Source: Clostridiaceae bacterium BRH_c20a (GTDB lineage Bacteria > Bacillota > Peptococcia > Peptococcales > BICA1-8). Taken from it: a DNA stretch of 64,000 nucleotides. Below the pieces are notes generated by a model, which ran no database searches, was not told the origin of the DNA, and was given only the letters and a program-made list of their open reading frames with translations. The stretch is taken from NCBI GenBank assembly GCA_000961765.1, contig LADT01000054.1, positions 1 to 64,000 on the forward strand, in the 5' to 3' direction. This document shows, piece after piece, positions 1 through 64,000 of this stretch. Made by a program: the position numbers and the translations under genes. How positions within the stretch are numbered: the stretch's first letter is position 1; every line of letters starts with the position of its first letter.

Positions 1-188
1 ATTTCCTAAGTTCCATTGATAGAGTTAACCCCTTTCTATTGAGTATAGATAATACCAAAGGGCCAAGAGATAATTTCCTTTGGCGTGTAAAGAAATTTTG
101 ATTGAAAAGCCTACAAATAGACAAAAATAAAGGATTATTTATACTATTTTGTTCTAGATCAAAACGTTTGAGTGAACTTCTCACTACG

Positions 189-389
189 CTACTCATTTTC
201 ATTATACACCAATCGTGGCTTATTTTTAGAGTACGCGGCTTTTAAATATGGTATTTGTTCTTCTGTGACTGGACCTAAATTAGCTTTAACAGTTTGTCTA
301 ACCTTCCCATCTACTCTTTTGTTTTCAACTAAGCTAGCATAATAATGCTTTTTCCCACCGTACATTTTAGTAAGGATTTTTATGAACAC
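189..389 (-). CDS. Small protein resembling the N-terminus of IS1634-type transposases
   Basis: A 66-residue ORF read from the GTG at 389, which has a GAGAGGTG ribosome binding site about seven bases upstream; an in-frame GTG at 398 overlaps that site and is less likely. The sequence has the pattern YYASLVENKRVDGKVRQ followed by NLG. From memory this is typical of the first 60 residues of IS1634/IS4-group transposases (LVES-R-GKVRQ-LxNLG). No DDE catalytic domain follows, and the reading frame stops cleanly at 189. It is either a free-standing small protein of that family or the residue of an insertion sequence. No terminal inverted repeats were seen nearby. Function unknown. Confidence 0.5.
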   Translation of the reverse strand: MFIKILTKMYGGKKHYYASLVENKRVDGKVRQTVKANLGPVTEEQIPYLKAAYSKNKPRLVYNENE

Positions 390-470
390 ACTAATCACCT
401 CTCACTACAATTATACTATAAAATTGTGTTTTTGTATATATTTACGCAAAAATAATCTCACTACATAAAT

Positions 471-514
471 AAGAAAAAACAAACCGCTAATTGCTTAGCG
501 GTTTGTTTTTTCTT
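471..514 (-). terminator. Bidirectional intrinsic terminator after the CAP-domain gene
   Basis: A perfect 20-bp inverted repeat (471-490 and 495-514) with a TTGC loop. The GC-rich core is AAACCGCTAA/TTAGCGGTTT, and it is flanked by an A-run on one side and a T-run on the other. It lies just past the stop of the gene at 548-1264. Confidence 0.85.
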
Positions 515-547
515 AAGTTAATGACATTGGGCCGGAGCCCGTTTTTT

Positions 548-1264
548 CTATTTTCCGATAAATAATTGGGTATACATTTTCCCGTAAGGACCACCATTAA
601 CAATTCCAATACCGATATTGGTATAGCTGGTGCTTAGAATGTTTTTGCGGTGACCATCACTATTCATTAAGTTAGTGTGCGCTGTGGTAACTGAGGAAGC
701 ACCTGCTAAGTTTTCCCCAGCTGCTTTATAAGACACACCGTTATTTTTCATCATATCAAAGGGACTGCCATAGGTCGGTGAAGTATGACTGAAATAGTTG
801 TTATCAATCATATCCTTACTCTTCATACGAGCAAGCTTAACCAGCTGCATGTCCACCTTTAGAGGTGCTAGCCCTTGGGATGTTCTTTCTTTGTTTACTA
901 AATTAATCATTTGCTGCTCATCAGCTGTTAAACCAGCAGTTGGTGCAGGTGCAGGTGCAGGTGCAGGTGCTGGAGCTGGAGTAGGAGCAGGTGTTGGTTC
1001 CGGCGTTGGAACTGGAGCTGGTTGAGGCTTTGGCGCTGGTTGGGGTTGAGTTACTGGTTTAGGGCTATAGTAGTTATTCCAGTAGTTAGTAGTAGGTGTG
1101 TACTTATAGTAATTGTAGTAATAAGTCGGCTGAGAATAGCTTCTTTGTGGTGTATAGTAGTTGTAGCTTGGGTAACTGTAAGCGAAGGCCATAGTGGAAA
1201 ATAAAAACGAAAAGATTACTACTAATAAAAGTGACAGTTTGATTTTTGCAAAGGTTTTTGTCAT
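548..1264 (-). CDS. Secreted CAP/SCP-domain protein (YkwD-like)
   Basis: A 238-residue exported protein. Residues 1-28 form a signal peptide (KIK, then a hydrophobic stretch ending MAFA). Residues about 29-70 are very rich in Tyr, Asn and Pro. Residues about 71-110 form a Pro-Ala-Glu linker of PAP/PTP repeats. A CAP (SCP/PR-1) domain fills about 112-238, with the motifs MINLVNKER, FSHTSP, AGENLA, HRKNIL and IGIGIV. Bacterial CAP proteins of the YkwD type are secreted, often in sporulating or wall-modifying contexts, and their biochemical activity is mostly unknown. The Tyr/Pro region suggests a wall-spanning spacer (inference). The gene is monocistronic, with a terminator at 471-514. The family call is secure; the role is not. 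Confidence 0.85.
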   Translation of the reverse strand: MTKTFAKIKLSLLLVVIFSFLFSTMAFAYSYPSYNYYTPQRSYSQPTYYYNYYKYTPTTNYWNNYYSPKPVTQPQPAPKPQPAPVPTPEPTPAPTPAPAPAPAPAPAPTAGLTADEQQMINLVNKERTSQGLAPLKVDMQLVKLARMKSKDMIDNNYFSHTSPTYGSPFDMMKNNGVSYKAAGENLAGASSVTTAHTNLMNSDGHRKNILSTSYTNIGIGIVNGGPYGKMYTQLFIGK

Positions 1265-1330
1265 GATAATCCTCCATTCATAATGTATTAGTTATTGTGG
1301 TAAAGTCTACCGGCTTAGGCTAATTGTTTT

Positions 1331-1379
1331 TGCTAGGCTGAGGGTTTTTCTTAGCCTCAACCTTAACCTTAACCTAGCA
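1331..1379. repeat. Hexamer-type repeat within an imperfect hairpin
   Basis: The 1265-1572 gap contains TGCTAGG at 1331 and CCTAGCA at 1373 as inverted ends. Between them lie GAGG/CCTC arms and a CCTTAA hexamer repeated twice. It belongs to the same TTAAGG-like family seen at 4271, 15579 and 21905. The rest of the gap holds only the candidate promoter listed next. Confidence 0.6.
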
Positions 1380-1430
1380 TTTATAATAACATACAACAAC
1401 TTTATATAAGTAAGGTAAGTTGTGGGTTGT

Positions 1431-1459
1431 TTGCATAGTTTTGGAAGCATTATGATAAT
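1431..1459 (+). promoter_or_regulatory. Candidate sigma-A promoter of the aminotransferase gene
   Basis: TTGCAT at 1431-1436 and GATAAT at 1454-1459 are separated by 17 bases, in the gap before the gene at 1573. This is a consensus match by eye only. Confidence 0.35.
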
Positions 1460-1572
1460 ATTGTTTTATATGAAACATCTGGCAGGAATTTATAGATTAA
1501 AAGAGAAATTACTAAATAAAATATATTTTAATTCCACATATCTATCAAGGTTAAGAAAGGAAGGAAAATTTT

Positions 1573-2733
1573 ATGCCTAATAAGGAAATGTTATTGATTC
1601 CCGGTCCTACCCCCGTAATTGATGAAATTTATGAAGCTTTATCTGGTGAAACTAGGGCTCATACTGACCCCCGTTTTGTGGAGAGCTTTAAGAATGGTCT
1701 TAAGATGACGAAAGAGATGTTTAATACCGATGGTGAGGTTTTTGTTTTTGCAGGCTCTGGTACTTTAGCCATGGAAATGGCTATTGTCAACACAGTAGCT
1801 CCTGGTGAAAAGATACTGGTAGTTAGTCATGGTTATTTTGGCGATCGTTTTATCCAGCTAGCCCAAGCTTTTGGAATTGAAGTAGAAGCTTTGCAAGCCG
1901 AGTGGGGTAAGCATATTGATCCAGCTGTAGTAGAAGCCAAGCTTAATGAAGGGAACTATAAAGCTGTAACTGTTACACATGTTGATACCTCAACTGGTGT
2001 AGCAGCTGATTTAGAGGCTTTGGTGCCTGTTGTTAAAAAAGCCGGGGCGCTATTTATCCTAGATGGTGTATGTGCGACCGCTGCTGTAGAAGAAGATATG
2101 AGTAAAGAATACGGACAAGAAGATTATAAGATAGATGTAGTCCTTACCGGATCGCAAAAAGCTATCGGTGTACCACCAGGCTTAGGCATAGTAGCTTTTG
2201 GTCCTAAAGCTCTGGAAGCCAGAGAAAGCCTTGTAAAAATACCTGCCTACTATTGTGACATCAAAAATTGGCTGCCTATTATGCAAAACCCCAGTAAATA
2301 TTACGCAACACCTCCAGTTAACATGCTCTATGGGTATGAAAAAGGCATGGAGATTGTAATGGCCGAAGGTTTAGACAACAGGTATAAGCGACATGCTGCT
2401 TTAGGTAAGGCTGTTCGAGCTGCTTTAGGGGTTTATGGCATGAAGGCTTTAGCCTCTGAGGATGTTGCTGCACCTACTTTAAGCTGTATTATTTATCCAG
2501 AAGGAGTAGACGATGCACAATTTCGTAAATCCCTGGCAGATAAAGGAATGGTAGTAGCAGGGGCTCTAGCCTCTCTAGCTGGTAAAGCCTTCCGTATCGG
2601 TCACATGGGAAATACAACAGATGAGATGTTTGTTAAAGCGGTTACTTTAATAGGTGAAGCATTAAAAGAAATGGGTTTAAAAGCTGATATAGATGCAGCA
2701 GTTTCAGAATTTAAAAAGGTTTTCCAAGGCTAG
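1573..2733 (+). CDS. Class V PLP aminotransferase (alanine/serine-glyoxylate aminotransferase family)
   Basis: A 386-residue cytosolic fold-type I PLP enzyme. It begins with the family hallmark LLIPGPTPV. It also has the phosphate-binding GSGT segment (FAGSGTLAMEMA), an aspartate in FILDGVCA, and the Schiff-base lysine at residue 196 (TGSQKAIGVPPGLG). This family includes alanine-glyoxylate and serine-glyoxylate/serine-pyruvate transaminases and proteins annotated as soluble hydrogenase 42 kDa subunit. Substrate cannot be fixed from sequence, but a role in glycine/serine or glyoxylate metabolism is the usual expectation. Length is normal. The ribosome binding site GGAAGGA lies 7-10 bases before the ATG. 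It is followed by a terminator at 2799-2825, so it is probably transcribed alone. Confidence 0.85.
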   Translation: MPNKEMLLIPGPTPVIDEIYEALSGETRAHTDPRFVESFKNGLKMTKEMFNTDGEVFVFAGSGTLAMEMAIVNTVAPGEKILVVSHGYFGDRFIQLAQAFGIEVEALQAEWGKHIDPAVVEAKLNEGNYKAVTVTHVDTSTGVAADLEALVPVVKKAGALFILDGVCATAAVEEDMSKEYGQEDYKIDVVLTGSQKAIGVPPGLGIVAFGPKALEARESLVKIPAYYCDIKNWLPIMQNPSKYYATPPVNMLYGYEKGMEIVMAEGLDNRYKRHAALGKAVRAALGVYGMKALASEDVAAPTLSCIIYPEGVDDAQFRKSLADKGMVVAGALASLAGKAFRIGHMGNTTDEMFVKAVTLIGEALKEMGLKADIDAAVSEFKKVFQG

Positions 2734-2798
2734 TAGGGCCTCCTTTTGTGTCAGCCCTGACTATTTTTCTTATCCTTTGGAAATAATATGGTAGGCCT

Positions 2799-2825
2799 AA
2801 GGCAGTGCTCTTGCGCTGCCTTTTT
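2799..2825 (+). terminator. Intrinsic terminator after the aminotransferase
   Basis: The arms GGCAGTGC and GCGCTGCC (one G-U pair) with a TCTT loop are followed directly by TTTTT. Confidence 0.75.
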
Positions 2826-2841
2826 ATGTAGGGGACCAATT

Positions 2842-2889
2842 TTAACCACGGGTCCCTACGGGACACACGGATAAACACAGATTATAGAC
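2842..2889. repeat. TTAACCACGGG palindromic intergenic repeat, copy 1
   Basis: TTAACCACGGGTCCC, TACGGGACACACGG, then ATAAACACAG. It is an interspersed palindromic element with further copies at 4174 and, inverted, at 5207. A different GGGCACTG-type low-complexity stretch follows at 2908-2940. Confidence 0.7.
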
Positions 2890-2997
2890 CATTTCCATAT
2901 TTTTTTCTGGTCACCGGGCACTGACCAACCGGGCACGAAACCCCAAAAAATGCCCCAAATAACAAGTCAGTATTCACTAATTCTTGGAGGTTCTTTG

Positions 2998-4161
2998 ATG
3001 AAGCAGCTGTACTTTCTAGGTATAATTAGCCTAGTAACATTTTTGTATAGTGCAATAAACTATTATATTGGCATAAGGGGATGGCAGGCCTTTGGCAGTT
3101 TAATGGCCCCTTATAAGCGGGTTTACTGGATTATCTATTGGTTTATAGTTTTTGCATTTATCTTAGCTAGGCTGGGGGAAAGATTTTTTAACGGATTTGG
3201 TTCAAAATTTCTAGCTTTAATAGGTGGCTACTGGCTAGCGGCCATGTACTATCTTCTTATTATTGTAATTCTTATTGATATTGTTCGGCTTCTTAATAAA
3301 TGGTTTAAGATTTTGCCAAGTGAATTGATAGGCAGTACCTCCCTTAATATGTACACTGGATTGGCTGTCGTTCTTCTTATTTCAGCGGTTCTAATTTTTG
3401 GAACCTGGAATGCTCGTGACCCCCAAATTACCCGTTATCACATAACTATTCCTAAACTTACCCCTAATGTGAACAAACTTCATGTTGTTATGGTGTCTGA
3501 TATCCATCTCGGCAATATAATTGATAATAGACGTTTAGAGAATATGGTAGAGAAGATAAATAAGATCAATCCTGATATAGTTTTCTTTGCAGGAGATATT
3601 GTTGATGAGAATATAAATACCTTTTTAGAGCAGGAAATGACCGTAACACTAAAAGGGTTAAAACCTAGACTAGGAAGCTTTGCTGCTATGGGTAACCATG
3701 AGTATATCGGCGGTCATTCGGAGGATATAATACATCATTTAGAAGACTCAGGCATAAGAGTCTTGAGGGATAACTATGAAAAAGTAGCAGACAGTTTTTA
3801 CATAGTTGGCAGAGATGAACTAATGGCAAATAATTTCGGTCGCAATGGCCGCAAATCCTTGGAAATGTTACTAAAGGATATTGATATGTCACTGCCAATA
3901 ATACTACTAGACCATCAGCCCCAGAACCTAGAAGAACCCCAAAAGGCGGGCATAGATCTGCAGTTTTCCGGTCATACTCATCGGGGGCAGTTCTTCCCCA
4001 ATAACTATATTACAGGCAGAATATTTGAGGTGGATTGGGGCTATTTAGAAAAGGGTCCATTTAAGGTCATCGTTTCCTCAGGTTATGGTACCTGGGGACC
4101 TCCCATCCGTTTAGGCAGCAGGTCAGAATTGGTAGAGGTGTTTATTACCTTTAGTGAATAA
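2998..4161 (+). CDS. Membrane-anchored metallophosphoesterase (YkuE/YaeI-like)
   Basis: A 387-residue protein from the ATG at 2998, which has GGAGG seven bases upstream. An upstream in-frame ATG at 2950 would add 16 residues taken from repeat DNA and has no ribosome binding site. Residues about 1-140 contain four hydrophobic segments. The C-terminal calcineurin-like phosphoesterase domain has all metal-binding blocks: SDIHLG (Asp168, His170), GDIVD, GNHEY and SGHTHRGQ. Relatives such as B. subtilis YkuE and E. coli YaeI (LpxG-like pyrophosphatases) act at the membrane on phosphorylated lipids or nucleotides; the substrate here is unknown. It stands between two repeat copies, so it is likely monocistronic. 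Confidence 0.85.
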   Translation: MKQLYFLGIISLVTFLYSAINYYIGIRGWQAFGSLMAPYKRVYWIIYWFIVFAFILARLGERFFNGFGSKFLALIGGYWLAAMYYLLIIVILIDIVRLLNKWFKILPSELIGSTSLNMYTGLAVVLLISAVLIFGTWNARDPQITRYHITIPKLTPNVNKLHVVMVSDIHLGNIIDNRRLENMVEKINKINPDIVFFAGDIVDENINTFLEQEMTVTLKGLKPRLGSFAAMGNHEYIGGHSEDIIHHLEDSGIRVLRDNYEKVADSFYIVGRDELMANNFGRNGRKSLEMLLKDIDMSLPIILLDHQPQNLEEPQKAGIDLQFSGHTHRGQFFPNNYITGRIFEVDWGYLEKGPFKVIVSSGYGTWGPPIRLGSRSELVEVFITFSE

Positions 4162-4173
4162 TAAACCTATTAT

Positions 4174-4217
4174 TTAACCACGGGCCCCTCCGGGGCACAC
4201 GGATGTACACGGTTAAG
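4174..4217. repeat. TTAACCACGGG palindromic intergenic repeat, copy 2
   Basis: TTAACCACGGGCCCC, TCCGGGGCACACGG, then ATGTACACGGTTAA. The core CCCC-TC-CGGGG can form a hairpin just after the phosphoesterase gene and may serve as its transcript end. Confidence 0.7.
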
Positions 4218-4270
4218 GAAAATTATAATTAATGGTAAGGCTAAAATTTAAGTGCATTTTTAAGATCTTT

Positions 4271-4326
4271 CTTAACCTTTACCTTAACCTAGCGAAATGA
4301 AATGTAGCGAAACCTTAGCCTAACAA
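4271..4326. repeat. Hexamer-type (CCTTAA-like) intergenic repeat
   Basis: CTTAACC, TTTACCTTAACC, TAGCGAAATG, AATGTAGCGA, AACCTTAGCC. These are degenerate six-base repeats of the same family as 21905-21976, here with an inserted TAGCGAAATG pair. Confidence 0.6.
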
Positions 4327-4347
4327 ATAACCTAGGGAGGTTCTTCT

Positions 4348-5181
4348 ATGCATCAGCAATTTACCTGGGAAACCAAGGATGGATTAAAACTCTTTGCTCA
4401 AGTATGGGAACCGGAAGGAGAGGTCAAAGCTGTGATCTCTTTAGTCCATGGATTAGGTGAACACAGTGGTCGTTATAAGTTATTAGCCCAAAAATTTAAT
4501 GAAAAGGGCTTTGTTCTTTTGGCTTTTGACCAAAGGGGATCAGGGCAATCAGAAGGGAGAAGGGGTCATGCCCCTTCCTATACTGTGCTATTGGATGATG
4601 TAGAACAGCTATTAGATGAGGCAAAAAAAAGATATCCGGGTAAGGCAAGATTTATTTACGGTCATAGTCTTGGTGGAAATTTGGCTCTAAATTATTGTTT
4701 GCGCCGTAACCCCCCGCTAGAGGGTATGATTGTTACTAGCCCGTGGCTTAAGTTAGCAGTTGAGCCGCCGCTGATCCAGATAATCTTAGGGGAGATTATG
4801 GATAAAATTTGGCCGTCCTTTTCCCAGGAAAATGGAATAAGCGCCAACAGCCTTTCCCACGATCCCAAAATTGTTAGGGCATATATGGAAGATCCCTTGG
4901 TTCACAACAGAATTTCGGTACGCTTATTTTCTGAATGTTATAGGGCGGGACATTGGGCATTAGAGCATAGCAAAGAGTTAAATATCCCTCTGCTTTTAAT
5001 GCATGGAACAGCTGATGGAGTAACTTCCCCCAAGGCCAGTCAAGAGTTTTTTGAAAATACCGATGAAGGGTGTACATTTAAGCTTTGGAACGGTCAGTTC
5101 CACGAGCTTCATAATGAACTAATTAAAGATCAGGTCAGTAATTTCACATTAAACTGGCTGGAGAGATTTATTAATCGATAA
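4348..5181 (+). CDS. Alpha/beta hydrolase, monoacylglycerol lipase/lysophospholipase family
   Basis: A 277-residue serine hydrolase of the Hydrolase_4 (monoglyceride lipase-like) family. Visible features are the oxyanion-hole block VHGLGEHSGRY, the DQRGSGQSEG segment, the nucleophile elbow GHSLGG with Ser107, the acid in LMHGTADG, and a late His in GQFHELHNE. Together these give a complete triad. There is no signal peptide, so it is probably cytosolic and acts on mono- or lysophospholipid esters (family inference). The ribosome binding site TAGGGAGG is about seven bases before the ATG. Length is normal. It sits alone between repeats. Confidence 0.85.
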   Translation: MHQQFTWETKDGLKLFAQVWEPEGEVKAVISLVHGLGEHSGRYKLLAQKFNEKGFVLLAFDQRGSGQSEGRRGHAPSYTVLLDDVEQLLDEAKKRYPGKARFIYGHSLGGNLALNYCLRRNPPLEGMIVTSPWLKLAVEPPLIQIILGEIMDKIWPSFSQENGISANSLSHDPKIVRAYMEDPLVHNRISVRLFSECYRAGHWALEHSKELNIPLLLMHGTADGVTSPKASQEFFENTDEGCTFKLWNGQFHELHNELIKDQVSNFTLNWLERFINR

Positions 5182-5206
5182 TTGTATTGGTAGACAATAT
5201 CTATTT

Positions 5207-5250
5207 TTAACCGTGTTTATCAGTGTGCCCCGAAGGGGCCCGTGGTTAAA
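5207..5250. repeat. TTAACCACGGG palindromic intergenic repeat, copy 3 (inverted)
   Basis: This is the reverse complement of copies 1 and 2: TTAACCGTGTTTATC, AGTGTGCCCCG, AAGGGGCCCGTGGTTAA. It lies between the convergent hydrolase and DsrE-like genes, where its GGGCCCC hairpin could end both transcripts. Confidence 0.7.
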
Positions 5251-5263
5251 TAATATAAGGTAT

Positions 5264-5740
5264 TTAAATAAACAATTGCATATCAGAATTAAGGGCATCT
5301 TCCAGATAAGTTTTAGCAGTAACTATTTCTAATTCAGGTACCATTTCCTCTTGTTTAAATCCCATGATCTCCATGGAAAGCTTGCAACCGTAAAATTTAA
5401 CACCTTTTTTTTGTGCCCCTTTGAGAAAGGCTTCTAGGGGAGGAGTATTATCATCCTCCATCATCTCTATAAGCATTGATTTTCCTATGCCGCTAAAGTT
5501 CATTTTAGATAGCGGTAGCTCTTTAGGGCCTTTGGGCGTCATCATCCCGAACATTTTCTCGTACGTTGATTTATCCTCAAGAGTCATTTTATCGGGGTCT
5601 CTGACCAGCATAAGCCCCCAAAAGGCAAAAAACATAGTAACATCTACCTCCATCTCTCGGGCCGTATTGGCCAAGATGAGGGCAGCGAATGCTTTGTCAT
5701 AATCTCCGCTAAACATGAGGAGATTCATTTTTTTTGCCAA
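5264..5740 (-). CDS. DsrE/DsrF/DrsH-like family protein
   Basis: A 158-residue cytosolic protein of the DsrE/F-like superfamily, with an N-terminal beta strand (NLLMFSGDYDKAFAALILA), then VTMFFAFWG and, near the end, KGVKFYGCKLSMEIMG with a conserved Cys. Such proteins bind or pass sulfur as persulfides and often accompany rhodanese or cysteine desulfurase genes. Here it lies 88 bases downstream of a cysteine desulfurase on the same strand, which supports a sulfur-transfer role (inference). The start is TTG at 5740, eight bases after an AAGGGGGA ribosome binding site; the alternative ATG at 5728 is about 19 bases away. The TTG sits inside a perfect 17-bp inverted repeat whose loop contains the binding site. 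Confidence 0.8.
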   Translation of the reverse strand: MAKKMNLLMFSGDYDKAFAALILANTAREMEVDVTMFFAFWGLMLVRDPDKMTLEDKSTYEKMFGMMTPKGPKELPLSKMNFSGIGKSMLIEMMEDDNTPPLEAFLKGAQKKGVKFYGCKLSMEIMGFKQEEMVPELEIVTAKTYLEDALNSDMQLFI

Positions 5741-5788
5741 AATATAATCCCCCTTGCTTTTTAGGTTCTAATATATTTTGGCAAAAAA
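5730..5788 (-). promoter_or_regulatory. Perfect 17-bp inverted repeat spanning the start of the DsrE-like gene
   Basis: Bases 5730-5746 (TTTTTTGCCAAAATATA) are exactly complementary to 5772-5788. In the minus-strand transcript the ribosome binding site falls in the loop, while the TTG start and first codons fall in the 3' arm. It could act as a translation-control hairpin or as an operator. No T-run follows, so it is not a normal terminator. Confidence 0.6.
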
Positions 5789-5828
5789 CTACTCTTTATA
5801 TCCGCAAAAAGGAAATAAAGTTAGGGGA

Positions 5829-7214
5829 CTATGGACTATCGGCTATGGACCAGCGTCCAATATTTTGTGCTAAGCTTATTTCTGATGTATCCTGGTATTT
5901 TTTTAGAAAGATTTTTTTATTATCAGCTACATCAGCTAATATTTGAGCTAATTTATCAACTTCAGAATAGGTGTTATAAAGGCCAAAGCTAATTCTGACC
6001 ATTCCCGGGTGAGGTAAATGGGGGTTGGCCATGTGCTTTTCTATATCTTTATTACTTACATTAAGGAGCCTTTGGACATATGGCTGAGCACAGAAACAAC
6101 CATTACGAACAGCGATACCTGCTTCTAGTGATAAAATATTTGCCAAGGTTCTATGGTCCACCCCTTTAATATTAAAAGTAATTATTCCAACACGGTCTTT
6201 TGAATCTTGGCAGTTTCCATATATTTCTATGTCTTTAATTTTCTTTAGCTTACGCAAAGCATATTCAGTTAAGTTTTGCTCATACCTTTCTATGTTATCC
6301 ATACCAATATTCTTTAGAATTTTAATTGCCTGCACAAGTGCTAAGACACCAATAACGTTGGGAGTTCCGGCTTCATCTTTTTCAGATCCATCAGCCCAAC
6401 TGATAAAATCATGGGTAACCATTTTGATTGTACCCCCACCCGAATAATCAGGTACACCTTTAGCAAAAGTATCCTTGGGACCAATGAGTACTCCTGCTCC
6501 AAAAGGTGCGTACATTTTGTGAGCAGAAAAAACCAAGAAATCCAAGTGCTCCGGGTCAAGACTATTTTTTATCTCTACCGGGGCATGGGGTACAAGCTGA
6601 GCACCGTCAACCAGAATTTTAGCTCCATACTCATGGGCAAGAGCCGCAATTGTTGCGATAGGGTTAGTATAGCCAGTAACATTAGATGCTCCTGTTACTG
6701 TAACAAGTTTAACTTTGCCCCTATACTTTACAAGCTTATGCTCTAAGTCATCCAAGGAAAGCCGACCTTTGTTATCAACTTGCACATAATCAATTTTGTA
6801 TTTAGTGCGCCAAGGCAGGTCATTAGAATGATGCTCCATAAAAGTAGATAAAATAACTCCATCTCCGTAGTCTTCTAGAAGGCGATAAGAGAGCTTATTA
6901 ATACCCTCAGTTGCATTTTTTACATATATTACGTTTTTTTCATTGCTATTGGCTCCGACAAATTCAGCTATGATGGACCGGGAATAATCATAAAAATCTG
7001 AAGAAAGTTTGGATTTATAGCCGGTTCCTCGATGTATAGAAGAATACCAAGGAGAAAAATTATTAATTTCCTCTAGCACCGAGACAAAAGGTGGAGTAGA
7101 TGCAGCATTATCAAGGTTAATAGATGTTACTTCCCGCCCATCCCCTAGAGGCACCTTTGTATCAACACCTACCACCAATTTTCTAAAATTGGGTCTAAAA
7201 ATTGTTAAATTCAT
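5829..7214 (-). CDS. Cysteine desulfurase family protein (SufS/CsdA-like)
   Basis: A 461-residue class V aminotransferase-fold PLP enzyme. Motifs in order are LDNAASTPP, IHRGTGYKS, ATEGINKL, EHHSNDLPWR, DGAQLVPH, the Schiff-base Lys233 in FSAHKMYAPFGAG, and RNGCFCAQPY with Cys375 at the position of the SufS catalytic cysteine. The reaction is cysteine to alanine with transfer of persulfide sulfur. The SIHRG and CxCAQP variant marks a group outside housekeeping SufS/IscS, and no SufU or SufB lies nearby. It is followed by the DsrE-like gene, a likely sulfur acceptor. The last residues (SIADSP) and the stop are encoded by a CTATGGACTATCGGCTATGG repeat, so the C-terminus looks extended. The ATG at 7214 has a GGTGGTGAAAG site upstream. 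Confidence 0.8.
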   Translation of the reverse strand: MNLTIFRPNFRKLVVGVDTKVPLGDGREVTSINLDNAASTPPFVSVLEEINNFSPWYSSIHRGTGYKSKLSSDFYDYSRSIIAEFVGANSNEKNVIYVKNATEGINKLSYRLLEDYGDGVILSTFMEHHSNDLPWRTKYKIDYVQVDNKGRLSLDDLEHKLVKYRGKVKLVTVTGASNVTGYTNPIATIAALAHEYGAKILVDGAQLVPHAPVEIKNSLDPEHLDFLVFSAHKMYAPFGAGVLIGPKDTFAKGVPDYSGGGTIKMVTHDFISWADGSEKDEAGTPNVIGVLALVQAIKILKNIGMDNIERYEQNLTEYALRKLKKIKDIEIYGNCQDSKDRVGIITFNIKGVDHRTLANILSLEAGIAVRNGCFCAQPYVQRLLNVSNKDIEKHMANPHLPHPGMVRISFGLYNTYSEVDKLAQILADVADNKKIFLKKYQDTSEISLAQNIGRWSIADSP

Positions 7215-7289
7215 AAACCACTTTCACCACCAGTAACTTTTTATTGTATTTACTTCTTATGCAATTGTTAAAAAAATGTGAAAAAAAAT

Positions 7290-7326
7290 TACAAAAAAAT
7301 TACCGGAACCATGGATAAGGTTCCGG
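7290..7326 (-). terminator. Intrinsic terminator of the GntR regulator
   Basis: Perfect arms CCGGAACC (7303-7310) and GGTTCCGG (7319-7326), followed on the minus strand by a T-rich tail, just past the gene at 7373. Confidence 0.75.
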
Positions 7327-7372
7327 CCTAAATATGTGCACAAGAATATTGCATACAAAGTATTTAAAAAAA

Positions 7373-8056
7373 TTAAAGATCTTGGGTGTTTTTTTCTAAT
7401 TGTTTAATAAGCCTAGCACAGCAGTTACGTAAGTGGGTTTGCATTAACTGCTTTATTTTTTTTACATCCCCTTTATAGAGTTGTTCAATTAAAACCCTGT
7501 GTTCTTCAAATTCATCTAAGATATAAGAAGAATCGTCCCAAGCTTTAATCATTGTTTGATATCGCTGGATTTTTTCAATATAGCTTATTATTAGCTTTCT
7601 TAAGGTTTCATTTTCACTATATTCTAGTAATTTATCGTGAATCAATTTATTGCTGGCTAAAAATGTTTCTAAATCTCCCCGGCTAACTTTATCCTTGGAT
7701 TTTATAAAAAAATCCTGCAGTTGGTCAATTTCGTCTTTGCTTATATGTTTTATGGCCAAGCACACAGCCTCTGGCTCCAATAACTCTCTAATATGGAAAA
7801 TATCCCGCACTTCCTTAACAGTTAAGGACGTAACAAAAGTCCCTTTATAAGGCACCATTTCAATGTATTGATCATGCTCTAAGAGAACAAGTGCCTCACG
7901 GAGAGGGGTTCTGCTTAAACCTAGGTCTTTGGCTAGCTGTTCTTCAATCAGGGCTTGGCCAGGCTTAAAAGGCCCCGACATGATAGCATTTTTAATAATA
8001 TCATAGGCTTGTTCTCTTAAAGTAGAAGCCTTTCGGTTAATTTTACCAATGTTCAC
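7373..8056 (-). CDS. GntR family transcriptional regulator, FadR/FCD subfamily
   Basis: A 227-residue DNA-binding protein. The winged helix occupies about 10-75 (LREQAYDIIKNAI, GQALIEEQLAKDLGLSRTPLREAL, VPYKGTFV). The FCD ligand domain occupies about 85-215 and is all helical, with the metal/ligand-binding pattern REL-EPEA, NKLIHDKLLE and EEHRVLIEQL. FCD regulators respond to small carboxylic acids and usually control neighbouring metabolic genes; none is adjacent here in an obvious way. The start is GTG at 8056 with AGAAGG upstream. A FadR-like palindrome lies at 19831-19850, but there is no evidence that this protein binds it. Confidence 0.85.
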   Translation of the reverse strand: MNIGKINRKASTLREQAYDIIKNAIMSGPFKPGQALIEEQLAKDLGLSRTPLREALVLLEHDQYIEMVPYKGTFVTSLTVKEVRDIFHIRELLEPEAVCLAIKHISKDEIDQLQDFFIKSKDKVSRGDLETFLASNKLIHDKLLEYSENETLRKLIISYIEKIQRYQTMIKAWDDSSYILDEFEEHRVLIEQLYKGDVKKIKQLMQTHLRNCCARLIKQLEKNTQDL

Positions 8057-8225
8057 TATGACACCTTCTTTTAGCAGGATAGTTATATTCTACAGTAACT
8101 TTGAAATTTGGCAAATATTAATAACAAAAAAAGAAGATAATTTCACATAGAATCAAGAAAGCAGGAGGAATTAGTAATAATTTTGTCTAAAAATATTATA
8201 TAATGATATTAATGGTTTTTTGATT

Positions 8226-16695: not shown

Positions 16696-17419
16696 TCGCT
16701 CTCTCCTTTCTAGCATAAAGTAGGCCTAGAAATAACACAGACAAAATTGGGGAAAGGGCAACTAGTGCAACCATTCCAAAACCATCTAATAGAGGGTCTC
16801 TACCTTCAATAGCTGATGAAATTCCCACTACCATTGCCAAAATAAAAGTTGCTGTCATAGGTCCTGTAGCTACTCCTCCTGAATCAAAGGCCATAGCTAC
16901 AAATGTGCTTTTTGAGTAACGGGTTAATAAAAAGGCACATAAATAACCTGGGATAATAAAATACCATAATGGTATCCCATATATAACTCTAGCCATTGCT
17001 AAAGAAACAGCGAAAGCTACACCAATTGATAACGTATAGAGCATAATTTGTTGAGGGATATAACCACCGGAAACCTTTTCTATCTCATAGTTTAAAACTC
17101 TTACCGCAGGCTCTGCAAATGTAACTACAAAACCCAAGACAAACCCTATAGGTATTAGTACCCAATTATAAGATAAACTTCCCAGAACTGCCCCCATTTT
17201 TTCACCTATAGGCATAAAGCCAACATATACACCTTGCAAAAAGAGGGCTAACCCTATAAAAGTTAAAAGAAATCCTTTTGATATATTAAGGAGCTTTTTG
17301 TTTGAAAGCTTAAGGAAAAATATTTGGAAAATAATAAACAAAAGCATTAGTGGACTAAGAGCGGAAGCAACCTCGAATAGAATATGGCTAAATCCTGTGA
17401 ATACTTGTATATTTGTCAA
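16667..17419 (-). CDS. DUF1538 membrane protein, second subunit (UmpB-like)
   Basis: A 250-residue integral membrane protein with about seven hydrophobic helices. It carries the DUF1538 pattern (FLQGVYVGFMPIGE, VTFAEPAVRVL, FDSGGVATGPMTATFILA), homologous to its upstream neighbour. DUF1538 genes come in pairs next to a P-II gene. I recall such a pair (UmpAB) from Halomonas described as a two-component cation/proton antiporter; that assignment is from memory. The start is TTG at 17419, nine bases after GGGGTG, and its TTGA overlaps the stop of the first subunit, indicating translational coupling. The gene ends inside the P-II reading frame. Confidence 0.8.
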   Translation of the reverse strand: MTNIQVFTGFSHILFEVASALSPLMLLFIIFQIFFLKLSNKKLLNISKGFLLTFIGLALFLQGVYVGFMPIGEKMGAVLGSLSYNWVLIPIGFVLGFVVTFAEPAVRVLNYEIEKVSGGYIPQQIMLYTLSIGVAFAVSLAMARVIYGIPLWYFIIPGYLCAFLLTRYSKSTFVAMAFDSGGVATGPMTATFILAMVVGISSAIEGRDPLLDGFGMVALVALSPILSVLFLGLLYARKERANARTFNNKS

Positions 17420-18108
17420 CCGTATATCACCCCTAAGATGAGGACAGCTAGAACAGGTCCAATCGAGGCCAGTGCCACTAATCCGAAACCATCAGTTGTT
17501 GATGTTTTACCTCTTATAGTAGATGCCACCCCTACCCCCAAAGCAAGAATAAAGGGAACAGTCATCGGACCAGTGGTAACCCCACCTGCATCTAAGGAGA
17601 TAGGTAAAAATTTGCTTGGTGTAAATAAAGCTAACAGAAATATTAATCCATATCCCGCAAATAATAAATATATTATTGGTATATTTATTATTATTCTTAG
17701 CATTGCTAACCCTACAAATATAGCTACTCCCAGGGCAACGGAATATATAATAATATTTTTTGAGATTTCCCCGCCAGACACCAGGTCTACTTGAGTTGCT
17801 AGTACTCTTACATCTGGTTCAGCAACGGTTACAACAAGCCCTAATAAAAAGCCAAAGAAAATTACTATCCAGGCCTTCCCTGTTTTAGGTAAAGCGGACC
17901 CAATCATTTTACCTACTGGTAGCAATCCCATTTGCACACCAAGTAAAAAAAAGATTAGACCTAATGAAACAAAACATACACCTATTAGAAATTGAAGAAA
18001 ATCCTCTAAAGGAAGCCAGATTATAGTAAATTGTAAAAGAATTACGAATGATGTAACTGGCATAACTGCATAAAAAACCTCTTGTACCGTTTCTTTTAAA
18101 GTTGCCAT
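17416..18108 (-). CDS. DUF1538 membrane protein, first subunit (UmpA-like)
   Basis: A 230-residue integral membrane protein with six to seven hydrophobic helices and the family blocks GVQMGLLPVGKMIG, VTVAEPDVRVLA, SLDAGGVTTGPMTVPFILA and GLVALASIGPVLAV. It is the first gene of the three-gene minus-strand operon (A, B, P-II). The DSGG/DAGG-VTTGPMT motif shared by both subunits is a good candidate for the transport path. The ribosome binding site is AAAGGAGAG before ATG 18108. Together with trkH on the opposite strand it suggests a monovalent-cation theme (inference). Confidence 0.8.
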   Translation of the reverse strand: MATLKETVQEVFYAVMPVTSFVILLQFTIIWLPLEDFLQFLIGVCFVSLGLIFFLLGVQMGLLPVGKMIGSALPKTGKAWIVIFFGFLLGLVVTVAEPDVRVLATQVDLVSGGEISKNIIIYSVALGVAIFVGLAMLRIIINIPIIYLLFAGYGLIFLLALFTPSKFLPISLDAGGVTTGPMTVPFILALGVGVASTIRGKTSTTDGFGLVALASIGPVLAVLILGVIYG

Positions 18109-18371
18109 AAATCTCTCCTTTATAAAAATATTTATTTATTATAAGTTACCACCAATTATAACATTTGTTTTATTTTTGTGATATATCTGCTAAAAGGGGT
18201 AACGAAAGGAGCATAGGGACAATAATTATGTCTTGAAAAATTAGGATACCTAAGATATTATTGCCGTGTGGAGTTTTAACTTCGCTACTAATTTTTAGTA
18301 GACTGAATTACTTCTAGTGTTTCTTTAAAAAAATAACTTTTAATTACTATAATGATGTCAGTGAGGGCAAA

Positions 18372-19820
18372 ATGCAATTATTAATAATGCTTCCCTATAT
18401 GGGCATAGTTTTGATGATTTTAGGAGTTTCCATGGCATTGCCCATCTTTTGGGGCATATATTTTAATGAAAGTGAATGGGTGATGTTTTTATTATCCAGC
18501 ATAATTACTTTTTCTGTGGGACTTATTATGAATAAAGCTACTACAAGATTCAAAGAGGATTTGCGTCAGAGGCAAGCATTAATTTTAGTGACCCTAACCT
18601 GGATTGTAGCCTCTGTATTTAGTACCATTCCTTATCTTCTGACAAAGACCTTTGATACCTTTACCGATGCATTTTTTGAATCAATGGCAGGCTTTACAAC
18701 AACAGGCGCCAGTGTTATCCCAGATTTAGAGGTTCTTTCTTATACTGTTCTATTCTGGCGCAGTCTAACCCACTGGCTAGGAGGCATGGGGATTATCATC
18801 TTATTCATTGCCATCATGTCTACCTTGAAGATGGGTGGTACCCAATTATTTCGGGCAGAGATTCCGGGTAGTGTAGTGCAAAAGTTAAAACCTAGGATTA
18901 GTCAAACTGCTTTAATCTTGTGGTCCACATATGTCATTCTAACCTTTGTTTTAACGGCAATATTATGGGCCTTGGGGATGTCAATTTTTGATGCTATTAA
19001 CCATGCCTTCGGGACTATGGCAACAGCAGGGTGTTCAACTAAAAATGCCAGTTTAGGCTATTATAATGACCCAGGAATTTATTGGGCTGTTACTATTTTT
19101 ATGTTTTTGGCAGGTTCAAATTTTGCACTTTATTTTGTTGCATTAAAGGAAAAATCCTTACTCCATTTTTGGAAAAATGCCGAATTTCGCTTATATACAA
19201 AAATAGTTGTACTGTTTACTTTTATGATGACAACCAACCTATTATTTATTGAAAACAAATCGATAGCTGATGCATTAACCTTGTCTAGCTTTAAAGTCAT
19301 ATCTTCAATAACTACCACCGGTTTTACCATATATGATTATCAGGGGTGGACAGCTTTTCCCCAAACAATAATCATAGTCTTATTATTTGTGGGTGGCTGT
19401 AATGGCTCCACAAGTGGTTCTATCAAGGTTGGTCGATACCTTATTATGTTTAAACAGTGTATTGTTGAGCTTCAGCAAGCAGTTCATCCCAGAGCGATAA
19501 TAAACTTAAAATTAGATGGCAAACAGATCAATGATCAGCTAATAATTAATGTCTTAACGTATTTCTTCTTATATATATTTTTGATCTCTATGGGAACATT
19601 ATTTCTTACCTTTTTAGGTTTGGACTTGCTTAGTGCTTTTACTGCGGTTTTAGGAAGCATTAGTAATGGTGGCATAGGGCTAACTCAGCTGGCCTCGGGT
19701 CAATTTTTTACAGTATTTCCGACCTTAGGAAAGCATATTCTGGCCTTATTAATGCTTTTAGGACGACTGGAAATCTATACAGTTTTAATTTTATTCAGCC
19801 CCAGTTTCTGGAGAAAATAA
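18372..19820 (+). CDS. TrkH/KtrB-family potassium (or sodium) uptake channel subunit
   Basis: A 482-residue membrane protein with the four-fold M1-P-M2 layout of TrkH. The four selectivity-filter loops are readable: GFTTTGASV, MATAGCSTKNAS, SSITTTGFTIYD and GSISNGGIG; all keep the filter glycine. The block FWRSLTHWLGGMGIII after P1 is also typical. K+ uptake by such subunits needs a cytosolic TrkA/KtrA partner, and none is adjacent, so it must be encoded elsewhere. The start ATG 18372 follows GTGAGGG. The 18109-18371 gap contains a small CTACTAATTTTTAGTAG hairpin at 18292 and otherwise no recognised signal. Confidence 0.85.
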   Translation: MQLLIMLPYMGIVLMILGVSMALPIFWGIYFNESEWVMFLLSSIITFSVGLIMNKATTRFKEDLRQRQALILVTLTWIVASVFSTIPYLLTKTFDTFTDAFFESMAGFTTTGASVIPDLEVLSYTVLFWRSLTHWLGGMGIIILFIAIMSTLKMGGTQLFRAEIPGSVVQKLKPRISQTALILWSTYVILTFVLTAILWALGMSIFDAINHAFGTMATAGCSTKNASLGYYNDPGIYWAVTIFMFLAGSNFALYFVALKEKSLLHFWKNAEFRLYTKIVVLFTFMMTTNLLFIENKSIADALTLSSFKVISSITTTGFTIYDYQGWTAFPQTIIIVLLFVGGCNGSTSGSIKVGRYLIMFKQCIVELQQAVHPRAIINLKLDGKQINDQLIINVLTYFFLYIFLISMGTLFLTFLGLDLLSAFTAVLGSISNGGIGLTQLASGQFFTVFPTLGKHILALLMLLGRLEIYTVLILFSPSFWRK

Positions 19821-19830
19821 TTAAGGAATA

Positions 19831-19850
19831 TTGGTAATTTGAATTACCAA
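19831..19850. promoter_or_regulatory. Perfect palindrome before pabA
   Basis: TTGGTAATT-TG-AATTACCAA, a 20-bp palindrome between trkH and pabA, with a further half-site ATACCAAT at 19871. There is no T-run, so it reads as an operator rather than a terminator. The TTGGTnn-nnACCAA symmetry resembles GntR-family sites. Confidence 0.45.
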
Positions 19851-19934
19851 GTGGTTCCATTGAAAATGAAATACCAATAGGATATAAAAGAATAGTAGTT
19901 ACTGAAACCATATTTTTTAACCACGAGGTGGCAC

Positions 19935-20531
19935 ATGATATTAATGATAGACAATTACGATTCCTTTACCTATAACCTAGTTCAATATTTAGAATGTTTA
20001 CAAGAAGAGGTTTTAGTATATCGTAATAATAAGATATCTTTAAAAGAAATTGAAGAATTAAATCCCGCTGTTATTGTTCTTTCTCCTGGTCCCTGTACCC
20101 CTAATGAAGCAGGAGTAAGTAAAAGTATAGTTGAATATTTTAAAGGCAAGATACCCATACTTGGTATATGCTTGGGTCATCAAACAATTGGACAAGTCTT
20201 AGGAGCCCATATTAATAAAGCTTTAGAGCCTGTTCATGGTAAAGTACATGCTATCACCCATCATAATAGGGGTGTATTTGAGGGTTTGAAAAACCCTTTA
20301 AATGTTACTAGATATCATTCGCTAGTAATTGATAAGAGTACCTTACCAGATTGCTTGGAGATTACAGCGGAAACCTCTCAAGGGGAGATTATGGGAATAA
20401 GACATAAGGAATTTCTATTGGAGGGAGTACAGTTTCATCCAGAGGCTATTTTAACTGAAATGGGCTTAGAGCTCTTAGAAAATTTTTTGAAAAAAGCAAA
20501 AAAGTTTAAAACAGTAGGTGTAGAATGCTAA
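19935..20531 (+). CDS. pabA: Aminodeoxychorismate synthase glutamine amidotransferase subunit
   Basis: A 198-residue class I glutamine amidotransferase (PabA/TrpG). It begins MILMIDNYDSFTYNLVQYL, has the nucleophile in GICLGHQTIG (Cys79), and the His-Glu pair in VQFHPEAILTE. It releases ammonia from glutamine for the PabB reaction, and in some bacteria also serves anthranilate synthase. The ribosome binding site GAGGTGG is five bases upstream of the ATG. Its 3' end overlaps pabB by seven bases, indicating translational coupling. Confidence 0.9.
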   Translation: MILMIDNYDSFTYNLVQYLECLQEEVLVYRNNKISLKEIEELNPAVIVLSPGPCTPNEAGVSKSIVEYFKGKIPILGICLGHQTIGQVLGAHINKALEPVHGKVHAITHHNRGVFEGLKNPLNVTRYHSLVIDKSTLPDCLEITAETSQGEIMGIRHKEFLLEGVQFHPEAILTEMGLELLENFLKKAKKFKTVGVEC

Positions 20532-21898
20532 TACAAGAAATAAAAACATCCCTTAATAGCTTTGAAATATACTGCCTTTATAAGGATGAACCCTATAGCT
20601 TTTTTTTAGATAGCGGCATGGATCATCAGGGCTTGGGGAACTACTCTTTTATCGGAGCTAATCCTTTTTTGATTTTTAAGAGCAAGGCTGATTTAATTAA
20701 TATTGGGGAAAATGGAATTAACTCAACATTTAAGGGTAACCCCTTTACTAAATTGAAGGAGCTATTCGACAAGTACCAACGGGATTACCCTTCGGAGCTA
20801 CCCTTTTTGGGTGGAGCTGTTGGGTATTTAGCTTATGACCTATGTCATCATATCGAAGATTTACCAATTACTGCTGTAGATGATGTGGGTATTCCCGATT
20901 GTTACTTTGGTTTTTATGACGGGATAATTATAATTGACCACGTTCATAATAAGGTTTTTGCTGCTGCATTAGGTATAACCAGTGCTGCGGAAGAAAAAGT
21001 AGCTGCTATTAATAAGAGCTTAACCGAAGGAGAGAAGCAATGCCCAGTTAGCTCTTCAAAAGGGAAAAAAGGCCCGGCAGTTTTTGCCGGGAATTTTACT
21101 AAAAAAGATTATTTGAAAGCAGTCAATAAAATCAAGGAGTATATTAAGGCTGGCGATATTTACCAGGCTAATCTTACCCAGCGTTTTGAATGTCAACTGG
21201 AGGAAACGCCTTTAGAACTCTATGGAAAATTGAGGCAAATTAATCCTGCTCCTTTTGCCAGTTTTATAGATTTTGGAGATGGGCATATTGTGAGCAGTTC
21301 CCCAGAACGGTATATTAGAATAACCGGAAAAAATATTGAAACCAGACCCATTAAAGGGACAAGACCTAGAGGCAAGACTTTAGAAGAAGACCAGAAAAAT
21401 CGAGATGAGTTACTAGCAAGCGAAAAGGATAAGGCAGAGCTTTTAATGATTGTTGACTTAGAACGCAATGATTTAGGTAGGATTTGTAAGACCGGAACAG
21501 TAAAGGTTCCACAGCTTTTCCATCTTGAAAAATACCCCACAGTCTATCATTTAGTATCTACAGTAGTTGGTGAACTGAAGGATGAATGTGATGTGGTTGA
21601 TTGTATTCTAGCGTCCTTTCCTGGCGGATCAATAACAGGTGCTCCAAAAATCCGGGCAATGGAAATAATTGATGAGCTAGAACCTACCCAAAGAAATATA
21701 TATACTGGCTCTATTGGCTATATTGGTTTTAATGGCGATACCGATTTAAATATAGTGATTAGAACCATTGTTTGTAAAGATCAGAAAGCCTATTTTCAAG
21801 CAGGTGGTGGGATTGTCTGGGATTCCGATGCGGAAGAGGAATACCAGGAAAGCCTGGATAAGGCTAGGGCTATGATGAAGGCCCTAGGTAGTCCCTAA
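20525..21898 (+). CDS. pabB: Aminodeoxychorismate synthase component I
   Basis: A 457-residue chorismate-utilising enzyme of folate synthesis. It converts chorismate plus ammonia to 4-amino-4-deoxychorismate. Motifs: FLGGAVGYLAYDL (N-terminal half), AGDIYQANLTQRFE, SSPERYIRI, RPIKGTRPRG with Lys277, KDKAELLMIVDLERNDLG, and PGGSITGAPKIRAME. The PIKGT lysine is the PabB signature; anthranilate synthase (TrpE) has PxAGT at this site, which decides between the two. It overlaps pabA. The stop codon sits in the loop of a TAGTCCC-TAAA-GGGACTA hairpin that opens the hexamer array separating it from pabC. Confidence 0.9.
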   Translation: MLIQEIKTSLNSFEIYCLYKDEPYSFFLDSGMDHQGLGNYSFIGANPFLIFKSKADLINIGENGINSTFKGNPFTKLKELFDKYQRDYPSELPFLGGAVGYLAYDLCHHIEDLPITAVDDVGIPDCYFGFYDGIIIIDHVHNKVFAAALGITSAAEEKVAAINKSLTEGEKQCPVSSSKGKKGPAVFAGNFTKKDYLKAVNKIKEYIKAGDIYQANLTQRFECQLEETPLELYGKLRQINPAPFASFIDFGDGHIVSSSPERYIRITGKNIETRPIKGTRPRGKTLEEDQKNRDELLASEKDKAELLMIVDLERNDLGRICKTGTVKVPQLFHLEKYPTVYHLVSTVVGELKDECDVVDCILASFPGGSITGAPKIRAMEIIDELEPTQRNIYTGSIGYIGFNGDTDLNIVIRTIVCKDQKAYFQAGGGIVWDSDAEEEYQESLDKARAMMKALGSP

Positions 21899-21976
21899 AG
21901 GGACTAAGGTTGAGGTTGAGGCTAAGGTTGAGATTGAGATTGAGATTGAGATTGAGATTAAGATTAAGATTAAGAT
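21889..21976. repeat. Twelve-unit TRAGRY hexamer array between pabB and pabC
   Basis: After a TAGTCCCTAAAGGGACTA hairpin at 21889-21906, twelve consecutive hexamers run from 21905 to 21976: TAAGGT, TGAGGT, TGAGGC, TAAGGT, five TGAGAT, three TAAGAT. The array then breaks into TTCGCTTCGC and a last TAGATTAAGG. Confidence 0.85.
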
Positions 21977-22040
21977 TTCGCTTCGCTAGATTAAGGTATT
22001 TGGTAGCCTTTTGGGTTTCGAAAAAAATAATAGCATTGTT

Positions 22041-22091
22041 GGGGACATTCCTCTGACAGCAAAGCAATACTCATTAGAGGGGTGTGTCCCC
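22041..22091. repeat. GGGGACA imperfect inverted repeat before pabC
   Basis: GGGGACATTCCTCT at 22041 is answered by AGAGGGGTGTGTCCCC ending at 22091, with a 22-base loop. Placed within the pab operon, it could be a transcript-stability or attenuation hairpin or a mobile palindrome. Confidence 0.5.
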
Positions 22092-22142
22092 TTTCCACAA
22101 TAGAAACAAAACGGTGAGGTCGTTTTTTGAAAGGTGAAGATT

Positions 22143-22964
22143 ATGTATATCCACTTTAACGGTAAATTAGTAAATAAATCAGATACACATATTTTGCCCG
22201 GCAGTGAAGGGTTTTTGTATGGGTATGGTTTATTTGAAACAATTAAACTCTACCAAGGGGAGATTATTTTCTTTGCTGAGCATTTTGCAAGAATGGAGGA
22301 CGGCTGTAAAAAATTAGGTTTACAATTAGATAAAGGACCTGATGAGATACTTAATTATTGCTATGAACTAACTCAGGCAAATCAGCTTACAAATGGGGGA
22401 ATACGAGTTACCTTTGCAAAAAATAATCAGGAAACCTATCTAGTGATAACTACCAGAGCCAGCACCTATAGGGAGGAAGTATATCAGAAGGGCTTTAAAA
22501 TTTTATTTGCTAAGGCAAAAAGAAACCCCGAAGCATTATTAGTGGGAGTAAAGACAAATAATTATTTAGAAAACCTACTAACATTGAATGAAGCTAAACA
22601 AATGGGGTATGATGAGGCGGTTTTTTTAAATGTTTTTAATAAGGTTAGTGAGGGAGCAATTTCAAATTTGTTTTTTGTGAAAGATGGGGAAATTTTGACC
22701 CCCGCCCAAGAATGTGGTCTCTTGCCCGGTATTATAAGGAGCAAGGTCTTGGATATAGCAGATAAGCGTGGGATACCTCTAGAAACAGGGGAATTTACAA
22801 AAGAAGAATTATTGAATGCAGATGAAATATTTCTCACAAATTCCCTTTTAGATATTATGCCAGTTTCCAGCATAGAAACCAAGGCTTTGGATCTAAAGAG
22901 TAATCACGTAACCCAAAACCTGCAAACTGAATTGCAAAATTTGTATCGTAGGGAACGGTCTTGA
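22143..22964 (+). CDS. pabC: Aminodeoxychorismate lyase
   Basis: A 273-residue fold-type IV PLP enzyme. It turns aminodeoxychorismate into 4-aminobenzoate and pyruvate. Motifs are GFLYGYGLFETI near the start, the PLP lysine in GVKTNNYLENLL (Lys137), EAVFLN, SEGAISNLFFV and LLPGIIRSKVL. Branched-chain and D-amino-acid aminotransferases share this fold, but the position after pabA and pabB makes the lyase by far the best call. The start is ATG 22143 with AAGGTGA six bases upstream; a GTG at 22134 overlaps that site. The last codons (RRERS) and the stop come from a GGAACGGTC palindrome shared with the converging kinase gene. Confidence 0.85.
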   Translation: MYIHFNGKLVNKSDTHILPGSEGFLYGYGLFETIKLYQGEIIFFAEHFARMEDGCKKLGLQLDKGPDEILNYCYELTQANQLTNGGIRVTFAKNNQETYLVITTRASTYREEVYQKGFKILFAKAKRNPEALLVGVKTNNYLENLLTLNEAKQMGYDEAVFLNVFNKVSEGAISNLFFVKDGEILTPAQECGLLPGIIRSKVLDIADKRGIPLETGEFTKEELLNADEIFLTNSLLDIMPVSSIETKALDLKSNHVTQNLQTELQNLYRRERS

Positions 22965-23014
22965 CCGTTCCTTACGTTTTTGGGATTTGTAGGACGGTCA
23001 AGACCGTTCCCTAC
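22948..23014. repeat. Paired GGAACGGTC palindromes between convergent genes
   Basis: One palindrome (GTAGGGAACGGTC-TT-GACCGTTCCTTAC, 22948-22975) and a second, nearly inverted copy (GTAGGACGGTC-AA-GACCGTTCCCTAC, 22989-23014) are separated by a TTTTTGGG spacer. Each can fold alone, or pair with the other. Both neighbouring genes stop inside them. Confidence 0.75.
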
Positions 23015-24419
23015 AATTCAATGGAAAACGTAAATAAAAGGTTGTCCCATTTTCATTACTTATAAAGTTTAGCTTGGCATTGTGTCTTTCTGCGATGCTG
23101 TAACACATTGGTAATCCAAGACCAGTTCCATTTGCCTTAGTTGAAAAGAAAGGCATGCCAATTTGATCTTGGACATCTACAGGTATTCCTTGGCCTTGAT
23201 CAGAGACACTAAGAACCAGCCAATCACTATCAGCTTTAGTTGTAATAGTAATAATTCCTTTTGTGCCTGTTGCCTCCAGGGCATTCCTGGCTAAGTTTAA
23301 TAATAGCTGAATAATTTCGCTTTCATTAAGCAAAACCTGGGGGATATTATTTAGTTCAACGGCAATAGTTTTATCCTCTTTTACAGCCTGAATTTGCATC
23401 AGGGGAAGTATTTTTTTTATTATCTGGTTGAGGTTACCCGTTGTAAACTCAGTAGCCTTATCCCTAGATAAAGCAAGGTAGTCTGTGATTATTTGATTGG
23501 CTCTGTCCAGTTCATTGATCATTAAAGTAAATTGAGGAGAATATTGGGATATTTCCTCTTTGGCACTCAATAATTGGAGAAAGCCCCTCACTGTCTGCAG
23601 CGGGTTCCTTATTTCATGGGCAATACCGGCAGCCATTTGACCCACTAGCTTAAGGCGCTCCATATTAATTATTTCCTTCTTATACGTGACGGAATCGGTA
23701 ACATCAATGGCGACACCCAACAAACAGGGTCTCCCGTTAATTTCTATTATTTCCGAAGAAAGTAAAGCCTCCCGGCACTCTTTTGATTTTGTTTTGTATG
23801 CCATTGTGACCTCTCTAAGAGGAATGTTTTTAACAAACTGAATTTCGCTATCACCAGGGATGGAGGAACATACTAAGTCAAGCTCCTCTTTAGTTTTGCC
23901 TACTACTTCATTTATTGAATAACCTGTATATTTAGTAAAAGCATCATTAACAGTAATATATCTGCCGGTATCAAGGGAAACAATAGTCATAATAGCCGGG
24001 TTTTTTCTAAATGCCGCGGCAAAACGCTCTTCCGCTTTAACAAGTTCAATTTGAGTATACCTAAAGGCAGAAATATCTCTAAAAAAAACAATGCAATAGT
24101 CATTGATACGATCAATTGTTGCTCCAAAGTATCTCCCCGAGGTGGCACCAGTAAATTCCACATAAACCATTTTTTTATCCCCTTTAACTTTATGCAGGGC
24201 ATTATAAAATGGAGTATTCAGGTACTGGGGAGCAATTTCCCAGAAGGGCTTGCTCGTTAGATATTCCTTGGGATAGAGAAATAAGCTCTCAGCATGGTTA
24301 TTCATGTTAACTATATACCAATCATCATTAATTACTATACATGCCTCAGGGAAGATTTCCATGAGGCTATCTAGGGAAATGTTTTCTGCAGTTTTTGCCC
24401 AGGAATCAACAGGTTTCAT
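22998..24419 (-). CDS. PAS-domain sensor histidine kinase (sporulation-kinase-like)
   Basis: A 473-residue cytosolic kinase. It has a PAS domain at about 10-125, a second PAS at about 130-250 (TGYSINEVVGKTKEEL), a HisKA domain with phospho-acceptor block MAAGIAHEIRNPLQTV at about 265-285, and a HATPase domain with N box (LNLARNALEA), DQGQGIP, FFSTKANGTGLGLPM. There is no transmembrane segment. HisKA domains of the form GxAHEIRNPLQTVRGFLQL are found in phosphorelay kinases feeding Spo0F/Spo0A in spore-formers; that link is inference. No response regulator is adjacent. The gene ends in CRERS encoded by the palindrome repeat. Confidence 0.85.
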   Translation of the reverse strand: MKPVDSWAKTAENISLDSLMEIFPEACIVINDDWYIVNMNNHAESLFLYPKEYLTSKPFWEIAPQYLNTPFYNALHKVKGDKKMVYVEFTGATSGRYFGATIDRINDYCIVFFRDISAFRYTQIELVKAEERFAAAFRKNPAIMTIVSLDTGRYITVNDAFTKYTGYSINEVVGKTKEELDLVCSSIPGDSEIQFVKNIPLREVTMAYKTKSKECREALLSSEIIEINGRPCLLGVAIDVTDSVTYKKEIINMERLKLVGQMAAGIAHEIRNPLQTVRGFLQLLSAKEEISQYSPQFTLMINELDRANQIITDYLALSRDKATEFTTGNLNQIIKKILPLMQIQAVKEDKTIAVELNNIPQVLLNESEIIQLLLNLARNALEATGTKGIITITTKADSDWLVLSVSDQGQGIPVDVQDQIGMPFFSTKANGTGLGLPMCYSIAERHNAKLNFISNENGTTFYLRFPLNCRERS

Positions 24420-24666
24420 GGAAAATCATCTTCTTTCTTTGGATACATAAATATATTGTAGTATAAAGTCTTCTTAAAACATGTCGTATTTTGTAAGAAG
24501 GAAAATTATTTTAAAAGATGTGTGTATCAAAAGAGGCTAGTCCTATTAAAAAAAGGAGAAGAGTACTCCTCTTAATCTCATTTTAAGTTTTGTGCTTTCT
24601 ATTTTGTCAGGTAGAAATATAATAGAATTAGAAAGGATATTTTAATTATAATTAAGGAAGGTCTTG

Positions 24667-24861
24667 ATGATTATGGAAGAAAAATATATTTTAAAATGCA
24701 CACGCTGCTTATGCGGGCATTGGGAGATGAAGATAACCCATATCGATACCGATGGAAATTTATACTGCATAAGATGTGCGGCATATATGAAAAAAGTCGG
24801 TGGCTATGACTTAATTCCCTTTAATGCGGCAGATTTTATTTATAAGTTTTCAAAAGATTAA
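24667..24861 (+). CDS. Small zinc-ribbon protein
   Basis: A 64-residue peptide from ATG 24667, six bases after AAGGAAGG. Two cysteine pairs, KCTRCLCG and YCIRCAAY, are spaced like a treble-clef or zinc ribbon, with HIDTDGNLYC between them. I do not recognise a named family. It might bind nucleic acid or a protein partner. It lies 80 bases before an ABC ATPase gene that has its own candidate promoter. Confidence 0.6.
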   Translation: MIMEEKYILKCTRCLCGHWEMKITHIDTDGNLYCIRCAAYMKKVGGYDLIPFNAADFIYKFSKD

Positions 24862-24873
24862 TGGGAAAGGTCT

Positions 24874-24902
24874 TTTAAAAACTGCCGAGAGTGTTATATA
24901 AT
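24874..24902 (+). promoter_or_regulatory. Candidate promoter of the ABC ATPase gene
   Basis: TTTAAA at 24874-24879 and a consensus TATAAT at 24897-24902, 17 bases apart. The -35 box is weak. Confidence 0.35.
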
Positions 24903-24942
24903 AGAGGGAAACTAACATTGTGTTATAGAGGATGTGGCAATT

Positions 24943-25743
24943 ATGATAATAAAAATGCAAAATGTATCTTGGCGGAGGGAAAACACTTATATTTTACGAG
25001 ATATTAACTGGGAAGTTAAGGGTAGCGAGAATTGGGTTATTATGGGGTTAAACGGTTCGGGGAAAACAACACTATTAAATATCGTTAATGGGTATATATA
25101 TCCTTCCTCAGGTGAGGTTACTATACTTGGTAAAAGGTTTGGCAAATATAGTTTACAAGAATTACGTAAAGAAATTGGCTGGGTAAGCTCATCCTTGCAG
25201 GAAAATCTATATGTAAATGAGACTGTACTTGAAATTGTCTTAAGCGGGAAATTTGCAACAATTGGACTTGTGGATACACCTGAACAAGGAGACATTGATA
25301 GAGCATTAGAGTTATTAGAGAACCTAGGATGTCCTGAGTTTATTAACCGTCCATATAGGTCCTTATCTCAGGGGGAAAAGCAAAAGGTAATTATTGCCAG
25401 GGCCCTAATAAACTCACCGCGAGTTTTAATTTTAGATGAACCATGTACTGGTTTAGACATATTGGCTAAAGAACAATTGCTAGCTACCATCGAAAAGTTA
25501 AGTAAGGCTGAAAATGCTCCAACCTTAATTTATGTAACTCATCGTGTCGAGGAAATACTACCGGCTTTTGGCAATATATTAATGCTACGAAAAGGCAGTG
25601 TATTTTCAGCGGGTAAAACTCAAAAGGTCTTAACCAGTGCTAATCTTACAGATTTTTTTGAAGCCCCTGTTGAGGTAGAATGGATGCAAGAGCGTATAAA
25701 TCTGCGGTTAATTAATAAAAATGAAATAGGAATGGCACTATAG
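24943..25743 (+). CDS. Stand-alone ABC transporter ATP-binding protein
   Basis: A 266-residue ABC ATPase. Walker A is GLNGSGKTT, the Q-loop segment is IGWVSSSLQ, the signature is LSQGEKQKV, Walker B is VLILDEP, and the switch His is in YVTHRVEEI. The order and the GEKQK signature resemble ModF/YlmA-type single ATPases of the molybdate-like or iron-siderophore groups. No permease or binding protein is adjacent, so substrate is unknown. The ATG at 24943 is preferred over a GTG at 24934, which touches the AGAGG ribosome binding site. Confidence 0.8.
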   Translation: MIIKMQNVSWRRENTYILRDINWEVKGSENWVIMGLNGSGKTTLLNIVNGYIYPSSGEVTILGKRFGKYSLQELRKEIGWVSSSLQENLYVNETVLEIVLSGKFATIGLVDTPEQGDIDRALELLENLGCPEFINRPYRSLSQGEKQKVIIARALINSPRVLILDEPCTGLDILAKEQLLATIEKLSKAENAPTLIYVTHRVEEILPAFGNILMLRKGSVFSAGKTQKVLTSANLTDFFEAPVEVEWMQERINLRLINKNEIGMAL

Positions 25744-25849
25744 GACTAGAAAAATGGAAAATGTTTTAATAATAAAATTTAGATAAAAAGTGAAAACTAA
25801 AAAAAACTAAAAAAAGCGTTTTTTTTAAAACACTAAGGAGGTTTTCCCA

Positions 25850-26047
25850 ATGAGAGGTAAGGTAAAGTGGTTTAATGCTGAAAAGGGTTATGGTTTTATT
25901 GAAAGTGATGACGGGAAAGATGTTTTTGTACATTTTTCAGCAATTCAGAGTGAGGGCTTTAAGACCTTAGAGGAAGGCCAAGCAGTAGAATTTGAGGTGA
26001 CAGAAGGTAATCGTGGAGCACAGGCAGCAAATGTTGTTCTTGTCTAG
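25850..26047 (+). CDS. csp: Cold shock domain protein
   Basis: A 65-residue CSD protein. Both RNA-binding motifs are intact: KGYGFIE (RNP1) and VFVHFSAI (RNP2), after the usual [16 protein letters not shown] start. It binds single-stranded RNA and DNA and acts as an RNA chaperone. The ribosome binding site is AAGGAGG. The leader is A/T-rich, with a short AAAAAAGCGTTTTTT hairpin at about 25812, and a terminator follows. Identity is secure; whether it is cold-induced is not visible. Confidence 0.95.
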
Positions 26048-26055
26048 TAAAAGAA

Positions 26056-26087
26056 AATCACCCCATCATAAGGGTGATTGTTTTTTT
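26056..26087 (+). terminator. Intrinsic terminator of the cold shock gene
   Basis: Arms AATCACCC and GGGTGATT with a CATCATAA loop, followed by GTTTTTTT. Confidence 0.9.
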
Positions 26088-26269
26088 GCAAGGAAGTAAC
26101 AAATCGGCCTGAACTTATGTTAAATGAAAATAAAAGTGTTCAACTGGAGCTAGCTACCCTATTTTTCTATGGTCTAATGGGAAAAGGAAATAAATTTTAA
26201 TAACTTATTGTAACCCTTTAAGTTTGAAATAGTGTATTATTAAATTAGCGGATTAAGGTTAATGAAAAT

Positions 26270-26743
26270 ATGCGGAGATGTGATGTGATGATATTTTCAG
26301 GAGTATTAATTATACCGATTCTTATTATTGCTTTACTTGTTTTTATCTTGTCGGGAGTTAAAGGTCAGTCAGAAAAAGGGGGAGAAGAAATGATTAAAAA
26401 TGTCTATATATATTTAGTGCTTTTTGCAACCTTAATGATGACCATCGGCGGAAGTGTAGGAACCTTTATGGCTGCAGCAGACATTATTGCTCCTGCACCT
26501 TACCACCAAAGCTTTGAAGAGTATAGACGGTGGGGTCCGGAAAAAGAAGTAATAGAGGAAACAAAGCTTTCCCAAGAGGAGCTAAAAGCACGCTATGATG
26601 CTATGGTCTTATCAGAAAAGGAACGCCAAGTTACCAGAGCTAAAAATAGCCTCATTAAGAGCTTTGGCTGGATTGTAATCCCTTTGCCGGTTTTCATCTA
26701 CTTCCAAAGACGCTTGGTTAAGAAGCCACAAGAACAAGAATAG
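26270..26743 (+). CDS. Small membrane protein of unknown function
   Basis: Up to 157 residues with three hydrophobic segments: about 7-29 (only if the long form is made), 46-72 and 130-148. Between the second and third lies a charged loop, with EEYRRWGPEKEV and a helical SQEELKARYDAMVLSEKER. I do not recognise the family. Start choice is open: ATG 26270 or 26288 have weak ribosome binding sites, whereas an internal in-frame ATG at 26390 has AAAGGGGGAG at good spacing and would give 117 residues with two membrane spans. It converges on the diguanylate cyclase gene with a shared terminator. Confidence 0.6.
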   Translation: MRRCDVMIFSGVLIIPILIIALLVFILSGVKGQSEKGGEEMIKNVYIYLVLFATLMMTIGGSVGTFMAAADIIAPAPYHQSFEEYRRWGPEKEVIEETKLSQEELKARYDAMVLSEKERQVTRAKNSLIKSFGWIVIPLPVFIYFQRRLVKKPQEQE

Positions 26744-26761
26744 GATTCAGCATATCAAAAA

Positions 26762-26790
26762 AACCAGGAGACTAGTACTCCTGGTTTTAT
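26762..26790. terminator. Bidirectional terminator between convergent genes
   Basis: Arms AACCAGGAG and CTCCTGGTT with loop ACTAGTA, A-run before and T-run after. It serves both the membrane protein gene and the diguanylate cyclase gene. Confidence 0.85.
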
Positions 26791-27821
26791 CTTTCAAATT
26801 CTACTTTATTTCTGCCATTTTGCTTGGCTTTATAAAGTGCCAAGTCTGCTCGTTTATAAATGGTATCAATTGTATCATCATTTTTCAATTCAGTTACACC
26901 TAGGCTTATTGTCAAATGTCCTACTTTGCTGAAGATATTTCTAGCAATTGTTTCCCTTAGTTTCTCTGCAAAAGTAAGGGCATTATCTAAGGAATTATTA
27001 GGTAAGATTAAAGCGAATTCTTCTCCACCTATTCTTGCAAAAATATCGCTTTTACGAATATTTACAGAGATTACTTGAGATAATTCTTGTAGAATAAGGT
27101 CACCAACATCGTGACCATATTGATCATTAACTCTTTTAAAGTGGTCTATATCTAACATTACTAGAGAAAAGGTATCTCCTAGGCGCTGGGATTTATTAAT
27201 TTCTTTAAGAAGATATTCATAACAAAAGCTCCTATTATAAACACCAGTTAGGAAGTCGTGGTTTACGGAATACTCTAATCTATTTATTACATATTTTCTG
27301 ATAAACATGAGAATCGCCATTATTAAAACGATATTTAATAGGAAAAAGAAGATAATATAGTTAAAATAGCTTATCCTCTTTTCAGACATTTTTTGAGCAT
27401 TAAAAACAGCACTGTTTGTTATAAGCCAAAGCTGTTCACTTTTGTAAAGAAAGGTTTTTTGATTTACAAAATTAGGGTTAGACCTATACGTATGAATATA
27501 GTCTTTAAAATCAGACCATTCTTTAAATATCCCTGTCAAAGATTGATGAAAGCTATCACCTTTACTACCCATACTAATTTTCCCTGTGTGAAAGTCATCT
27601 ATAATTTGGTCAACATTCATAATAACATAATCACTATTATTATTTATTAATTCCAGTTTTGCTATCCTCTGAATAGAGCCTCGGATAACTCCCGTAAGGT
27701 TTATTATTTCAGCATCTTTGGTAATCATTTTGGCTAACATTAATACCATTAAACTATTTATGCTTACTAACACCAAAAGGGAGATGGTAATATAGATCAT
27801 AATGGTAGATTTTTTTATCAT
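26787..27821 (-). CDS. Membrane-bound diguanylate cyclase (GGDEF)
   Basis: A 344-residue protein: TM1 at about 8-30, an extracytoplasmic helical sensor at about 31-150, TM2 at about 153-172, and a GGDEF domain at about 180-342. The active loop reads GGEEF (a common active variant), with NHDFLTGVYNR and the metal site MLDIDHFKRVND. An RKSD sits five residues before GGEEF, the RxxD inhibitory site for product feedback. It should make c-di-GMP from two GTP. The sensor segment INLTGVIRGSIQRIAKLE recalls the P-box of NarX/PilJ-type sensors, which suggests an anion or small-molecule ligand (weak inference). Confidence 0.9.
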   Translation of the reverse strand: MIKKSTIMIYITISLLVLVSINSLMVLMLAKMITKDAEIINLTGVIRGSIQRIAKLELINNNSDYVIMNVDQIIDDFHTGKISMGSKGDSFHQSLTGIFKEWSDFKDYIHTYRSNPNFVNQKTFLYKSEQLWLITNSAVFNAQKMSEKRISYFNYIIFFFLLNIVLIMAILMFIRKYVINRLEYSVNHDFLTGVYNRSFCYEYLLKEINKSQRLGDTFSLVMLDIDHFKRVNDQYGHDVGDLILQELSQVISVNIRKSDIFARIGGEEFALILPNNSLDNALTFAEKLRETIARNIFSKVGHLTISLGVTELKNDDTIDTIYKRADLALYKAKQNGRNKVEFER

Positions 27822-28018
27822 CAGCCTTTCTCAGTCCTTTATAAAAAAAGTAGATTATATATTCTCAGCCTTTAGCAAGTTATCCTTCTTTTGAATCGAA
27901 AAATGTAGAATTATGGAGAATAGGAAATTAAGTACGATTAATAGAGGATATGAAAACCAAAGAAAAGATGGTAAAATATACATATGCTTTATAGACATAA
28001 AAAGTTGGAGGTGCTTTT

Positions 28019-28372
28019 ATGATAGTTTCACATGCTAAAAATGTCCAAGGTATAAAATATGGTGATCCAGAAACCAGTAAAGTTTTAAAGAAAGTCTTAA
28101 TCTCTCCGGAGCAAGGCTGGAAGGATTATGTTATGCGTTTATTTGAGCTAAGCCCGGGAGATGGTTCATGTTCATTAAGGCATACCCATGAATGGCCCCA
28201 TATTGTATATATAGTTGGGGGAACGGGTATGGTACATTTAGATGGGACTGATCAGGAAGTTAAAGCAGGTTCTTTTGCTTATATTCCAGGAGGTAAACTT
28301 CATCAATTTATCAATACTGGTGCAGATACCTTCTCCTTTATTTGTATAGTTCCTCCTGAAGGGGATGTTTAA
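28019..28372 (+). CDS. Cupin-domain protein
   Basis: A 117-residue single-domain cupin. Cupin motif 1 is RHTHEWPHIVYIVGGTG and motif 2 is GSFAYIPGGKLHQFIN. The metal ligands HxH, E and H are all present. Such small cupins act as isomerases, dioxygenases or ligand binders; the specific activity cannot be told. The ribosome binding site TTGGAGG precedes the ATG, and a strong terminator follows at 28427. Monocistronic. Confidence 0.85.
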   Translation: MIVSHAKNVQGIKYGDPETSKVLKKVLISPEQGWKDYVMRLFELSPGDGSCSLRHTHEWPHIVYIVGGTGMVHLDGTDQEVKAGSFAYIPGGKLHQFINTGADTFSFICIVPPEGDV

Positions 28373-28426
28373 TTCCGCAAAATATTAGTCGGCATCGGGG
28401 ACGATAAATTTATATGTTTAATATAT

Positions 28427-28465
28427 AACAAAAAAAGAACCCTTATCATGGGTTCTTTTTTTGTT
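28427..28465 (+). terminator. Intrinsic terminator of the cupin gene
   Basis: A perfect 16-bp inverted repeat (28427-28442 and 28450-28465) with arms ending AGAACCC/GGGTTCT and loop TTATCAT; A-run and T-run at the outer ends. Confidence 0.9.
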
Positions 28466-28590
28466 AAAGGCCAAAGAAAATCTCTCTCCACAAAAACCTG
28501 ACCCCAGTATTATTAAAAAAAGCAGGTATTATGTAAAAAAGTGTCGAAATAAAGTCATTGTTATTTATATTATTTATAACTGGTGACATA

Positions 28591-31500
28591 GTGTGGAAAA
28601 AGTTAAAGGAATATCTATTTCACATGCAAATTACTAAACGCATCTATTTGTGGTTAATTATCACAATCGTCCTTTTTACAGTAATGTTTCTTATCTTCTT
28701 TTGCTTAAATTCTATTAAAACTTCTGAAAACCATCACAAGAGGTTAATATTAAATATAGCAGCATACCTGGGGCAAGCAGTTAACCTATCATTTAGCGAT
28801 ATTCTCATACGGGAAGGAGCAGTTGGTAAACCGCTGGAAGAACAGATAGCTGTTATAAATAAAAATCTGCAGCCTATTGTAAATGAAGTAAGCAATTTAT
28901 TTCCTGGGATGGGTTTAGGATATTACTCTATTGAGCTAGACCATATAGTGGCAATTGCTCCGAATTTTAATACTGATTTATTAATTCAGGTCCCACACAG
29001 CTATTCTTACTTTCAAAGCTACGAATCAGGTAAGCCTGAATTTGGTAAATCTGAAACCTCTCTTGGCTGGTTTGACAAACCCATCCTTTATGTAACATAT
29101 CCAATAGTGCATAATGACAGAATAATTGGCCACTCCTGGGCTAATCTACCTCTTGATAATATGTATAAGAATATTGCTGAAGATACATTAAGCATAATAT
29201 TATTTGTCCTTTTGTTCATGGTGGCAGTAATTGTAATAATAAGCACAGGATTTCAGGTTTTGAGAAAAGAACTTAACTCCTATTGCCAGCATATTGTAAA
29301 TTCAACGGAAGATATTAGTGAAAGTGCTATTGTCGAGTTCAAGCCTTTCTTTGAGGAAATAAAAAAAAGTCAGCAGCAATTAATTATTGCAAATATGAGT
29401 TTGGAACAAGAAATTGAAGAACGCAGGCTAGTAGAAGAAAAATTAATAGCAACACTTAGGGAAGTTAATAGCCGTAAGGAAGAAATAGCTGCTCTTTTTA
29501 ATAGTGCTTCTCTGGTTTTAGAGATGCGTGATTTTAAGGAAACAGCCAGAGCAATTTTTGATGCCTGTAAAGAATTAACTAATGCTACATCTGGTTATGT
29601 GGCTCTCTTAACGGAGGATGGTAAGGAAAATAAGTTATTGTTTTTAGATTCGGGGGGACAGCCTTGTTCAGTAGACCCGAGCCTGCCTATGCCCATAAGA
29701 GGATTAAGAGAGCGAGCCTATCTCAAGGGTGAAGTTATATATGATAACCAATTTGGTAAAAGTAATTGGTTTTCCTATCTTCCGCAGGGCCATATGATAC
29801 TTGATAATGTCTTATTCAGTCCCCTTGTACTTAAAGGAAAAACTTTGGGTATTCTTGGTCTGGCTAATAAGCCTGGGGGCTTTACTGAGGAAGATAAGCA
29901 CCTTACTAAAGGATTTAGTGATATGGTAGCCATTGCTCTCCGAAATTCCCGGAGTTTATCTAGATTGACTCAGAGTACTATTAGTACCCGGAAGGCTGCT
30001 TATACTGCAAGTGATCCAATTATTGCCTTTAGTACCCAAGGTTTAATAGCATTTTGTAATGAAGCCTTTAAAAAACTATTTCAATATAGCTATCGAGAAG
30101 TGTGGAAAAAGCCTATCAATCTACTTATTCCTAGAATCTCTGAATTAATGGCAGCAAATGATTTAGACAGAATCAAAGGAGCCTTTGATGCTATGGGTTT
30201 AAAAAAGGATGGCACCTCTGTTTCACTAGAGATATCGTTAGGAGTATGGGGATTAGAAGATGATAAATGGTACATAGCTTTTATTCGGGATAATTCGGAA
30301 CGGAGATTATTAGAGGAAAAGCGCAGATATTATCTATTTGAAGATTTCCCAGAGATAATTTTTTTTACTGATGAGGATGAAAACATTATTCAAGCTAATA
30401 AAAAAGCGGTAAGATACTATGGGTATAGTATGGAAGAACTTAAAACCTTAAACATTAAAGACCTTTCCCATCATGGTGAAACTTTTATTAATATTAAAGG
30501 CCGATATGATTCCATACATCGCCGTAAGGATGGTACAGTGTTTCCTGTGGAGGTAAGTTGTTTTAAAACCATTTCCGAAAACAAAACCATAAAAATATTT
30601 TCTTTAAGGGATATTTCTGAGCGGATGGAAAATGAAAACAAAATACGTAATAGCGAAGAAAAAATAAAGAAAATTTTTAATTCTGCTCCGGTAGGAATAT
30701 GTTTGGTAAATAAGAGAGACGAGGTTGTTGAGTGTAACCAAATGATGACGAAAATACTTGGTTATTCAGAAGAAGAACTGAGTGGGATGACTTATTATCA
30801 GTATACCCATCCAGAGGATAAAGAGCTGACTGGGGATTTTACCAAAGAGGTTCTCTCCGAGCCCTATCTCAATAGATGTTTAGAAAAAAGATATATTCAT
30901 AAAGATGGTCATATTATCTGGGCTAGGGTTTTTGTGGCAGTACTTATTGAACGTAATGATGAGATAAATAGAATAGTAATAATCGAGGACACCACTAGTC
31001 AAAAAGAATTGGAAAGCGAATTGATTACAGCTCGGGAGAAGTCGGAAATATCGGCAAGACTTGCGGCTCTGGGGACAATGGCTGCCAGCATTGCCCATGA
31101 AGTAAATCAGCCTTTAAACACAATACGAGTGGCTGTTGAAGGTTTGCTATATTTTTATCGCAAAGACCAATTATTAGATATCGAAGAAGTAGCAGAAACT
31201 CTTGCAGATATTAGTACAGAAGTAGTTTCAATTGCTGACATAATCAATAATATGAAGTTATTTATAAATAATGAGAGAATTCATGAGGACGGTTTATGTG
31301 ATCTAAACCTTATCCTCAACAAAGTAGTTGAGAAAAATATTATCTTAGCTCAACAAGAGAATATTTTAATTAGTAGCAAGTTTAATTATATTCCACCCAT
31401 AAAAGGCAATGTAAGTAAACTTACTGAAATTTTCAATAATGTACTTATAAATGCCATCGAAGCTTTAAAGCGTTCTGAAAAGGAAATTAAAGAGATTGAG

Positions 31501-31749
31501 ATTACTACTACATTAAAAGAAACAGTTATCAAGGTGGAAATCAGTGATAATGGTCTAGGAATTACGGCAGATGTTAAACACAAGTTATTCGACCCCTTCT
31601 TCACTACTAAAAAGGCAGGTGAGGGTATGGGTATAGGATTAACAATTGTTTATGTTTTACTGGAGTCTATGGGGGCTACTATTAATGCAGTTAGTAATGA
31701 AAAAGGTGGAGCTACATTTAAATTAGACTTCCCTTTAGAAGATTACTAA
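28591..31749 (+). CDS. Large membrane sensor histidine kinase (GAF, three PAS)
   Basis: About 1052 residues. From the GTG start: TM1 at about 22-42, an extracytoplasmic domain to about 200 (SYSYFQSYESG, LYVTYPIVHNDRIIGHSWAN), TM2 at about 206-230, a coiled coil, a GAF domain at about 300-460, three PAS domains at about 470-595, 605-710 and 715-835, HisKA with ASIAHEVNQPLNTIRVAVEG at about 860-880, and HATPase with NALINAIEA-like N box (NVLINAIEAL), DNGLGI and GEGMGIGLTIV. The HEVNQPL form is typical of kinases of the AtoS/NtrB-like orthodox group. It is followed 25 bases later by a LuxR-type regulator, its likely partner. Start: a TTG at 28558 is possible, but GTG 28591 has GGTGA six bases upstream. 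Confidence 0.85.
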   Translation: MWKKLKEYLFHMQITKRIYLWLIITIVLFTVMFLIFFCLNSIKTSENHHKRLILNIAAYLGQAVNLSFSDILIREGAVGKPLEEQIAVINKNLQPIVNEVSNLFPGMGLGYYSIELDHIVAIAPNFNTDLLIQVPHSYSYFQSYESGKPEFGKSETSLGWFDKPILYVTYPIVHNDRIIGHSWANLPLDNMYKNIAEDTLSIILFVLLFMVAVIVIISTGFQVLRKELNSYCQHIVNSTEDISESAIVEFKPFFEEIKKSQQQLIIANMSLEQEIEERRLVEEKLIATLREVNSRKEEIAALFNSASLVLEMRDFKETARAIFDACKELTNATSGYVALLTEDGKENKLLFLDSGGQPCSVDPSLPMPIRGLRERAYLKGEVIYDNQFGKSNWFSYLPQGHMILDNVLFSPLVLKGKTLGILGLANKPGGFTEEDKHLTKGFSDMVAIALRNSRSLSRLTQSTISTRKAAYTASDPIIAFSTQGLIAFCNEAFKKLFQYSYREVWKKPINLLIPRISELMAANDLDRIKGAFDAMGLKKDGTSVSLEISLGVWGLEDDKWYIAFIRDNSERRLLEEKRRYYLFEDFPEIIFFTDEDENIIQANKKAVRYYGYSMEELKTLNIKDLSHHGETFINIKGRYDSIHRRKDGTVFPVEVSCFKTISENKTIKIFSLRDISERMENENKIRNSEEKIKKIFNSAPVGICLVNKRDEVVECNQMMTKILGYSEEELSGMTYYQYTHPEDKELTGDFTKEVLSEPYLNRCLEKRYIHKDGHIIWARVFVAVLIERNDEINRIVIIEDTTSQKELESELITAREKSEISARLAALGTMAASIAHEVNQPLNTIRVAVEGLLYFYRKDQLLDIEEVAETLADISTEVVSIADIINNMKLFINNERIHEDGLCDLNLILNKVVEKNIILAQQENILISSKFNYIPPIKGNVSKLTEIFNNVLINAIEALKRSEKEIKEIEITTTLKETVIKVEISDNGLGITADVKHKLFDPFFTTKKAGEGMGIGLTIVYVLLESMGATINAVSNEKGGATFKLDFPLEDY

Positions 31750-31774
31750 AATCGTAGAGGTTAGGTGTAGAGAA

Positions 31775-32749
31775 ATGAACATATTGATAGTTGATGATAA
31801 TATAAAGGGATTAGAAAATGTTGCCAGATTTATTAGAAAATTGGGGCATTCAGTAGATGAATGTGAAAGTGCACTTAAAGCTTTTGAGCTTTTTAAGGAA
31901 CGTAACTATGAACTGGTTTTTATTGATATTAAAATGCCTCAAATGTCCGGGGTTGATTTTCTAAAGGCTATGTTAGAATTCCCAAGTGATACCAAGGTAG
32001 TTCTTGTTACGGCTTATGCCGAGCTGGAAACAGCTATTGCTGCTGTTAGATATAATGCCTTTGACTATTTATTAAAGCCTATTAGTATAGATAAGCTTGT
32101 GGATGTAATAGAAAGAGTTAGCGCGTTTTTTGCGAAGATGGAAAAAAACCGTTCTATAAATATTCTGCTTTATAGTAAACAAATATTTTTAGCCGTAGGG
32201 ATATGTTCTACTCTGCGAGCTGAAGAAGACATTAATAAAATTAATTATGTGACAACTTACAGCCATTGCATACAACAGACGAAAAACGTGAGATATGACA
32301 TAATCTTAATAGATGTTGATTCAGTAAGAACAGAAGAATTGACTTCTATTCATTTGAAATACCCGGACAAAAAGGTTATTGCCCTTATCTCACAAAACAA
32401 AGAGAAAGCCGATAATCCACAGGGCATTCCGATAATTTACCTAGAGGATTGTAATCGCCATGACCTATTAAACAGGTTAAATAGTATTTTAGACGGTCAG
32501 TTAACTAATAATGAATCTGCTTTTAGCCATTTAAAGACTGTAGAACCAAATATGAAAATGAACTATAGGGAAAAGGAAATTCTCTTAAGGGTTGCCCAGG
32601 GGAAAACTAATAAAGAGATTGCTCAAGAGTTATATTTAAGTCCAACAACTATAAGAAACTATGTTTCCAAAATATTACAAAAACTGAATATTCAAAACAG
32701 AACTGTAGCTGCCTTATATGTTTCTAAATATATGCTAGAAAAAGAGTAA
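31775..32749 (+). CDS. Response regulator with receiver, pseudo-receiver and LuxR-type HTH
   Basis: A 324-residue protein. Residues 1-120 are a normal receiver (IVDDN, phospho-Asp in LVFIDIKMPQMSG, TAYAE, KPIS). Residues about 128-240 look like a second receiver that has lost its acidic pocket: it keeps the strand pattern and IILIDVDSV, but has ILLYSKQ in place of the DD pair. The C-terminus (260-322) is a LuxR/GerE helix-turn-helix (YREKEILLRVAQGKTNKEIAQ, LSPTTIRNYVSKIL). Ordinary NarL-type regulators have about 215 residues, so the middle domain is extra. It is cotranscribed with the kinase upstream. A weak terminator-like AAAACG/CGTTTTTT follows at 32751-32772. Confidence 0.85.
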   Translation: MNILIVDDNIKGLENVARFIRKLGHSVDECESALKAFELFKERNYELVFIDIKMPQMSGVDFLKAMLEFPSDTKVVLVTAYAELETAIAAVRYNAFDYLLKPISIDKLVDVIERVSAFFAKMEKNRSINILLYSKQIFLAVGICSTLRAEEDINKINYVTTYSHCIQQTKNVRYDIILIDVDSVRTEELTSIHLKYPDKKVIALISQNKEKADNPQGIPIIYLEDCNRHDLLNRLNSILDGQLTNNESAFSHLKTVEPNMKMNYREKEILLRVAQGKTNKEIAQELYLSPTTIRNYVSKILQKLNIQNRTVAALYVSKYMLEKE

Positions 32750-32927
32750 TAAAACGTACCGGCGCCGTTTTTTAACTCAGAAACTTTTTTCGCCAAGGCT
32801 ATTCGGTAATAGGTTATCATATCATCAACATTGAAATCATAGGAAATTAGGTTCGGAAAAATCTAAGTATATAAAAAAAATTTAATACTACCCCATATTT
32901 TACTTATTTTAAACTCAAAATATCAAA

Positions 32928-33000
32928 ATAGGGATATTTGTCATAAGAAAAAGTGACAAATATCCCTATATATTTACAAAATGTGTCATTAAAATAAGAG
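32928..33000 (+). promoter_or_regulatory. Operator/promoter module of the che operon (copy A)
   Basis: A perfect 16-bp inverted repeat ATAGGGATATTTGTCA (32928-32943) and TGACAAATATCCCTAT (32954-32969) with a 10-base loop. Eleven bases after the TGACAAAT core comes TTTACA (32973), a -35-like box. The same layout, ATTnGTnn-N10-TGACAAAT-N11-TTGACA, recurs at 52340 and 56621, each upstream of chemotaxis genes. Confidence 0.6.
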
Positions 33001-33028
33001 TGTATACAAAATTATATTTAAATAATAA

Positions 33029-33112
33029 AAAGGCAAACCATTCTAAAGAATGGGACGCAAAGTTATGGATCTAAGGTGTAAGCTATGATTGCCAGACTGC
33101 CGGAGTGATTGA
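33029..33112 (+). ncRNA. c-di-GMP-I riboswitch (GEMM-I)
   Basis: The conserved core is complete: GGCAAACC, a P2 hairpin CATTC-TAAA-GAATGGG, GACGCAAAG, GGATCTAAGG, then CTATGATTGCCAGACTGCC closing P1. This matches the GEMM-I consensus (GGCAAACC-hairpin-GGGACGCAAAG) almost base for base. The P2 loop is TAAA rather than the usual GAAA. The aptamer is followed by a terminator, so c-di-GMP is expected to control read-through into the cheX-to-HD-GYP operon. Direction (on or off) is not decidable by eye. Confidence 0.92.
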
Positions 33113-33124
33113 GTAGATTATTGG

Positions 33125-33157
33125 GTACCGGTAACCTTATTTAGGTTACCTTTTCTA
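33125..33157 (+). terminator. Riboswitch expression-platform terminator
   Basis: ACCGGTAACC-TTATTTA-GGTTACC-TTTTCT, directly after the aptamer and before cheX. Confidence 0.85.
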
Positions 33158-33202
33158 GTATTATCCTAAAAGTTCGAGAAAGCCAGGATGGGAGATGGAA
33201 TA

Positions 33203-33667
33203 ATGGATGTAAAATACTTAAACCCTTTCATGAATGCAATAAAAGATATTTCTGCTCAGGTTTTAGGGAGCAGTCCTATTTTTAAAAAACCATGCTTTAA
33301 AGAAACCCCTTTTGATTTCGATGAAGTATTAATAATTATTGGAATTACAGGGGAAATAAACGGCAAAGCAATAATAAATTTAGATAAATCTAGCTGTGTG
33401 CAGATTGCTTCCCAAATGATGGGAGGGATGGAGATGCAGTTTGATGAACTTTCAAAAAGTGCAACAAGCGAACTTTTCAATATGATTATGGGAAAGGCGG
33501 CTAGTAATTTTGAAAAGGAGGGCATTCAGATCAACATCACAAGTCCCACGATTTTGGAAGGAAGTAATATTAAGGTTAGTCAAAAAGAGAAAATACTTTC
33601 TGTTCCAGTAAGCATCGACCAAATAGCTATGACTGTTAATATCTCGGTAGAAATTAAAGCTGCCTAA
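33203..33667 (+). CDS. cheX: CheX-like chemotaxis phosphatase
   Basis: A 154-residue protein of the CheC/CheX/FliY family. It begins MDVKYLNPFMNAIKDISAQVLG, the usual CheX N-terminus, and has the phosphatase helix ATSELFNMIMGKAASNF (E and N of the ExxN pattern). CheX dephosphorylates CheY-P, often as a dimer. It is the first gene after the riboswitch. The ATG at 33203 has GGGAGA eight bases upstream; an ATG at 33188 in the same frame is too close to any site. Length is normal. Confidence 0.88.
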   Translation: MDVKYLNPFMNAIKDISAQVLGSSPIFKKPCFKETPFDFDEVLIIIGITGEINGKAIINLDKSSCVQIASQMMGGMEMQFDELSKSATSELFNMIMGKAASNFEKEGIQINITSPTILEGSNIKVSQKEKILSVPVSIDQIAMTVNISVEIKAA

Positions 33668-33735
33668 AGACAATTATTGGTAGGACATTGATTTGCTAGT
33701 TTCTAAAAACAACTATTTTTTAGGAGCGTGAAAAT

Positions 33736-34098
33736 ATGAAGAAAGTACTTATTGTTGATGATGCAGCCTTTATGAGGCTGACAATTAGATCAATTCTAGA
33801 AAAAAACGGATTTGAAATTGTCGGTGAGGCTGAAAATGGAGAAAAGGGTGTTCAGAAGTACAAGGAATTAAAGCCTGATTTAGTTACTATGGATATAACA
33901 ATGCCCGAAATGACTGGCATAGAGGCACTGAAACACATTAAGGAATATGACCCTAATGCAAAGGTCGTTATGTTTTCAGCAATGGGGCAGGAATTAATGG
34001 TCAGAGAAGCAATTATAAACGGTGCCAAATCTTTTATTGTAAAACCTTTTACGGAAGATCATGTAATGCAAGTCCTTAATAAGATATTAATAATATAA
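33736..34098 (+). CDS. cheY: Chemotaxis response regulator CheY
   Basis: A 120-residue single receiver. It has the acidic pair in KVLIVDDAAFMRLTIR, phospho-acceptor Asp53 in LVTMDITMPEMTG, Thr/Ser in MFSAMGQE and Lys in FIVKPF. The sequence type (DDAAFMR, MPEMTGIEAL) is that of flagellar CheY in Gram-positives. It likely binds the switch protein FliM/FliY. The ribosome binding site TTTTAGGAGCG precedes the ATG. It lies between cheX and cheA in one operon. Confidence 0.92.
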   Translation: MKKVLIVDDAAFMRLTIRSILEKNGFEIVGEAENGEKGVQKYKELKPDLVTMDITMPEMTGIEALKHIKEYDPNAKVVMFSAMGQELMVREAIINGAKSFIVKPFTEDHVMQVLNKILII

Positions 34099-34139
34099 AT
34101 GTTTGCTGTTGAATAATAGTTTTTTAGGAGGTGATTAAA

Positions 34140-36224
34140 GTGTCAGTCCAATATACAAATGAACCAATGCTTGACATGTTAATATTCGAAACAACACAAC
34201 TTATTGAACAGCTTGAGCAGTCCATATTAAACAGTGAAAAATCAAGCTGCTATACAGAAGATGCTATTAACGAAATATTTCGTATAATGCATACCATTAA
34301 AGGGTCATCGGCAATGATGATGTTCAATAATATTTCAACTCTTGCTCACTCAATGGAAGATCTATTTTACTTCCTTCGTGAAGAAAAACCAAGTAATGTT
34401 GATTGCTCAACTCTCTCTGATTTGCTTTTGGAAGGAGTTGACTTCATCAAGTTAGAAGTTGAGAAGCTCAAGAATGGGGATAATGCTGACGGAGATGCGG
34501 CTGCATTGATAGACCGGATAAATAAATTTTTGTCTGTTTTAAGGCAGGGCAACAATTCTACAGTTTCTACAAAGGAAATAAAAGTGGGACAAATTGATAC
34601 CAAGAAACAGCAGTATTACATAAGTCAGTCTAAGGTGGAGGCATCTACATACAATAATGCATATAAAGCGATAATATATTTTGAAGATGGCTGTGGGATG
34701 GAGAACATACGTGCTTACTCAGTTATTCATAACCTTAAAGACTTCACGGACCAAATATTTTATCTGCCGGATGACATCATAGACAATGATGAATGTATAG
34801 AAGCTATTAGAAATGGCGGTTTTAAAGTATATCTTAAAACAGACTGCTCTTATGAGGAAATGCACAAGATTTTCATGCAAACCATATTCCTCAAGAATTT
34901 GGAATTAATCCAACTTGAAAATGATGATGAGTTAAAGCAGTTTTTAGAGGAAAAAGAGTTTACAGACCAGGAATATTTCAATAAGGCACCTTGCCAGCAT
35001 GCAATATATAAAGAAGCTAAAGAGTATACAGATAAAGAACTTCATTCTCCTCCCACACAACAGAGCATGATAAGTGTTAGCGTATCCAAATTGGACAAGT
35101 TGATGGATTTAGTTGGAGAGATGGTCATCGCGGAGGCTATGGTTATACAAAATCCCGATTTAAAAGATTTGGAACTGGACAACTTCCAAAAAGCAGCAAG
35201 ACAGCTAAACAAAATTACCGACGAGATGCAGGATATGGTAATGTCTATCCGCATGGTTCCTCTTTCAGCCACCTTCCACAAAATGCATCGGGTAGTACGG
35301 GATATGTGTAAAAAGCTTGGCAAGGAGGTGGAACTTAAGATCTTTGGAGAGGAGACTGAGGTTGACAAGAATATTATCGAACATATCTCCGATCCGTTGA
35401 TGCATCTTGTACGGAATGCCATTGACCACGGAATTGAACCACATGAAGACAGGCTGGCAAAAGGCAAATCGCAAGCCGGAATTATTACTTTGGAAGCGAA
35501 AAATGCTGGAAGTGAGGTTCAGGTCATTGTTAAGGATGACGGCAAGGGTCTAAGCAAGGAAGGAATTTTAAAAAAGGCTAAAGAGAATGGAGTGCTATAT
35601 AAGTCACAAGAGGATATGACCGATAGGGAAATCTTTAACCTGATATTCCTTCCAGGCTTTTCAACTAAAGACAGTATTACTGAATTTTCCGGGCGTGGTG
35701 TAGGGATGGATGTAGTCACAAAGAACATTGAGACTATTGGAGGCTCAGTTTCAGTAGACAGCGTTCCTGAAAAAGGAACGATAATCATGTTAAAAATTCC
35801 CCTTACACTTGCAATAATAGACGGAATGAATATAAGGGTTGGAAAATCCCGCTATACTATACCAACCATCTCTATTAAAGAGTCTTTCAGGCCTAATGAA
35901 GGTGATATTATAACCGATCCCGACGGCAATGAAATGATTATGGTCAGGGGCCAGTGCTATCCAATACTGCGACTGCATGAGATATATAGAGTGAAGACAG
36001 GTATAACCAACTTTGTTGATGGAATAATTATTATGGTTGAGCAGGATGGTAAAAGTACTTGTATCTTTGCTGATGAACTTTTAGGTCAGCAGCAGGTAGT
36101 GGTAAAGTCATTGCCAGAGTATATCAAAAATTACAAAAAGATAGGAGGGCTTGCCGGCTGTACGCTTTTGGGAGATGGTAGTATCAGTCTAATCCTTGAC
36201 GTTGGAGGATTGATAAATATATAA
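34140..36224 (+). CDS. cheA: Chemotaxis histidine kinase CheA
   Basis: A 694-residue kinase. The P1/HPt domain occupies about 5-115, with phospho-acceptor His51 in IMHTIKGSSAMM. A long variable P2-like segment lies at about 170-300. The P3 dimerisation domain occupies about 305-370 (VSVSKLDKLMDLVGEMVIAE). The P4 ATPase domain occupies about 375-550 (HLVRNAIDHGIE, DDGKGL, GFSTKDSITEFSGRGVGMDVV), and the P5 CheW-like domain occupies about 555-690. It phosphorylates CheY and CheB in response to receptor state. The start is GTG 34140, with TAGGAGG eight bases before; the GTG at 34131 lies in that site. Length is normal. Confidence 0.93.
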   Translation: MSVQYTNEPMLDMLIFETTQLIEQLEQSILNSEKSSCYTEDAINEIFRIMHTIKGSSAMMMFNNISTLAHSMEDLFYFLREEKPSNVDCSTLSDLLLEGVDFIKLEVEKLKNGDNADGDAAALIDRINKFLSVLRQGNNSTVSTKEIKVGQIDTKKQQYYISQSKVEASTYNNAYKAIIYFEDGCGMENIRAYSVIHNLKDFTDQIFYLPDDIIDNDECIEAIRNGGFKVYLKTDCSYEEMHKIFMQTIFLKNLELIQLENDDELKQFLEEKEFTDQEYFNKAPCQHAIYKEAKEYTDKELHSPPTQQSMISVSVSKLDKLMDLVGEMVIAEAMVIQNPDLKDLELDNFQKAARQLNKITDEMQDMVMSIRMVPLSATFHKMHRVVRDMCKKLGKEVELKIFGEETEVDKNIIEHISDPLMHLVRNAIDHGIEPHEDRLAKGKSQAGIITLEAKNAGSEVQVIVKDDGKGLSKEGILKKAKENGVLYKSQEDMTDREIFNLIFLPGFSTKDSITEFSGRGVGMDVVTKNIETIGGSVSVDSVPEKGTIIMLKIPLTLAIIDGMNIRVGKSRYTIPTISIKESFRPNEGDIITDPDGNEMIMVRGQCYPILRLHEIYRVKTGITNFVDGIIIMVEQDGKSTCIFADELLGQQQVVVKSLPEYIKNYKKIGGLAGCTLLGDGSISLILDVGGLINI

Positions 36225-36249
36225 AGAACAAAGGAAAGGGGATGAAAAT

Positions 36250-36744
36250 ATGGCAGATTTAGTTGAGGATATTATGGAAATGGAAGAGGACACTCAAAAA
36301 GGCAGGTTTTTGACCTTTTCACTGGGGAAGGAAAGCTACGGCATAGAAATCAAATACGTCACTGAAATTATAGGAATCCAGGCTATCACAGAGATACCGG
36401 AACTTCCTGAGTATGTGAAGGGTATTATCAACCTAAGGGGTAAGATAATCCCTGTAATGGATGTCAGGCTTCGTTTCAAAAAGGAACCAAGAGAGTATAA
36501 CGATAGGACTTGTGTTGTTGTAATTGACATCAAGGATATATCTATAGGACTTATTGTTGACACTGTCTCGGAGGTGCTTACTATTCCGGAAAATAGTATT
36601 GTCGAACCGCCAAAAATGAATAAAGGCTTCAATAACAGGTATATTAAGAATATTGGTAAAGTTGGAAATGATGTAAAATTACTGCTTGATTGCGAAAAGC
36701 TGCTTACAGAAAATGAACTGGAAGATTTAAGTGAAGCAATGTAA
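36250..36744 (+). CDS. cheW: Chemotaxis adaptor CheW
   Basis: A 164-residue CheW domain with an acidic 18-residue N-terminal extension. Blocks: FLTFSLGKESYGIEIKYV, IPELPEYVKGIINLRGKIIPVMDVR, IGLIVDTVSEV. It couples CheA P5 to the receptor tips. It lies 25 bases after cheA and 41 bases before the MCP gene. A second cheW is at 58466 and a fragment of a third at 52552; this copy is the more diverged of the three. Confidence 0.92.
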   Translation: MADLVEDIMEMEEDTQKGRFLTFSLGKESYGIEIKYVTEIIGIQAITEIPELPEYVKGIINLRGKIIPVMDVRLRFKKEPREYNDRTCVVVIDIKDISIGLIVDTVSEVLTIPENSIVEPPKMNKGFNNRYIKNIGKVGNDVKLLLDCEKLLTENELEDLSEAM

Positions 36745-36785
36745 AATATTGAAAAAAAATTTAATTTGTAAAGGGGAGTTAATGG

Positions 36786-38627
36786 ATGCAATGGTTTTAT
36801 AATATGAAAATTGCCTCAAAATTGATTACAGGTTTTATTCTTGTAGCTATTATTGCAGGAATAGTAGGAGTAATAGGTGTTATTAACATTAAAACGATGG
36901 ATGCTCTAAATACTGACATGTATCAGCGGCATACCGCAACATTGCCTGATTTAGCAAATGCAGCCCGGACTTACCAGAGGGAACGTGTTGAGTTAAGAAA
37001 TATATATTTACAAACTGATGCCAGTAAAAGACAGGAAATTTTAAATAAATTTAAAGATTTTGATAAAAATATAAGTCAGAGCTTAGCAAATTTCGATGCC
37101 GGAATAAAAGATTCAAGTGTTCGTGAAAGTTTCGATGCATTATCTAAAGCCATAAATGATTTTTACCAATTCCGGGACGATGTGGTAAGTCTTGTTCAAG
37201 CAAATCAAATGGATGAGGCATATAATCTCCTAACTGGAAGCCAGGCTAGCCAAATAGCAGAAGTAGTCCAGTCAAGGACAGATGAGCTTTTTAAATTAAA
37301 AATAGACCTGGCAAAAGAAAGTTCGGATGCAAACACAGCCGCCGCTAATACCGCTACAGTAACAATGATTGCGGTAATAATAGCAGGTGTGATAATTGCA
37401 ATAATACTTGGTATCTTCATATCTCGTACTATAAGCAAGCCGGTAAATAAAATGGTTGAAGTCGCTGACAAACTCGCGGTAGGGGATGTAAATGTAAATG
37501 TTAAAGCAGACACCAAGGACGAAATCGGTAGTCTTGCCCAATCCTTTGGCAGGATGATTGAAAATATTCGCGGACAAGCTATGGCTACTGAAAGGATAGC
37601 TGCAGGAGACCTAACTGTGGAGGTTGCTGTTAAATCGAAAAACGACCTCCTGGGCAAAAAGCTATCCGAAATGGTAGAGAAAAACAATGAGGTATTAACT
37701 AATATTGCTTCTGCTTCAGAACAGGTGGCAGCAGGGTCAAAACAAGTATCAGATTCAAGTATAGCTCTTTCACAGGGGGCTACCGAGCAGGCAAGCTCAA
37801 TCGAGCAACTGACTGCATCCCTTGAAGAGATATCCTCACAGACAAAGCTCAATGCCGAGAATGCCAATCAGGCAAATGAACTGGCAGAAAATGCTAAGTC
37901 CAATGCTGTTCAGGGTAATACTCAGATGAAAGAAATGCTCCAGGCCATGGAAGAGATCAATGAGTCTTCTGCTAATATTTCCAAGATTATCAAGGTTATT
38001 GATGAAATTGCATTCCAGACTAATATCCTCGCCCTAAATGCCGCAGTTGAAGCCGCAAGAGCAGGACAACATGGGAAGGGTTTTGCAGTGGTAGCAGAGG
38101 AAGTAAGAAACCTTGCAGCACGTTCAGCAAAAGCAGCTGGTGAAACAACCGATATGATTGAAGGTTCGATCAAGAAGGTGGAAGGCGGCACAAAGATTGC
38201 AAAAGATACCGCTGAAGCCTTGAATAAAATAGTAGATGGTATTGAGAAAGTAGCAAACCTTGTAAATGATATCGCTGTTGCTTCTAATGAACAGGCTACA
38301 GGTATAGGACAGGTTAATCAGGGAGTTATGCAGGTATCCCAGGTTGTACAGACTAACTCAGCAACTTCCGAAGAAAGTGCTGCCGCAAGTGAAGAACTTT
38401 CAAGTCAGGCTGGACTCTTAAAAGAGATGGTTGGTAAGTTCAAGCTTAAGCAAAATGTTAAATCTTACAGCAAACTGGATGAACTTAGCCCGGAAGTATT
38501 AAAAATGCTTGAGGATATGTCAGAAAAAAAGAAAACAAATTCGGGGTCTAAGGAAGAGGCTTACTCCGAAGTAGCTGCTACGAAAACTAAGATTTCATTA
38601 AGCGATAAAGAATTTGGAAAGTATTAA
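36786..38627 (+). CDS. Methyl-accepting chemotaxis protein with four-helix-bundle sensor
   Basis: A 613-residue receptor. TM1 at about 12-34; an extracellular four-helix-bundle (4HB_MCP) domain at about 35-188 (RTYQRERVELRNIYL, FQ-type helices); TM2 at about 191-212; HAMP at about 213-265; a cytoplasmic signalling region to about 560. The hairpin tip IDEIAFQTNILALNAAVEAARAG and VAEEVRNLA are intact, so it should dock CheA/CheW. The tail SELDELSPEVLKMLEDMSEKKK is a charged extension after the coiled coil. It sits inside the che operon, which suggests it is the dedicated receptor. Ligand unknown. Confidence 0.92.
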   Translation: MQWFYNMKIASKLITGFILVAIIAGIVGVIGVINIKTMDALNTDMYQRHTATLPDLANAARTYQRERVELRNIYLQTDASKRQEILNKFKDFDKNISQSLANFDAGIKDSSVRESFDALSKAINDFYQFRDDVVSLVQANQMDEAYNLLTGSQASQIAEVVQSRTDELFKLKIDLAKESSDANTAAANTATVTMIAVIIAGVIIAIILGIFISRTISKPVNKMVEVADKLAVGDVNVNVKADTKDEIGSLAQSFGRMIENIRGQAMATERIAAGDLTVEVAVKSKNDLLGKKLSEMVEKNNEVLTNIASASEQVAAGSKQVSDSSIALSQGATEQASSIEQLTASLEEISSQTKLNAENANQANELAENAKSNAVQGNTQMKEMLQAMEEINESSANISKIIKVIDEIAFQTNILALNAAVEAARAGQHGKGFAVVAEEVRNLAARSAKAAGETTDMIEGSIKKVEGGTKIAKDTAEALNKIVDGIEKVANLVNDIAVASNEQATGIGQVNQGVMQVSQVVQTNSATSEESAAASEELSSQAGLLKEMVGKFKLKQNVKSYSKLDELSPEVLKMLEDMSEKKKTNSGSKEEAYSEVAATKTKISLSDKEFGKY

Positions 38628-38691
38628 AAAAGTAGTACAGGGCAGGGGGAGCCAACGGGCTCTCCTCCCCTTCTAAAGGGCAGGTGCAGTA

Positions 38692-39507
38692 GTGTTTACA
38701 ATTACAGACAAAGAATTCAAGCAATTGGCAGCCTATATAAAAGCAAATTACGGTATCCATTTGAAAGATGAAAAGCGTACTTTGGTAACAGGGAGACTTC
38801 ACAATGTGCTTATACAAAATAATTTCAGTAATTTCTCTGAGTATTATAAGCACATAATATCGGATAAAACTGGTGAGGCGGCAGCAATGCTGATAAATAA
38901 AATTACTACTAACCATACCTTTTTTATGAGAGAGGCCAACCATTTCTTCTATTTCAGGGATAAAGTACTTCCCTACCTTACAAGTATGGTAAAGGAAAAA
39001 GATTTAAGAATATGGAGTGCCGGCTGCTCCTCTGGGGAAGAACCTTATACCCTGGCTATGGTTATAGATGAATTCTTAGGAAATGAAAAAATGTGGTGGG
39101 ATGCAAAAGTTTTAGCAACGGACATATCAAGCAAGGTGCTTGAAGAAGCCCACAAAGGCATATACAGCAGTGAGGAGATAGCTACCATTCCTTCTCAATG
39201 GAAACTCAGTTATTTTAAGAAATATGACAGTGAAAATTATATCCTCGTTGATAAAATTAGGAATGAAGTGATATATAGAAAGTTTAATCTCATGGATGGA
39301 ACTTTTCCATTTAAAAGGAAGTTTCATGTGATATTCTGTAGAAATGTAATGATATACTTTGACGCTCAGACAAAATGTGAACTGGTTAATAAGTTTTATG
39401 AGTCGATGGAGTATGGAGGTTATTTGTTTATCGGGCATTCTGAATCTCTTAACCGTGAAGAAACAAAGTTTAAATATATTATGCCGGCATTATACAGAAA
39501 GGAATAA
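38692..39507 (+). CDS. cheR: Chemotaxis receptor methyltransferase CheR
   Basis: A 271-residue SAM-dependent methyltransferase that methylates glutamates of MCPs. The N-terminal all-helical part (ITDKEFKQLAAYIKANYGIHL) is followed by the SAM-binding motif IWSAGCSSGEEPYTLAM and the RNVMIYFD block with GGYLFIGHSE. Length is normal. The start is GTG 38692. A GC-rich hairpin, GGGGGAGCC-AAC-GGGCTCTCC, sits in the 64-base gap after the MCP gene at about 38645-38667 and may reduce downstream expression. Confidence 0.92.
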   Translation: MFTITDKEFKQLAAYIKANYGIHLKDEKRTLVTGRLHNVLIQNNFSNFSEYYKHIISDKTGEAAAMLINKITTNHTFFMREANHFFYFRDKVLPYLTSMVKEKDLRIWSAGCSSGEEPYTLAMVIDEFLGNEKMWWDAKVLATDISSKVLEEAHKGIYSSEEIATIPSQWKLSYFKKYDSENYILVDKIRNEVIYRKFNLMDGTFPFKRKFHVIFCRNVMIYFDAQTKCELVNKFYESMEYGGYLFIGHSESLNREETKFKYIMPALYRKE

Positions 39508-39519
39508 AGGGGTGACAAG

Positions 39520-40545
39520 GTGCAGCTTGGAAAAAGGATAAGAGTATTGGTAGTAGATGATAGTATAGTGTTCAGAGAAGTATTATCAAGAGGGATTTCC
39601 TCAGATCCGAATATAGAAGTTGTGGCTACAGCCAATGACCCCTTTGATGCTAGGGACAAGATAATTCAATACGAACCTGATGTCATGACTTGTGATGTAG
39701 AAATGCCTAGAATGAACGGAATCGAGTTTATCCAGCGGCTCATCCCCCAATATCCCCTGCCTGTCATTGTGGTAAGTACTGTAAGCAATGCAGTGTTTGA
39801 TGCCATGGATGCAGGAGCAGTTGATTTTGTAGGTAAGCCTGATGTAAGGTCTGTAAAAAGTGTCGAAAGTTTTATTAATGAAATGATTATAAAGGTGAAA
39901 ATTGCATCAAGAGCTAAGGTAATACCTGGGAGAGTACAGAATGACTACCATAGAATTGCAGGCAATTCTAATGTCGATACTGGCAGGATAATTGCAATTG
40001 GAGCTTCTACGGGAGGGACCGAGGCCATCTTTAATGTGCTTAAGTATTTGCCCAGGAATATACCAGGGATTGTGATAGTTCAGCATATACCTTCTGGTTT
40101 TTCACGTATGTTTGCCGAAAGGCTTAATGCCTCAACCTATCTGAATATTAAAGAAGCACAGACAGGTGATTATGTTGATAAGGGGCGGGTGTTGATAGCA
40201 CCTGGTGACCGGCATATGAGAATCAAAAAGGCTGGTGATAGTTATAGAGTCCAATGCTTTGAGGGCGATAAAGTAAACGGACACTGTCCATCTGTTGATA
40301 TCCTTTTTGAATCGGTTGCAAAGGAAGCAGGCAAAAATGCTATTGGCGTAATCCTCACCGGCATGGGTTATGACGGGGCAAAGGGCCTACTTTCTATGAG
40401 AAGGAAAGGTGCAAGAACCATAGGCCAGGATGAGAAGTCTTCAGTAGTTTATGGTATGCCAAAGGTAGCTTTTAATATTGGCGCAGTAGAAAGGCAGTCT
40501 TCCTTGGATAATATGGCCCAAATGATATATTCTATGCTAGGTTAG
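39520..40545 (+). CDS. cheB: Chemotaxis methylesterase/glutamine deamidase CheB
   Basis: A 341-residue protein: an N-terminal receiver (VLVVDDSIVFREVL, phospho-Asp59 in MTCDVEMPRMNG) and a C-terminal methylesterase with triad Ser in GASTGGTEAI, His in VIVQHIPSGFS and Asp in GMGYDGAKGL. It removes methyl groups from MCPs when phosphorylated by CheA. The start is GTG 39520 after AAAGGGG. It is 12 bases after cheR. Confidence 0.93.
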   Translation: MQLGKRIRVLVVDDSIVFREVLSRGISSDPNIEVVATANDPFDARDKIIQYEPDVMTCDVEMPRMNGIEFIQRLIPQYPLPVIVVSTVSNAVFDAMDAGAVDFVGKPDVRSVKSVESFINEMIIKVKIASRAKVIPGRVQNDYHRIAGNSNVDTGRIIAIGASTGGTEAIFNVLKYLPRNIPGIVIVQHIPSGFSRMFAERLNASTYLNIKEAQTGDYVDKGRVLIAPGDRHMRIKKAGDSYRVQCFEGDKVNGHCPSVDILFESVAKEAGKNAIGVILTGMGYDGAKGLLSMRRKGARTIGQDEKSSVVYGMPKVAFNIGAVERQSSLDNMAQMIYSMLG

Positions 40546-40554
40546 GGTGATAAA

Positions 40555-41022
40555 ATGGATAAGATAGTGGGAATTGGAGAATATGCAATTTCAAATCGCC
40601 GAGAGGACATTATTAAGACTTTTGCATTGGCCTCTTGTGTGGCAGTAACGGCTTACAGCCCATCAAAGGGTGTGGCTGGCATGGTTCATATTGCTCTTCC
40701 ATCACCTCCGCATAATGAAGATAGCAGCATATCTCCCGGATACTATGCAGTTACTGGAGTGCCTTTATTGATAAATAAAATGTGTACGGTGTATGGCTGT
40801 ACCACAGACGAATTGAAAATTGGTCTTTACGGTGGGGCAAACTCAATTAGGGAGGATATTTTCAAGATAGGCAAAAAAAATGTAGTTACAGTAAAAAATA
40901 TACTACAAAATATGAACCTGTTAATTGATATAGCCGAAATAGGTAACACCTTAAGCCGTACTTTGGCCATGGATGTATCAACGGGTAAGGTTAAAATAAC
41001 CCTTCTACCTATTACAATATAA
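40555..41022 (+). CDS. cheD: Chemoreceptor glutamine deamidase CheD
   Basis: A 155-residue CheD. The catalytic Cys is in LASCVAVTAYSP, the His in GMVHIALPSP, and the Thr lies in the same family pattern. CheD deamidates receptor glutamines and also modulates CheC-type phosphatases. The ribosome binding site is AGGGTGA. It lies nine bases after cheB. Length is normal. Confidence 0.9.
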   Translation: MDKIVGIGEYAISNRREDIIKTFALASCVAVTAYSPSKGVAGMVHIALPSPPHNEDSSISPGYYAVTGVPLLINKMCTVYGCTTDELKIGLYGGANSIREDIFKIGKKNVVTVKNILQNMNLLIDIAEIGNTLSRTLAMDVSTGKVKITLLPITI

Positions 41023-41040
41023 AAAGTAAAGGTGGTCAAA

Positions 41041-44000
41041 ATGCAAAAAAGAATATTGATGGGGGAAAACCTTGAGCTTGCAGCTGCAACCCTATCTTGT
41101 ATTGGAGATGGGGTTATTTCAACAGATCTTGAAGGCAGAATTATATATATGAACCAGATAGCGGAAGAAATTGTTGGTTGGGAAGCAAAAAAAGCTATAG
41201 GAGAACATTTTGATAAGGTTTTTACTACCTATAATGCGGATACAAAAAAGCCAACAATAAGTCCCATTGCCTATGTCCTTGAAAATGATACAGCAAAAGG
41301 CCTTGAGAATAACACCATTTTTATTTCCAAGGAAAATATCGAAAAGTATGTTTCAGCAACATGCTCTCCGGTTAAAGCTGCAGATGGTTCTATCATAGGT
41401 GTTGTAATAGTATTCAGAGATATTACAAGATTAAAACAGTTGGAAATGCAGCATAGAAATGAGGAAAAAAATTTAAAAACTGTATTTAACTTATCACCGG
41501 TTAACATAGTTACTATTAATGAGAATGGAATAATCAGCCATGCTAACAATACTGCCTTGCAATTAATTAATAAGAAAAAAGAAGAAGTGATTGGTAAAAG
41601 ATTTGGTGATAGCTTTAATTGTACCGGAAGCACTAAAGATGAACGGGGATGTGGCTTTGGTCCCAATTCCCCCAATTGTGAGTTGAGGAAGGCAATTGTT
41701 TTAGCAATTAAGGAGAAAGAAGCTACAGGCTCTATCGAACTACGTAAAGAACTAATTAAAGATGAAAGAGAGACTGAATTGTGGTTTAAGACAGACGTAA
41801 TACCCATTATGTTAGATGGAATGAGGAATGCGATTGTCACACTATCGGATATTACGGAAAACAAAAAAGAGGAAATTACGCTTATTAAGTCAAGGGACTA
41901 TAGTAACAATCTTCTCGACCAGATTCCTTCTTTGGTATGGAAGTCAGACGTAGGCCTAGGGTGTAATTATGTAAATAAGGTATGGAGAGAATTTACAGGT
42001 CTTACTCTCGAAGAAGCATCTGGCTTTGGCTGGACTGATGTAATTCATCCAAAAGACTTAGATACATATTTAACGGTGGCTATCGAAGCTAAACTTAACA
42101 ATAGTTCATATCAAAGTGAGATTCGTTACCGCCGATATGACGGTGAGTATCGGCTTTGTCTAGTTGTAGGAACTCCTTATAGTGATTTGGAAGGAGAGTT
42201 TGAAGGTTATATAGGTTTGATTTATGACATTACCGAACGCAAAGAGATTGAAGAGGCTTTAATTGAGAGTGAGGAAAAATTGAGAACCCTGTTTAACAAT
42301 ACTTCAGATGCAATCTTTCTTCATAAGTTCACAGGGGAAGAGGGGAAACCTAGTACTATTATTGAAGTTAATGATGTAGCTTGCAAAAGACTTGGCTATG
42401 CAAGAGAAGAATTAATAGGTATGTCACCAGTTGAGTTTAATAAGTCAGTTTCTTACAATAAGTTAATTGATTTACTTAATACGGCTGAAATCAATTCCCA
42501 TTATACCATTGAAAAGGAGCATGTCGCAAAGGATGGCAGAGCTATTCCGGTAGAAGTGAATATTCATTGCTTTGAAATAAAAGGTGAGAAGGTGTTCCTA
42601 TCTCTTGTCCGTGATATAACAGAGCGAAAAAAATCTGAAAAGAAAATACAAGAGAATCAGGCAAAATACCGATCCCTTTTTATGAATATGCATAGTGGTT
42701 ATGCCTATTACAAAGTTGTATTTAATGATAAGGAAAAGCCTGTAGATTTAAAAATTATTGAAGCAAATGAAGCCTTTGAAAAAATAGCTGGTATTAGTAA
42801 GAAATATCTTATAGGTAAGCATCTCACTGATCTCTTACCTATAAGCAAAGATATTTTTGCTGAAATATCCCAAAAGTATGTAAGCATACTAGCACGGGGG
42901 AAAAGTGTATATATCGAGGAAATTTACTTTAATTCCTCCGCCAAATGGTATTCACTTGCAATATATAGCCCTAAAAAAAATCATGTGGTGACTATAATTA
43001 CTGATATTACCCGTATTAAAGAGTCGGAAATTACTCAAAAAAAAGCAAAAGAAGCAGCAGAAGCTGCCAACAAGGCAAAAAGTGAGTTCTTAGCTAATAT
43101 GAGTCATGAAATTCGCACTCCTATAAATGGTGTTGTTGGAATGATAGATCTTACTTTGCTAACTGAATTAAATGATGATCAAAAAGATAACCTGATTACT
43201 GCAAAGACTTGTGCAGATTCGCTTTTAAATATAATTAACGATATATTGGATTTTTCCAAAATGGAAGCAGGCAAATTGTGCCTGGAAAATGTTAACTTTA
43301 ATATAAAGGAGTTTATAGAAGAGATAGTTAAGGCGCACTCACCCCTAGTAGTAGAAAAAGGGCTTGAGCTTAATTATACTTTTTCTTCTACGATACCACA
43401 GTTCCTTGTCGGTGATCCACACAGGCTACGTCAGGTGTTGAATAATCTAATAAGTAATGCAATGAAGTTTACTGAGAGTGGCGACATCACTTTGTCAGTT
43501 AAAAAAACAATTGAAAATGATAATGAGGTAGAATTAAAATTTACTGTAACGGATACAGGAATCGGGATTGCTTCCCAGGATCTTGTACGGATATTCGAGA
43601 GCTTTGTTCAGGTAGATGGATCCTTTACGAAAAAGGTAGGCGGTACAGGACTGGGACTTGTCATAGCAAAGCAGCTTGTTGAAATGATGGGTGGAAAGAT
43701 ATGGGTTGATAGTCAAATAGGCAAAGGTAGTACTTTTTACTTCCTGCTGAAATTCAAGATGGGTAGTCTAGAAGCAGAAGAGAAAGGGCAGGTGCCGCAA
43801 ATAACAAAGGCAGCAAAGCCTTTATATATCCTTTTAGTGGAAGATGATACTATTAACCAAAAGGTAACTATAAAAATGTTAAAAGAAAAAGGCCACATTG
43901 TTGATACTGCAAATAACGGCAAGGAGGCATTGCAGTTATTTAAACGGGGTAAATATGATGTAATTTTAATGGATATCCAAATGCCCGAAATGGATGGGAT

Positions 44001-44559
44001 TGAGGTATCAAAGAGGATAAGAGAAATGGAAGATCAATGTAAGCACACCCCAATCATAGCTACTACAGCTCATGCCCTGCAAGGTGATAAAGAGAAATTC
44101 CTGAATTTAGGTATGGATGGATATATTTCAAAGCCTATACGGATGAGTGAACTATTTTATACCCTTGATACAGTTATATCAACTCATGAGAATGGGGGGG
44201 GTTCTTTAACGGATAGAGTAGAGATTGGAGAAAATGGGGAGGTCACATTTATAGAAAAAGGCCATTACAAACCCGATGAGCATATTTATTTTGTGCTTTC
44301 TGAAGTTGCGGAATATATTAAAGAAATTGAATCAGCTATGGAAAACGGTAATCTTGTGGCCATGGGGAAGATAGCTCATGATATTAAATCTGTGTGCAAC
44401 GAGATTGATGCTGATGAATTAAAATATGCAGCATTTAAAATAGAACTTGCTGTAAGACGCGGTAACTGGGAAGATGTTTCTGAGTACGTAAGAAAGTTGA
44501 GTCATAAGTTTAAAGCATTTAAGGAGTCTATACTTTCACTAAAGGAGTGGAAAAGGTGA
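41041..44559 (+). CDS. Cytosolic PAS-rich hybrid histidine kinase with receiver and HPt
   Basis: A 1172-residue protein. Five PAS domains run from about 15 to 665 (DITRLKQLE, DITENKKEE, DITERKEIE, DITERKKSE, DITRIKESE mark their ends). HisKA carries His689 in NMSHEIRTPINGV. The HATPase domain has NLISNAMKFTE, DTGIGI and GTGLGLVIAK. A receiver at about 930-1045 has LVEDDTINQ and phospho-Asp in VILMDIQMPEMDG. A C-terminal HPt lies at about 1075-1165 (MGKIAHDIKSVCNEI). There is no membrane segment. A full internal phosphorelay inside a che operon suggests it feeds the receiver encoded next. Start: ATG 41041 after AAAGGTGG; the GTG at 41032 overlaps that site. Confidence 0.9.
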   Translation: MQKRILMGENLELAAATLSCIGDGVISTDLEGRIIYMNQIAEEIVGWEAKKAIGEHFDKVFTTYNADTKKPTISPIAYVLENDTAKGLENNTIFISKENIEKYVSATCSPVKAADGSIIGVVIVFRDITRLKQLEMQHRNEEKNLKTVFNLSPVNIVTINENGIISHANNTALQLINKKKEEVIGKRFGDSFNCTGSTKDERGCGFGPNSPNCELRKAIVLAIKEKEATGSIELRKELIKDERETELWFKTDVIPIMLDGMRNAIVTLSDITENKKEEITLIKSRDYSNNLLDQIPSLVWKSDVGLGCNYVNKVWREFTGLTLEEASGFGWTDVIHPKDLDTYLTVAIEAKLNNSSYQSEIRYRRYDGEYRLCLVVGTPYSDLEGEFEGYIGLIYDITERKEIEEALIESEEKLRTLFNNTSDAIFLHKFTGEEGKPSTIIEVNDVACKRLGYAREELIGMSPVEFNKSVSYNKLIDLLNTAEINSHYTIEKEHVAKDGRAIPVEVNIHCFEIKGEKVFLSLVRDITERKKSEKKIQENQAKYRSLFMNMHSGYAYYKVVFNDKEKPVDLKIIEANEAFEKIAGISKKYLIGKHLTDLLPISKDIFAEISQKYVSILARGKSVYIEEIYFNSSAKWYSLAIYSPKKNHVVTIITDITRIKESEITQKKAKEAAEAANKAKSEFLANMSHEIRTPINGVVGMIDLTLLTELNDDQKDNLITAKTCADSLLNIINDILDFSKMEAGKLCLENVNFNIKEFIEEIVKAHSPLVVEKGLELNYTFSSTIPQFLVGDPHRLRQVLNNLISNAMKFTESGDITLSVKKTIENDNEVELKFTVTDTGIGIASQDLVRIFESFVQVDGSFTKKVGGTGLGLVIAKQLVEMMGGKIWVDSQIGKGSTFYFLLKFKMGSLEAEEKGQVPQITKAAKPLYILLVEDDTINQKVTIKMLKEKGHIVDTANNGKEALQLFKRGKYDVILMDIQMPEMDGIEVSKRIREMEDQCKHTPIIATTAHALQGDKEKFLNLGMDGYISKPIRMSELFYTLDTVISTHENGGGSLTDRVEIGENGEVTFIEKGHYKPDEHIYFVLSEVAEYIKEIESAMENGNLVAMGKIAHDIKSVCNEIDADELKYAAFKIELAVRRGNWEDVSEYVRKLSHKFKAFKESILSLKEWKR

Positions 44560-44960
44560 AGATATTAATAGCAGAAGATGATCTAGCAAGTAGGAAATTT
44601 CTATTTAAGTTACTTTCCCAGTATGGAGAATGTGATCTGGTGGTAGATGGGTTGGAAGCTCTAGATGCTTTTTTGATGTCGTTAAAGGAGGGGGATCCTT
44701 ACGACCTTATCTGCCTTGATATCATGATGCCCAAGGTGGATGGTGTAAAAGCCCTGAAGGCAATCAGGGACATGGAAAATCAGAAAGGGATTCTTTCTGA
44801 GAACAGATCGAAAGTTATAATGACTACTGCCCTAGCTGAAACACAATTTGTACAGAATGCATTTGAAATTGGCTGTGAAGCCTATGCTGCCAAACCTATA
44901 GATACGGCAAAGCTGGTTGAGGTTCTGCAAAAGCTGGGATTAATTGCAAAGAAAGAATAG
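44556..44960 (+). CDS. Single-domain response regulator
   Basis: A 134-residue receiver: ILIAEDDLASRKFL, phospho-Asp in LICLDIMMPKVDG, TTALAET and AKPID. It is slightly longer than CheY, with an insert around RDMENQKGILSENR. It has a GTGA start-stop overlap with the hybrid kinase gene, so the two are translationally coupled; it is the likely acceptor from that kinase's HPt. It has no output domain of its own and may pass the signal to the HD-GYP protein next. Start: GTG 44556 with AAAGGAG eight bases before. Confidence 0.88.
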   Translation: MKILIAEDDLASRKFLFKLLSQYGECDLVVDGLEALDAFLMSLKEGDPYDLICLDIMMPKVDGVKALKAIRDMENQKGILSENRSKVIMTTALAETQFVQNAFEIGCEAYAAKPIDTAKLVEVLQKLGLIAKKE

Positions 44961-44978
44961 TATACATAAGGGTGGTCA

Positions 44979-46019
44979 ATGAGGATGGTAGAAAAAGTGA
45001 TATCCGAGTGCAGTGAAGGTGATATTTTGGCTGCTGATGTGTTTAATATAAATGGTGTAACATTGGTGGCAAAGGGTACGGTAATAAATGAATATATAAA
45101 GGAACGGTTAATTGACTTGGGGATTGAAAGTATCCGTATTTGTAATACCTCTGTAGCTTTTGAAAATAGCAGCACTCCTTATGACAAATTCAAAAAGAAC
45201 TATAAGGGTGCTATATTGAATACTAAGAATATGCTTCATGACCTTACCTCAGGAAAACCCCTTGATTATCAAAAAGTTTCCTTAATAACCAGCCAGATTT
45301 ATAAAAATATTAATGAGAATGATAGTATTATTCGGTTTATGTCGGAAATCCGTAGTAGTGATGAATATACCTATACTCATTGTGTGAATACGGCTTTCTA
45401 TTCTATGCTGATTGCAAATTGGCTCAAACTTTCTGACCATGAGATTAATAAAGTTATTCAGTCGGGGCTATTGCATGATATTGGTAAATCAAAGATTCCA
45501 AGCCAGATTCTTTGTAAAGGTGGTATCCTTACAAAGGAAGAGTTCGAAGTCATAAAAATGCACACTATTTTAGGCTATGAAATAGTAGAAACAATAGATG
45601 ACATTGACCGTGATGTTAAAAATGCCATCCTTCTTCATCATGAAAGGATAGATGGCTCCGGATATCCGTTAAAAGCGTCTTCAGATTGCATAAATCTTTA
45701 TACTAGGATTGTAGCTGTAGCTGATGTGTTCGACGCAATGACATCCGACAGGGTATACAAAAAACGGGTGACTCCCTTCGAGGTCTTTGAAATGTTTCAG
45801 ACAGTGGGTATTGGAATGTTTGACATAAAAGTACTAAGAGTGTTTTTGAATAATCTGGCTGCTCATTTGGTAGGGGCAAAAGTTATACTTAGTAACGGTG
45901 AAATAGGGGAAATTGTTTATATCCCTTTGCAAAACTTAACTTGCCCTATTGTAAAAGTTGCATTTGGCTATGTAGATCTATCACAAGAAAAATCAATACT
46001 CATATTAAGTATGATATAG
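44979..46019 (+). CDS. HD-GYP domain c-di-GMP phosphodiesterase (predicted)
   Basis: A 346-residue protein. An N-terminal DUF3391-like segment (about 1-75, ILAADVFNINGVTLVAKGTVI) is followed by the HD-GYP domain: HCVNTAFYSMLIANWL, LLHDIGKSKIP, HTILGYEIV, LLHHERIDGSGYP and VAVADVFDAMTSDRVYKK. All metal and GYP residues are present, so it probably hydrolyses c-di-GMP. It is the last gene of the riboswitch-controlled operon, which closes a possible feedback loop. Nothing recognisable as a terminator follows; a decayed sensor gene fragment follows instead. Confidence 0.9.
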   Translation: MRMVEKVISECSEGDILAADVFNINGVTLVAKGTVINEYIKERLIDLGIESIRICNTSVAFENSSTPYDKFKKNYKGAILNTKNMLHDLTSGKPLDYQKVSLITSQIYKNINENDSIIRFMSEIRSSDEYTYTHCVNTAFYSMLIANWLKLSDHEINKVIQSGLLHDIGKSKIPSQILCKGGILTKEEFEVIKMHTILGYEIVETIDDIDRDVKNAILLHHERIDGSGYPLKASSDCINLYTRIVAVADVFDAMTSDRVYKKRVTPFEVFEMFQTVGIGMFDIKVLRVFLNNLAAHLVGAKVILSNGEIGEIVYIPLQNLTCPIVKVAFGYVDLSQEKSILILSMI

Positions 46020-46043
46020 ATCAAAGGATAGGTAGGACATTAC

Positions 46044-46207
46044 ATTAATTCATACCATCAGGGATTCACTTGGCCCAAAGATGTAGCTGATGGGATTATT
46101 AATGCCTTAAGAAAAGTGGTGACATACATTCAACATTTATTGAATATATGGATTGGAAAAATTGACCTGCGAATGGGAATATGGGATATCTCAACGATTT
46201 AAATAAA
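46044..46207 (+). pseudogene. Remnant of an ABC-substrate-binding sensor gene
   Basis: About 160 bases that align with 53640-53805, the start of the intact sensor gene: TTAATTCATACCATCAGGGA, ATTCACTTGG, CAAAGATGTA, TGAATATATGGATTGGAAAA. The conserved translation is NSYHQGFTWxKDVxDGII. Frameshifts and substitutions destroy the frame downstream, and neither signal peptide nor later domains are present. It is a truncated duplicate. Confidence 0.8.
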
Positions 46208-46250
46208 AAATCTAAATGTGCTAATTTTAGACAAAAAGGAATTGAAAAAT

Positions 46251-47696
46251 GTGAAACTTAAAAACTATAGTATTACGAGGTCTATTATAATTATTTCTTT
46301 TTTACTAATGTGTATTTTGACATTGTCATTAATAATTACAGTCAATAGAGTGGAAAAACAGTATCAAACACTATCACTTAATATGGCAAAATCATATTTT
46401 GATACTATTATTGAACTTAGAAAATGGAATGCATCCCATAATGGAGTCTATGTTCCTATAACTGAGGAAGTCCAGCCCAATCCTTTTTTAGAAGATCCTC
46501 TAAGAGATGTTGAAACTCTCGAAGGGATTAAGCTTACAAAAATTAACCCCGCCTACATGACAAGGCTTTTAGGTGAATTGGCTGAGGCAGATTTAGACCT
46601 GCAATTTCATATGACCAGTTTAATGCCGATTAACCCGATTAATAATCCAGATAATTGGGAAAGAGAAGCCTTGAAAGACTTTGAAAACAATATCGGTAAT
46701 AAATGGGAAACAAACGAGACCGAGAATGGGACTAACTTGCGTTATATGGAGCCATTAATAGTCGAGGAATCATGCCTCGAATGTCATGCTAAACAAGGAT
46801 ATCAGATTGGTGATGTTCGGGGGGCTATTTCAATTAATTTGCCCTATGGAAATTTTCAAAGGGCTATGAAGTCTGATATTTTCCGAACAGTATTAATATA
46901 TCTTTCCTTTATTATTGTTATGGGTATAATACTTATATATTTTGGACGAAAGTCTTATTTCGCAGAAAATGAGCGAAAACATTTAATACATGAACTAGAA
47001 CGTTCTAATAAAGAATTAGAGCACTTTGCCTATGTTGCTTCTCATGATCTAAGGGAACCCTTACGTAAAGTATCTGCCTTCGGCCAATTATTAAATGAAT
47101 CTTTAGAAGAAAAAATAAATGAGGATGAAAAGGAAAACCTCGGGTTTATGATTGATGGTGCCCGGAGACTCCAAGAAATGATAGATGACCTATTATCGTA
47201 TTCCCGTTTAACTACCCAAGCTAAACCCTTTCAGATAATAGACCTTAATGAAGTGATAAACGAATTAAAAGGGAATGCTTTACACACTGAAATTTTAATG
47301 ACAGGTGCATTAATAGAGGTACCTCAGCTACTTCCTAAAGTATACGGTGATCTTATTCAAATTAGACAGCTATTGCAAAACTTAGTAGCTAATGGGATAA
47401 AGTATCAAAAGAAAGATGTAAAACCTGTAATTACTATTCGATATATAGTACAGGATAGTAAGTATTTAAAAATTGAAGTTGAGGACAATGGCATTGGAAT
47501 TGACGAAAAGTATTTCGAGATAATTTTTATAATGTTCAAACGGCTCCACGGCCGTGGACAGTATGAAGGTACTGGGCTAGGTTTGGCAATATGTAAAAAA
47601 GTTGTTGAACGACATGGTGGAACAATTGGCATGAATTCAGTAGTTGGTAAGGGATCAATCTTTTGGTTTACTATTCCCTTACTATCGGAGAAATAG
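46251..47696 (+). CDS. Membrane histidine kinase with DUF3365 heme-binding (CxxCH) sensor
   Basis: About 481 residues. TM1 at about 7-30; an extracytoplasmic DUF3365/Tll0287-like domain to about 208, with a c-type heme motif CLECH in ESCLECHAKQGYQIGDVRGAIS; TM2 at about 212-232; a short linker; HisKA with FAYVASHDLREPLRKVSAFGQLL at about 255-280; HATPase with NLVANGIKYQ, DNGIGI and GTGLGLAICK. The SHDLREPL form belongs to bacteriophytochrome-like kinases, whose regulators resemble Rcp1. A covalent heme suggests redox, NO or CO sensing (inference). Start: the GTG at 46251 is preferred over GTG 46218 because AAAAGGA is suitably placed. It leads a three-gene operon. Confidence 0.88.
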   Translation: MKLKNYSITRSIIIISFLLMCILTLSLIITVNRVEKQYQTLSLNMAKSYFDTIIELRKWNASHNGVYVPITEEVQPNPFLEDPLRDVETLEGIKLTKINPAYMTRLLGELAEADLDLQFHMTSLMPINPINNPDNWEREALKDFENNIGNKWETNETENGTNLRYMEPLIVEESCLECHAKQGYQIGDVRGAISINLPYGNFQRAMKSDIFRTVLIYLSFIIVMGIILIYFGRKSYFAENERKHLIHELERSNKELEHFAYVASHDLREPLRKVSAFGQLLNESLEEKINEDEKENLGFMIDGARRLQEMIDDLLSYSRLTTQAKPFQIIDLNEVINELKGNALHTEILMTGALIEVPQLLPKVYGDLIQIRQLLQNLVANGIKYQKKDVKPVITIRYIVQDSKYLKIEVEDNGIGIDEKYFEIIFIMFKRLHGRGQYEGTGLGLAICKKVVERHGGTIGMNSVVGKGSIFWFTIPLLSEK

Positions 47697-47710
47697 AAGG
47701 GAGGAGAAAT

Positions 47711-48157
47711 ATGCAAAGCTATGCGGAGTCCATACAGATATTGCTGATAGAAGATGATCCTGCTGACCAAAAACTCACTAAAATTTCCTTGGGAAATAAT
47801 AAAGTGGCAAATACACTGCATATTGTTAATAGTGGTGAAGAAGCTCTCGATTATTTATATCACAGGGGGAATTTTGCGCATGGTACTCCTAGGCCGGATC
47901 TAATACTTTTAGATTTAAATATGCCGGGTATCGGGGGTCAAGAAGTATTAAAAATAATTAAAGAAGACGAAGGCCTAAAATCTATTCCCATTATTATTTT
48001 GACTACATCTGATGCTGAAGAGGATATTGTGCGAAGTTATAAAATGCATGCTAATGGTTATATTAAAAAACCAGTAGATCTTATCGGATTTCAACAAGTA
48101 GTCCAGTCAATTCAAAACTTTTGGTTTGTTGTAGCCAAATTGCCACCTAAGGAATAA
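47711..48157 (+). CDS. Rcp1-like response regulator
   Basis: A 148-residue receiver with the Rcp1/phytochrome-associated pattern: ILLIEDDPADQKLTKISL, a long helix then YLYHRGNFAHGTPRPDLILLDLNMPGIGGQEVL (phospho-Asp in LLDLN), TTSDAEEDI and IKKPVDLIGF. Such regulators are the usual partners of SHDLREPL kinases, so it is the likely direct target of the heme kinase 14 bases upstream. The ATG at 47711 has GGGAGGAG eight bases before it; the longer frame lacks a site. Confidence 0.9.
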   Translation: MQSYAESIQILLIEDDPADQKLTKISLGNNKVANTLHIVNSGEEALDYLYHRGNFAHGTPRPDLILLDLNMPGIGGQEVLKIIKEDEGLKSIPIIILTTSDAEEDIVRSYKMHANGYIKKPVDLIGFQQVVQSIQNFWFVVAKLPPKE

Positions 48158-48174
48158 AGGGAAGGATAGTTTAT

Positions 48175-49104
48175 ATGATAATTAAAAAAGAAAAAATAAT
48201 AAATATTTTATTATGTGATGATGATCCTGTTGATAGAAAGCTGATTAGGGCATACGTATCAAAGCTCACTCAATATAATTTTGAGTTTACTGAAGCTGGG
48301 GAGGAAGAAGAAATAATTATTGCCCTGGAAAGGGGAGGCTTCGACTTGATTTTGCTTGATATTCAAATGCCTGGCAGGACAGGTCTGGAGTGGTTAGCGG
48401 AATTAAGTAAAAGAAAAATTGCCCCTGTCATTATTTTAACTGGCCATGGGAGTGAAATGATTGCAGTCGACGCTATGAAAAACGGTGCAGCTGATTATCT
48501 TCCGAAATCAGAGTTAAATTTCGAAAATTTAAACAGGACAGTTAATAATGCCCTCGAAAAATGGGCGTTACTTAAAAAACTGGAGGAATACCAGATAAAA
48601 TTAGAATATCTAGCACGGACTGATGAATTAACAGGTTTGATGAATCGGAGAAGCTTAATGGAAAGGCTTGTGGAAGAAATAAGCAGAGCTACCCGATATA
48701 ACCACCCACTCTCCGTATTAATTATGGATATAGATTGTTTTAAAAAAATAAATGATGTTTATGGCCATCTTGAAGGTGATAAAGTTATAGAAGATACTTC
48801 CAAAATGATTTTAGAAAGTATACGCAATATAGATTTTTCAGGTAGGTATGGTGGCGATGAATTTGTAATTATACTTCCTGAAACGTCGTTAAATGAGGCC
48901 AGAAAGATTGGGGAAAGAATCCGTAGCAAAATCGCGCATTCAGTAGTTTTTCGTGATGGAGATATACCTATAAAATATACTGTAAGTATAGGTGGTGTTC
49001 AATTATCAGATGTGTATCATCTTTCGAGTGATGAACTACTAAAAAAAGCGGATGATGCTTTATATCAAGCAAAGCATAAAGGCGGAAATTTAATTTGTTG
49101 TTAG
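48175..49104 (+). CDS. Response regulator diguanylate cyclase (REC-GGDEF)
   Basis: A 309-residue protein: receiver at about 8-125 (LLCDDDPVDRKLIRAYV, phospho-Asp in LILLDIQMPGRTG, LTGHGSE, LPKSE) and a GGDEF domain at about 140-308 (RTDELTGLMNRRSLM, MDIDCFKKINDVYGH, YGGDEFVIILPE). RNID five residues before GGDEF is an intact inhibitory site. It should make c-di-GMP when phosphorylated, and is the output of the heme-kinase operon. It lies 17 bases after the receiver gene. It ends in a gap holding a GACCTGGCA/TGCCCGGTC hairpin (49132-49160) between convergent genes. Confidence 0.92.
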   Translation: MIIKKEKIINILLCDDDPVDRKLIRAYVSKLTQYNFEFTEAGEEEEIIIALERGGFDLILLDIQMPGRTGLEWLAELSKRKIAPVIILTGHGSEMIAVDAMKNGAADYLPKSELNFENLNRTVNNALEKWALLKKLEEYQIKLEYLARTDELTGLMNRRSLMERLVEEISRATRYNHPLSVLIMDIDCFKKINDVYGHLEGDKVIEDTSKMILESIRNIDFSGRYGGDEFVIILPETSLNEARKIGERIRSKIAHSVVFRDGDIPIKYTVSIGGVQLSDVYHLSSDELLKKADDALYQAKHKGGNLICC

Positions 49105-49222
49105 TAACGTCGACAGCAATAAGAAAAGAAAGACCTGGCAAAATGAAGTTGTGCCCGGTCCTCCTTGATGATGAACATTCGTCCAATTAATAAGTGCTCA
49201 CTATTCCTAAAGCTGAAGATAT

Positions 49223-49957
49223 TTAAAATAAGTTAATCCACTTGTGTGCCAGTTCATAATCAAATTGTGTACCGGCACCTTTTTCTATCTCAGATAGGGC
49301 AATTTCTATGGTTAAGGCTTTTCTGTAGGGGCGGTCACTCGTCATGGCATCAAATGAATCTGCAATAGCTATTAAACGTGCGCCAAAGGGTATATTCTCT
49401 CCTTTAAGTCTGTCTGGATAACCATTTCCGTCATACCTTTCATGATGATGTTTAATAAAAGGTAAAATGTCATAAGTTAGCTCTAAGGGCGTAAGTATTT
49501 TAACGGCTGTTATGGGATGGCTTTTAATTAATTTGAACTCTAAATCAGTTAGTGTACCTGGTTTATTTAATACTTTTTCTGTAATACCTATTTTGCCTAG
49601 ATCGTGTAATGATGCTGCCAGACGAGCTTGTTCTGTAAATGTTTTATCAACTCCTAATTTATTTGCTAAGGAAACTGCGTATTCAGCTACCCGTGACGAA
49701 TGTCCTTGGGTATAGATATCCTTTGCTTCTAGAGTTAGGGCTAAAGTCTCAATTGTAGCCATAAATATTTTTTGGTTAGCAAAATGGGCAGCTTGTAAAT
49801 CCTTAACTTGTTTTTTTAAAACATCGTAAAGTTCATCCATTTCAGCTACATGAAGCATACAGAGCCGTTCTTTCGCTTGAGCTATGTTCTTTACTTGATC
49901 TAATTCATGAATGAGATGTTCATTTTCAGAGTGGAAATCATTATTATTTATCATCAT
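49223..49957 (-). CDS. HD-GYP domain protein (predicted c-di-GMP phosphodiesterase)
   Basis: A 244-residue protein: a coiled-coil N-terminus (about 10-65) and a complete HD-GYP domain. Blocks: HSSRVAEYAVSLA, ASLHDLGKIGI, HPITAVKIL, HHHERYDGNGYPDRLKGENIP, IAIADSFDAMTSDRPYRKA. All metal ligands are present. There is no receiver or membrane segment. It is the third gene of the MCP-V4R-HD-GYP minus-strand operon, 11 bases after V4R, so the three probably share one signal. Confidence 0.9.
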   Translation of the reverse strand: MMINNNDFHSENEHLIHELDQVKNIAQAKERLCMLHVAEMDELYDVLKKQVKDLQAAHFANQKIFMATIETLALTLEAKDIYTQGHSSRVAEYAVSLANKLGVDKTFTEQARLAASLHDLGKIGITEKVLNKPGTLTDLEFKLIKSHPITAVKILTPLELTYDILPFIKHHHERYDGNGYPDRLKGENIPFGARLIAIADSFDAMTSDRPYRKALTIEIALSEIEKGAGTQFDYELAHKWINLF

Positions 49958-49968
49958 TTACACACCTT

Positions 49969-50418
49969 TTAAAAAAAGAATAGTTCAAATTGGCAGTAGG
50001 AATCACCATGGGAGATACCCTTGGTTTGGGTACACTTAGCACGTCTCCCTGTAATATTTTCTGCTGCTCCTGCTATGAGTCCGCTTTCAAAGTGACAAAG
50101 CAGTTCTCCAGTATTGGGTAATCCCGAACAAGTCATGCACTCCCATACTCTAACAATAATATTGTTTTCATCAATATTTTCAATTTCGGGAATTCCTATT
50201 CTATGGTCTATTATAAAGTCCATAAATTGTTCTGTCGTGTTTACAGGTATTTGTTTACCAACAGATTTACCAGTCATATAAAGTGTAGGGCCTGCACTAT
50301 CTCCCAAAATTTCTTTTATTCCTATTAAACGTAATAACCTAAAGGTGCTAAGGGGGATATCTGAACTAAGGCATGTTCTTGAGTTATTGATTAAATCAGT
50401 GTAGCTATGCATCGACAT
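49969..50418 (-). CDS. V4R-domain (4-vinyl reductase-like) ligand-binding protein
   Basis: A 149-residue protein with the V4R small-molecule-binding pattern. It has ITGRRAKCTQTKGISHGDSYCQFE at the end (the usual EtxCxxxGxxxCxF), preceded by WECMTCSGLPN and CHFESGLIAGA. Such domains bind hydrocarbons, or zinc with a small ligand, and appear in XylR/DmpR-type regulators. Here it stands alone between an MCP gene and an HD-GYP gene. It may act as a soluble sensor for that receptor operon (inference). AGGAGG lies six bases before its ATG. Confidence 0.75.
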   Translation of the reverse strand: MSMHSYTDLINNSRTCLSSDIPLSTFRLLRLIGIKEILGDSAGPTLYMTGKSVGKQIPVNTTEQFMDFIIDHRIGIPEIENIDENNIIVRVWECMTCSGLPNTGELLCHFESGLIAGAAENITGRRAKCTQTKGISHGDSYCQFELFFF

Positions 50419-50434
50419 AAAATCCTCCTAAGAG

Positions 50435-52072
50435 TTAGTTTAATTTAAAGGAAGAAACAGATTTATTTAATTTCTGCGACAAAAGCGAAAGGTTTTTACT
50501 GGCTATAGTTATCTCATTTACCGCTCTTGCCTGCTCTTCACCAGAGCTGGCTATTTCCTCGGTACTGGCTGCAAATTCTTCGCTAACCGTAGCAATCTCT
50601 TGAATAGCTAGTTTGACATTATGGCTATATTCATTCATTTTATTGGTATTATCAGTTACCTGATCTATATGTATTAAAAGCTTTTGGGAGTTTTCTTTAA
50701 TAATCTCAAAGGAATTGCCGGTATTATCCATGCTTTCTACACCTAAAGTAACCTCATTCGAGCTATCTTTTATTGTATTAACAGCGGCGGAGATACTACT
50801 TTGTATTTCTTTTATAAGAATTGATATTTGCTTTGTTGCATCTCTGGATTGTTCAGCTAGTTTTCGGACTTCTTCTGCTACTACTGCAAAACCCTTGCCA
50901 TGTTCACCGGCCCTTGCTGATTCTATGGCAGCATTTAGGGCAAGAAGATTAGTTTGTTCGGCAATGCTGTTTATTAAGCGTACTATTTCATCTACCTGTG
51001 AAGATTTATCACCTAAGTTAATAATGATTTGTCTTGATTGATTAACTTTATCATTGATAGTCCCCATTTGAGTTATGGTCTGGGATACATAATTTGAGCC
51101 TTCAATTACATTATCTAGTACAATCGTTCCTGCCTGATTCATTTCTTTAGACATATTATTTATTTGATTTATTTGTTCAATAAGGTTTTCGACGTTGGCG
51201 GCAGTTTCAGAAATTTGTGAAGTTTGTTCTTGTGCTCCGGCAGCTACTTCCTGTGTTGAGCTGCCAACATTTTGGGCATATTGATCAACTCTTTCGCTGG
51301 AATCAACTAATTGTTGACTAGAACCAGCGACTTCTAAGGATGCTTGGTTAATTTGTTTTATCATTAATTTGTAATTATTCTGCATCATGCTGATGCCTGC
51401 TATTAAAGCCCCTATTTCATTTTTTGACTTATAGCTAAAAATTTCAATTGCTAGATTTCCTCTAGCCAACTCGGAAGTAATTTTAACAAGCTGAGCCAAA
51501 GGCTTCAGTGCTTGCCTATCCATCAATAACCATCCGAGGATAGTTCCAATAAATATTAAAAAAATCCCAACAACCAGGATATTATAGGGTAATCGTGCTT
51601 TTTGTTTAGCAATATTCTCAAATTCAGCTGTTACATCATTGGCAATATTAAAAAGATTAGTTGTATTAATGTCAAAGTCATTTAATGAAAAGGTTCTTTC
51701 GTCCATAATTTTGTTTAGATATTCTTTATATGTACTCCACATTTGTTCCATTTCTATTAATCTTTCTTGTAGCACTTTATTATTAACGGGAAGAATACTT
51801 AGTTCACTATCACCTTTAGTAAAACCTAACAGTGTTTTTTCAAAAAGGTTTTGTGTATTAAGTAAATCCTTTTGTATTGCTTTATTACCTGCTTTATAAA
51901 TAAGGGTTTGCCTGGCCATTTTTTCCGTAAGAGCTCTTTGCCTTCCAGCTAAATTGATATATCGGGAGAATTCATTTTGTGTTTGGATATAGGTAAAGAT
52001 ACTTACTGCAACAATTGAGCTAATAACTAAGATTCCTAATAAAAGAACATTAAATTTGGTTCTGATTTTCAT
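50435..52072 (-). CDS. Methyl-accepting chemotaxis protein with PilJ/NarX-like sensor
   Basis: A 545-residue receptor: TM1 at about 8-28, an extracytoplasmic helical domain at about 30-165, TM2 at about 166-186, HAMP at about 187-240, and a signalling region with tip [23 protein letters not shown] and [15 protein letters not shown]. The sensor starts [17 protein letters not shown], the P-box-like helix of PilJ and NarX family domains (known for nitrate/nitrite sensing in NarX). It heads the operon with V4R and HD-GYP. A Crp/Fnr-type palindrome lies 59 bases upstream of its start. Confidence 0.9.
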
Positions 52073-52130
52073 ATTCTTACCCCCTTAAGATAATAATAAA
52101 CAAATATTACCATGAGGTGGCTAGATTGGA

Positions 52131-52146
52131 TGTGATATACATCACA
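52131..52146. promoter_or_regulatory. Crp/Fnr-type palindrome upstream of the MCP-V4R-HD-GYP operon
   Basis: TGTGAT-ATAC-ATCACA, perfect half-sites with the TGTGA-N6-TCACA layout of Crp/Fnr-family operators. It lies 59-74 bases before the ATG at 52072. No Crp-family gene is in the window. Confidence 0.55.
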
Positions 52147-52339
52147 GTAGCATTATTGATATAATTATCCTTAAGGGTCCTTGGATAAACAAAAGGAAAT
52201 CAATAAATTCAAATGGTGTTCTAAGAAAAGCTGTATTATCAGGTAACTATTAAGGATTGAGGAAACAGAATGGGATTTGGGGAGATTGTTTTTATTATTA
52301 TTTAGCTCGAATATATTTCAACAGAGCATAAAAAATGAC

Positions 52340-52400
52340 ATTTGTACCTACTTATTGTGACAAATAAACCTATCTTTTGACAACTTTAGATAGTTAAAAT
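52340..52400 (+). promoter_or_regulatory. Operator/promoter module (copy B)
   Basis: ATTTGTAC-N10-TGACAAAT (52340-52365), then 11 bases, then TTGACAACTTTAGATAGTTAAAATG (52377-52401, shown with one difference from copy C). It matches 56621-56686 in layout and mostly in sequence. The -10 position (TGAAAG) is poor, consistent with a decaying copy upstream of a pseudogene. The rest of the 52073-52551 gap shows only the Crp-like site and AT-rich DNA. Confidence 0.6.
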
Positions 52401-52551
52401 GAAAGTAAATGGTCAGAAAGGGATAATGAGGAAATACATAGATGATATCTAAAATTGAGTAAGTCAAATAAAGGTAATTGCAGAAAAATACCGATTTTTT
52501 TATAAAAAAGTTGGGAAATATCAAAACATCTTTGAATATTAGGAGGTTCTT

Positions 52552-53369
52552 ATGCAGGTTGTAGTATTTAGAATTGGCAAAGAGGAGTATGGCTACGCAA
52601 GTTAGATGTAGCTAGCGAAGAAATATCTTCTACTGTACAAGAACTAGCTACTGGAGCTAATGAACAGAGTCAACAGGTAGCTGAAATTGCTCAAACAGTG
52701 GACGATATGGTTAAAAATATTCAGAATATTAATAACAGATTAAAGATATTAAATAGCTCAACAGAAAAAGTAATGGAAGAAGCGGAAGCCGGTAATATTA
52801 CGGTTAATCAGAATATTAATGTCATGAAGGACATAGCTGTTTTTTCACAAACTGTTGGTAGTTCTGTTAAAACATTAGAGGAAGATGCTAAAGAGATTGC
52901 CCAGATATTAAATTTAATAAATGGTGTTGCAGAGCAAACAAATTTGTTGGCATTGAATGCTACCATTGAGGCTGCACGAGCTGGGGAAGCAGGGAAGGGT
53001 TTTGCAGCTGTAGCTGAGGAAATAAGAAAGCTTGCTGAGCAATCACGAAAAGCTACTGACAATATTAAAATTCTAATAGAGAAAACCCAAGGAAATACCA
53101 CAAACGCTGTAAAACTTATGGATAATGCGGAAATAGAGATAACAAAAGGTATTGAAGTATCGGAAAAAACAAGTTCAAGCCAGCAAATAGGAGCTACTAT
53201 TCAGGAACTATCTGCAGTAGTTGAAGAATTTGCAGCAGGAACTCAAGAAGCGGCAAGCGCTACAGAACAACAGAGCCAAGGAACAAGGCAAATTGTAAGT
53301 GCAATCGGGAATATATCCATAGCTAGTAAAGATTTGGCTAGTTTGACAAAGGAATTTAAAACTAATTAG
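52552..53369 (+). pseudogene. Chimeric remnant: cheW start joined to MCP signalling domain
   Basis: From 52541 the DNA matches the start region of the intact cheW at 58466: TTAGGAGG, ATGCAGGTTGTAGT, ATTGGCAAAGAGGA, TATGGC. After about 50 bases (near 52597) it switches, out of frame, to the distal part of an MCP ([22 protein letters not shown] onward). The MCP part keeps the tip [20 protein letters not shown] to a normal end (SLTKEFKTN), with no sensor, membrane or HAMP part. Relative to the MCP at 50435 it lacks about four heptads after KTSSS. An ORF from ATG 52698 (223 residues) is open, so a soluble fragment could still be made. Confidence 0.75.
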
Positions 53370-53514
53370 AAGGATAATAATTGGACAAATAGTTTGAATG
53401 TACCAACCAGCTTTAATAGATTAGCAAAAATACCTGAAGAACTGGAAGCTCGAATTATGAGTGTTGATGATTAATAATATAAGGCTTTAAAGAAAGTAAT
53501 GTGAGGTTAGTAAC

Positions 53515-56500
53515 GTGAATAACAAATTTTTAAGACAGAAGCAAAAAACTATAGTGGTCTTTACTTTGATTTTATTGAGCTTATTCTTATCAAATTACGT
53601 ATATGCAGAGGATATTAAAGAGCAAAAAAATGTTTTAATAATTAATTCATACCATCAGGGATTCACCTGGTCCAAAGATGTAACTGATGGGATTATCGAT
53701 ACCTTTAAGAAAAGTGGCGGCAATTTTTCTACTTTTATTGAATATATGGATTGGAAAAACTACCCGACCGAGGAGAATATAAGATATCTTCACGATTATT
53801 TAAAATATAAATATCAAAACAAGGGTATCGATATGCTTATTGCCAGTGATGATGCAGCCCTCAAATTTGTATTGGAGAATAGAGAGAATATTTTTTCGAA
53901 TGTGCCGGTTGTTTTTTGTGGGATAAACCAAAATGGTGTAGCGCAAATTACAAAGGGATACAAAAATGTTACAGGTGTTCTTGAGGAAATTGACCCAACA
54001 GATACTATAAAAATGGCCTTATCTATAAATCCTTCATTAAAGAATGTATATATACTATTTGATAATTCAGAAAGTGGAATATCTGCAGGTGAACTTGTTG
54101 TTAATAAAATTAAATCTATGAATGCAAATTTGAATACTATCTCTTTAAATGACCTGTCTTATAATGAATTAATCAGGAATGCAGGAAGTTATGATAAGGA
54201 TAGTATTATTCTTGCCACTACTTATTATAGTGATGGTAATGGTAAAATAGTTGAATTCGAAAGTGCGTCAAGGGAAATCAGCAAAAATAGCAGTGTTCCG
54301 GTATACCATTTATATGACCTGGGCTTAAATAATGGTGCCTTTGGTGGAGTTATGACAGGTGGGAAAATTCATGGAGAAAGTGCAGCAAATCTGGCTATTC
54401 GTATACTTAATGGAGAAAATATTGATAATATTCCCGTTATACCCCCAAAAACTACCCAAAAGGTTTTTGATTTTCAGCAGTTACAAAGGTTTAATATATC
54501 ATTAGATGAGATCCCCATAGATAGCGAAATAATCAATAAGCCTTTTTCATTTTATGAGACATATAAAACCATTGTCCAGAGTGTTTTAGCTGTTTTTATC
54601 ATATTGATAACTTTTGTTTGTATCCAGCAATTTTATATTTTAAAAATAAAGAGGCTGAAAAAAAACATTTTGGACAGTCATGAGGAGCTTACACAGATAT
54701 ATGAAGAATTAGCAGCATCTGATGAAGAGTTGAAACAGCAATTTGACGAAATTTCTAATGTACAGGAAAGATTATACAAGAGTGAAGAAAGATTTAGGAT
54801 CGCAACAGATGGTTCTAGTGCAATAATATGGGATTTAGATATGGCAAATATGCAATATCATTTTTCTGATAGATGGTATGAATTATTTGGTTATGAAAAA
54901 GGTGAAATAGATGAAGCCAATGGTGGATGGAAGACTATTATTCACCCCGATGATGCAATAGAAGCGGATAAAGCAAGGAAATTGCATCTTGAAGGTAAAA
55001 CACCCTTTTACAATTGTGAATATAGAATGAGAACGAAAAACGGTCAATATAAATGGCTCAATGTGCGGGGCAAGGTTTTGCAGGATCACAATGGCAAAAA
55101 TATTAGATTTGCAGGATCATTGATTGATATAACAGAAAAAAAGGAATATGAAACAAAACTACAAGAAAATTATCAAGAACTTGAAGCAACCTATGAGGAA
55201 CTAACGGCTACCCAAGAAGAATTAAGACAACAGTATGATGAAATATTGGCAAACCATGAAAAGATCAAGGTAACCGAAGAAAGGCTTACATATCTAGCAT
55301 ATCATGATTCTCTAACAGGTCTGCCCAATAAACTGTCATTATATGAAAATTCATACAAGGATATTTTCCTTCCCCAAAAAGATAAAGCAGCATTACTTTT
55401 TATTGATATGGATCATTTTAAGTATATTAATGATTCAATGGGACATGCCTTTGGGGACCAATTAATAATCCAAGTAAGTGAAAGACTAACCTCGCTGCTA
55501 AAAGATTGCTGCTCTATTTATAGACTAAGTGGTGATGAGCTCATAGTCATAATGGAAAATATTAAAGGGAAAGAAGATGCAGAAGTATTTGCTTCTCATA
55601 TTCTTGCTGGCTTTAAGGAAGAATTTAATGTTTTGAATAGTGTGCTGCATATTAGTTTGAGTATTGGAATTACTATTTATCCTGAACATGGCATAAACAT
55701 TGAAGAATTGCTCAAATATGCTGACTTGGCTATGTATAGGGCAAAAGAGACAGGTAGAAAAAGATATGTTGTATATAATCAGCTGATGAATGAAGTCTTT
55801 ACTGAACGGCTGAATATAGAAAAGCACTTACATACAGCGTTAGAGAAAAATGAATTTGAGATATATTACCAACCCCAGTTGGATTTAAAGTCAAAGAAGA
55901 TAACAGGAATTGAAGCTCTATTACGGTGGAAAAGTCCGGAATTAGGCTTAGTTTCTCCATTAAAATTTATTAAGATAGCGGAGGATACTCACTTAATAAT
56001 ACCGTTGGGAAATTGGGTCTTAAAAAATGCATGTGATTTTCTAAAAAATCTGCATAAAAAGGGCTGCAAGGATTTATCTGTTTCAGTCAATATCTCTATC
56101 TTACAGCTTTTACAGACAGATTTTGGTAATATGGTCATTGATACCCTGGAGTTCTATGGGCTTGAACCTAAATATCTGGAATTGGAGATTACAGAGTCAA
56201 TAGTAATAGAATCCTTTGAGAACATGGGCTTAATACTAGAAAAGCTAAATGGACAGGGAATAAGGATTGCCCTTGATGATTTTGGTAAGGGTTATTCTTC
56301 TTTAAGCTACTTAAAACAGTTACCCATATCAACTTTGAAAATTGACAAATCCTTTATTGATAATATTTCTAATGAAAGTAATAACAATACCTTAACAAGA
56401 CATATTCTGGCCATGGGTAAAAGCATGGGAATGTGTGTGGTAGCAGAAGGAGTAGAAAGCGAAGAGCAATTAGAGTATTTAACTAAGCATGGATGTCATA

Positions 56501-56571
56501 AGATTCAGGGATACTTGTATAGCGAACCACTCCCTGAAGCAGAGTTAAACAAGCTGCTGGAAATTAGATAA
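53515..56571 (+). CDS. ABC-substrate-binding sensor with PAS, degenerate GGDEF and EAL domains
   Basis: A 1018-residue membrane protein. Signal peptide at about 1-31 (ends YVYA); extracytoplasmic ABC_sub_bind domain at about 38-325 (VLIINSYHQGFTWSKDV); TM at about 347-370; coiled coil; PAS at about 425-545; second coiled coil; GGDEF-like domain at about 595-755 with SGDEL in place of GGDEF; EAL domain at about 770-1012 with EALLRW, SVNIS, EITESI, DDFGKGYSS, KIDKSFI and QGYLYSEPL intact. It probably hydrolyses c-di-GMP, while the GGDEF may only bind GTP. The ligand is unknown; the binding-domain family includes amino-acid-like ligands. The start is GTG 53515. A fragment of its duplicate is at 46044. 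Confidence 0.9.
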   Translation: MNNKFLRQKQKTIVVFTLILLSLFLSNYVYAEDIKEQKNVLIINSYHQGFTWSKDVTDGIIDTFKKSGGNFSTFIEYMDWKNYPTEENIRYLHDYLKYKYQNKGIDMLIASDDAALKFVLENRENIFSNVPVVFCGINQNGVAQITKGYKNVTGVLEEIDPTDTIKMALSINPSLKNVYILFDNSESGISAGELVVNKIKSMNANLNTISLNDLSYNELIRNAGSYDKDSIILATTYYSDGNGKIVEFESASREISKNSSVPVYHLYDLGLNNGAFGGVMTGGKIHGESAANLAIRILNGENIDNIPVIPPKTTQKVFDFQQLQRFNISLDEIPIDSEIINKPFSFYETYKTIVQSVLAVFIILITFVCIQQFYILKIKRLKKNILDSHEELTQIYEELAASDEELKQQFDEISNVQERLYKSEERFRIATDGSSAIIWDLDMANMQYHFSDRWYELFGYEKGEIDEANGGWKTIIHPDDAIEADKARKLHLEGKTPFYNCEYRMRTKNGQYKWLNVRGKVLQDHNGKNIRFAGSLIDITEKKEYETKLQENYQELEATYEELTATQEELRQQYDEILANHEKIKVTEERLTYLAYHDSLTGLPNKLSLYENSYKDIFLPQKDKAALLFIDMDHFKYINDSMGHAFGDQLIIQVSERLTSLLKDCCSIYRLSGDELIVIMENIKGKEDAEVFASHILAGFKEEFNVLNSVLHISLSIGITIYPEHGINIEELLKYADLAMYRAKETGRKRYVVYNQLMNEVFTERLNIEKHLHTALEKNEFEIYYQPQLDLKSKKITGIEALLRWKSPELGLVSPLKFIKIAEDTHLIIPLGNWVLKNACDFLKNLHKKGCKDLSVSVNISILQLLQTDFGNMVIDTLEFYGLEPKYLELEITESIVIESFENMGLILEKLNGQGIRIALDDFGKGYSSLSYLKQLPISTLKIDKSFIDNISNESNNNTLTRHILAMGKSMGMCVVAEGVESEEQLEYLTKHGCHKIQGYLYSEPLPEAELNKLLEIR

Positions 56572-56620
56572 GCATGAATTATGGATAACGAGTTTTTGCT
56601 TCCTAGAATAAAATTAGGAT

Positions 56621-56686
56621 ATTGGTACCTGTTTATAGTGACAAATGCACCTTTCTTTTGACAACTTTAGACAGTTAAGATGTAAT
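56621..56686 (+). promoter_or_regulatory. Operator/promoter module (copy C)
   Basis: ATTGGTAC-N10-TGACAAAT (56621-56646), 11 bases, then TTGACA (56658-56663), 17 bases, TGTAAT (56681-56686). The -35/-10 pair is a good sigma-A match. It lies upstream of the MCP-cheW pair and matches copies at 32936 and 52340 in geometry. Confidence 0.65.
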
Positions 56687-56741
56687 TGAAATAGTCTACA
56701 AAAAAACTATTTATAAGTTGAAAAAGAAGGGAAGAAAAGAA

Positions 56742-58430
56742 ATGAAGTTAAAAGTTGGGACAAGGATTATGCTCGGTTTTAGTTTAATTGTTATTTTGCT
56801 GGTAATTGTCGGGACCATTTCGTACTCAAGTTTCAATAGTGTGGAGAAACTTAAAGACAAAATTTTAGAACAAAATTATCCCGGTGTCAGGGCAGCAGAG
56901 GCTATTCTTAGTGGTCAAGCGAACCAAGGGTTAGGACTACGGGGGTTTTTGTTAACAGGACAAGAGCAGTTTAACGCTAATTACGAGAGGTATAAAAAGG
57001 ACTGCGCTGATGCTATTCAAAGATCTGTTGAATTAGCGTATACACCGGAAGCACATGAATTAATAAAAAAAGCAGATGGATTATCAACGCAGTATGATCA
57101 GGTTGGCGACAAAATTATGGCGTTAAAAAAGGAAGGTAAAGATGAAGAAGCTTTCAAGCTAATGGAGAATCAAGCAGCACCGCTCATGGATCAAACTAGA
57201 TTAGCGGTAAATGAAATTATTAATCTTAAAGAAAAGCAAATGGGTGAAATGTCTGAACAAATTGATACAAGTATATCCAGAGCAATGCTAATTATATTAA
57301 TAATGACTGGCGCATCTTTTGTATTATCAATACTAATATCCGTTGTCACCGGCAGGAGTATTACAAAGCCTGTGGCACAGATTGCTGAGGTTACCCAGCA
57401 GGTTGCTCAAGGAGACCTGACGAAATCTATAACCCATATTGGAAACGATGAACTAGGAGATCTGGCAAAAACATTCAACAATATGGTTATGGATCTAAGA
57501 AGTGTAGTTAGGCAAATAATTGACGCTTCCCACCAACTAGCGGCTGCAAGTGAAGAATTGTCATCTTCTTCAGAGGAAACTGCTGCAGCAGCAGAGCAGG
57601 TTGCCAAAACTATTAATGATGTTGCTTCAGGTGCAACTGCACAGACAAAAAGTGTAAACGAGGCTTCCGCCGTATTAGATCAACTTTCACTAGGAGTCAA
57701 ACAGGTAGCCGAAAATGCAATGGCAGTAAATAATTCCTCAAATAAGGCCCGGAATGCCGCTGTTTCAGGGCAGGAGGATGCCTCCCTAGCTACTGAAAAA
57801 ATGGAGCAAGTACAGAAGTCTTCCGCGGCAGCAGCACAAACTATCGAAGAATTGCGGATGGGCTCTGAAAAGATAGGTGAAATTGTAGATGTTATTAAAG
57901 GGATTGCGGGTCAGACTAATTTACTTGCCTTAAATGCGGCTATTGAAGCGGCGCGGGCCGGGGAACAGGGAAGGGGCTTTGCCGTTGTTGCTGAGGAAGT
58001 GCGGAAATTAGCAGAAGAATCAAGAACATCTGCAGATACTATTGCTAAATTAATTAATAATATTCAGATTGGTACAGCTAAAGCAGTTGAAGCAATGAAT
58101 AGCGGAGCCACTGAAGTTGAAGAGGGCGTCAGAACTGTACAGAAATCAATGGATGCCTTTACAATGATAAATAAAGAAATCCTAGGAGTCTCAGAACAGG
58201 TTGAGCAGGTCTCTGCTGCCAGCCAGCAGATGGCCGCCGGAAGTGGTCAGGTTGTAATGTCAATGAAAAATATAGAAAAAATATCCGGTCAAATGGACGC
58301 AGGGGCTCAGGAGGTCGCGGCATCAATAGAGGAACAGACAGCTTCCATGGAGGCAGTCGCTTCTCAGGCAGAAGAATTAGCAAAACTCGCTGAACAATTA
58401 CAATCAACCGTAGCTAAATTCCAGGTTTAG
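56742..58430 (+). CDS. Methyl-accepting chemotaxis protein with four-helix-bundle sensor
   Basis: A 562-residue receptor from ATG 56742 (a TTG at 56718 is in frame but has no ribosome binding site). TM1 at about 8-28; an extracellular four-helix-type domain at about 30-185 ([36 protein letters not shown]); TM2 at about 187-207; HAMP at about 208-262; signalling region with tip [20 protein letters not shown] and [24 protein letters not shown] resembles CHASE3/4HB receptors. It is followed 35 bases later by its own cheW. Confidence 0.92.
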
Positions 58431-58465
58431 AGTAAGATATTAAAACTTTTTATTAGGAGGCATTT

Positions 58466-58933
58466 ATGCAGGTTGTAGTTTTTAAAATTGGCAAAGAGGA
58501 ATATGGCGTCGATATTCAGAGAGTACAGGAAATTGTTTTAGATCAGAAAAGGACAAAACTGCCTAATTTTGCTGAGTATATGGAAGGGGTTATTAACCTG
58601 AGGGGTATCATTATCCCAGTTCTTAATTTGGCAATAAAGTTTAATCTCGTGGCAGGAGAAGATGCAAAGTCAACGAGGTTAATAGTACTTAATCTCGAAG
58701 ACGATAAAAAAATAGCCATTATAGCCGATGAAGTTACGGAAGTACTTACAATCACGGAACAGGAAATTGAAAACATAGATAACTTTACTCAAACAACAAA
58801 TAAGCACTGTATATCGGGTATTGCAAAATTAAAGGATAAGTTAGTTATCCTTCTTGAAGTAGGCTCTATAGTGGATGCAGAAGAACTTCCCAAGATAGAC
58901 CTGGAATTATTAGAGTCAAAAACTGCAAAGTGA
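58466..58933 (+). CDS. cheW: Chemotaxis adaptor CheW, second copy
   Basis: A 155-residue CheW. Blocks: VVVFKIGKEEYGVDIQRVQEIV, LPNFAEYMEGVINLRGIIIPVLNLA, IAIIADEVTEVLTI, GIAKLKDKLVILLEV. The ribosome binding site TTAGGAGG lies eight bases before the ATG and is duplicated with the first codons in the remnant at 52541. It is cotranscribed with the MCP before it, so the pair may form a receptor-specific signalling array. Confidence 0.92.
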   Translation: MQVVVFKIGKEEYGVDIQRVQEIVLDQKRTKLPNFAEYMEGVINLRGIIIPVLNLAIKFNLVAGEDAKSTRLIVLNLEDDKKIAIIADEVTEVLTITEQEIENIDNFTQTTNKHCISGIAKLKDKLVILLEVGSIVDAEELPKIDLELLESKTAK

Positions 58934-58980
58934 ATTTCAGGATGCCCTACTTGTAGTATAAATTAAAATTACTATAAGGC

Positions 58981-59023
58981 AAAGCTTACATTAGGTGGGA
59001 TAATCCCATCTAATGTAAGCTTT
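58981..59023. repeat. Long perfect hairpin after the second cheW
   Basis: A 20-bp stem (AAAGCTTACATTAG, G-T wobble, TGGGA) with a TAA loop, 58981-59000 and 59004-59023. No T-run follows. It could be a mobile palindrome or a rho-independent-like end of the MCP-cheW transcript. Confidence 0.65.
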
Positions 59024-59081
59024 AAGCTAATTTACTAGTTTAACACTAGATGCTGTCATTAACTATCTAAGGGGTGTTAAA

Positions 59082-59183
59082 ATGGAAATATTATCAGAAA
59101 AAGAAATTGAAGAAATTTTAAGGGAATTAAAAATAGTGTATGCAGAGTTAACAAAAGCTGAGATTGAAGAAGGCGAGAAATGA
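59082..59183 (+). CDS. Possible 33-residue leader-type peptide
   Basis: An ATG at 59082 with AAGGGGTG six bases upstream opens a 33-codon frame ending TGA at 59183: MEILSEKEIEEIL, RELKIVYAELTK, AEIEEGEK. The composition is helical and strongly charged. It lies directly before, and slightly overlaps, the second riboswitch-like element. There is no recognised family and no homology evidence. It may be a real small protein or chance. Confidence 0.35.
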   Translation: MEILSEKEIEEILRELKIVYAELTKAEIEEGEK

Positions 59184-59305
59184 TTTATACAGAAAGAGAT
59201 GAAATCACAAAGGCAGGGGTCTAAGGATTAAGCTGTAATTACCAGACTGCCGGAGTGAAAAATAGATATTAATGCTTACCGGTAACCTTTTTGGTTACTT
59301 TTTTA
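59172..59305 (+). ncRNA. Second c-di-GMP-I-like riboswitch (5' half degenerate) with terminator
   Basis: From CACAAAGGC (59206) onward it follows the first riboswitch closely: GGGTCTAAGG, AAGCTGTAATT, ACCAGACTGCCGGAGTGA, and later TACCGGTAACC-TTTTT-GGTTAC-TTTTTT (terminator, 59277-59303). The first half (GGCGAGAAATG, GATTT-loop-AAATC hairpin) lacks the GGCAAACC-GGGACGC consensus. The downstream gene is the permease at 59469. It may be non-functional or altered. Confidence 0.6.
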
Positions 59306-59352
59306 GTACTATGCCAAAAAAGTATTAAATTTTACCTAGAATATCGATAAAA

Positions 59353-59394
59353 CAATTCCATATGACCAGTTTAATGCCAATTAAGCCGATTAAT
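59353..59394 (+). pseudogene. Fragment of the DUF3365 kinase gene
   Basis: Forty-two bases with 39 identical to 46602-46643 of the heme kinase gene: CAATTCCATATGACC, AGTTTAATGCC, ATTAAGCCGATTAAT. The similarity ends sharply at both edges. It is a small duplicated scrap, not a gene. Confidence 0.7.
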
Positions 59395-59468
59395 CTACTT
59401 AATTTCGGTGTAAAGGTGTATAATGTTTAAATAATAAAAAGTATTATATAAATAGAGGAGAATTAAGC

Positions 59469-60680
59469 ATGAACATAATTGGAGAGCTTCTAGGCAGAAG
59501 GGGAGAAACTTATCCCTTTAGAGATTTGAATTATAAGAACATTACTGCAGGGTTTATATGTGGGTTATTAGCGGTAACAGGTCCGCCAGCCCTTATTTTA
59601 GAAGCTGCAGCAAATGGCAATTTTACAACTACCCAGACTATCCTTTGGATGTTTTCCGTTTATGTATTTGGTGGCCTTTATAGTATCCTTATTCCACTAT
59701 ATTACCGAATGCCTATAGTTGGTGCCCATACTATTACTGGGGTCGCTTTTTTAGTAACAGTTACCTCAAAATTTACCTATTATGAGCTAATAGGTGCATA
59801 TATTTTTTCAGGTATATTAATTCTTACTATTGGCTATTTTGGTGTATTTTCAAAATTAATGGGCTATGTACCCAAACAGATCATTGCGGCAATGTTAGCG
59901 GGAATGATCATGAAGTATATGATTAATTTTGCGCTTTCTATTAGCGTCCTGCCGGTGATTGGTGGAGTATCTTTAGTGGTCTTTTTTATTTTTAGCAAAT
60001 GGAATAAACGGATACCCCCTATAGTTGCCGCCATTTTTACAGCATTTATTTTATTGCTTTTAACACAGCCACTAAATAGTAATGGACTGACAGCAGCTTT
60101 TATTTTTCCACATATTCAACTTCCTGAATTTAGCTTACTTAGCTTTGTTTCTGTTTCCATTCCCCTAGCTCTACTCATTTTAAGTAATGATGCAGCTGTG
60201 GGAGTAAGTGCATTAGAACAAAATGACTATAATCCGCCCGTAAATCAAATTGTTTCCTGGAGTGGGTTTTTTTCTATTATTACAAGTTTTTTTGGTGGAC
60301 AATCTGCAAATATCGCCGGGATGATGACAGCCATTTGTTCTGATAAAGAGGCAGGACCAAAGGAAAAAAGGTATATGGGGGCTGTTGTCCTAGGAATTAT
60401 ACTTATTTTATTCGGCTTATTTGCGTGGAAACTAGTGCCATTTATTCAGACCTTGCCACAAACATTTGTCTCCATCCTTGTTGGATTTGCCCTTCTAGGT
60501 GTGTTTGCAAATAGTCTGCAGCTTAGCTTTTCCAACCCAATTATGAAAACTAGTGTGGCATTTACTTTTATTATAGCCGTATCAAACCTTACGATTTTTA
60601 GTATCAGTGCTCCCGTCTGGTCATTGTTAATCGGTACATTTATTGCTCGATGTATTGAAAATCAGAAGAGTACTTTATAA
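59469..60680 (+). CDS. BenE-like benzoate/H+ symporter-family permease
   Basis: A 403-residue membrane protein with about 11-12 helices. The family pattern is visible: NITAGFICGLLAVTGPPALIL, MPIVGAHTITGVAFL, GYVPKQIIAAMLAGMIMKY, LLILSNDAAVGVSAL, FFGGQSANIAGMMTAICSD. These fit the BenE group of the NCS2/AzgA-like 14-helix fold. It probably imports an aromatic or purine-like acid by proton symport; the substrate is uncertain. The ribosome binding site is AGAGGAG before ATG 59469. It lies downstream of the second riboswitch-like element, with the kinase fragment in between. Confidence 0.8.
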   Translation: MNIIGELLGRRGETYPFRDLNYKNITAGFICGLLAVTGPPALILEAAANGNFTTTQTILWMFSVYVFGGLYSILIPLYYRMPIVGAHTITGVAFLVTVTSKFTYYELIGAYIFSGILILTIGYFGVFSKLMGYVPKQIIAAMLAGMIMKYMINFALSISVLPVIGGVSLVVFFIFSKWNKRIPPIVAAIFTAFILLLLTQPLNSNGLTAAFIFPHIQLPEFSLLSFVSVSIPLALLILSNDAAVGVSALEQNDYNPPVNQIVSWSGFFSIITSFFGGQSANIAGMMTAICSDKEAGPKEKRYMGAVVLGIILILFGLFAWKLVPFIQTLPQTFVSILVGFALLGVFANSLQLSFSNPIMKTSVAFTFIIAVSNLTIFSISAPVWSLLIGTFIARCIENQKSTL

Positions 60681-60711
60681 ATTAGATTAAAAATATTAAT
60701 TTAAATTTGTG

Positions 60712-60740
60712 AGATCTAACATAATGTTAGGTCTTTTTTT
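60712..60740 (+). terminator. Intrinsic terminator of the permease gene
   Basis: Arms AGATCTAACA and TGTTAGGTCT (one G-U pair) with a TAA loop, followed by a run of seven T. Confidence 0.85.
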
Positions 60741-60804
60741 AATATACATTACTAAGCGGTCCTTTTAAGTAATTCTCATTTTTAATCAAAGGAGAGTGTT
60801 ATGA

Positions 60805-62064
60805 ATGTTAGTCTTTTTAGGTGCAGTTATTGTTGTGGCTTCTGTGTATTTTCTAATCAAACAGTATGAATCAAGGATGGTTTTGTTTGCTGCGGGAGTT
60901 CTAATGGCATTAGTTGCCGGTAATCCAATGGTTGCTTTACAAGCCTTTGCCACTCGGATGACTACAGGAGGTCTTATTACAGCAATTTGTTCTGTTATGG
61001 GTTTTGCCTTTGTCATGAAATATACTGAATGTGATAAACATCTGATAAATCTACTGGCAAATGGTTTAGCTAAAGTAAGACCAGTGTTAGTACCAGGTGC
61101 AGTATTAGCTACTTTTGCAATAAATATTGCTTTGCCAAGTGCCGCTGGTGTTTCCGCTGCCGTAGGTGCTATTTTTATTCCATTATTGATTGGTGCGGGA
61201 ATTCACCCGGCAATGGCAGCAACAGCAGTACTTGCTGGAACCTTTGGCAGTATGTTAAATCCGGGATTATCCCATAACCCCTTTATTGCTAAATTAGCTA
61301 ATGTTGATGTTATGGAAGTAATTGCTGTACATACCACTGCTGATTTAGTTGCAGTAGTTATAGGTGCCATAAGTCTTGCAATAGTAGCTAAAGTATTAAA
61401 AGAGGATAACGGATATGTTGATGAGATAGCGGCAACATCACTGGAAAAACAGGTAGCTTTTGATGTTAAAATTTTATATGCGATAATTCCTATAATACCG
61501 GTTGTCCTTCTAATCTTAGGGTCTTCAATATTACCGGCAATTAAAATGGGTGTGCCAGAGGCAATGCTTATTGGTGCAATAATTGGTGTAGCGGTGACCC
61601 GTAAAAACCCAGGAGAAGTTACTACACAATTCTTTGCAGGTATGGGTGAAGCCTACGCGAAAATAATGGGGATTATCATTGCGGCTGCTGTTTTCGTTTC
61701 AGGGATGGAGGCTACCGGCTTAGTTGAAGTGTTTACAAATATGTTGATAAATTCCGAAGGAATAGTTAAATTAGCTGCAACTTTTGGTCCATTTCTGCTT
61801 GCCGTTGTATCCGGCTCCGGAGATGCTGCAGCCTTTGCTTTTAATGAGGCAGTAACACCCCATGCCGCAAAATTCGGTTTGGATATTATCAATATGGGTA
61901 GTATTGCGGCTTTAGGCGGGGCTTTAGGTAGAACAATGTCACCTATTTGCGGTGCTACTATTGTTTGTGCCTCAATAGCAAATGTTAACCCTATGGAGTT
62001 AGCTAAACGGAACGCACCAGGCATGATTATAGCAGCTATAGCTGTAATGTTCATTCTTTTATAA
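60805..62064 (+). CDS. DcuC-type C4-dicarboxylate/anaerobic carrier
   Basis: A 419-residue membrane protein of the DcuC family, with about 12-14 helices. Characteristic blocks are MTTGGLITAICSVMGFAFVMKYTECD near the start, LPSAAGVSAAVGAIFIPLL, LAGTFGSMLNPGLSHNPFIAK, SGSGDAAAFAFNEAVTPHA and ALGRTMSPICGATIVCA. DcuC family members exchange C4-dicarboxylates in anaerobes, but this clade also sits with peptidase-like genes and may carry other acids. The ATG at 60805 has AAAGGAGAG eight bases upstream. It is followed by two M20 hydrolases in one operon, so it may import their substrate. Confidence 0.85.
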   Translation: MLVFLGAVIVVASVYFLIKQYESRMVLFAAGVLMALVAGNPMVALQAFATRMTTGGLITAICSVMGFAFVMKYTECDKHLINLLANGLAKVRPVLVPGAVLATFAINIALPSAAGVSAAVGAIFIPLLIGAGIHPAMAATAVLAGTFGSMLNPGLSHNPFIAKLANVDVMEVIAVHTTADLVAVVIGAISLAIVAKVLKEDNGYVDEIAATSLEKQVAFDVKILYAIIPIIPVVLLILGSSILPAIKMGVPEAMLIGAIIGVAVTRKNPGEVTTQFFAGMGEAYAKIMGIIIAAAVFVSGMEATGLVEVFTNMLINSEGIVKLAATFGPFLLAVVSGSGDAAAFAFNEAVTPHAAKFGLDIINMGSIAALGGALGRTMSPICGATIVCASIANVNPMELAKRNAPGMIIAAIAVMFILL

Positions 62065-62094
62065 ATATAGGTAATTTTAAGGAGAATCTAAATT

Positions 62095-63342
62095 ATGAAG
62101 GTTAATGTGAAAAGGTTGCAAAGAGATTTTGATAATATCGCCCAGTTTGGCCAGCTGGCAAATGGGGGAGTAACAAGGCTTGCGTTTTCCCAAGCAGATT
62201 TACAAGCAAGAACATATTTAAAGCAAGTTATGGTGGAATTAAAGCTAGAGGTTTATATAGATGCTTTTGGAAATATGCGGGGCAGGAGGGAAGGTCAACT
62301 TAGCCTTCCCCCTGTTGTCATTGGTTCCCATCTGGATACTGTTCCTGATGGTGGTCATTATGATGGTGTAGTGGGGTTAATTGGTGCTCTAGAAGTAATC
62401 CGTGTATTAAATAATAATAAAATTATTACCCCAAGGCCCATTGAGATAATCAATTTTTCCTGTGAGGAATCAAGTCGTTTTAGGGCAGGCACCTTAGGCA
62501 GTAAAGTTTTAATTGGCAAAATTACAAAGGAAGCATTAAAGCAGTTGGCTGATAAAGATGGAATTAGTCTTTATGAAGCATTAGAAAAATCAGGCTTCAA
62601 TCCTGAGGATATTGATAATAGTCGTATTTATCCCGGGGAGATATTTGCTTTTATTGAAATGCATATAGAGCAGGGTCCGGTTTTGGAACAAGAAAAACAT
62701 CACGTGGGGATTGTAACTGCTATAGCGGCCCCCACCAGATATAAAGTAATTATTGAAGGAAGAGCAGACCATTCAGGCAATACACCGATGTATATGCGAA
62801 AAGATGCTTTAACTGCTGCTAGCGAGCTTATTCTTGGTGTTGAAGAAATAGCAAAAAATCAAGCGGGAGAAAAAACTGTGGGGACTGTAGGCTATATATA
62901 TGCCCAACCCGGAGCAATGAATGTTGTGCCAGGGAGAGTAGAGCTAGGAATTGATATTCGGGACATAAATATGGAGGATAAAAAATCAGCAGTCGGTAAA
63001 GTTATTAAGTTAATTTCTGATATTCAAGAGCGCAGGGAGATAATTATTAATTATGAACAGCTCTCTGATGAAGAGCCGGTGGTTTTGTCAGAAAAAGTGA
63101 TCAAAACTATAGAAGAAGAAGCGAAAACCCAAAACTTGTCCTATAAAATCATGCCTAGTGGAGCTGGTCATGATGCCATGTATATGGCTAATGTAACTGA
63201 TGTTGGTATGATTTTTATACCCAGTATTGGTGGGGTCAGTCATAATATTAATGAATATAGTCGTATGGAGGATGTGGCTAAAGGAACAGAGCTTCTTTTA
63301 GGTGCTACACTTAAATTGACTCAAGAGGAGTGTGATAGTTAA
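62095..63342 (+). CDS. M20-family Zn hydrolase: N-carbamoyl-L-amino acid hydrolase/allantoate amidohydrolase type
   Basis: A 415-residue dimetal enzyme. Metal site blocks: GSHLDTVPDGGHYDGVVG (His, Asp), CEESSRF (Glu pair), EMHIEQGPVLE, and a late GAGHDAMYM and GGVSHNINEY. The GGHYDG and EMHIEQG motifs mark the HyuC/AllC/beta-ureidopropionase branch, which hydrolyses N-carbamoyl amino acids or ureido acids. The lid domain at about 210-325 carries ADHSGNTPMYMRKDAL. The ribosome binding site AAGGAGA precedes the ATG. It ends with TAATG, overlapping the next gene. Confidence 0.88.
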   Translation: MKVNVKRLQRDFDNIAQFGQLANGGVTRLAFSQADLQARTYLKQVMVELKLEVYIDAFGNMRGRREGQLSLPPVVIGSHLDTVPDGGHYDGVVGLIGALEVIRVLNNNKIITPRPIEIINFSCEESSRFRAGTLGSKVLIGKITKEALKQLADKDGISLYEALEKSGFNPEDIDNSRIYPGEIFAFIEMHIEQGPVLEQEKHHVGIVTAIAAPTRYKVIIEGRADHSGNTPMYMRKDALTAASELILGVEEIAKNQAGEKTVGTVGYIYAQPGAMNVVPGRVELGIDIRDINMEDKKSAVGKVIKLISDIQERREIIINYEQLSDEEPVVLSEKVIKTIEEEAKTQNLSYKIMPSGAGHDAMYMANVTDVGMIFIPSIGGVSHNINEYSRMEDVAKGTELLLGATLKLTQEECDS

Positions 63343-64000
63343 TGACAGATACTCTCAGACAATTAGTACAGGAGATCGAACCTTTACTTATTAAATATCG
63401 CCGAGATTTTCATAAATACCCGGAGGCAGGCTGGACTGAATTTAGAACCGCAGCGAAAGTTACTGAAAAGCTTTTGGATCTGGGATATGAGGTAAAATTT
63501 GGCGCAAATGCCGTAAGTCAAAAGGATATGCTAGGGGTTCCATCGGAGGATGAGCTGAAAATACATATGGAAAGGGCAATTAAACAAGGAGCCAAGCCTG
63601 AAATAGTCAAAAAAATGGAGGGTGGGCTTACCGGTATTATTGCTGAATTGGATTGTGGGGAGGGGCCTACTGTTGCCCTGAGATTTGATATTGATGCCAA
63701 TGATATCAGTGAAGCCAAGGATGAAAAACATCGTCCTTATCAGGACGGATTTTCTTCAGAAAACCCAGGTGTAATGCATGCTTGTGGTCATGATGGACAT
63801 GTCGCAATGGGTTTAGGCATGGCTCAGATTATCACTAAAATTAAAGATAAGTTAAAGGGAAAGGTTCGATTAATATTTCAACCCGGTGAGGAAGGATCCA
63901 GGGGAGCTAGTGCCATGGTAGCCGCCGGTGCTGTTGATGGAGTTGACTTTATTTTAGGAGCCCATATAGGTTTTCAGGCTAAAAAGAATGGGCAATTAAT
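63342..64000 (+). CDS. M20 hydrolase resembling AbgA (p-aminobenzoyl-glutamate hydrolase), partial
   Basis: Only the first 219 codons are in the window; the gene runs off the right edge. Visible: RRDFHKYPEAGWTEFRTA, GGLTGIIAELDCGEGP, DIDANDISEAKDEKHRPY, MHACGHDGHVAMGLGMA, FQPGEEGSRGASAM and LGAHIG. From memory, the RRDFHxYxExGW-EFRTA start, the 40-residue insert before GG-TGI, and HRPYxDGF all match E. coli AbgA rather than other aminoacylases. AbgA with AbgB splits p-aminobenzoyl-glutamate, a folate breakdown product. The TAATG overlap with the upstream carbamoylase shows they are coupled. Confirming AbgB requires the next sequence. Confidence 0.8.
   Translation, partial: MTDTLRQLVQEIEPLLIKYRRDFHKYPEAGWTEFRTAAKVTEKLLDLGYEVKFGANAVSQKDMLGVPSEDELKIHMERAIKQGAKPEIVKKMEGGLTGIIAELDCGEGPTVALRFDIDANDISEAKDEKHRPYQDGFSSENPGVMHACGHDGHVAMGLGMAQIITKIKDKLKGKVRLIFQPGEEGSRGASAMVAAGAVDGVDFILGAHIGFQAKKNGQL

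Follow-up and report, generated by a model that had tools for sequence, protein, structure and literature searches.

The operon considered here lies within a window of 64,000 nt, the whole stretch of DNA that was analyzed (positions 1–64,000 of contig LADT01000054.1 of Clostridiaceae bacterium BRH_c20a), and consists of three genes on the + strand. The first (46251–47696) encodes a 481-aa sensor histidine kinase in which an sCache_heme domain (Tll0287/DUF3365) bearing a CLECH motif is framed by two transmembrane segments and followed by HisKA and HATPase_c domains. The gene starts at a GTG (46251) with AAAGGA 10 nt upstream, the mechanical open reading frame beginning at 46218 without a Shine-Dalgarno sequence, and its key motifs fall at residues 175 (CLECH), 264 (SHDLREPL), 377 (N box), 412 (G1), and 440 (G2). 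The solved relatives of the kinase core include bacteriophytochrome kinases, among others, and the kinase carries no phytochrome GAF/PHY photosensor, since Pfam returns only PF11845 (E 1e-22), HisKA (1.3e-10), and HATPase_c (4e-26). The second gene (47711–48157, ATG after GGAGGAG) encodes a 148-aa response regulator with a single REC domain (1.6e-20), which is classed as Rcp1-type because its nearest solved relatives are phytochrome response regulators, including RcpA (4e-31), Rcp1 (4e-29), RcpB, and RphyB. The third (48175–49104, ATG start) encodes a 309-aa REC-GGDEF diguanylate cyclase (GGDEF E 3.6e-45) with an intact GGDEF motif, an RxxD I-site (RNID) five residues ahead of it, and a receiver that retains the acidic, Asp, Thr, and Lys residues. 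Its closest solved relatives are the Leptospira DgcR-type REC-GGDEF cyclase and PleD; it is nonetheless distinct from PleD proper (REC-REC-GGDEF), having one REC domain and scoring 197.6 bits against the cut-off of 474 for the NCBIfam equivalog. All catalytic motifs are intact in the three proteins, and the short same-strand gaps between their genes (14 and 17 nt) imply an operon, so that the domains, motifs, and spacing bear out the gene arrangement proposed in the first-pass annotation.

The DUF3365 family was renamed sCache_heme in a February 2026 preprint, which describes it as a Cache domain in which a CxxCH motif is conserved, demonstrates heme c in two newly purified members, and calls the domain rare in Bacillota (PMC12889525). 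The window sensor scores 81.5 bits against the PF11845 profile, for which the cut-off is 24.1, and its CLECH (residues 175–179; 46773–46787, + strand), invariant in nine aligned sequences, falls within the insertion of the Cache fold. An AlphaFold model of kinase residues 1–240 (pLDDT 87.7) has as its top structural match Tll0287 (5b82; 136 residues at Z 15.2), with 9.6 for the second-best chain among experimental structures. The hydrophobic stretches on both sides of the domain lead to a predicted extracytoplasmic location, in agreement with the model, and the genome encodes cytochrome c maturation genes of the CcsA/ResB and CcmF types. Domain, motif, fold, and maturation genes thus support the assignment of the sensor to the c-type-heme family, and covalent loading with heme c would be expected from its sequence. 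Domain, CxxCH, fold, extracytoplasmic site, and fusion to a kinase are all shared with described sCache_heme sensors (PMC12889525; solved structures 5b82, 3b42, and 3b47). The window protein differs from them in belonging to a long-loop subclade that conserves an RxW...(H/Y)xG segment and has no HAMP domain, in directing its output to a REC-GGDEF protein, and in its host, which has Spo0A and is therefore probably a spore-former.

The identity of the ligand can be approached through the cysteines of the kinase, which number only three: C21, in the first transmembrane segment, and the two of CLECH (175 and 178). The axial Cys of the Tll0287-like, redox-associated Cluster 1 of the family is hence missing, and Cys/His heme ligation of the Tll0287 type can be ruled out. 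Among characterized members, a stand-alone protein with the axial Cys behaves in a redox-like manner, and a signaling-type protein, which also lacks the axial Cys, binds NO with slow release and forms no stable complex with O2 (PMC12889525). Given this precedent and the missing redox-type Cys in the window sensor, NO is the first ligand candidate and, by analogy, its probable ligand, which narrows the "redox or gas state" suggested in the first-pass annotation. A second sCache_heme kinase in the same genome (G000:C19:103000-125000; L081, L132), of the HAMP type and accompanied by an OmpR-type regulator, lies in a cluster with homologs of napA, napG, and napH, a NapC/NrfH-like cytochrome, a seven-heme cytochrome, and ResB/CcsA, which makes nitrogen oxides plausible in the chemistry of the organism. 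Alternatively, the sensor could be a redox device in which an internal ligand, the conserved His63 (sometimes Tyr), renders the heme six-coordinate and lets it report on the quinone pool or on extracellular electron transfer. Position 63 is His in most aligned long-type relatives and Tyr in two, lies roughly one turn past the position of the Tll0287 axial Cys (estimated from the structural match by simple offset), and could provide the second axial ligand; multiheme cytochromes, furthermore, adjoin some relatives of the sensor. Against this, relative L166 keeps the His although it has no CxxCH, so that the residue must serve another role too, and the signaling member tested in the preprint acts as an NO sensor (PMC12889525). 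We therefore regard a redox function as rather unlikely, if the most serious of the alternatives, and retain NO as the preferred ligand.

The setting of the Rcp1-like receiver provides a context for the operon. A search for Rcp1-like receivers covered 398 genomes from the phylum plus the groups surrounding two of the hits; it yielded 26 loci in which the Rcp1-like gene is separate, and neighbors were defined as lying within 250 nt. A kinase adjoins this gene in 25 of the 26 loci, and a GGDEF, GGDEF-EAL, or HD-GYP protein does so in 16, the remaining 10 having no c-di-GMP enzyme. After clustering at 60%, such an enzyme accompanies the receiver in 7 of 10 clusters, as opposed to 0 of 18 among the controls (Fisher p 1e-4), which are stand-alone, lower-scoring receivers from the same search and are incompletely matched to the Rcp1-like set. 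The domains of nine cassette c-di-GMP enzymes were confirmed with Pfam, and the cassette kinases take PAS, HAMP, RsbU_N, or 7TM domains as inputs. Sampling of the window organism's own class yielded no close Rcp1 homolog (one scoring above about 50 bits), which leaves the operon without a close comparison, and word searches of the open-access literature returned no description of an Rcp1/GGDEF or Rcp1/HD-GYP cassette.

In two-component systems, receivers dock on their kinase chiefly through helix alpha1. If one kinase serves both receivers of a cassette, their alpha1 helices should resemble each other, and the mean BLOSUM62 score between the Rcp1-like and third-gene receivers is 2.11 within cassettes and 1.18 for mismatched pairs. 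With 10 clusters, none of 100,000 permutations equals this matching; the permutation treats the clusters as independent, which is only approximately true. When c-di-GMP cassettes are taken alone, the figure is 7 of 100,000, and an earlier, smaller set had given 13 of 5,040. Cognate partners rank first in 8 of the 10 pairs, and the result is stable at four clustering thresholds and upon leaving out one cassette at a time. Outside alpha1 the receivers show no excess likeness (93,391 of 100,000 permutations), and in sliding windows the clearest response comes among those covering this helix. Codon identity at positions with the same residue is alike in alpha1 (0.45) and elsewhere (0.46), which speaks against gene conversion as the source of the likeness. 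In the window itself, the alpha1 helix of the REC-GGDEF receiver lies nearest that of the Rcp1-like protein (2.0; next 1.5) when compared with five other receivers tested there. In six loci (L123, L126, L127, L191, L192, and L195) the Rcp1-like alpha1 has His where most have Asp; a paired His is seen in the third receiver of all of these except L127, in which this receiver is shortened at its start in the ORF call.

Alpha1 matching speaks to shared docking, phosphotransfer itself lying beyond what it can show. Both receivers probably dock on, and track, a single kinase, as DivK and PleD do with DivJ and PleC, and the wiring of the kinase to the GGDEF protein, claimed in the first-pass annotation, draws support at the sequence level from the conserved cassettes and the co-adapted docking helices. 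The kinase might instead serve the Rcp1-like receiver alone, with the REC-GGDEF protein a mere neighbor under the control of another kinase, as the 10 of 26 loci in which kinase and Rcp1-like genes occur without a c-di-GMP enzyme could suggest; this is improbable in view of the co-adaptation of both receivers within cassettes, confined to alpha1, and of the lack of any such neighbor beside the control receivers.

The sensor and the kinase core appear to have different affiliations. A tree built from 44 sensors places the window domain as sister (98%) to that of L099, an sCache_heme-GGDEF fusion from the same phylum, within a clade of 14 members (99%), eight of which are GGDEF fusions, and groups the HAMP/OmpR-type kinases apart. 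For the kinase core, the nearest cores among the loci compared belong to Rcp1 cassettes, with scores of up to 205 bits, against 34 for that of L009, an sCache_heme kinase. Since the kin of the sensor are GGDEF fusions and those of the core are cassette kinases, the sensor was probably grafted onto a cassette kinase. The sCache_heme-GGDEF fusions (L099, L108, L164, L011, L014, and L015) share sensor subclade and second messenger with the window operon; they are one-component proteins with the sensor joined directly to GGDEF, whereas the window system is two-component. The GGDEF-fused relative L166 (G206:C159, 101–1396) has lost the heme-binding motif entirely, and an HD-GYP gene adjoins it.

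Taken together, these observations lead us to favor, with moderate confidence, a reading of the operon as a two-component c-di-GMP switch in which a heme c Cache sensor, most likely responding to NO, acts through the kinase on two receivers. In this model, the extracytoplasmic domain, with its covalent heme c, would sense a small ligand, probably NO, and thereby control a kinase that would pass phosphate to the Rcp1-like regulator and to the similarly docked receiver of the REC-GGDEF protein. Phosphorylation of the latter should favor dimers and c-di-GMP synthesis, and the Rcp1-like protein would probably take the part that DivK has beside PleD, that of a phosphate sink or allosteric partner. 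The residue at H+4 of the kinase is Glu (HDLRE) and not the Thr or Asn of the phosphatase motif, as is also the case in several cassette kinases (HDLQE); phosphatase control may hence differ from that of classical systems, and the Rcp1-like protein may be the route by which the signal decays. More tentatively, and with the balance slightly against it, the operon may exemplify a modular and apparently unnamed cassette of kinase, Rcp1-like receiver, and REC-c-di-GMP enzyme, in which one kinase addresses two alpha1-co-adapted receivers while inputs (PAS, 7TM, HAMP, and sCache_heme) and enzymes (GGDEF, GGDEF-EAL, and HD-GYP) are swapped. The window version would then carry a grafted, outside-facing c-heme NO sensor, making it an NO-to-c-di-GMP relay with the sensor inside the kinase.

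The operon is a new variant assembled from known parts. In Caulobacter and Agrobacterium, the divK and pleD receiver genes form an operon, and DivJ and PleC act on both products (PMC7003649). There, too, kinases address one receiver that stands alone and another that is joined to a GGDEF cyclase domain; the window operon departs from this alphaproteobacterial system in its Rcp1-type receiver, in the single REC of its cyclase where PleD has two, in including the kinase gene, in its heme sensor, and in its phylum. With the Cph1/Rcp1 phytochrome systems it has in common the SHDL(Q/R)EPL kinase core and the Rcp1-type receiver, but it lacks their photosensor and adds a REC-GGDEF gene. A 2022 review tabulates pathways from NO to c-di-GMP, and these rely on separate HNOB or FIST sensor proteins (PMC8846402). 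The H-NOX/HnoK/HnoB and NosP/NahK/NarR systems among them follow the same course that is proposed here, from NO through a kinase to a receiver-linked c-di-GMP enzyme, but they sense NO through a distinct auxiliary protein (PMC8846402), whereas the window sensor would be an outside-facing heme c domain of the kinase. No HNOB-domain partner occurs among the neighboring genes scanned. If the model holds, coupling a cyclase to a kinase whose heme c detects extracellular NO would amount to a novel input path, and this in a group reported to have few such sensors. The alpha1 result, for its part, provides a sequence test for receivers that share a kinase and is usable on orphan receivers generally. 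In one further locus (L198; G484:C24), a single Rcp1-like/REC-HD-GYP pair is preceded by a row of four large kinases whose cores are similar, an array that perhaps feeds several inputs into one relay.

Once produced, c-di-GMP would act on global targets, including an OFF-type riboswitch ahead of the che genes. A c-di-GMP-I aptamer (RF01051; 33022–33104, + strand; 76.5 bits with the covariance model, gathering threshold 35) lies upstream of cheX, the first gene of a che operon (cheX-cheY-cheA-cheW-mcp-cheR-cheB-cheD; 33188–41022, + strand). An intrinsic terminator follows at 33130–33150 (+ strand), its 5' arm overlapping a CCGGUA (33128–33133) that can pair with UGCCGG (33098–33103) at the 3' end of the aptamer, so that ligand binding should free the terminator. 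The arrangement looks like an OFF switch; unconstrained folding of the leader also settles on the terminator form (−33.6 versus −30.4 kcal/mol for the enforced antiterminator), which gives no proof of polarity, and the assignment hence rests on the layout. More c-di-GMP should accordingly lower, and not raise, che expression. The first-pass annotation had placed the sensor operon directly after this riboswitch-controlled operon; the riboswitch stands, but the two are separated by genes for a hybrid kinase, a lone receiver, and an HD-GYP protein (41032–46019), followed by a 231-nt gap (46020–46250) without any convincing coding remnant. The HD-GYP gene (44979–46019, + strand), 18 nt past the lone receiver gene, encodes a probable c-di-GMP phosphodiesterase with HD and HHExxDGxGYP motifs and may belong to the che transcript, in which case high c-di-GMP levels would silence the enzyme that breaks the molecule down, a positive feedback.

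The closed loop of sensor, c-di-GMP, riboswitch, and che that the first-pass annotation proposed is possible. The link to che would run through a c-di-GMP pool shared by the 13 c-di-GMP-I riboswitches and about 20 GGDEF matches of the 4.5 Mb genome, and is weaker than that between kinase and cyclase. A specific loop, in which this REC-GGDEF protein is the main c-di-GMP source for the che switch or the operon itself sits on the che transcript, is a doubtful prospect: the operon does lie near che, and from cheD to the kinase the + strand has terminator-like sites only inside the hybrid kinase gene, but the number of riboswitches and GGDEF matches, the gap ahead of the kinase, and the distance of at least 13 kb from switch to operon all count against it. 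A convergent operon on the − strand (49223–52072) encodes an MCP with a PilJ-type sensor, a V4R-domain protein, and an HD-GYP protein; a gene for a BenE-type benzoate transporter is found at 59469–60680.
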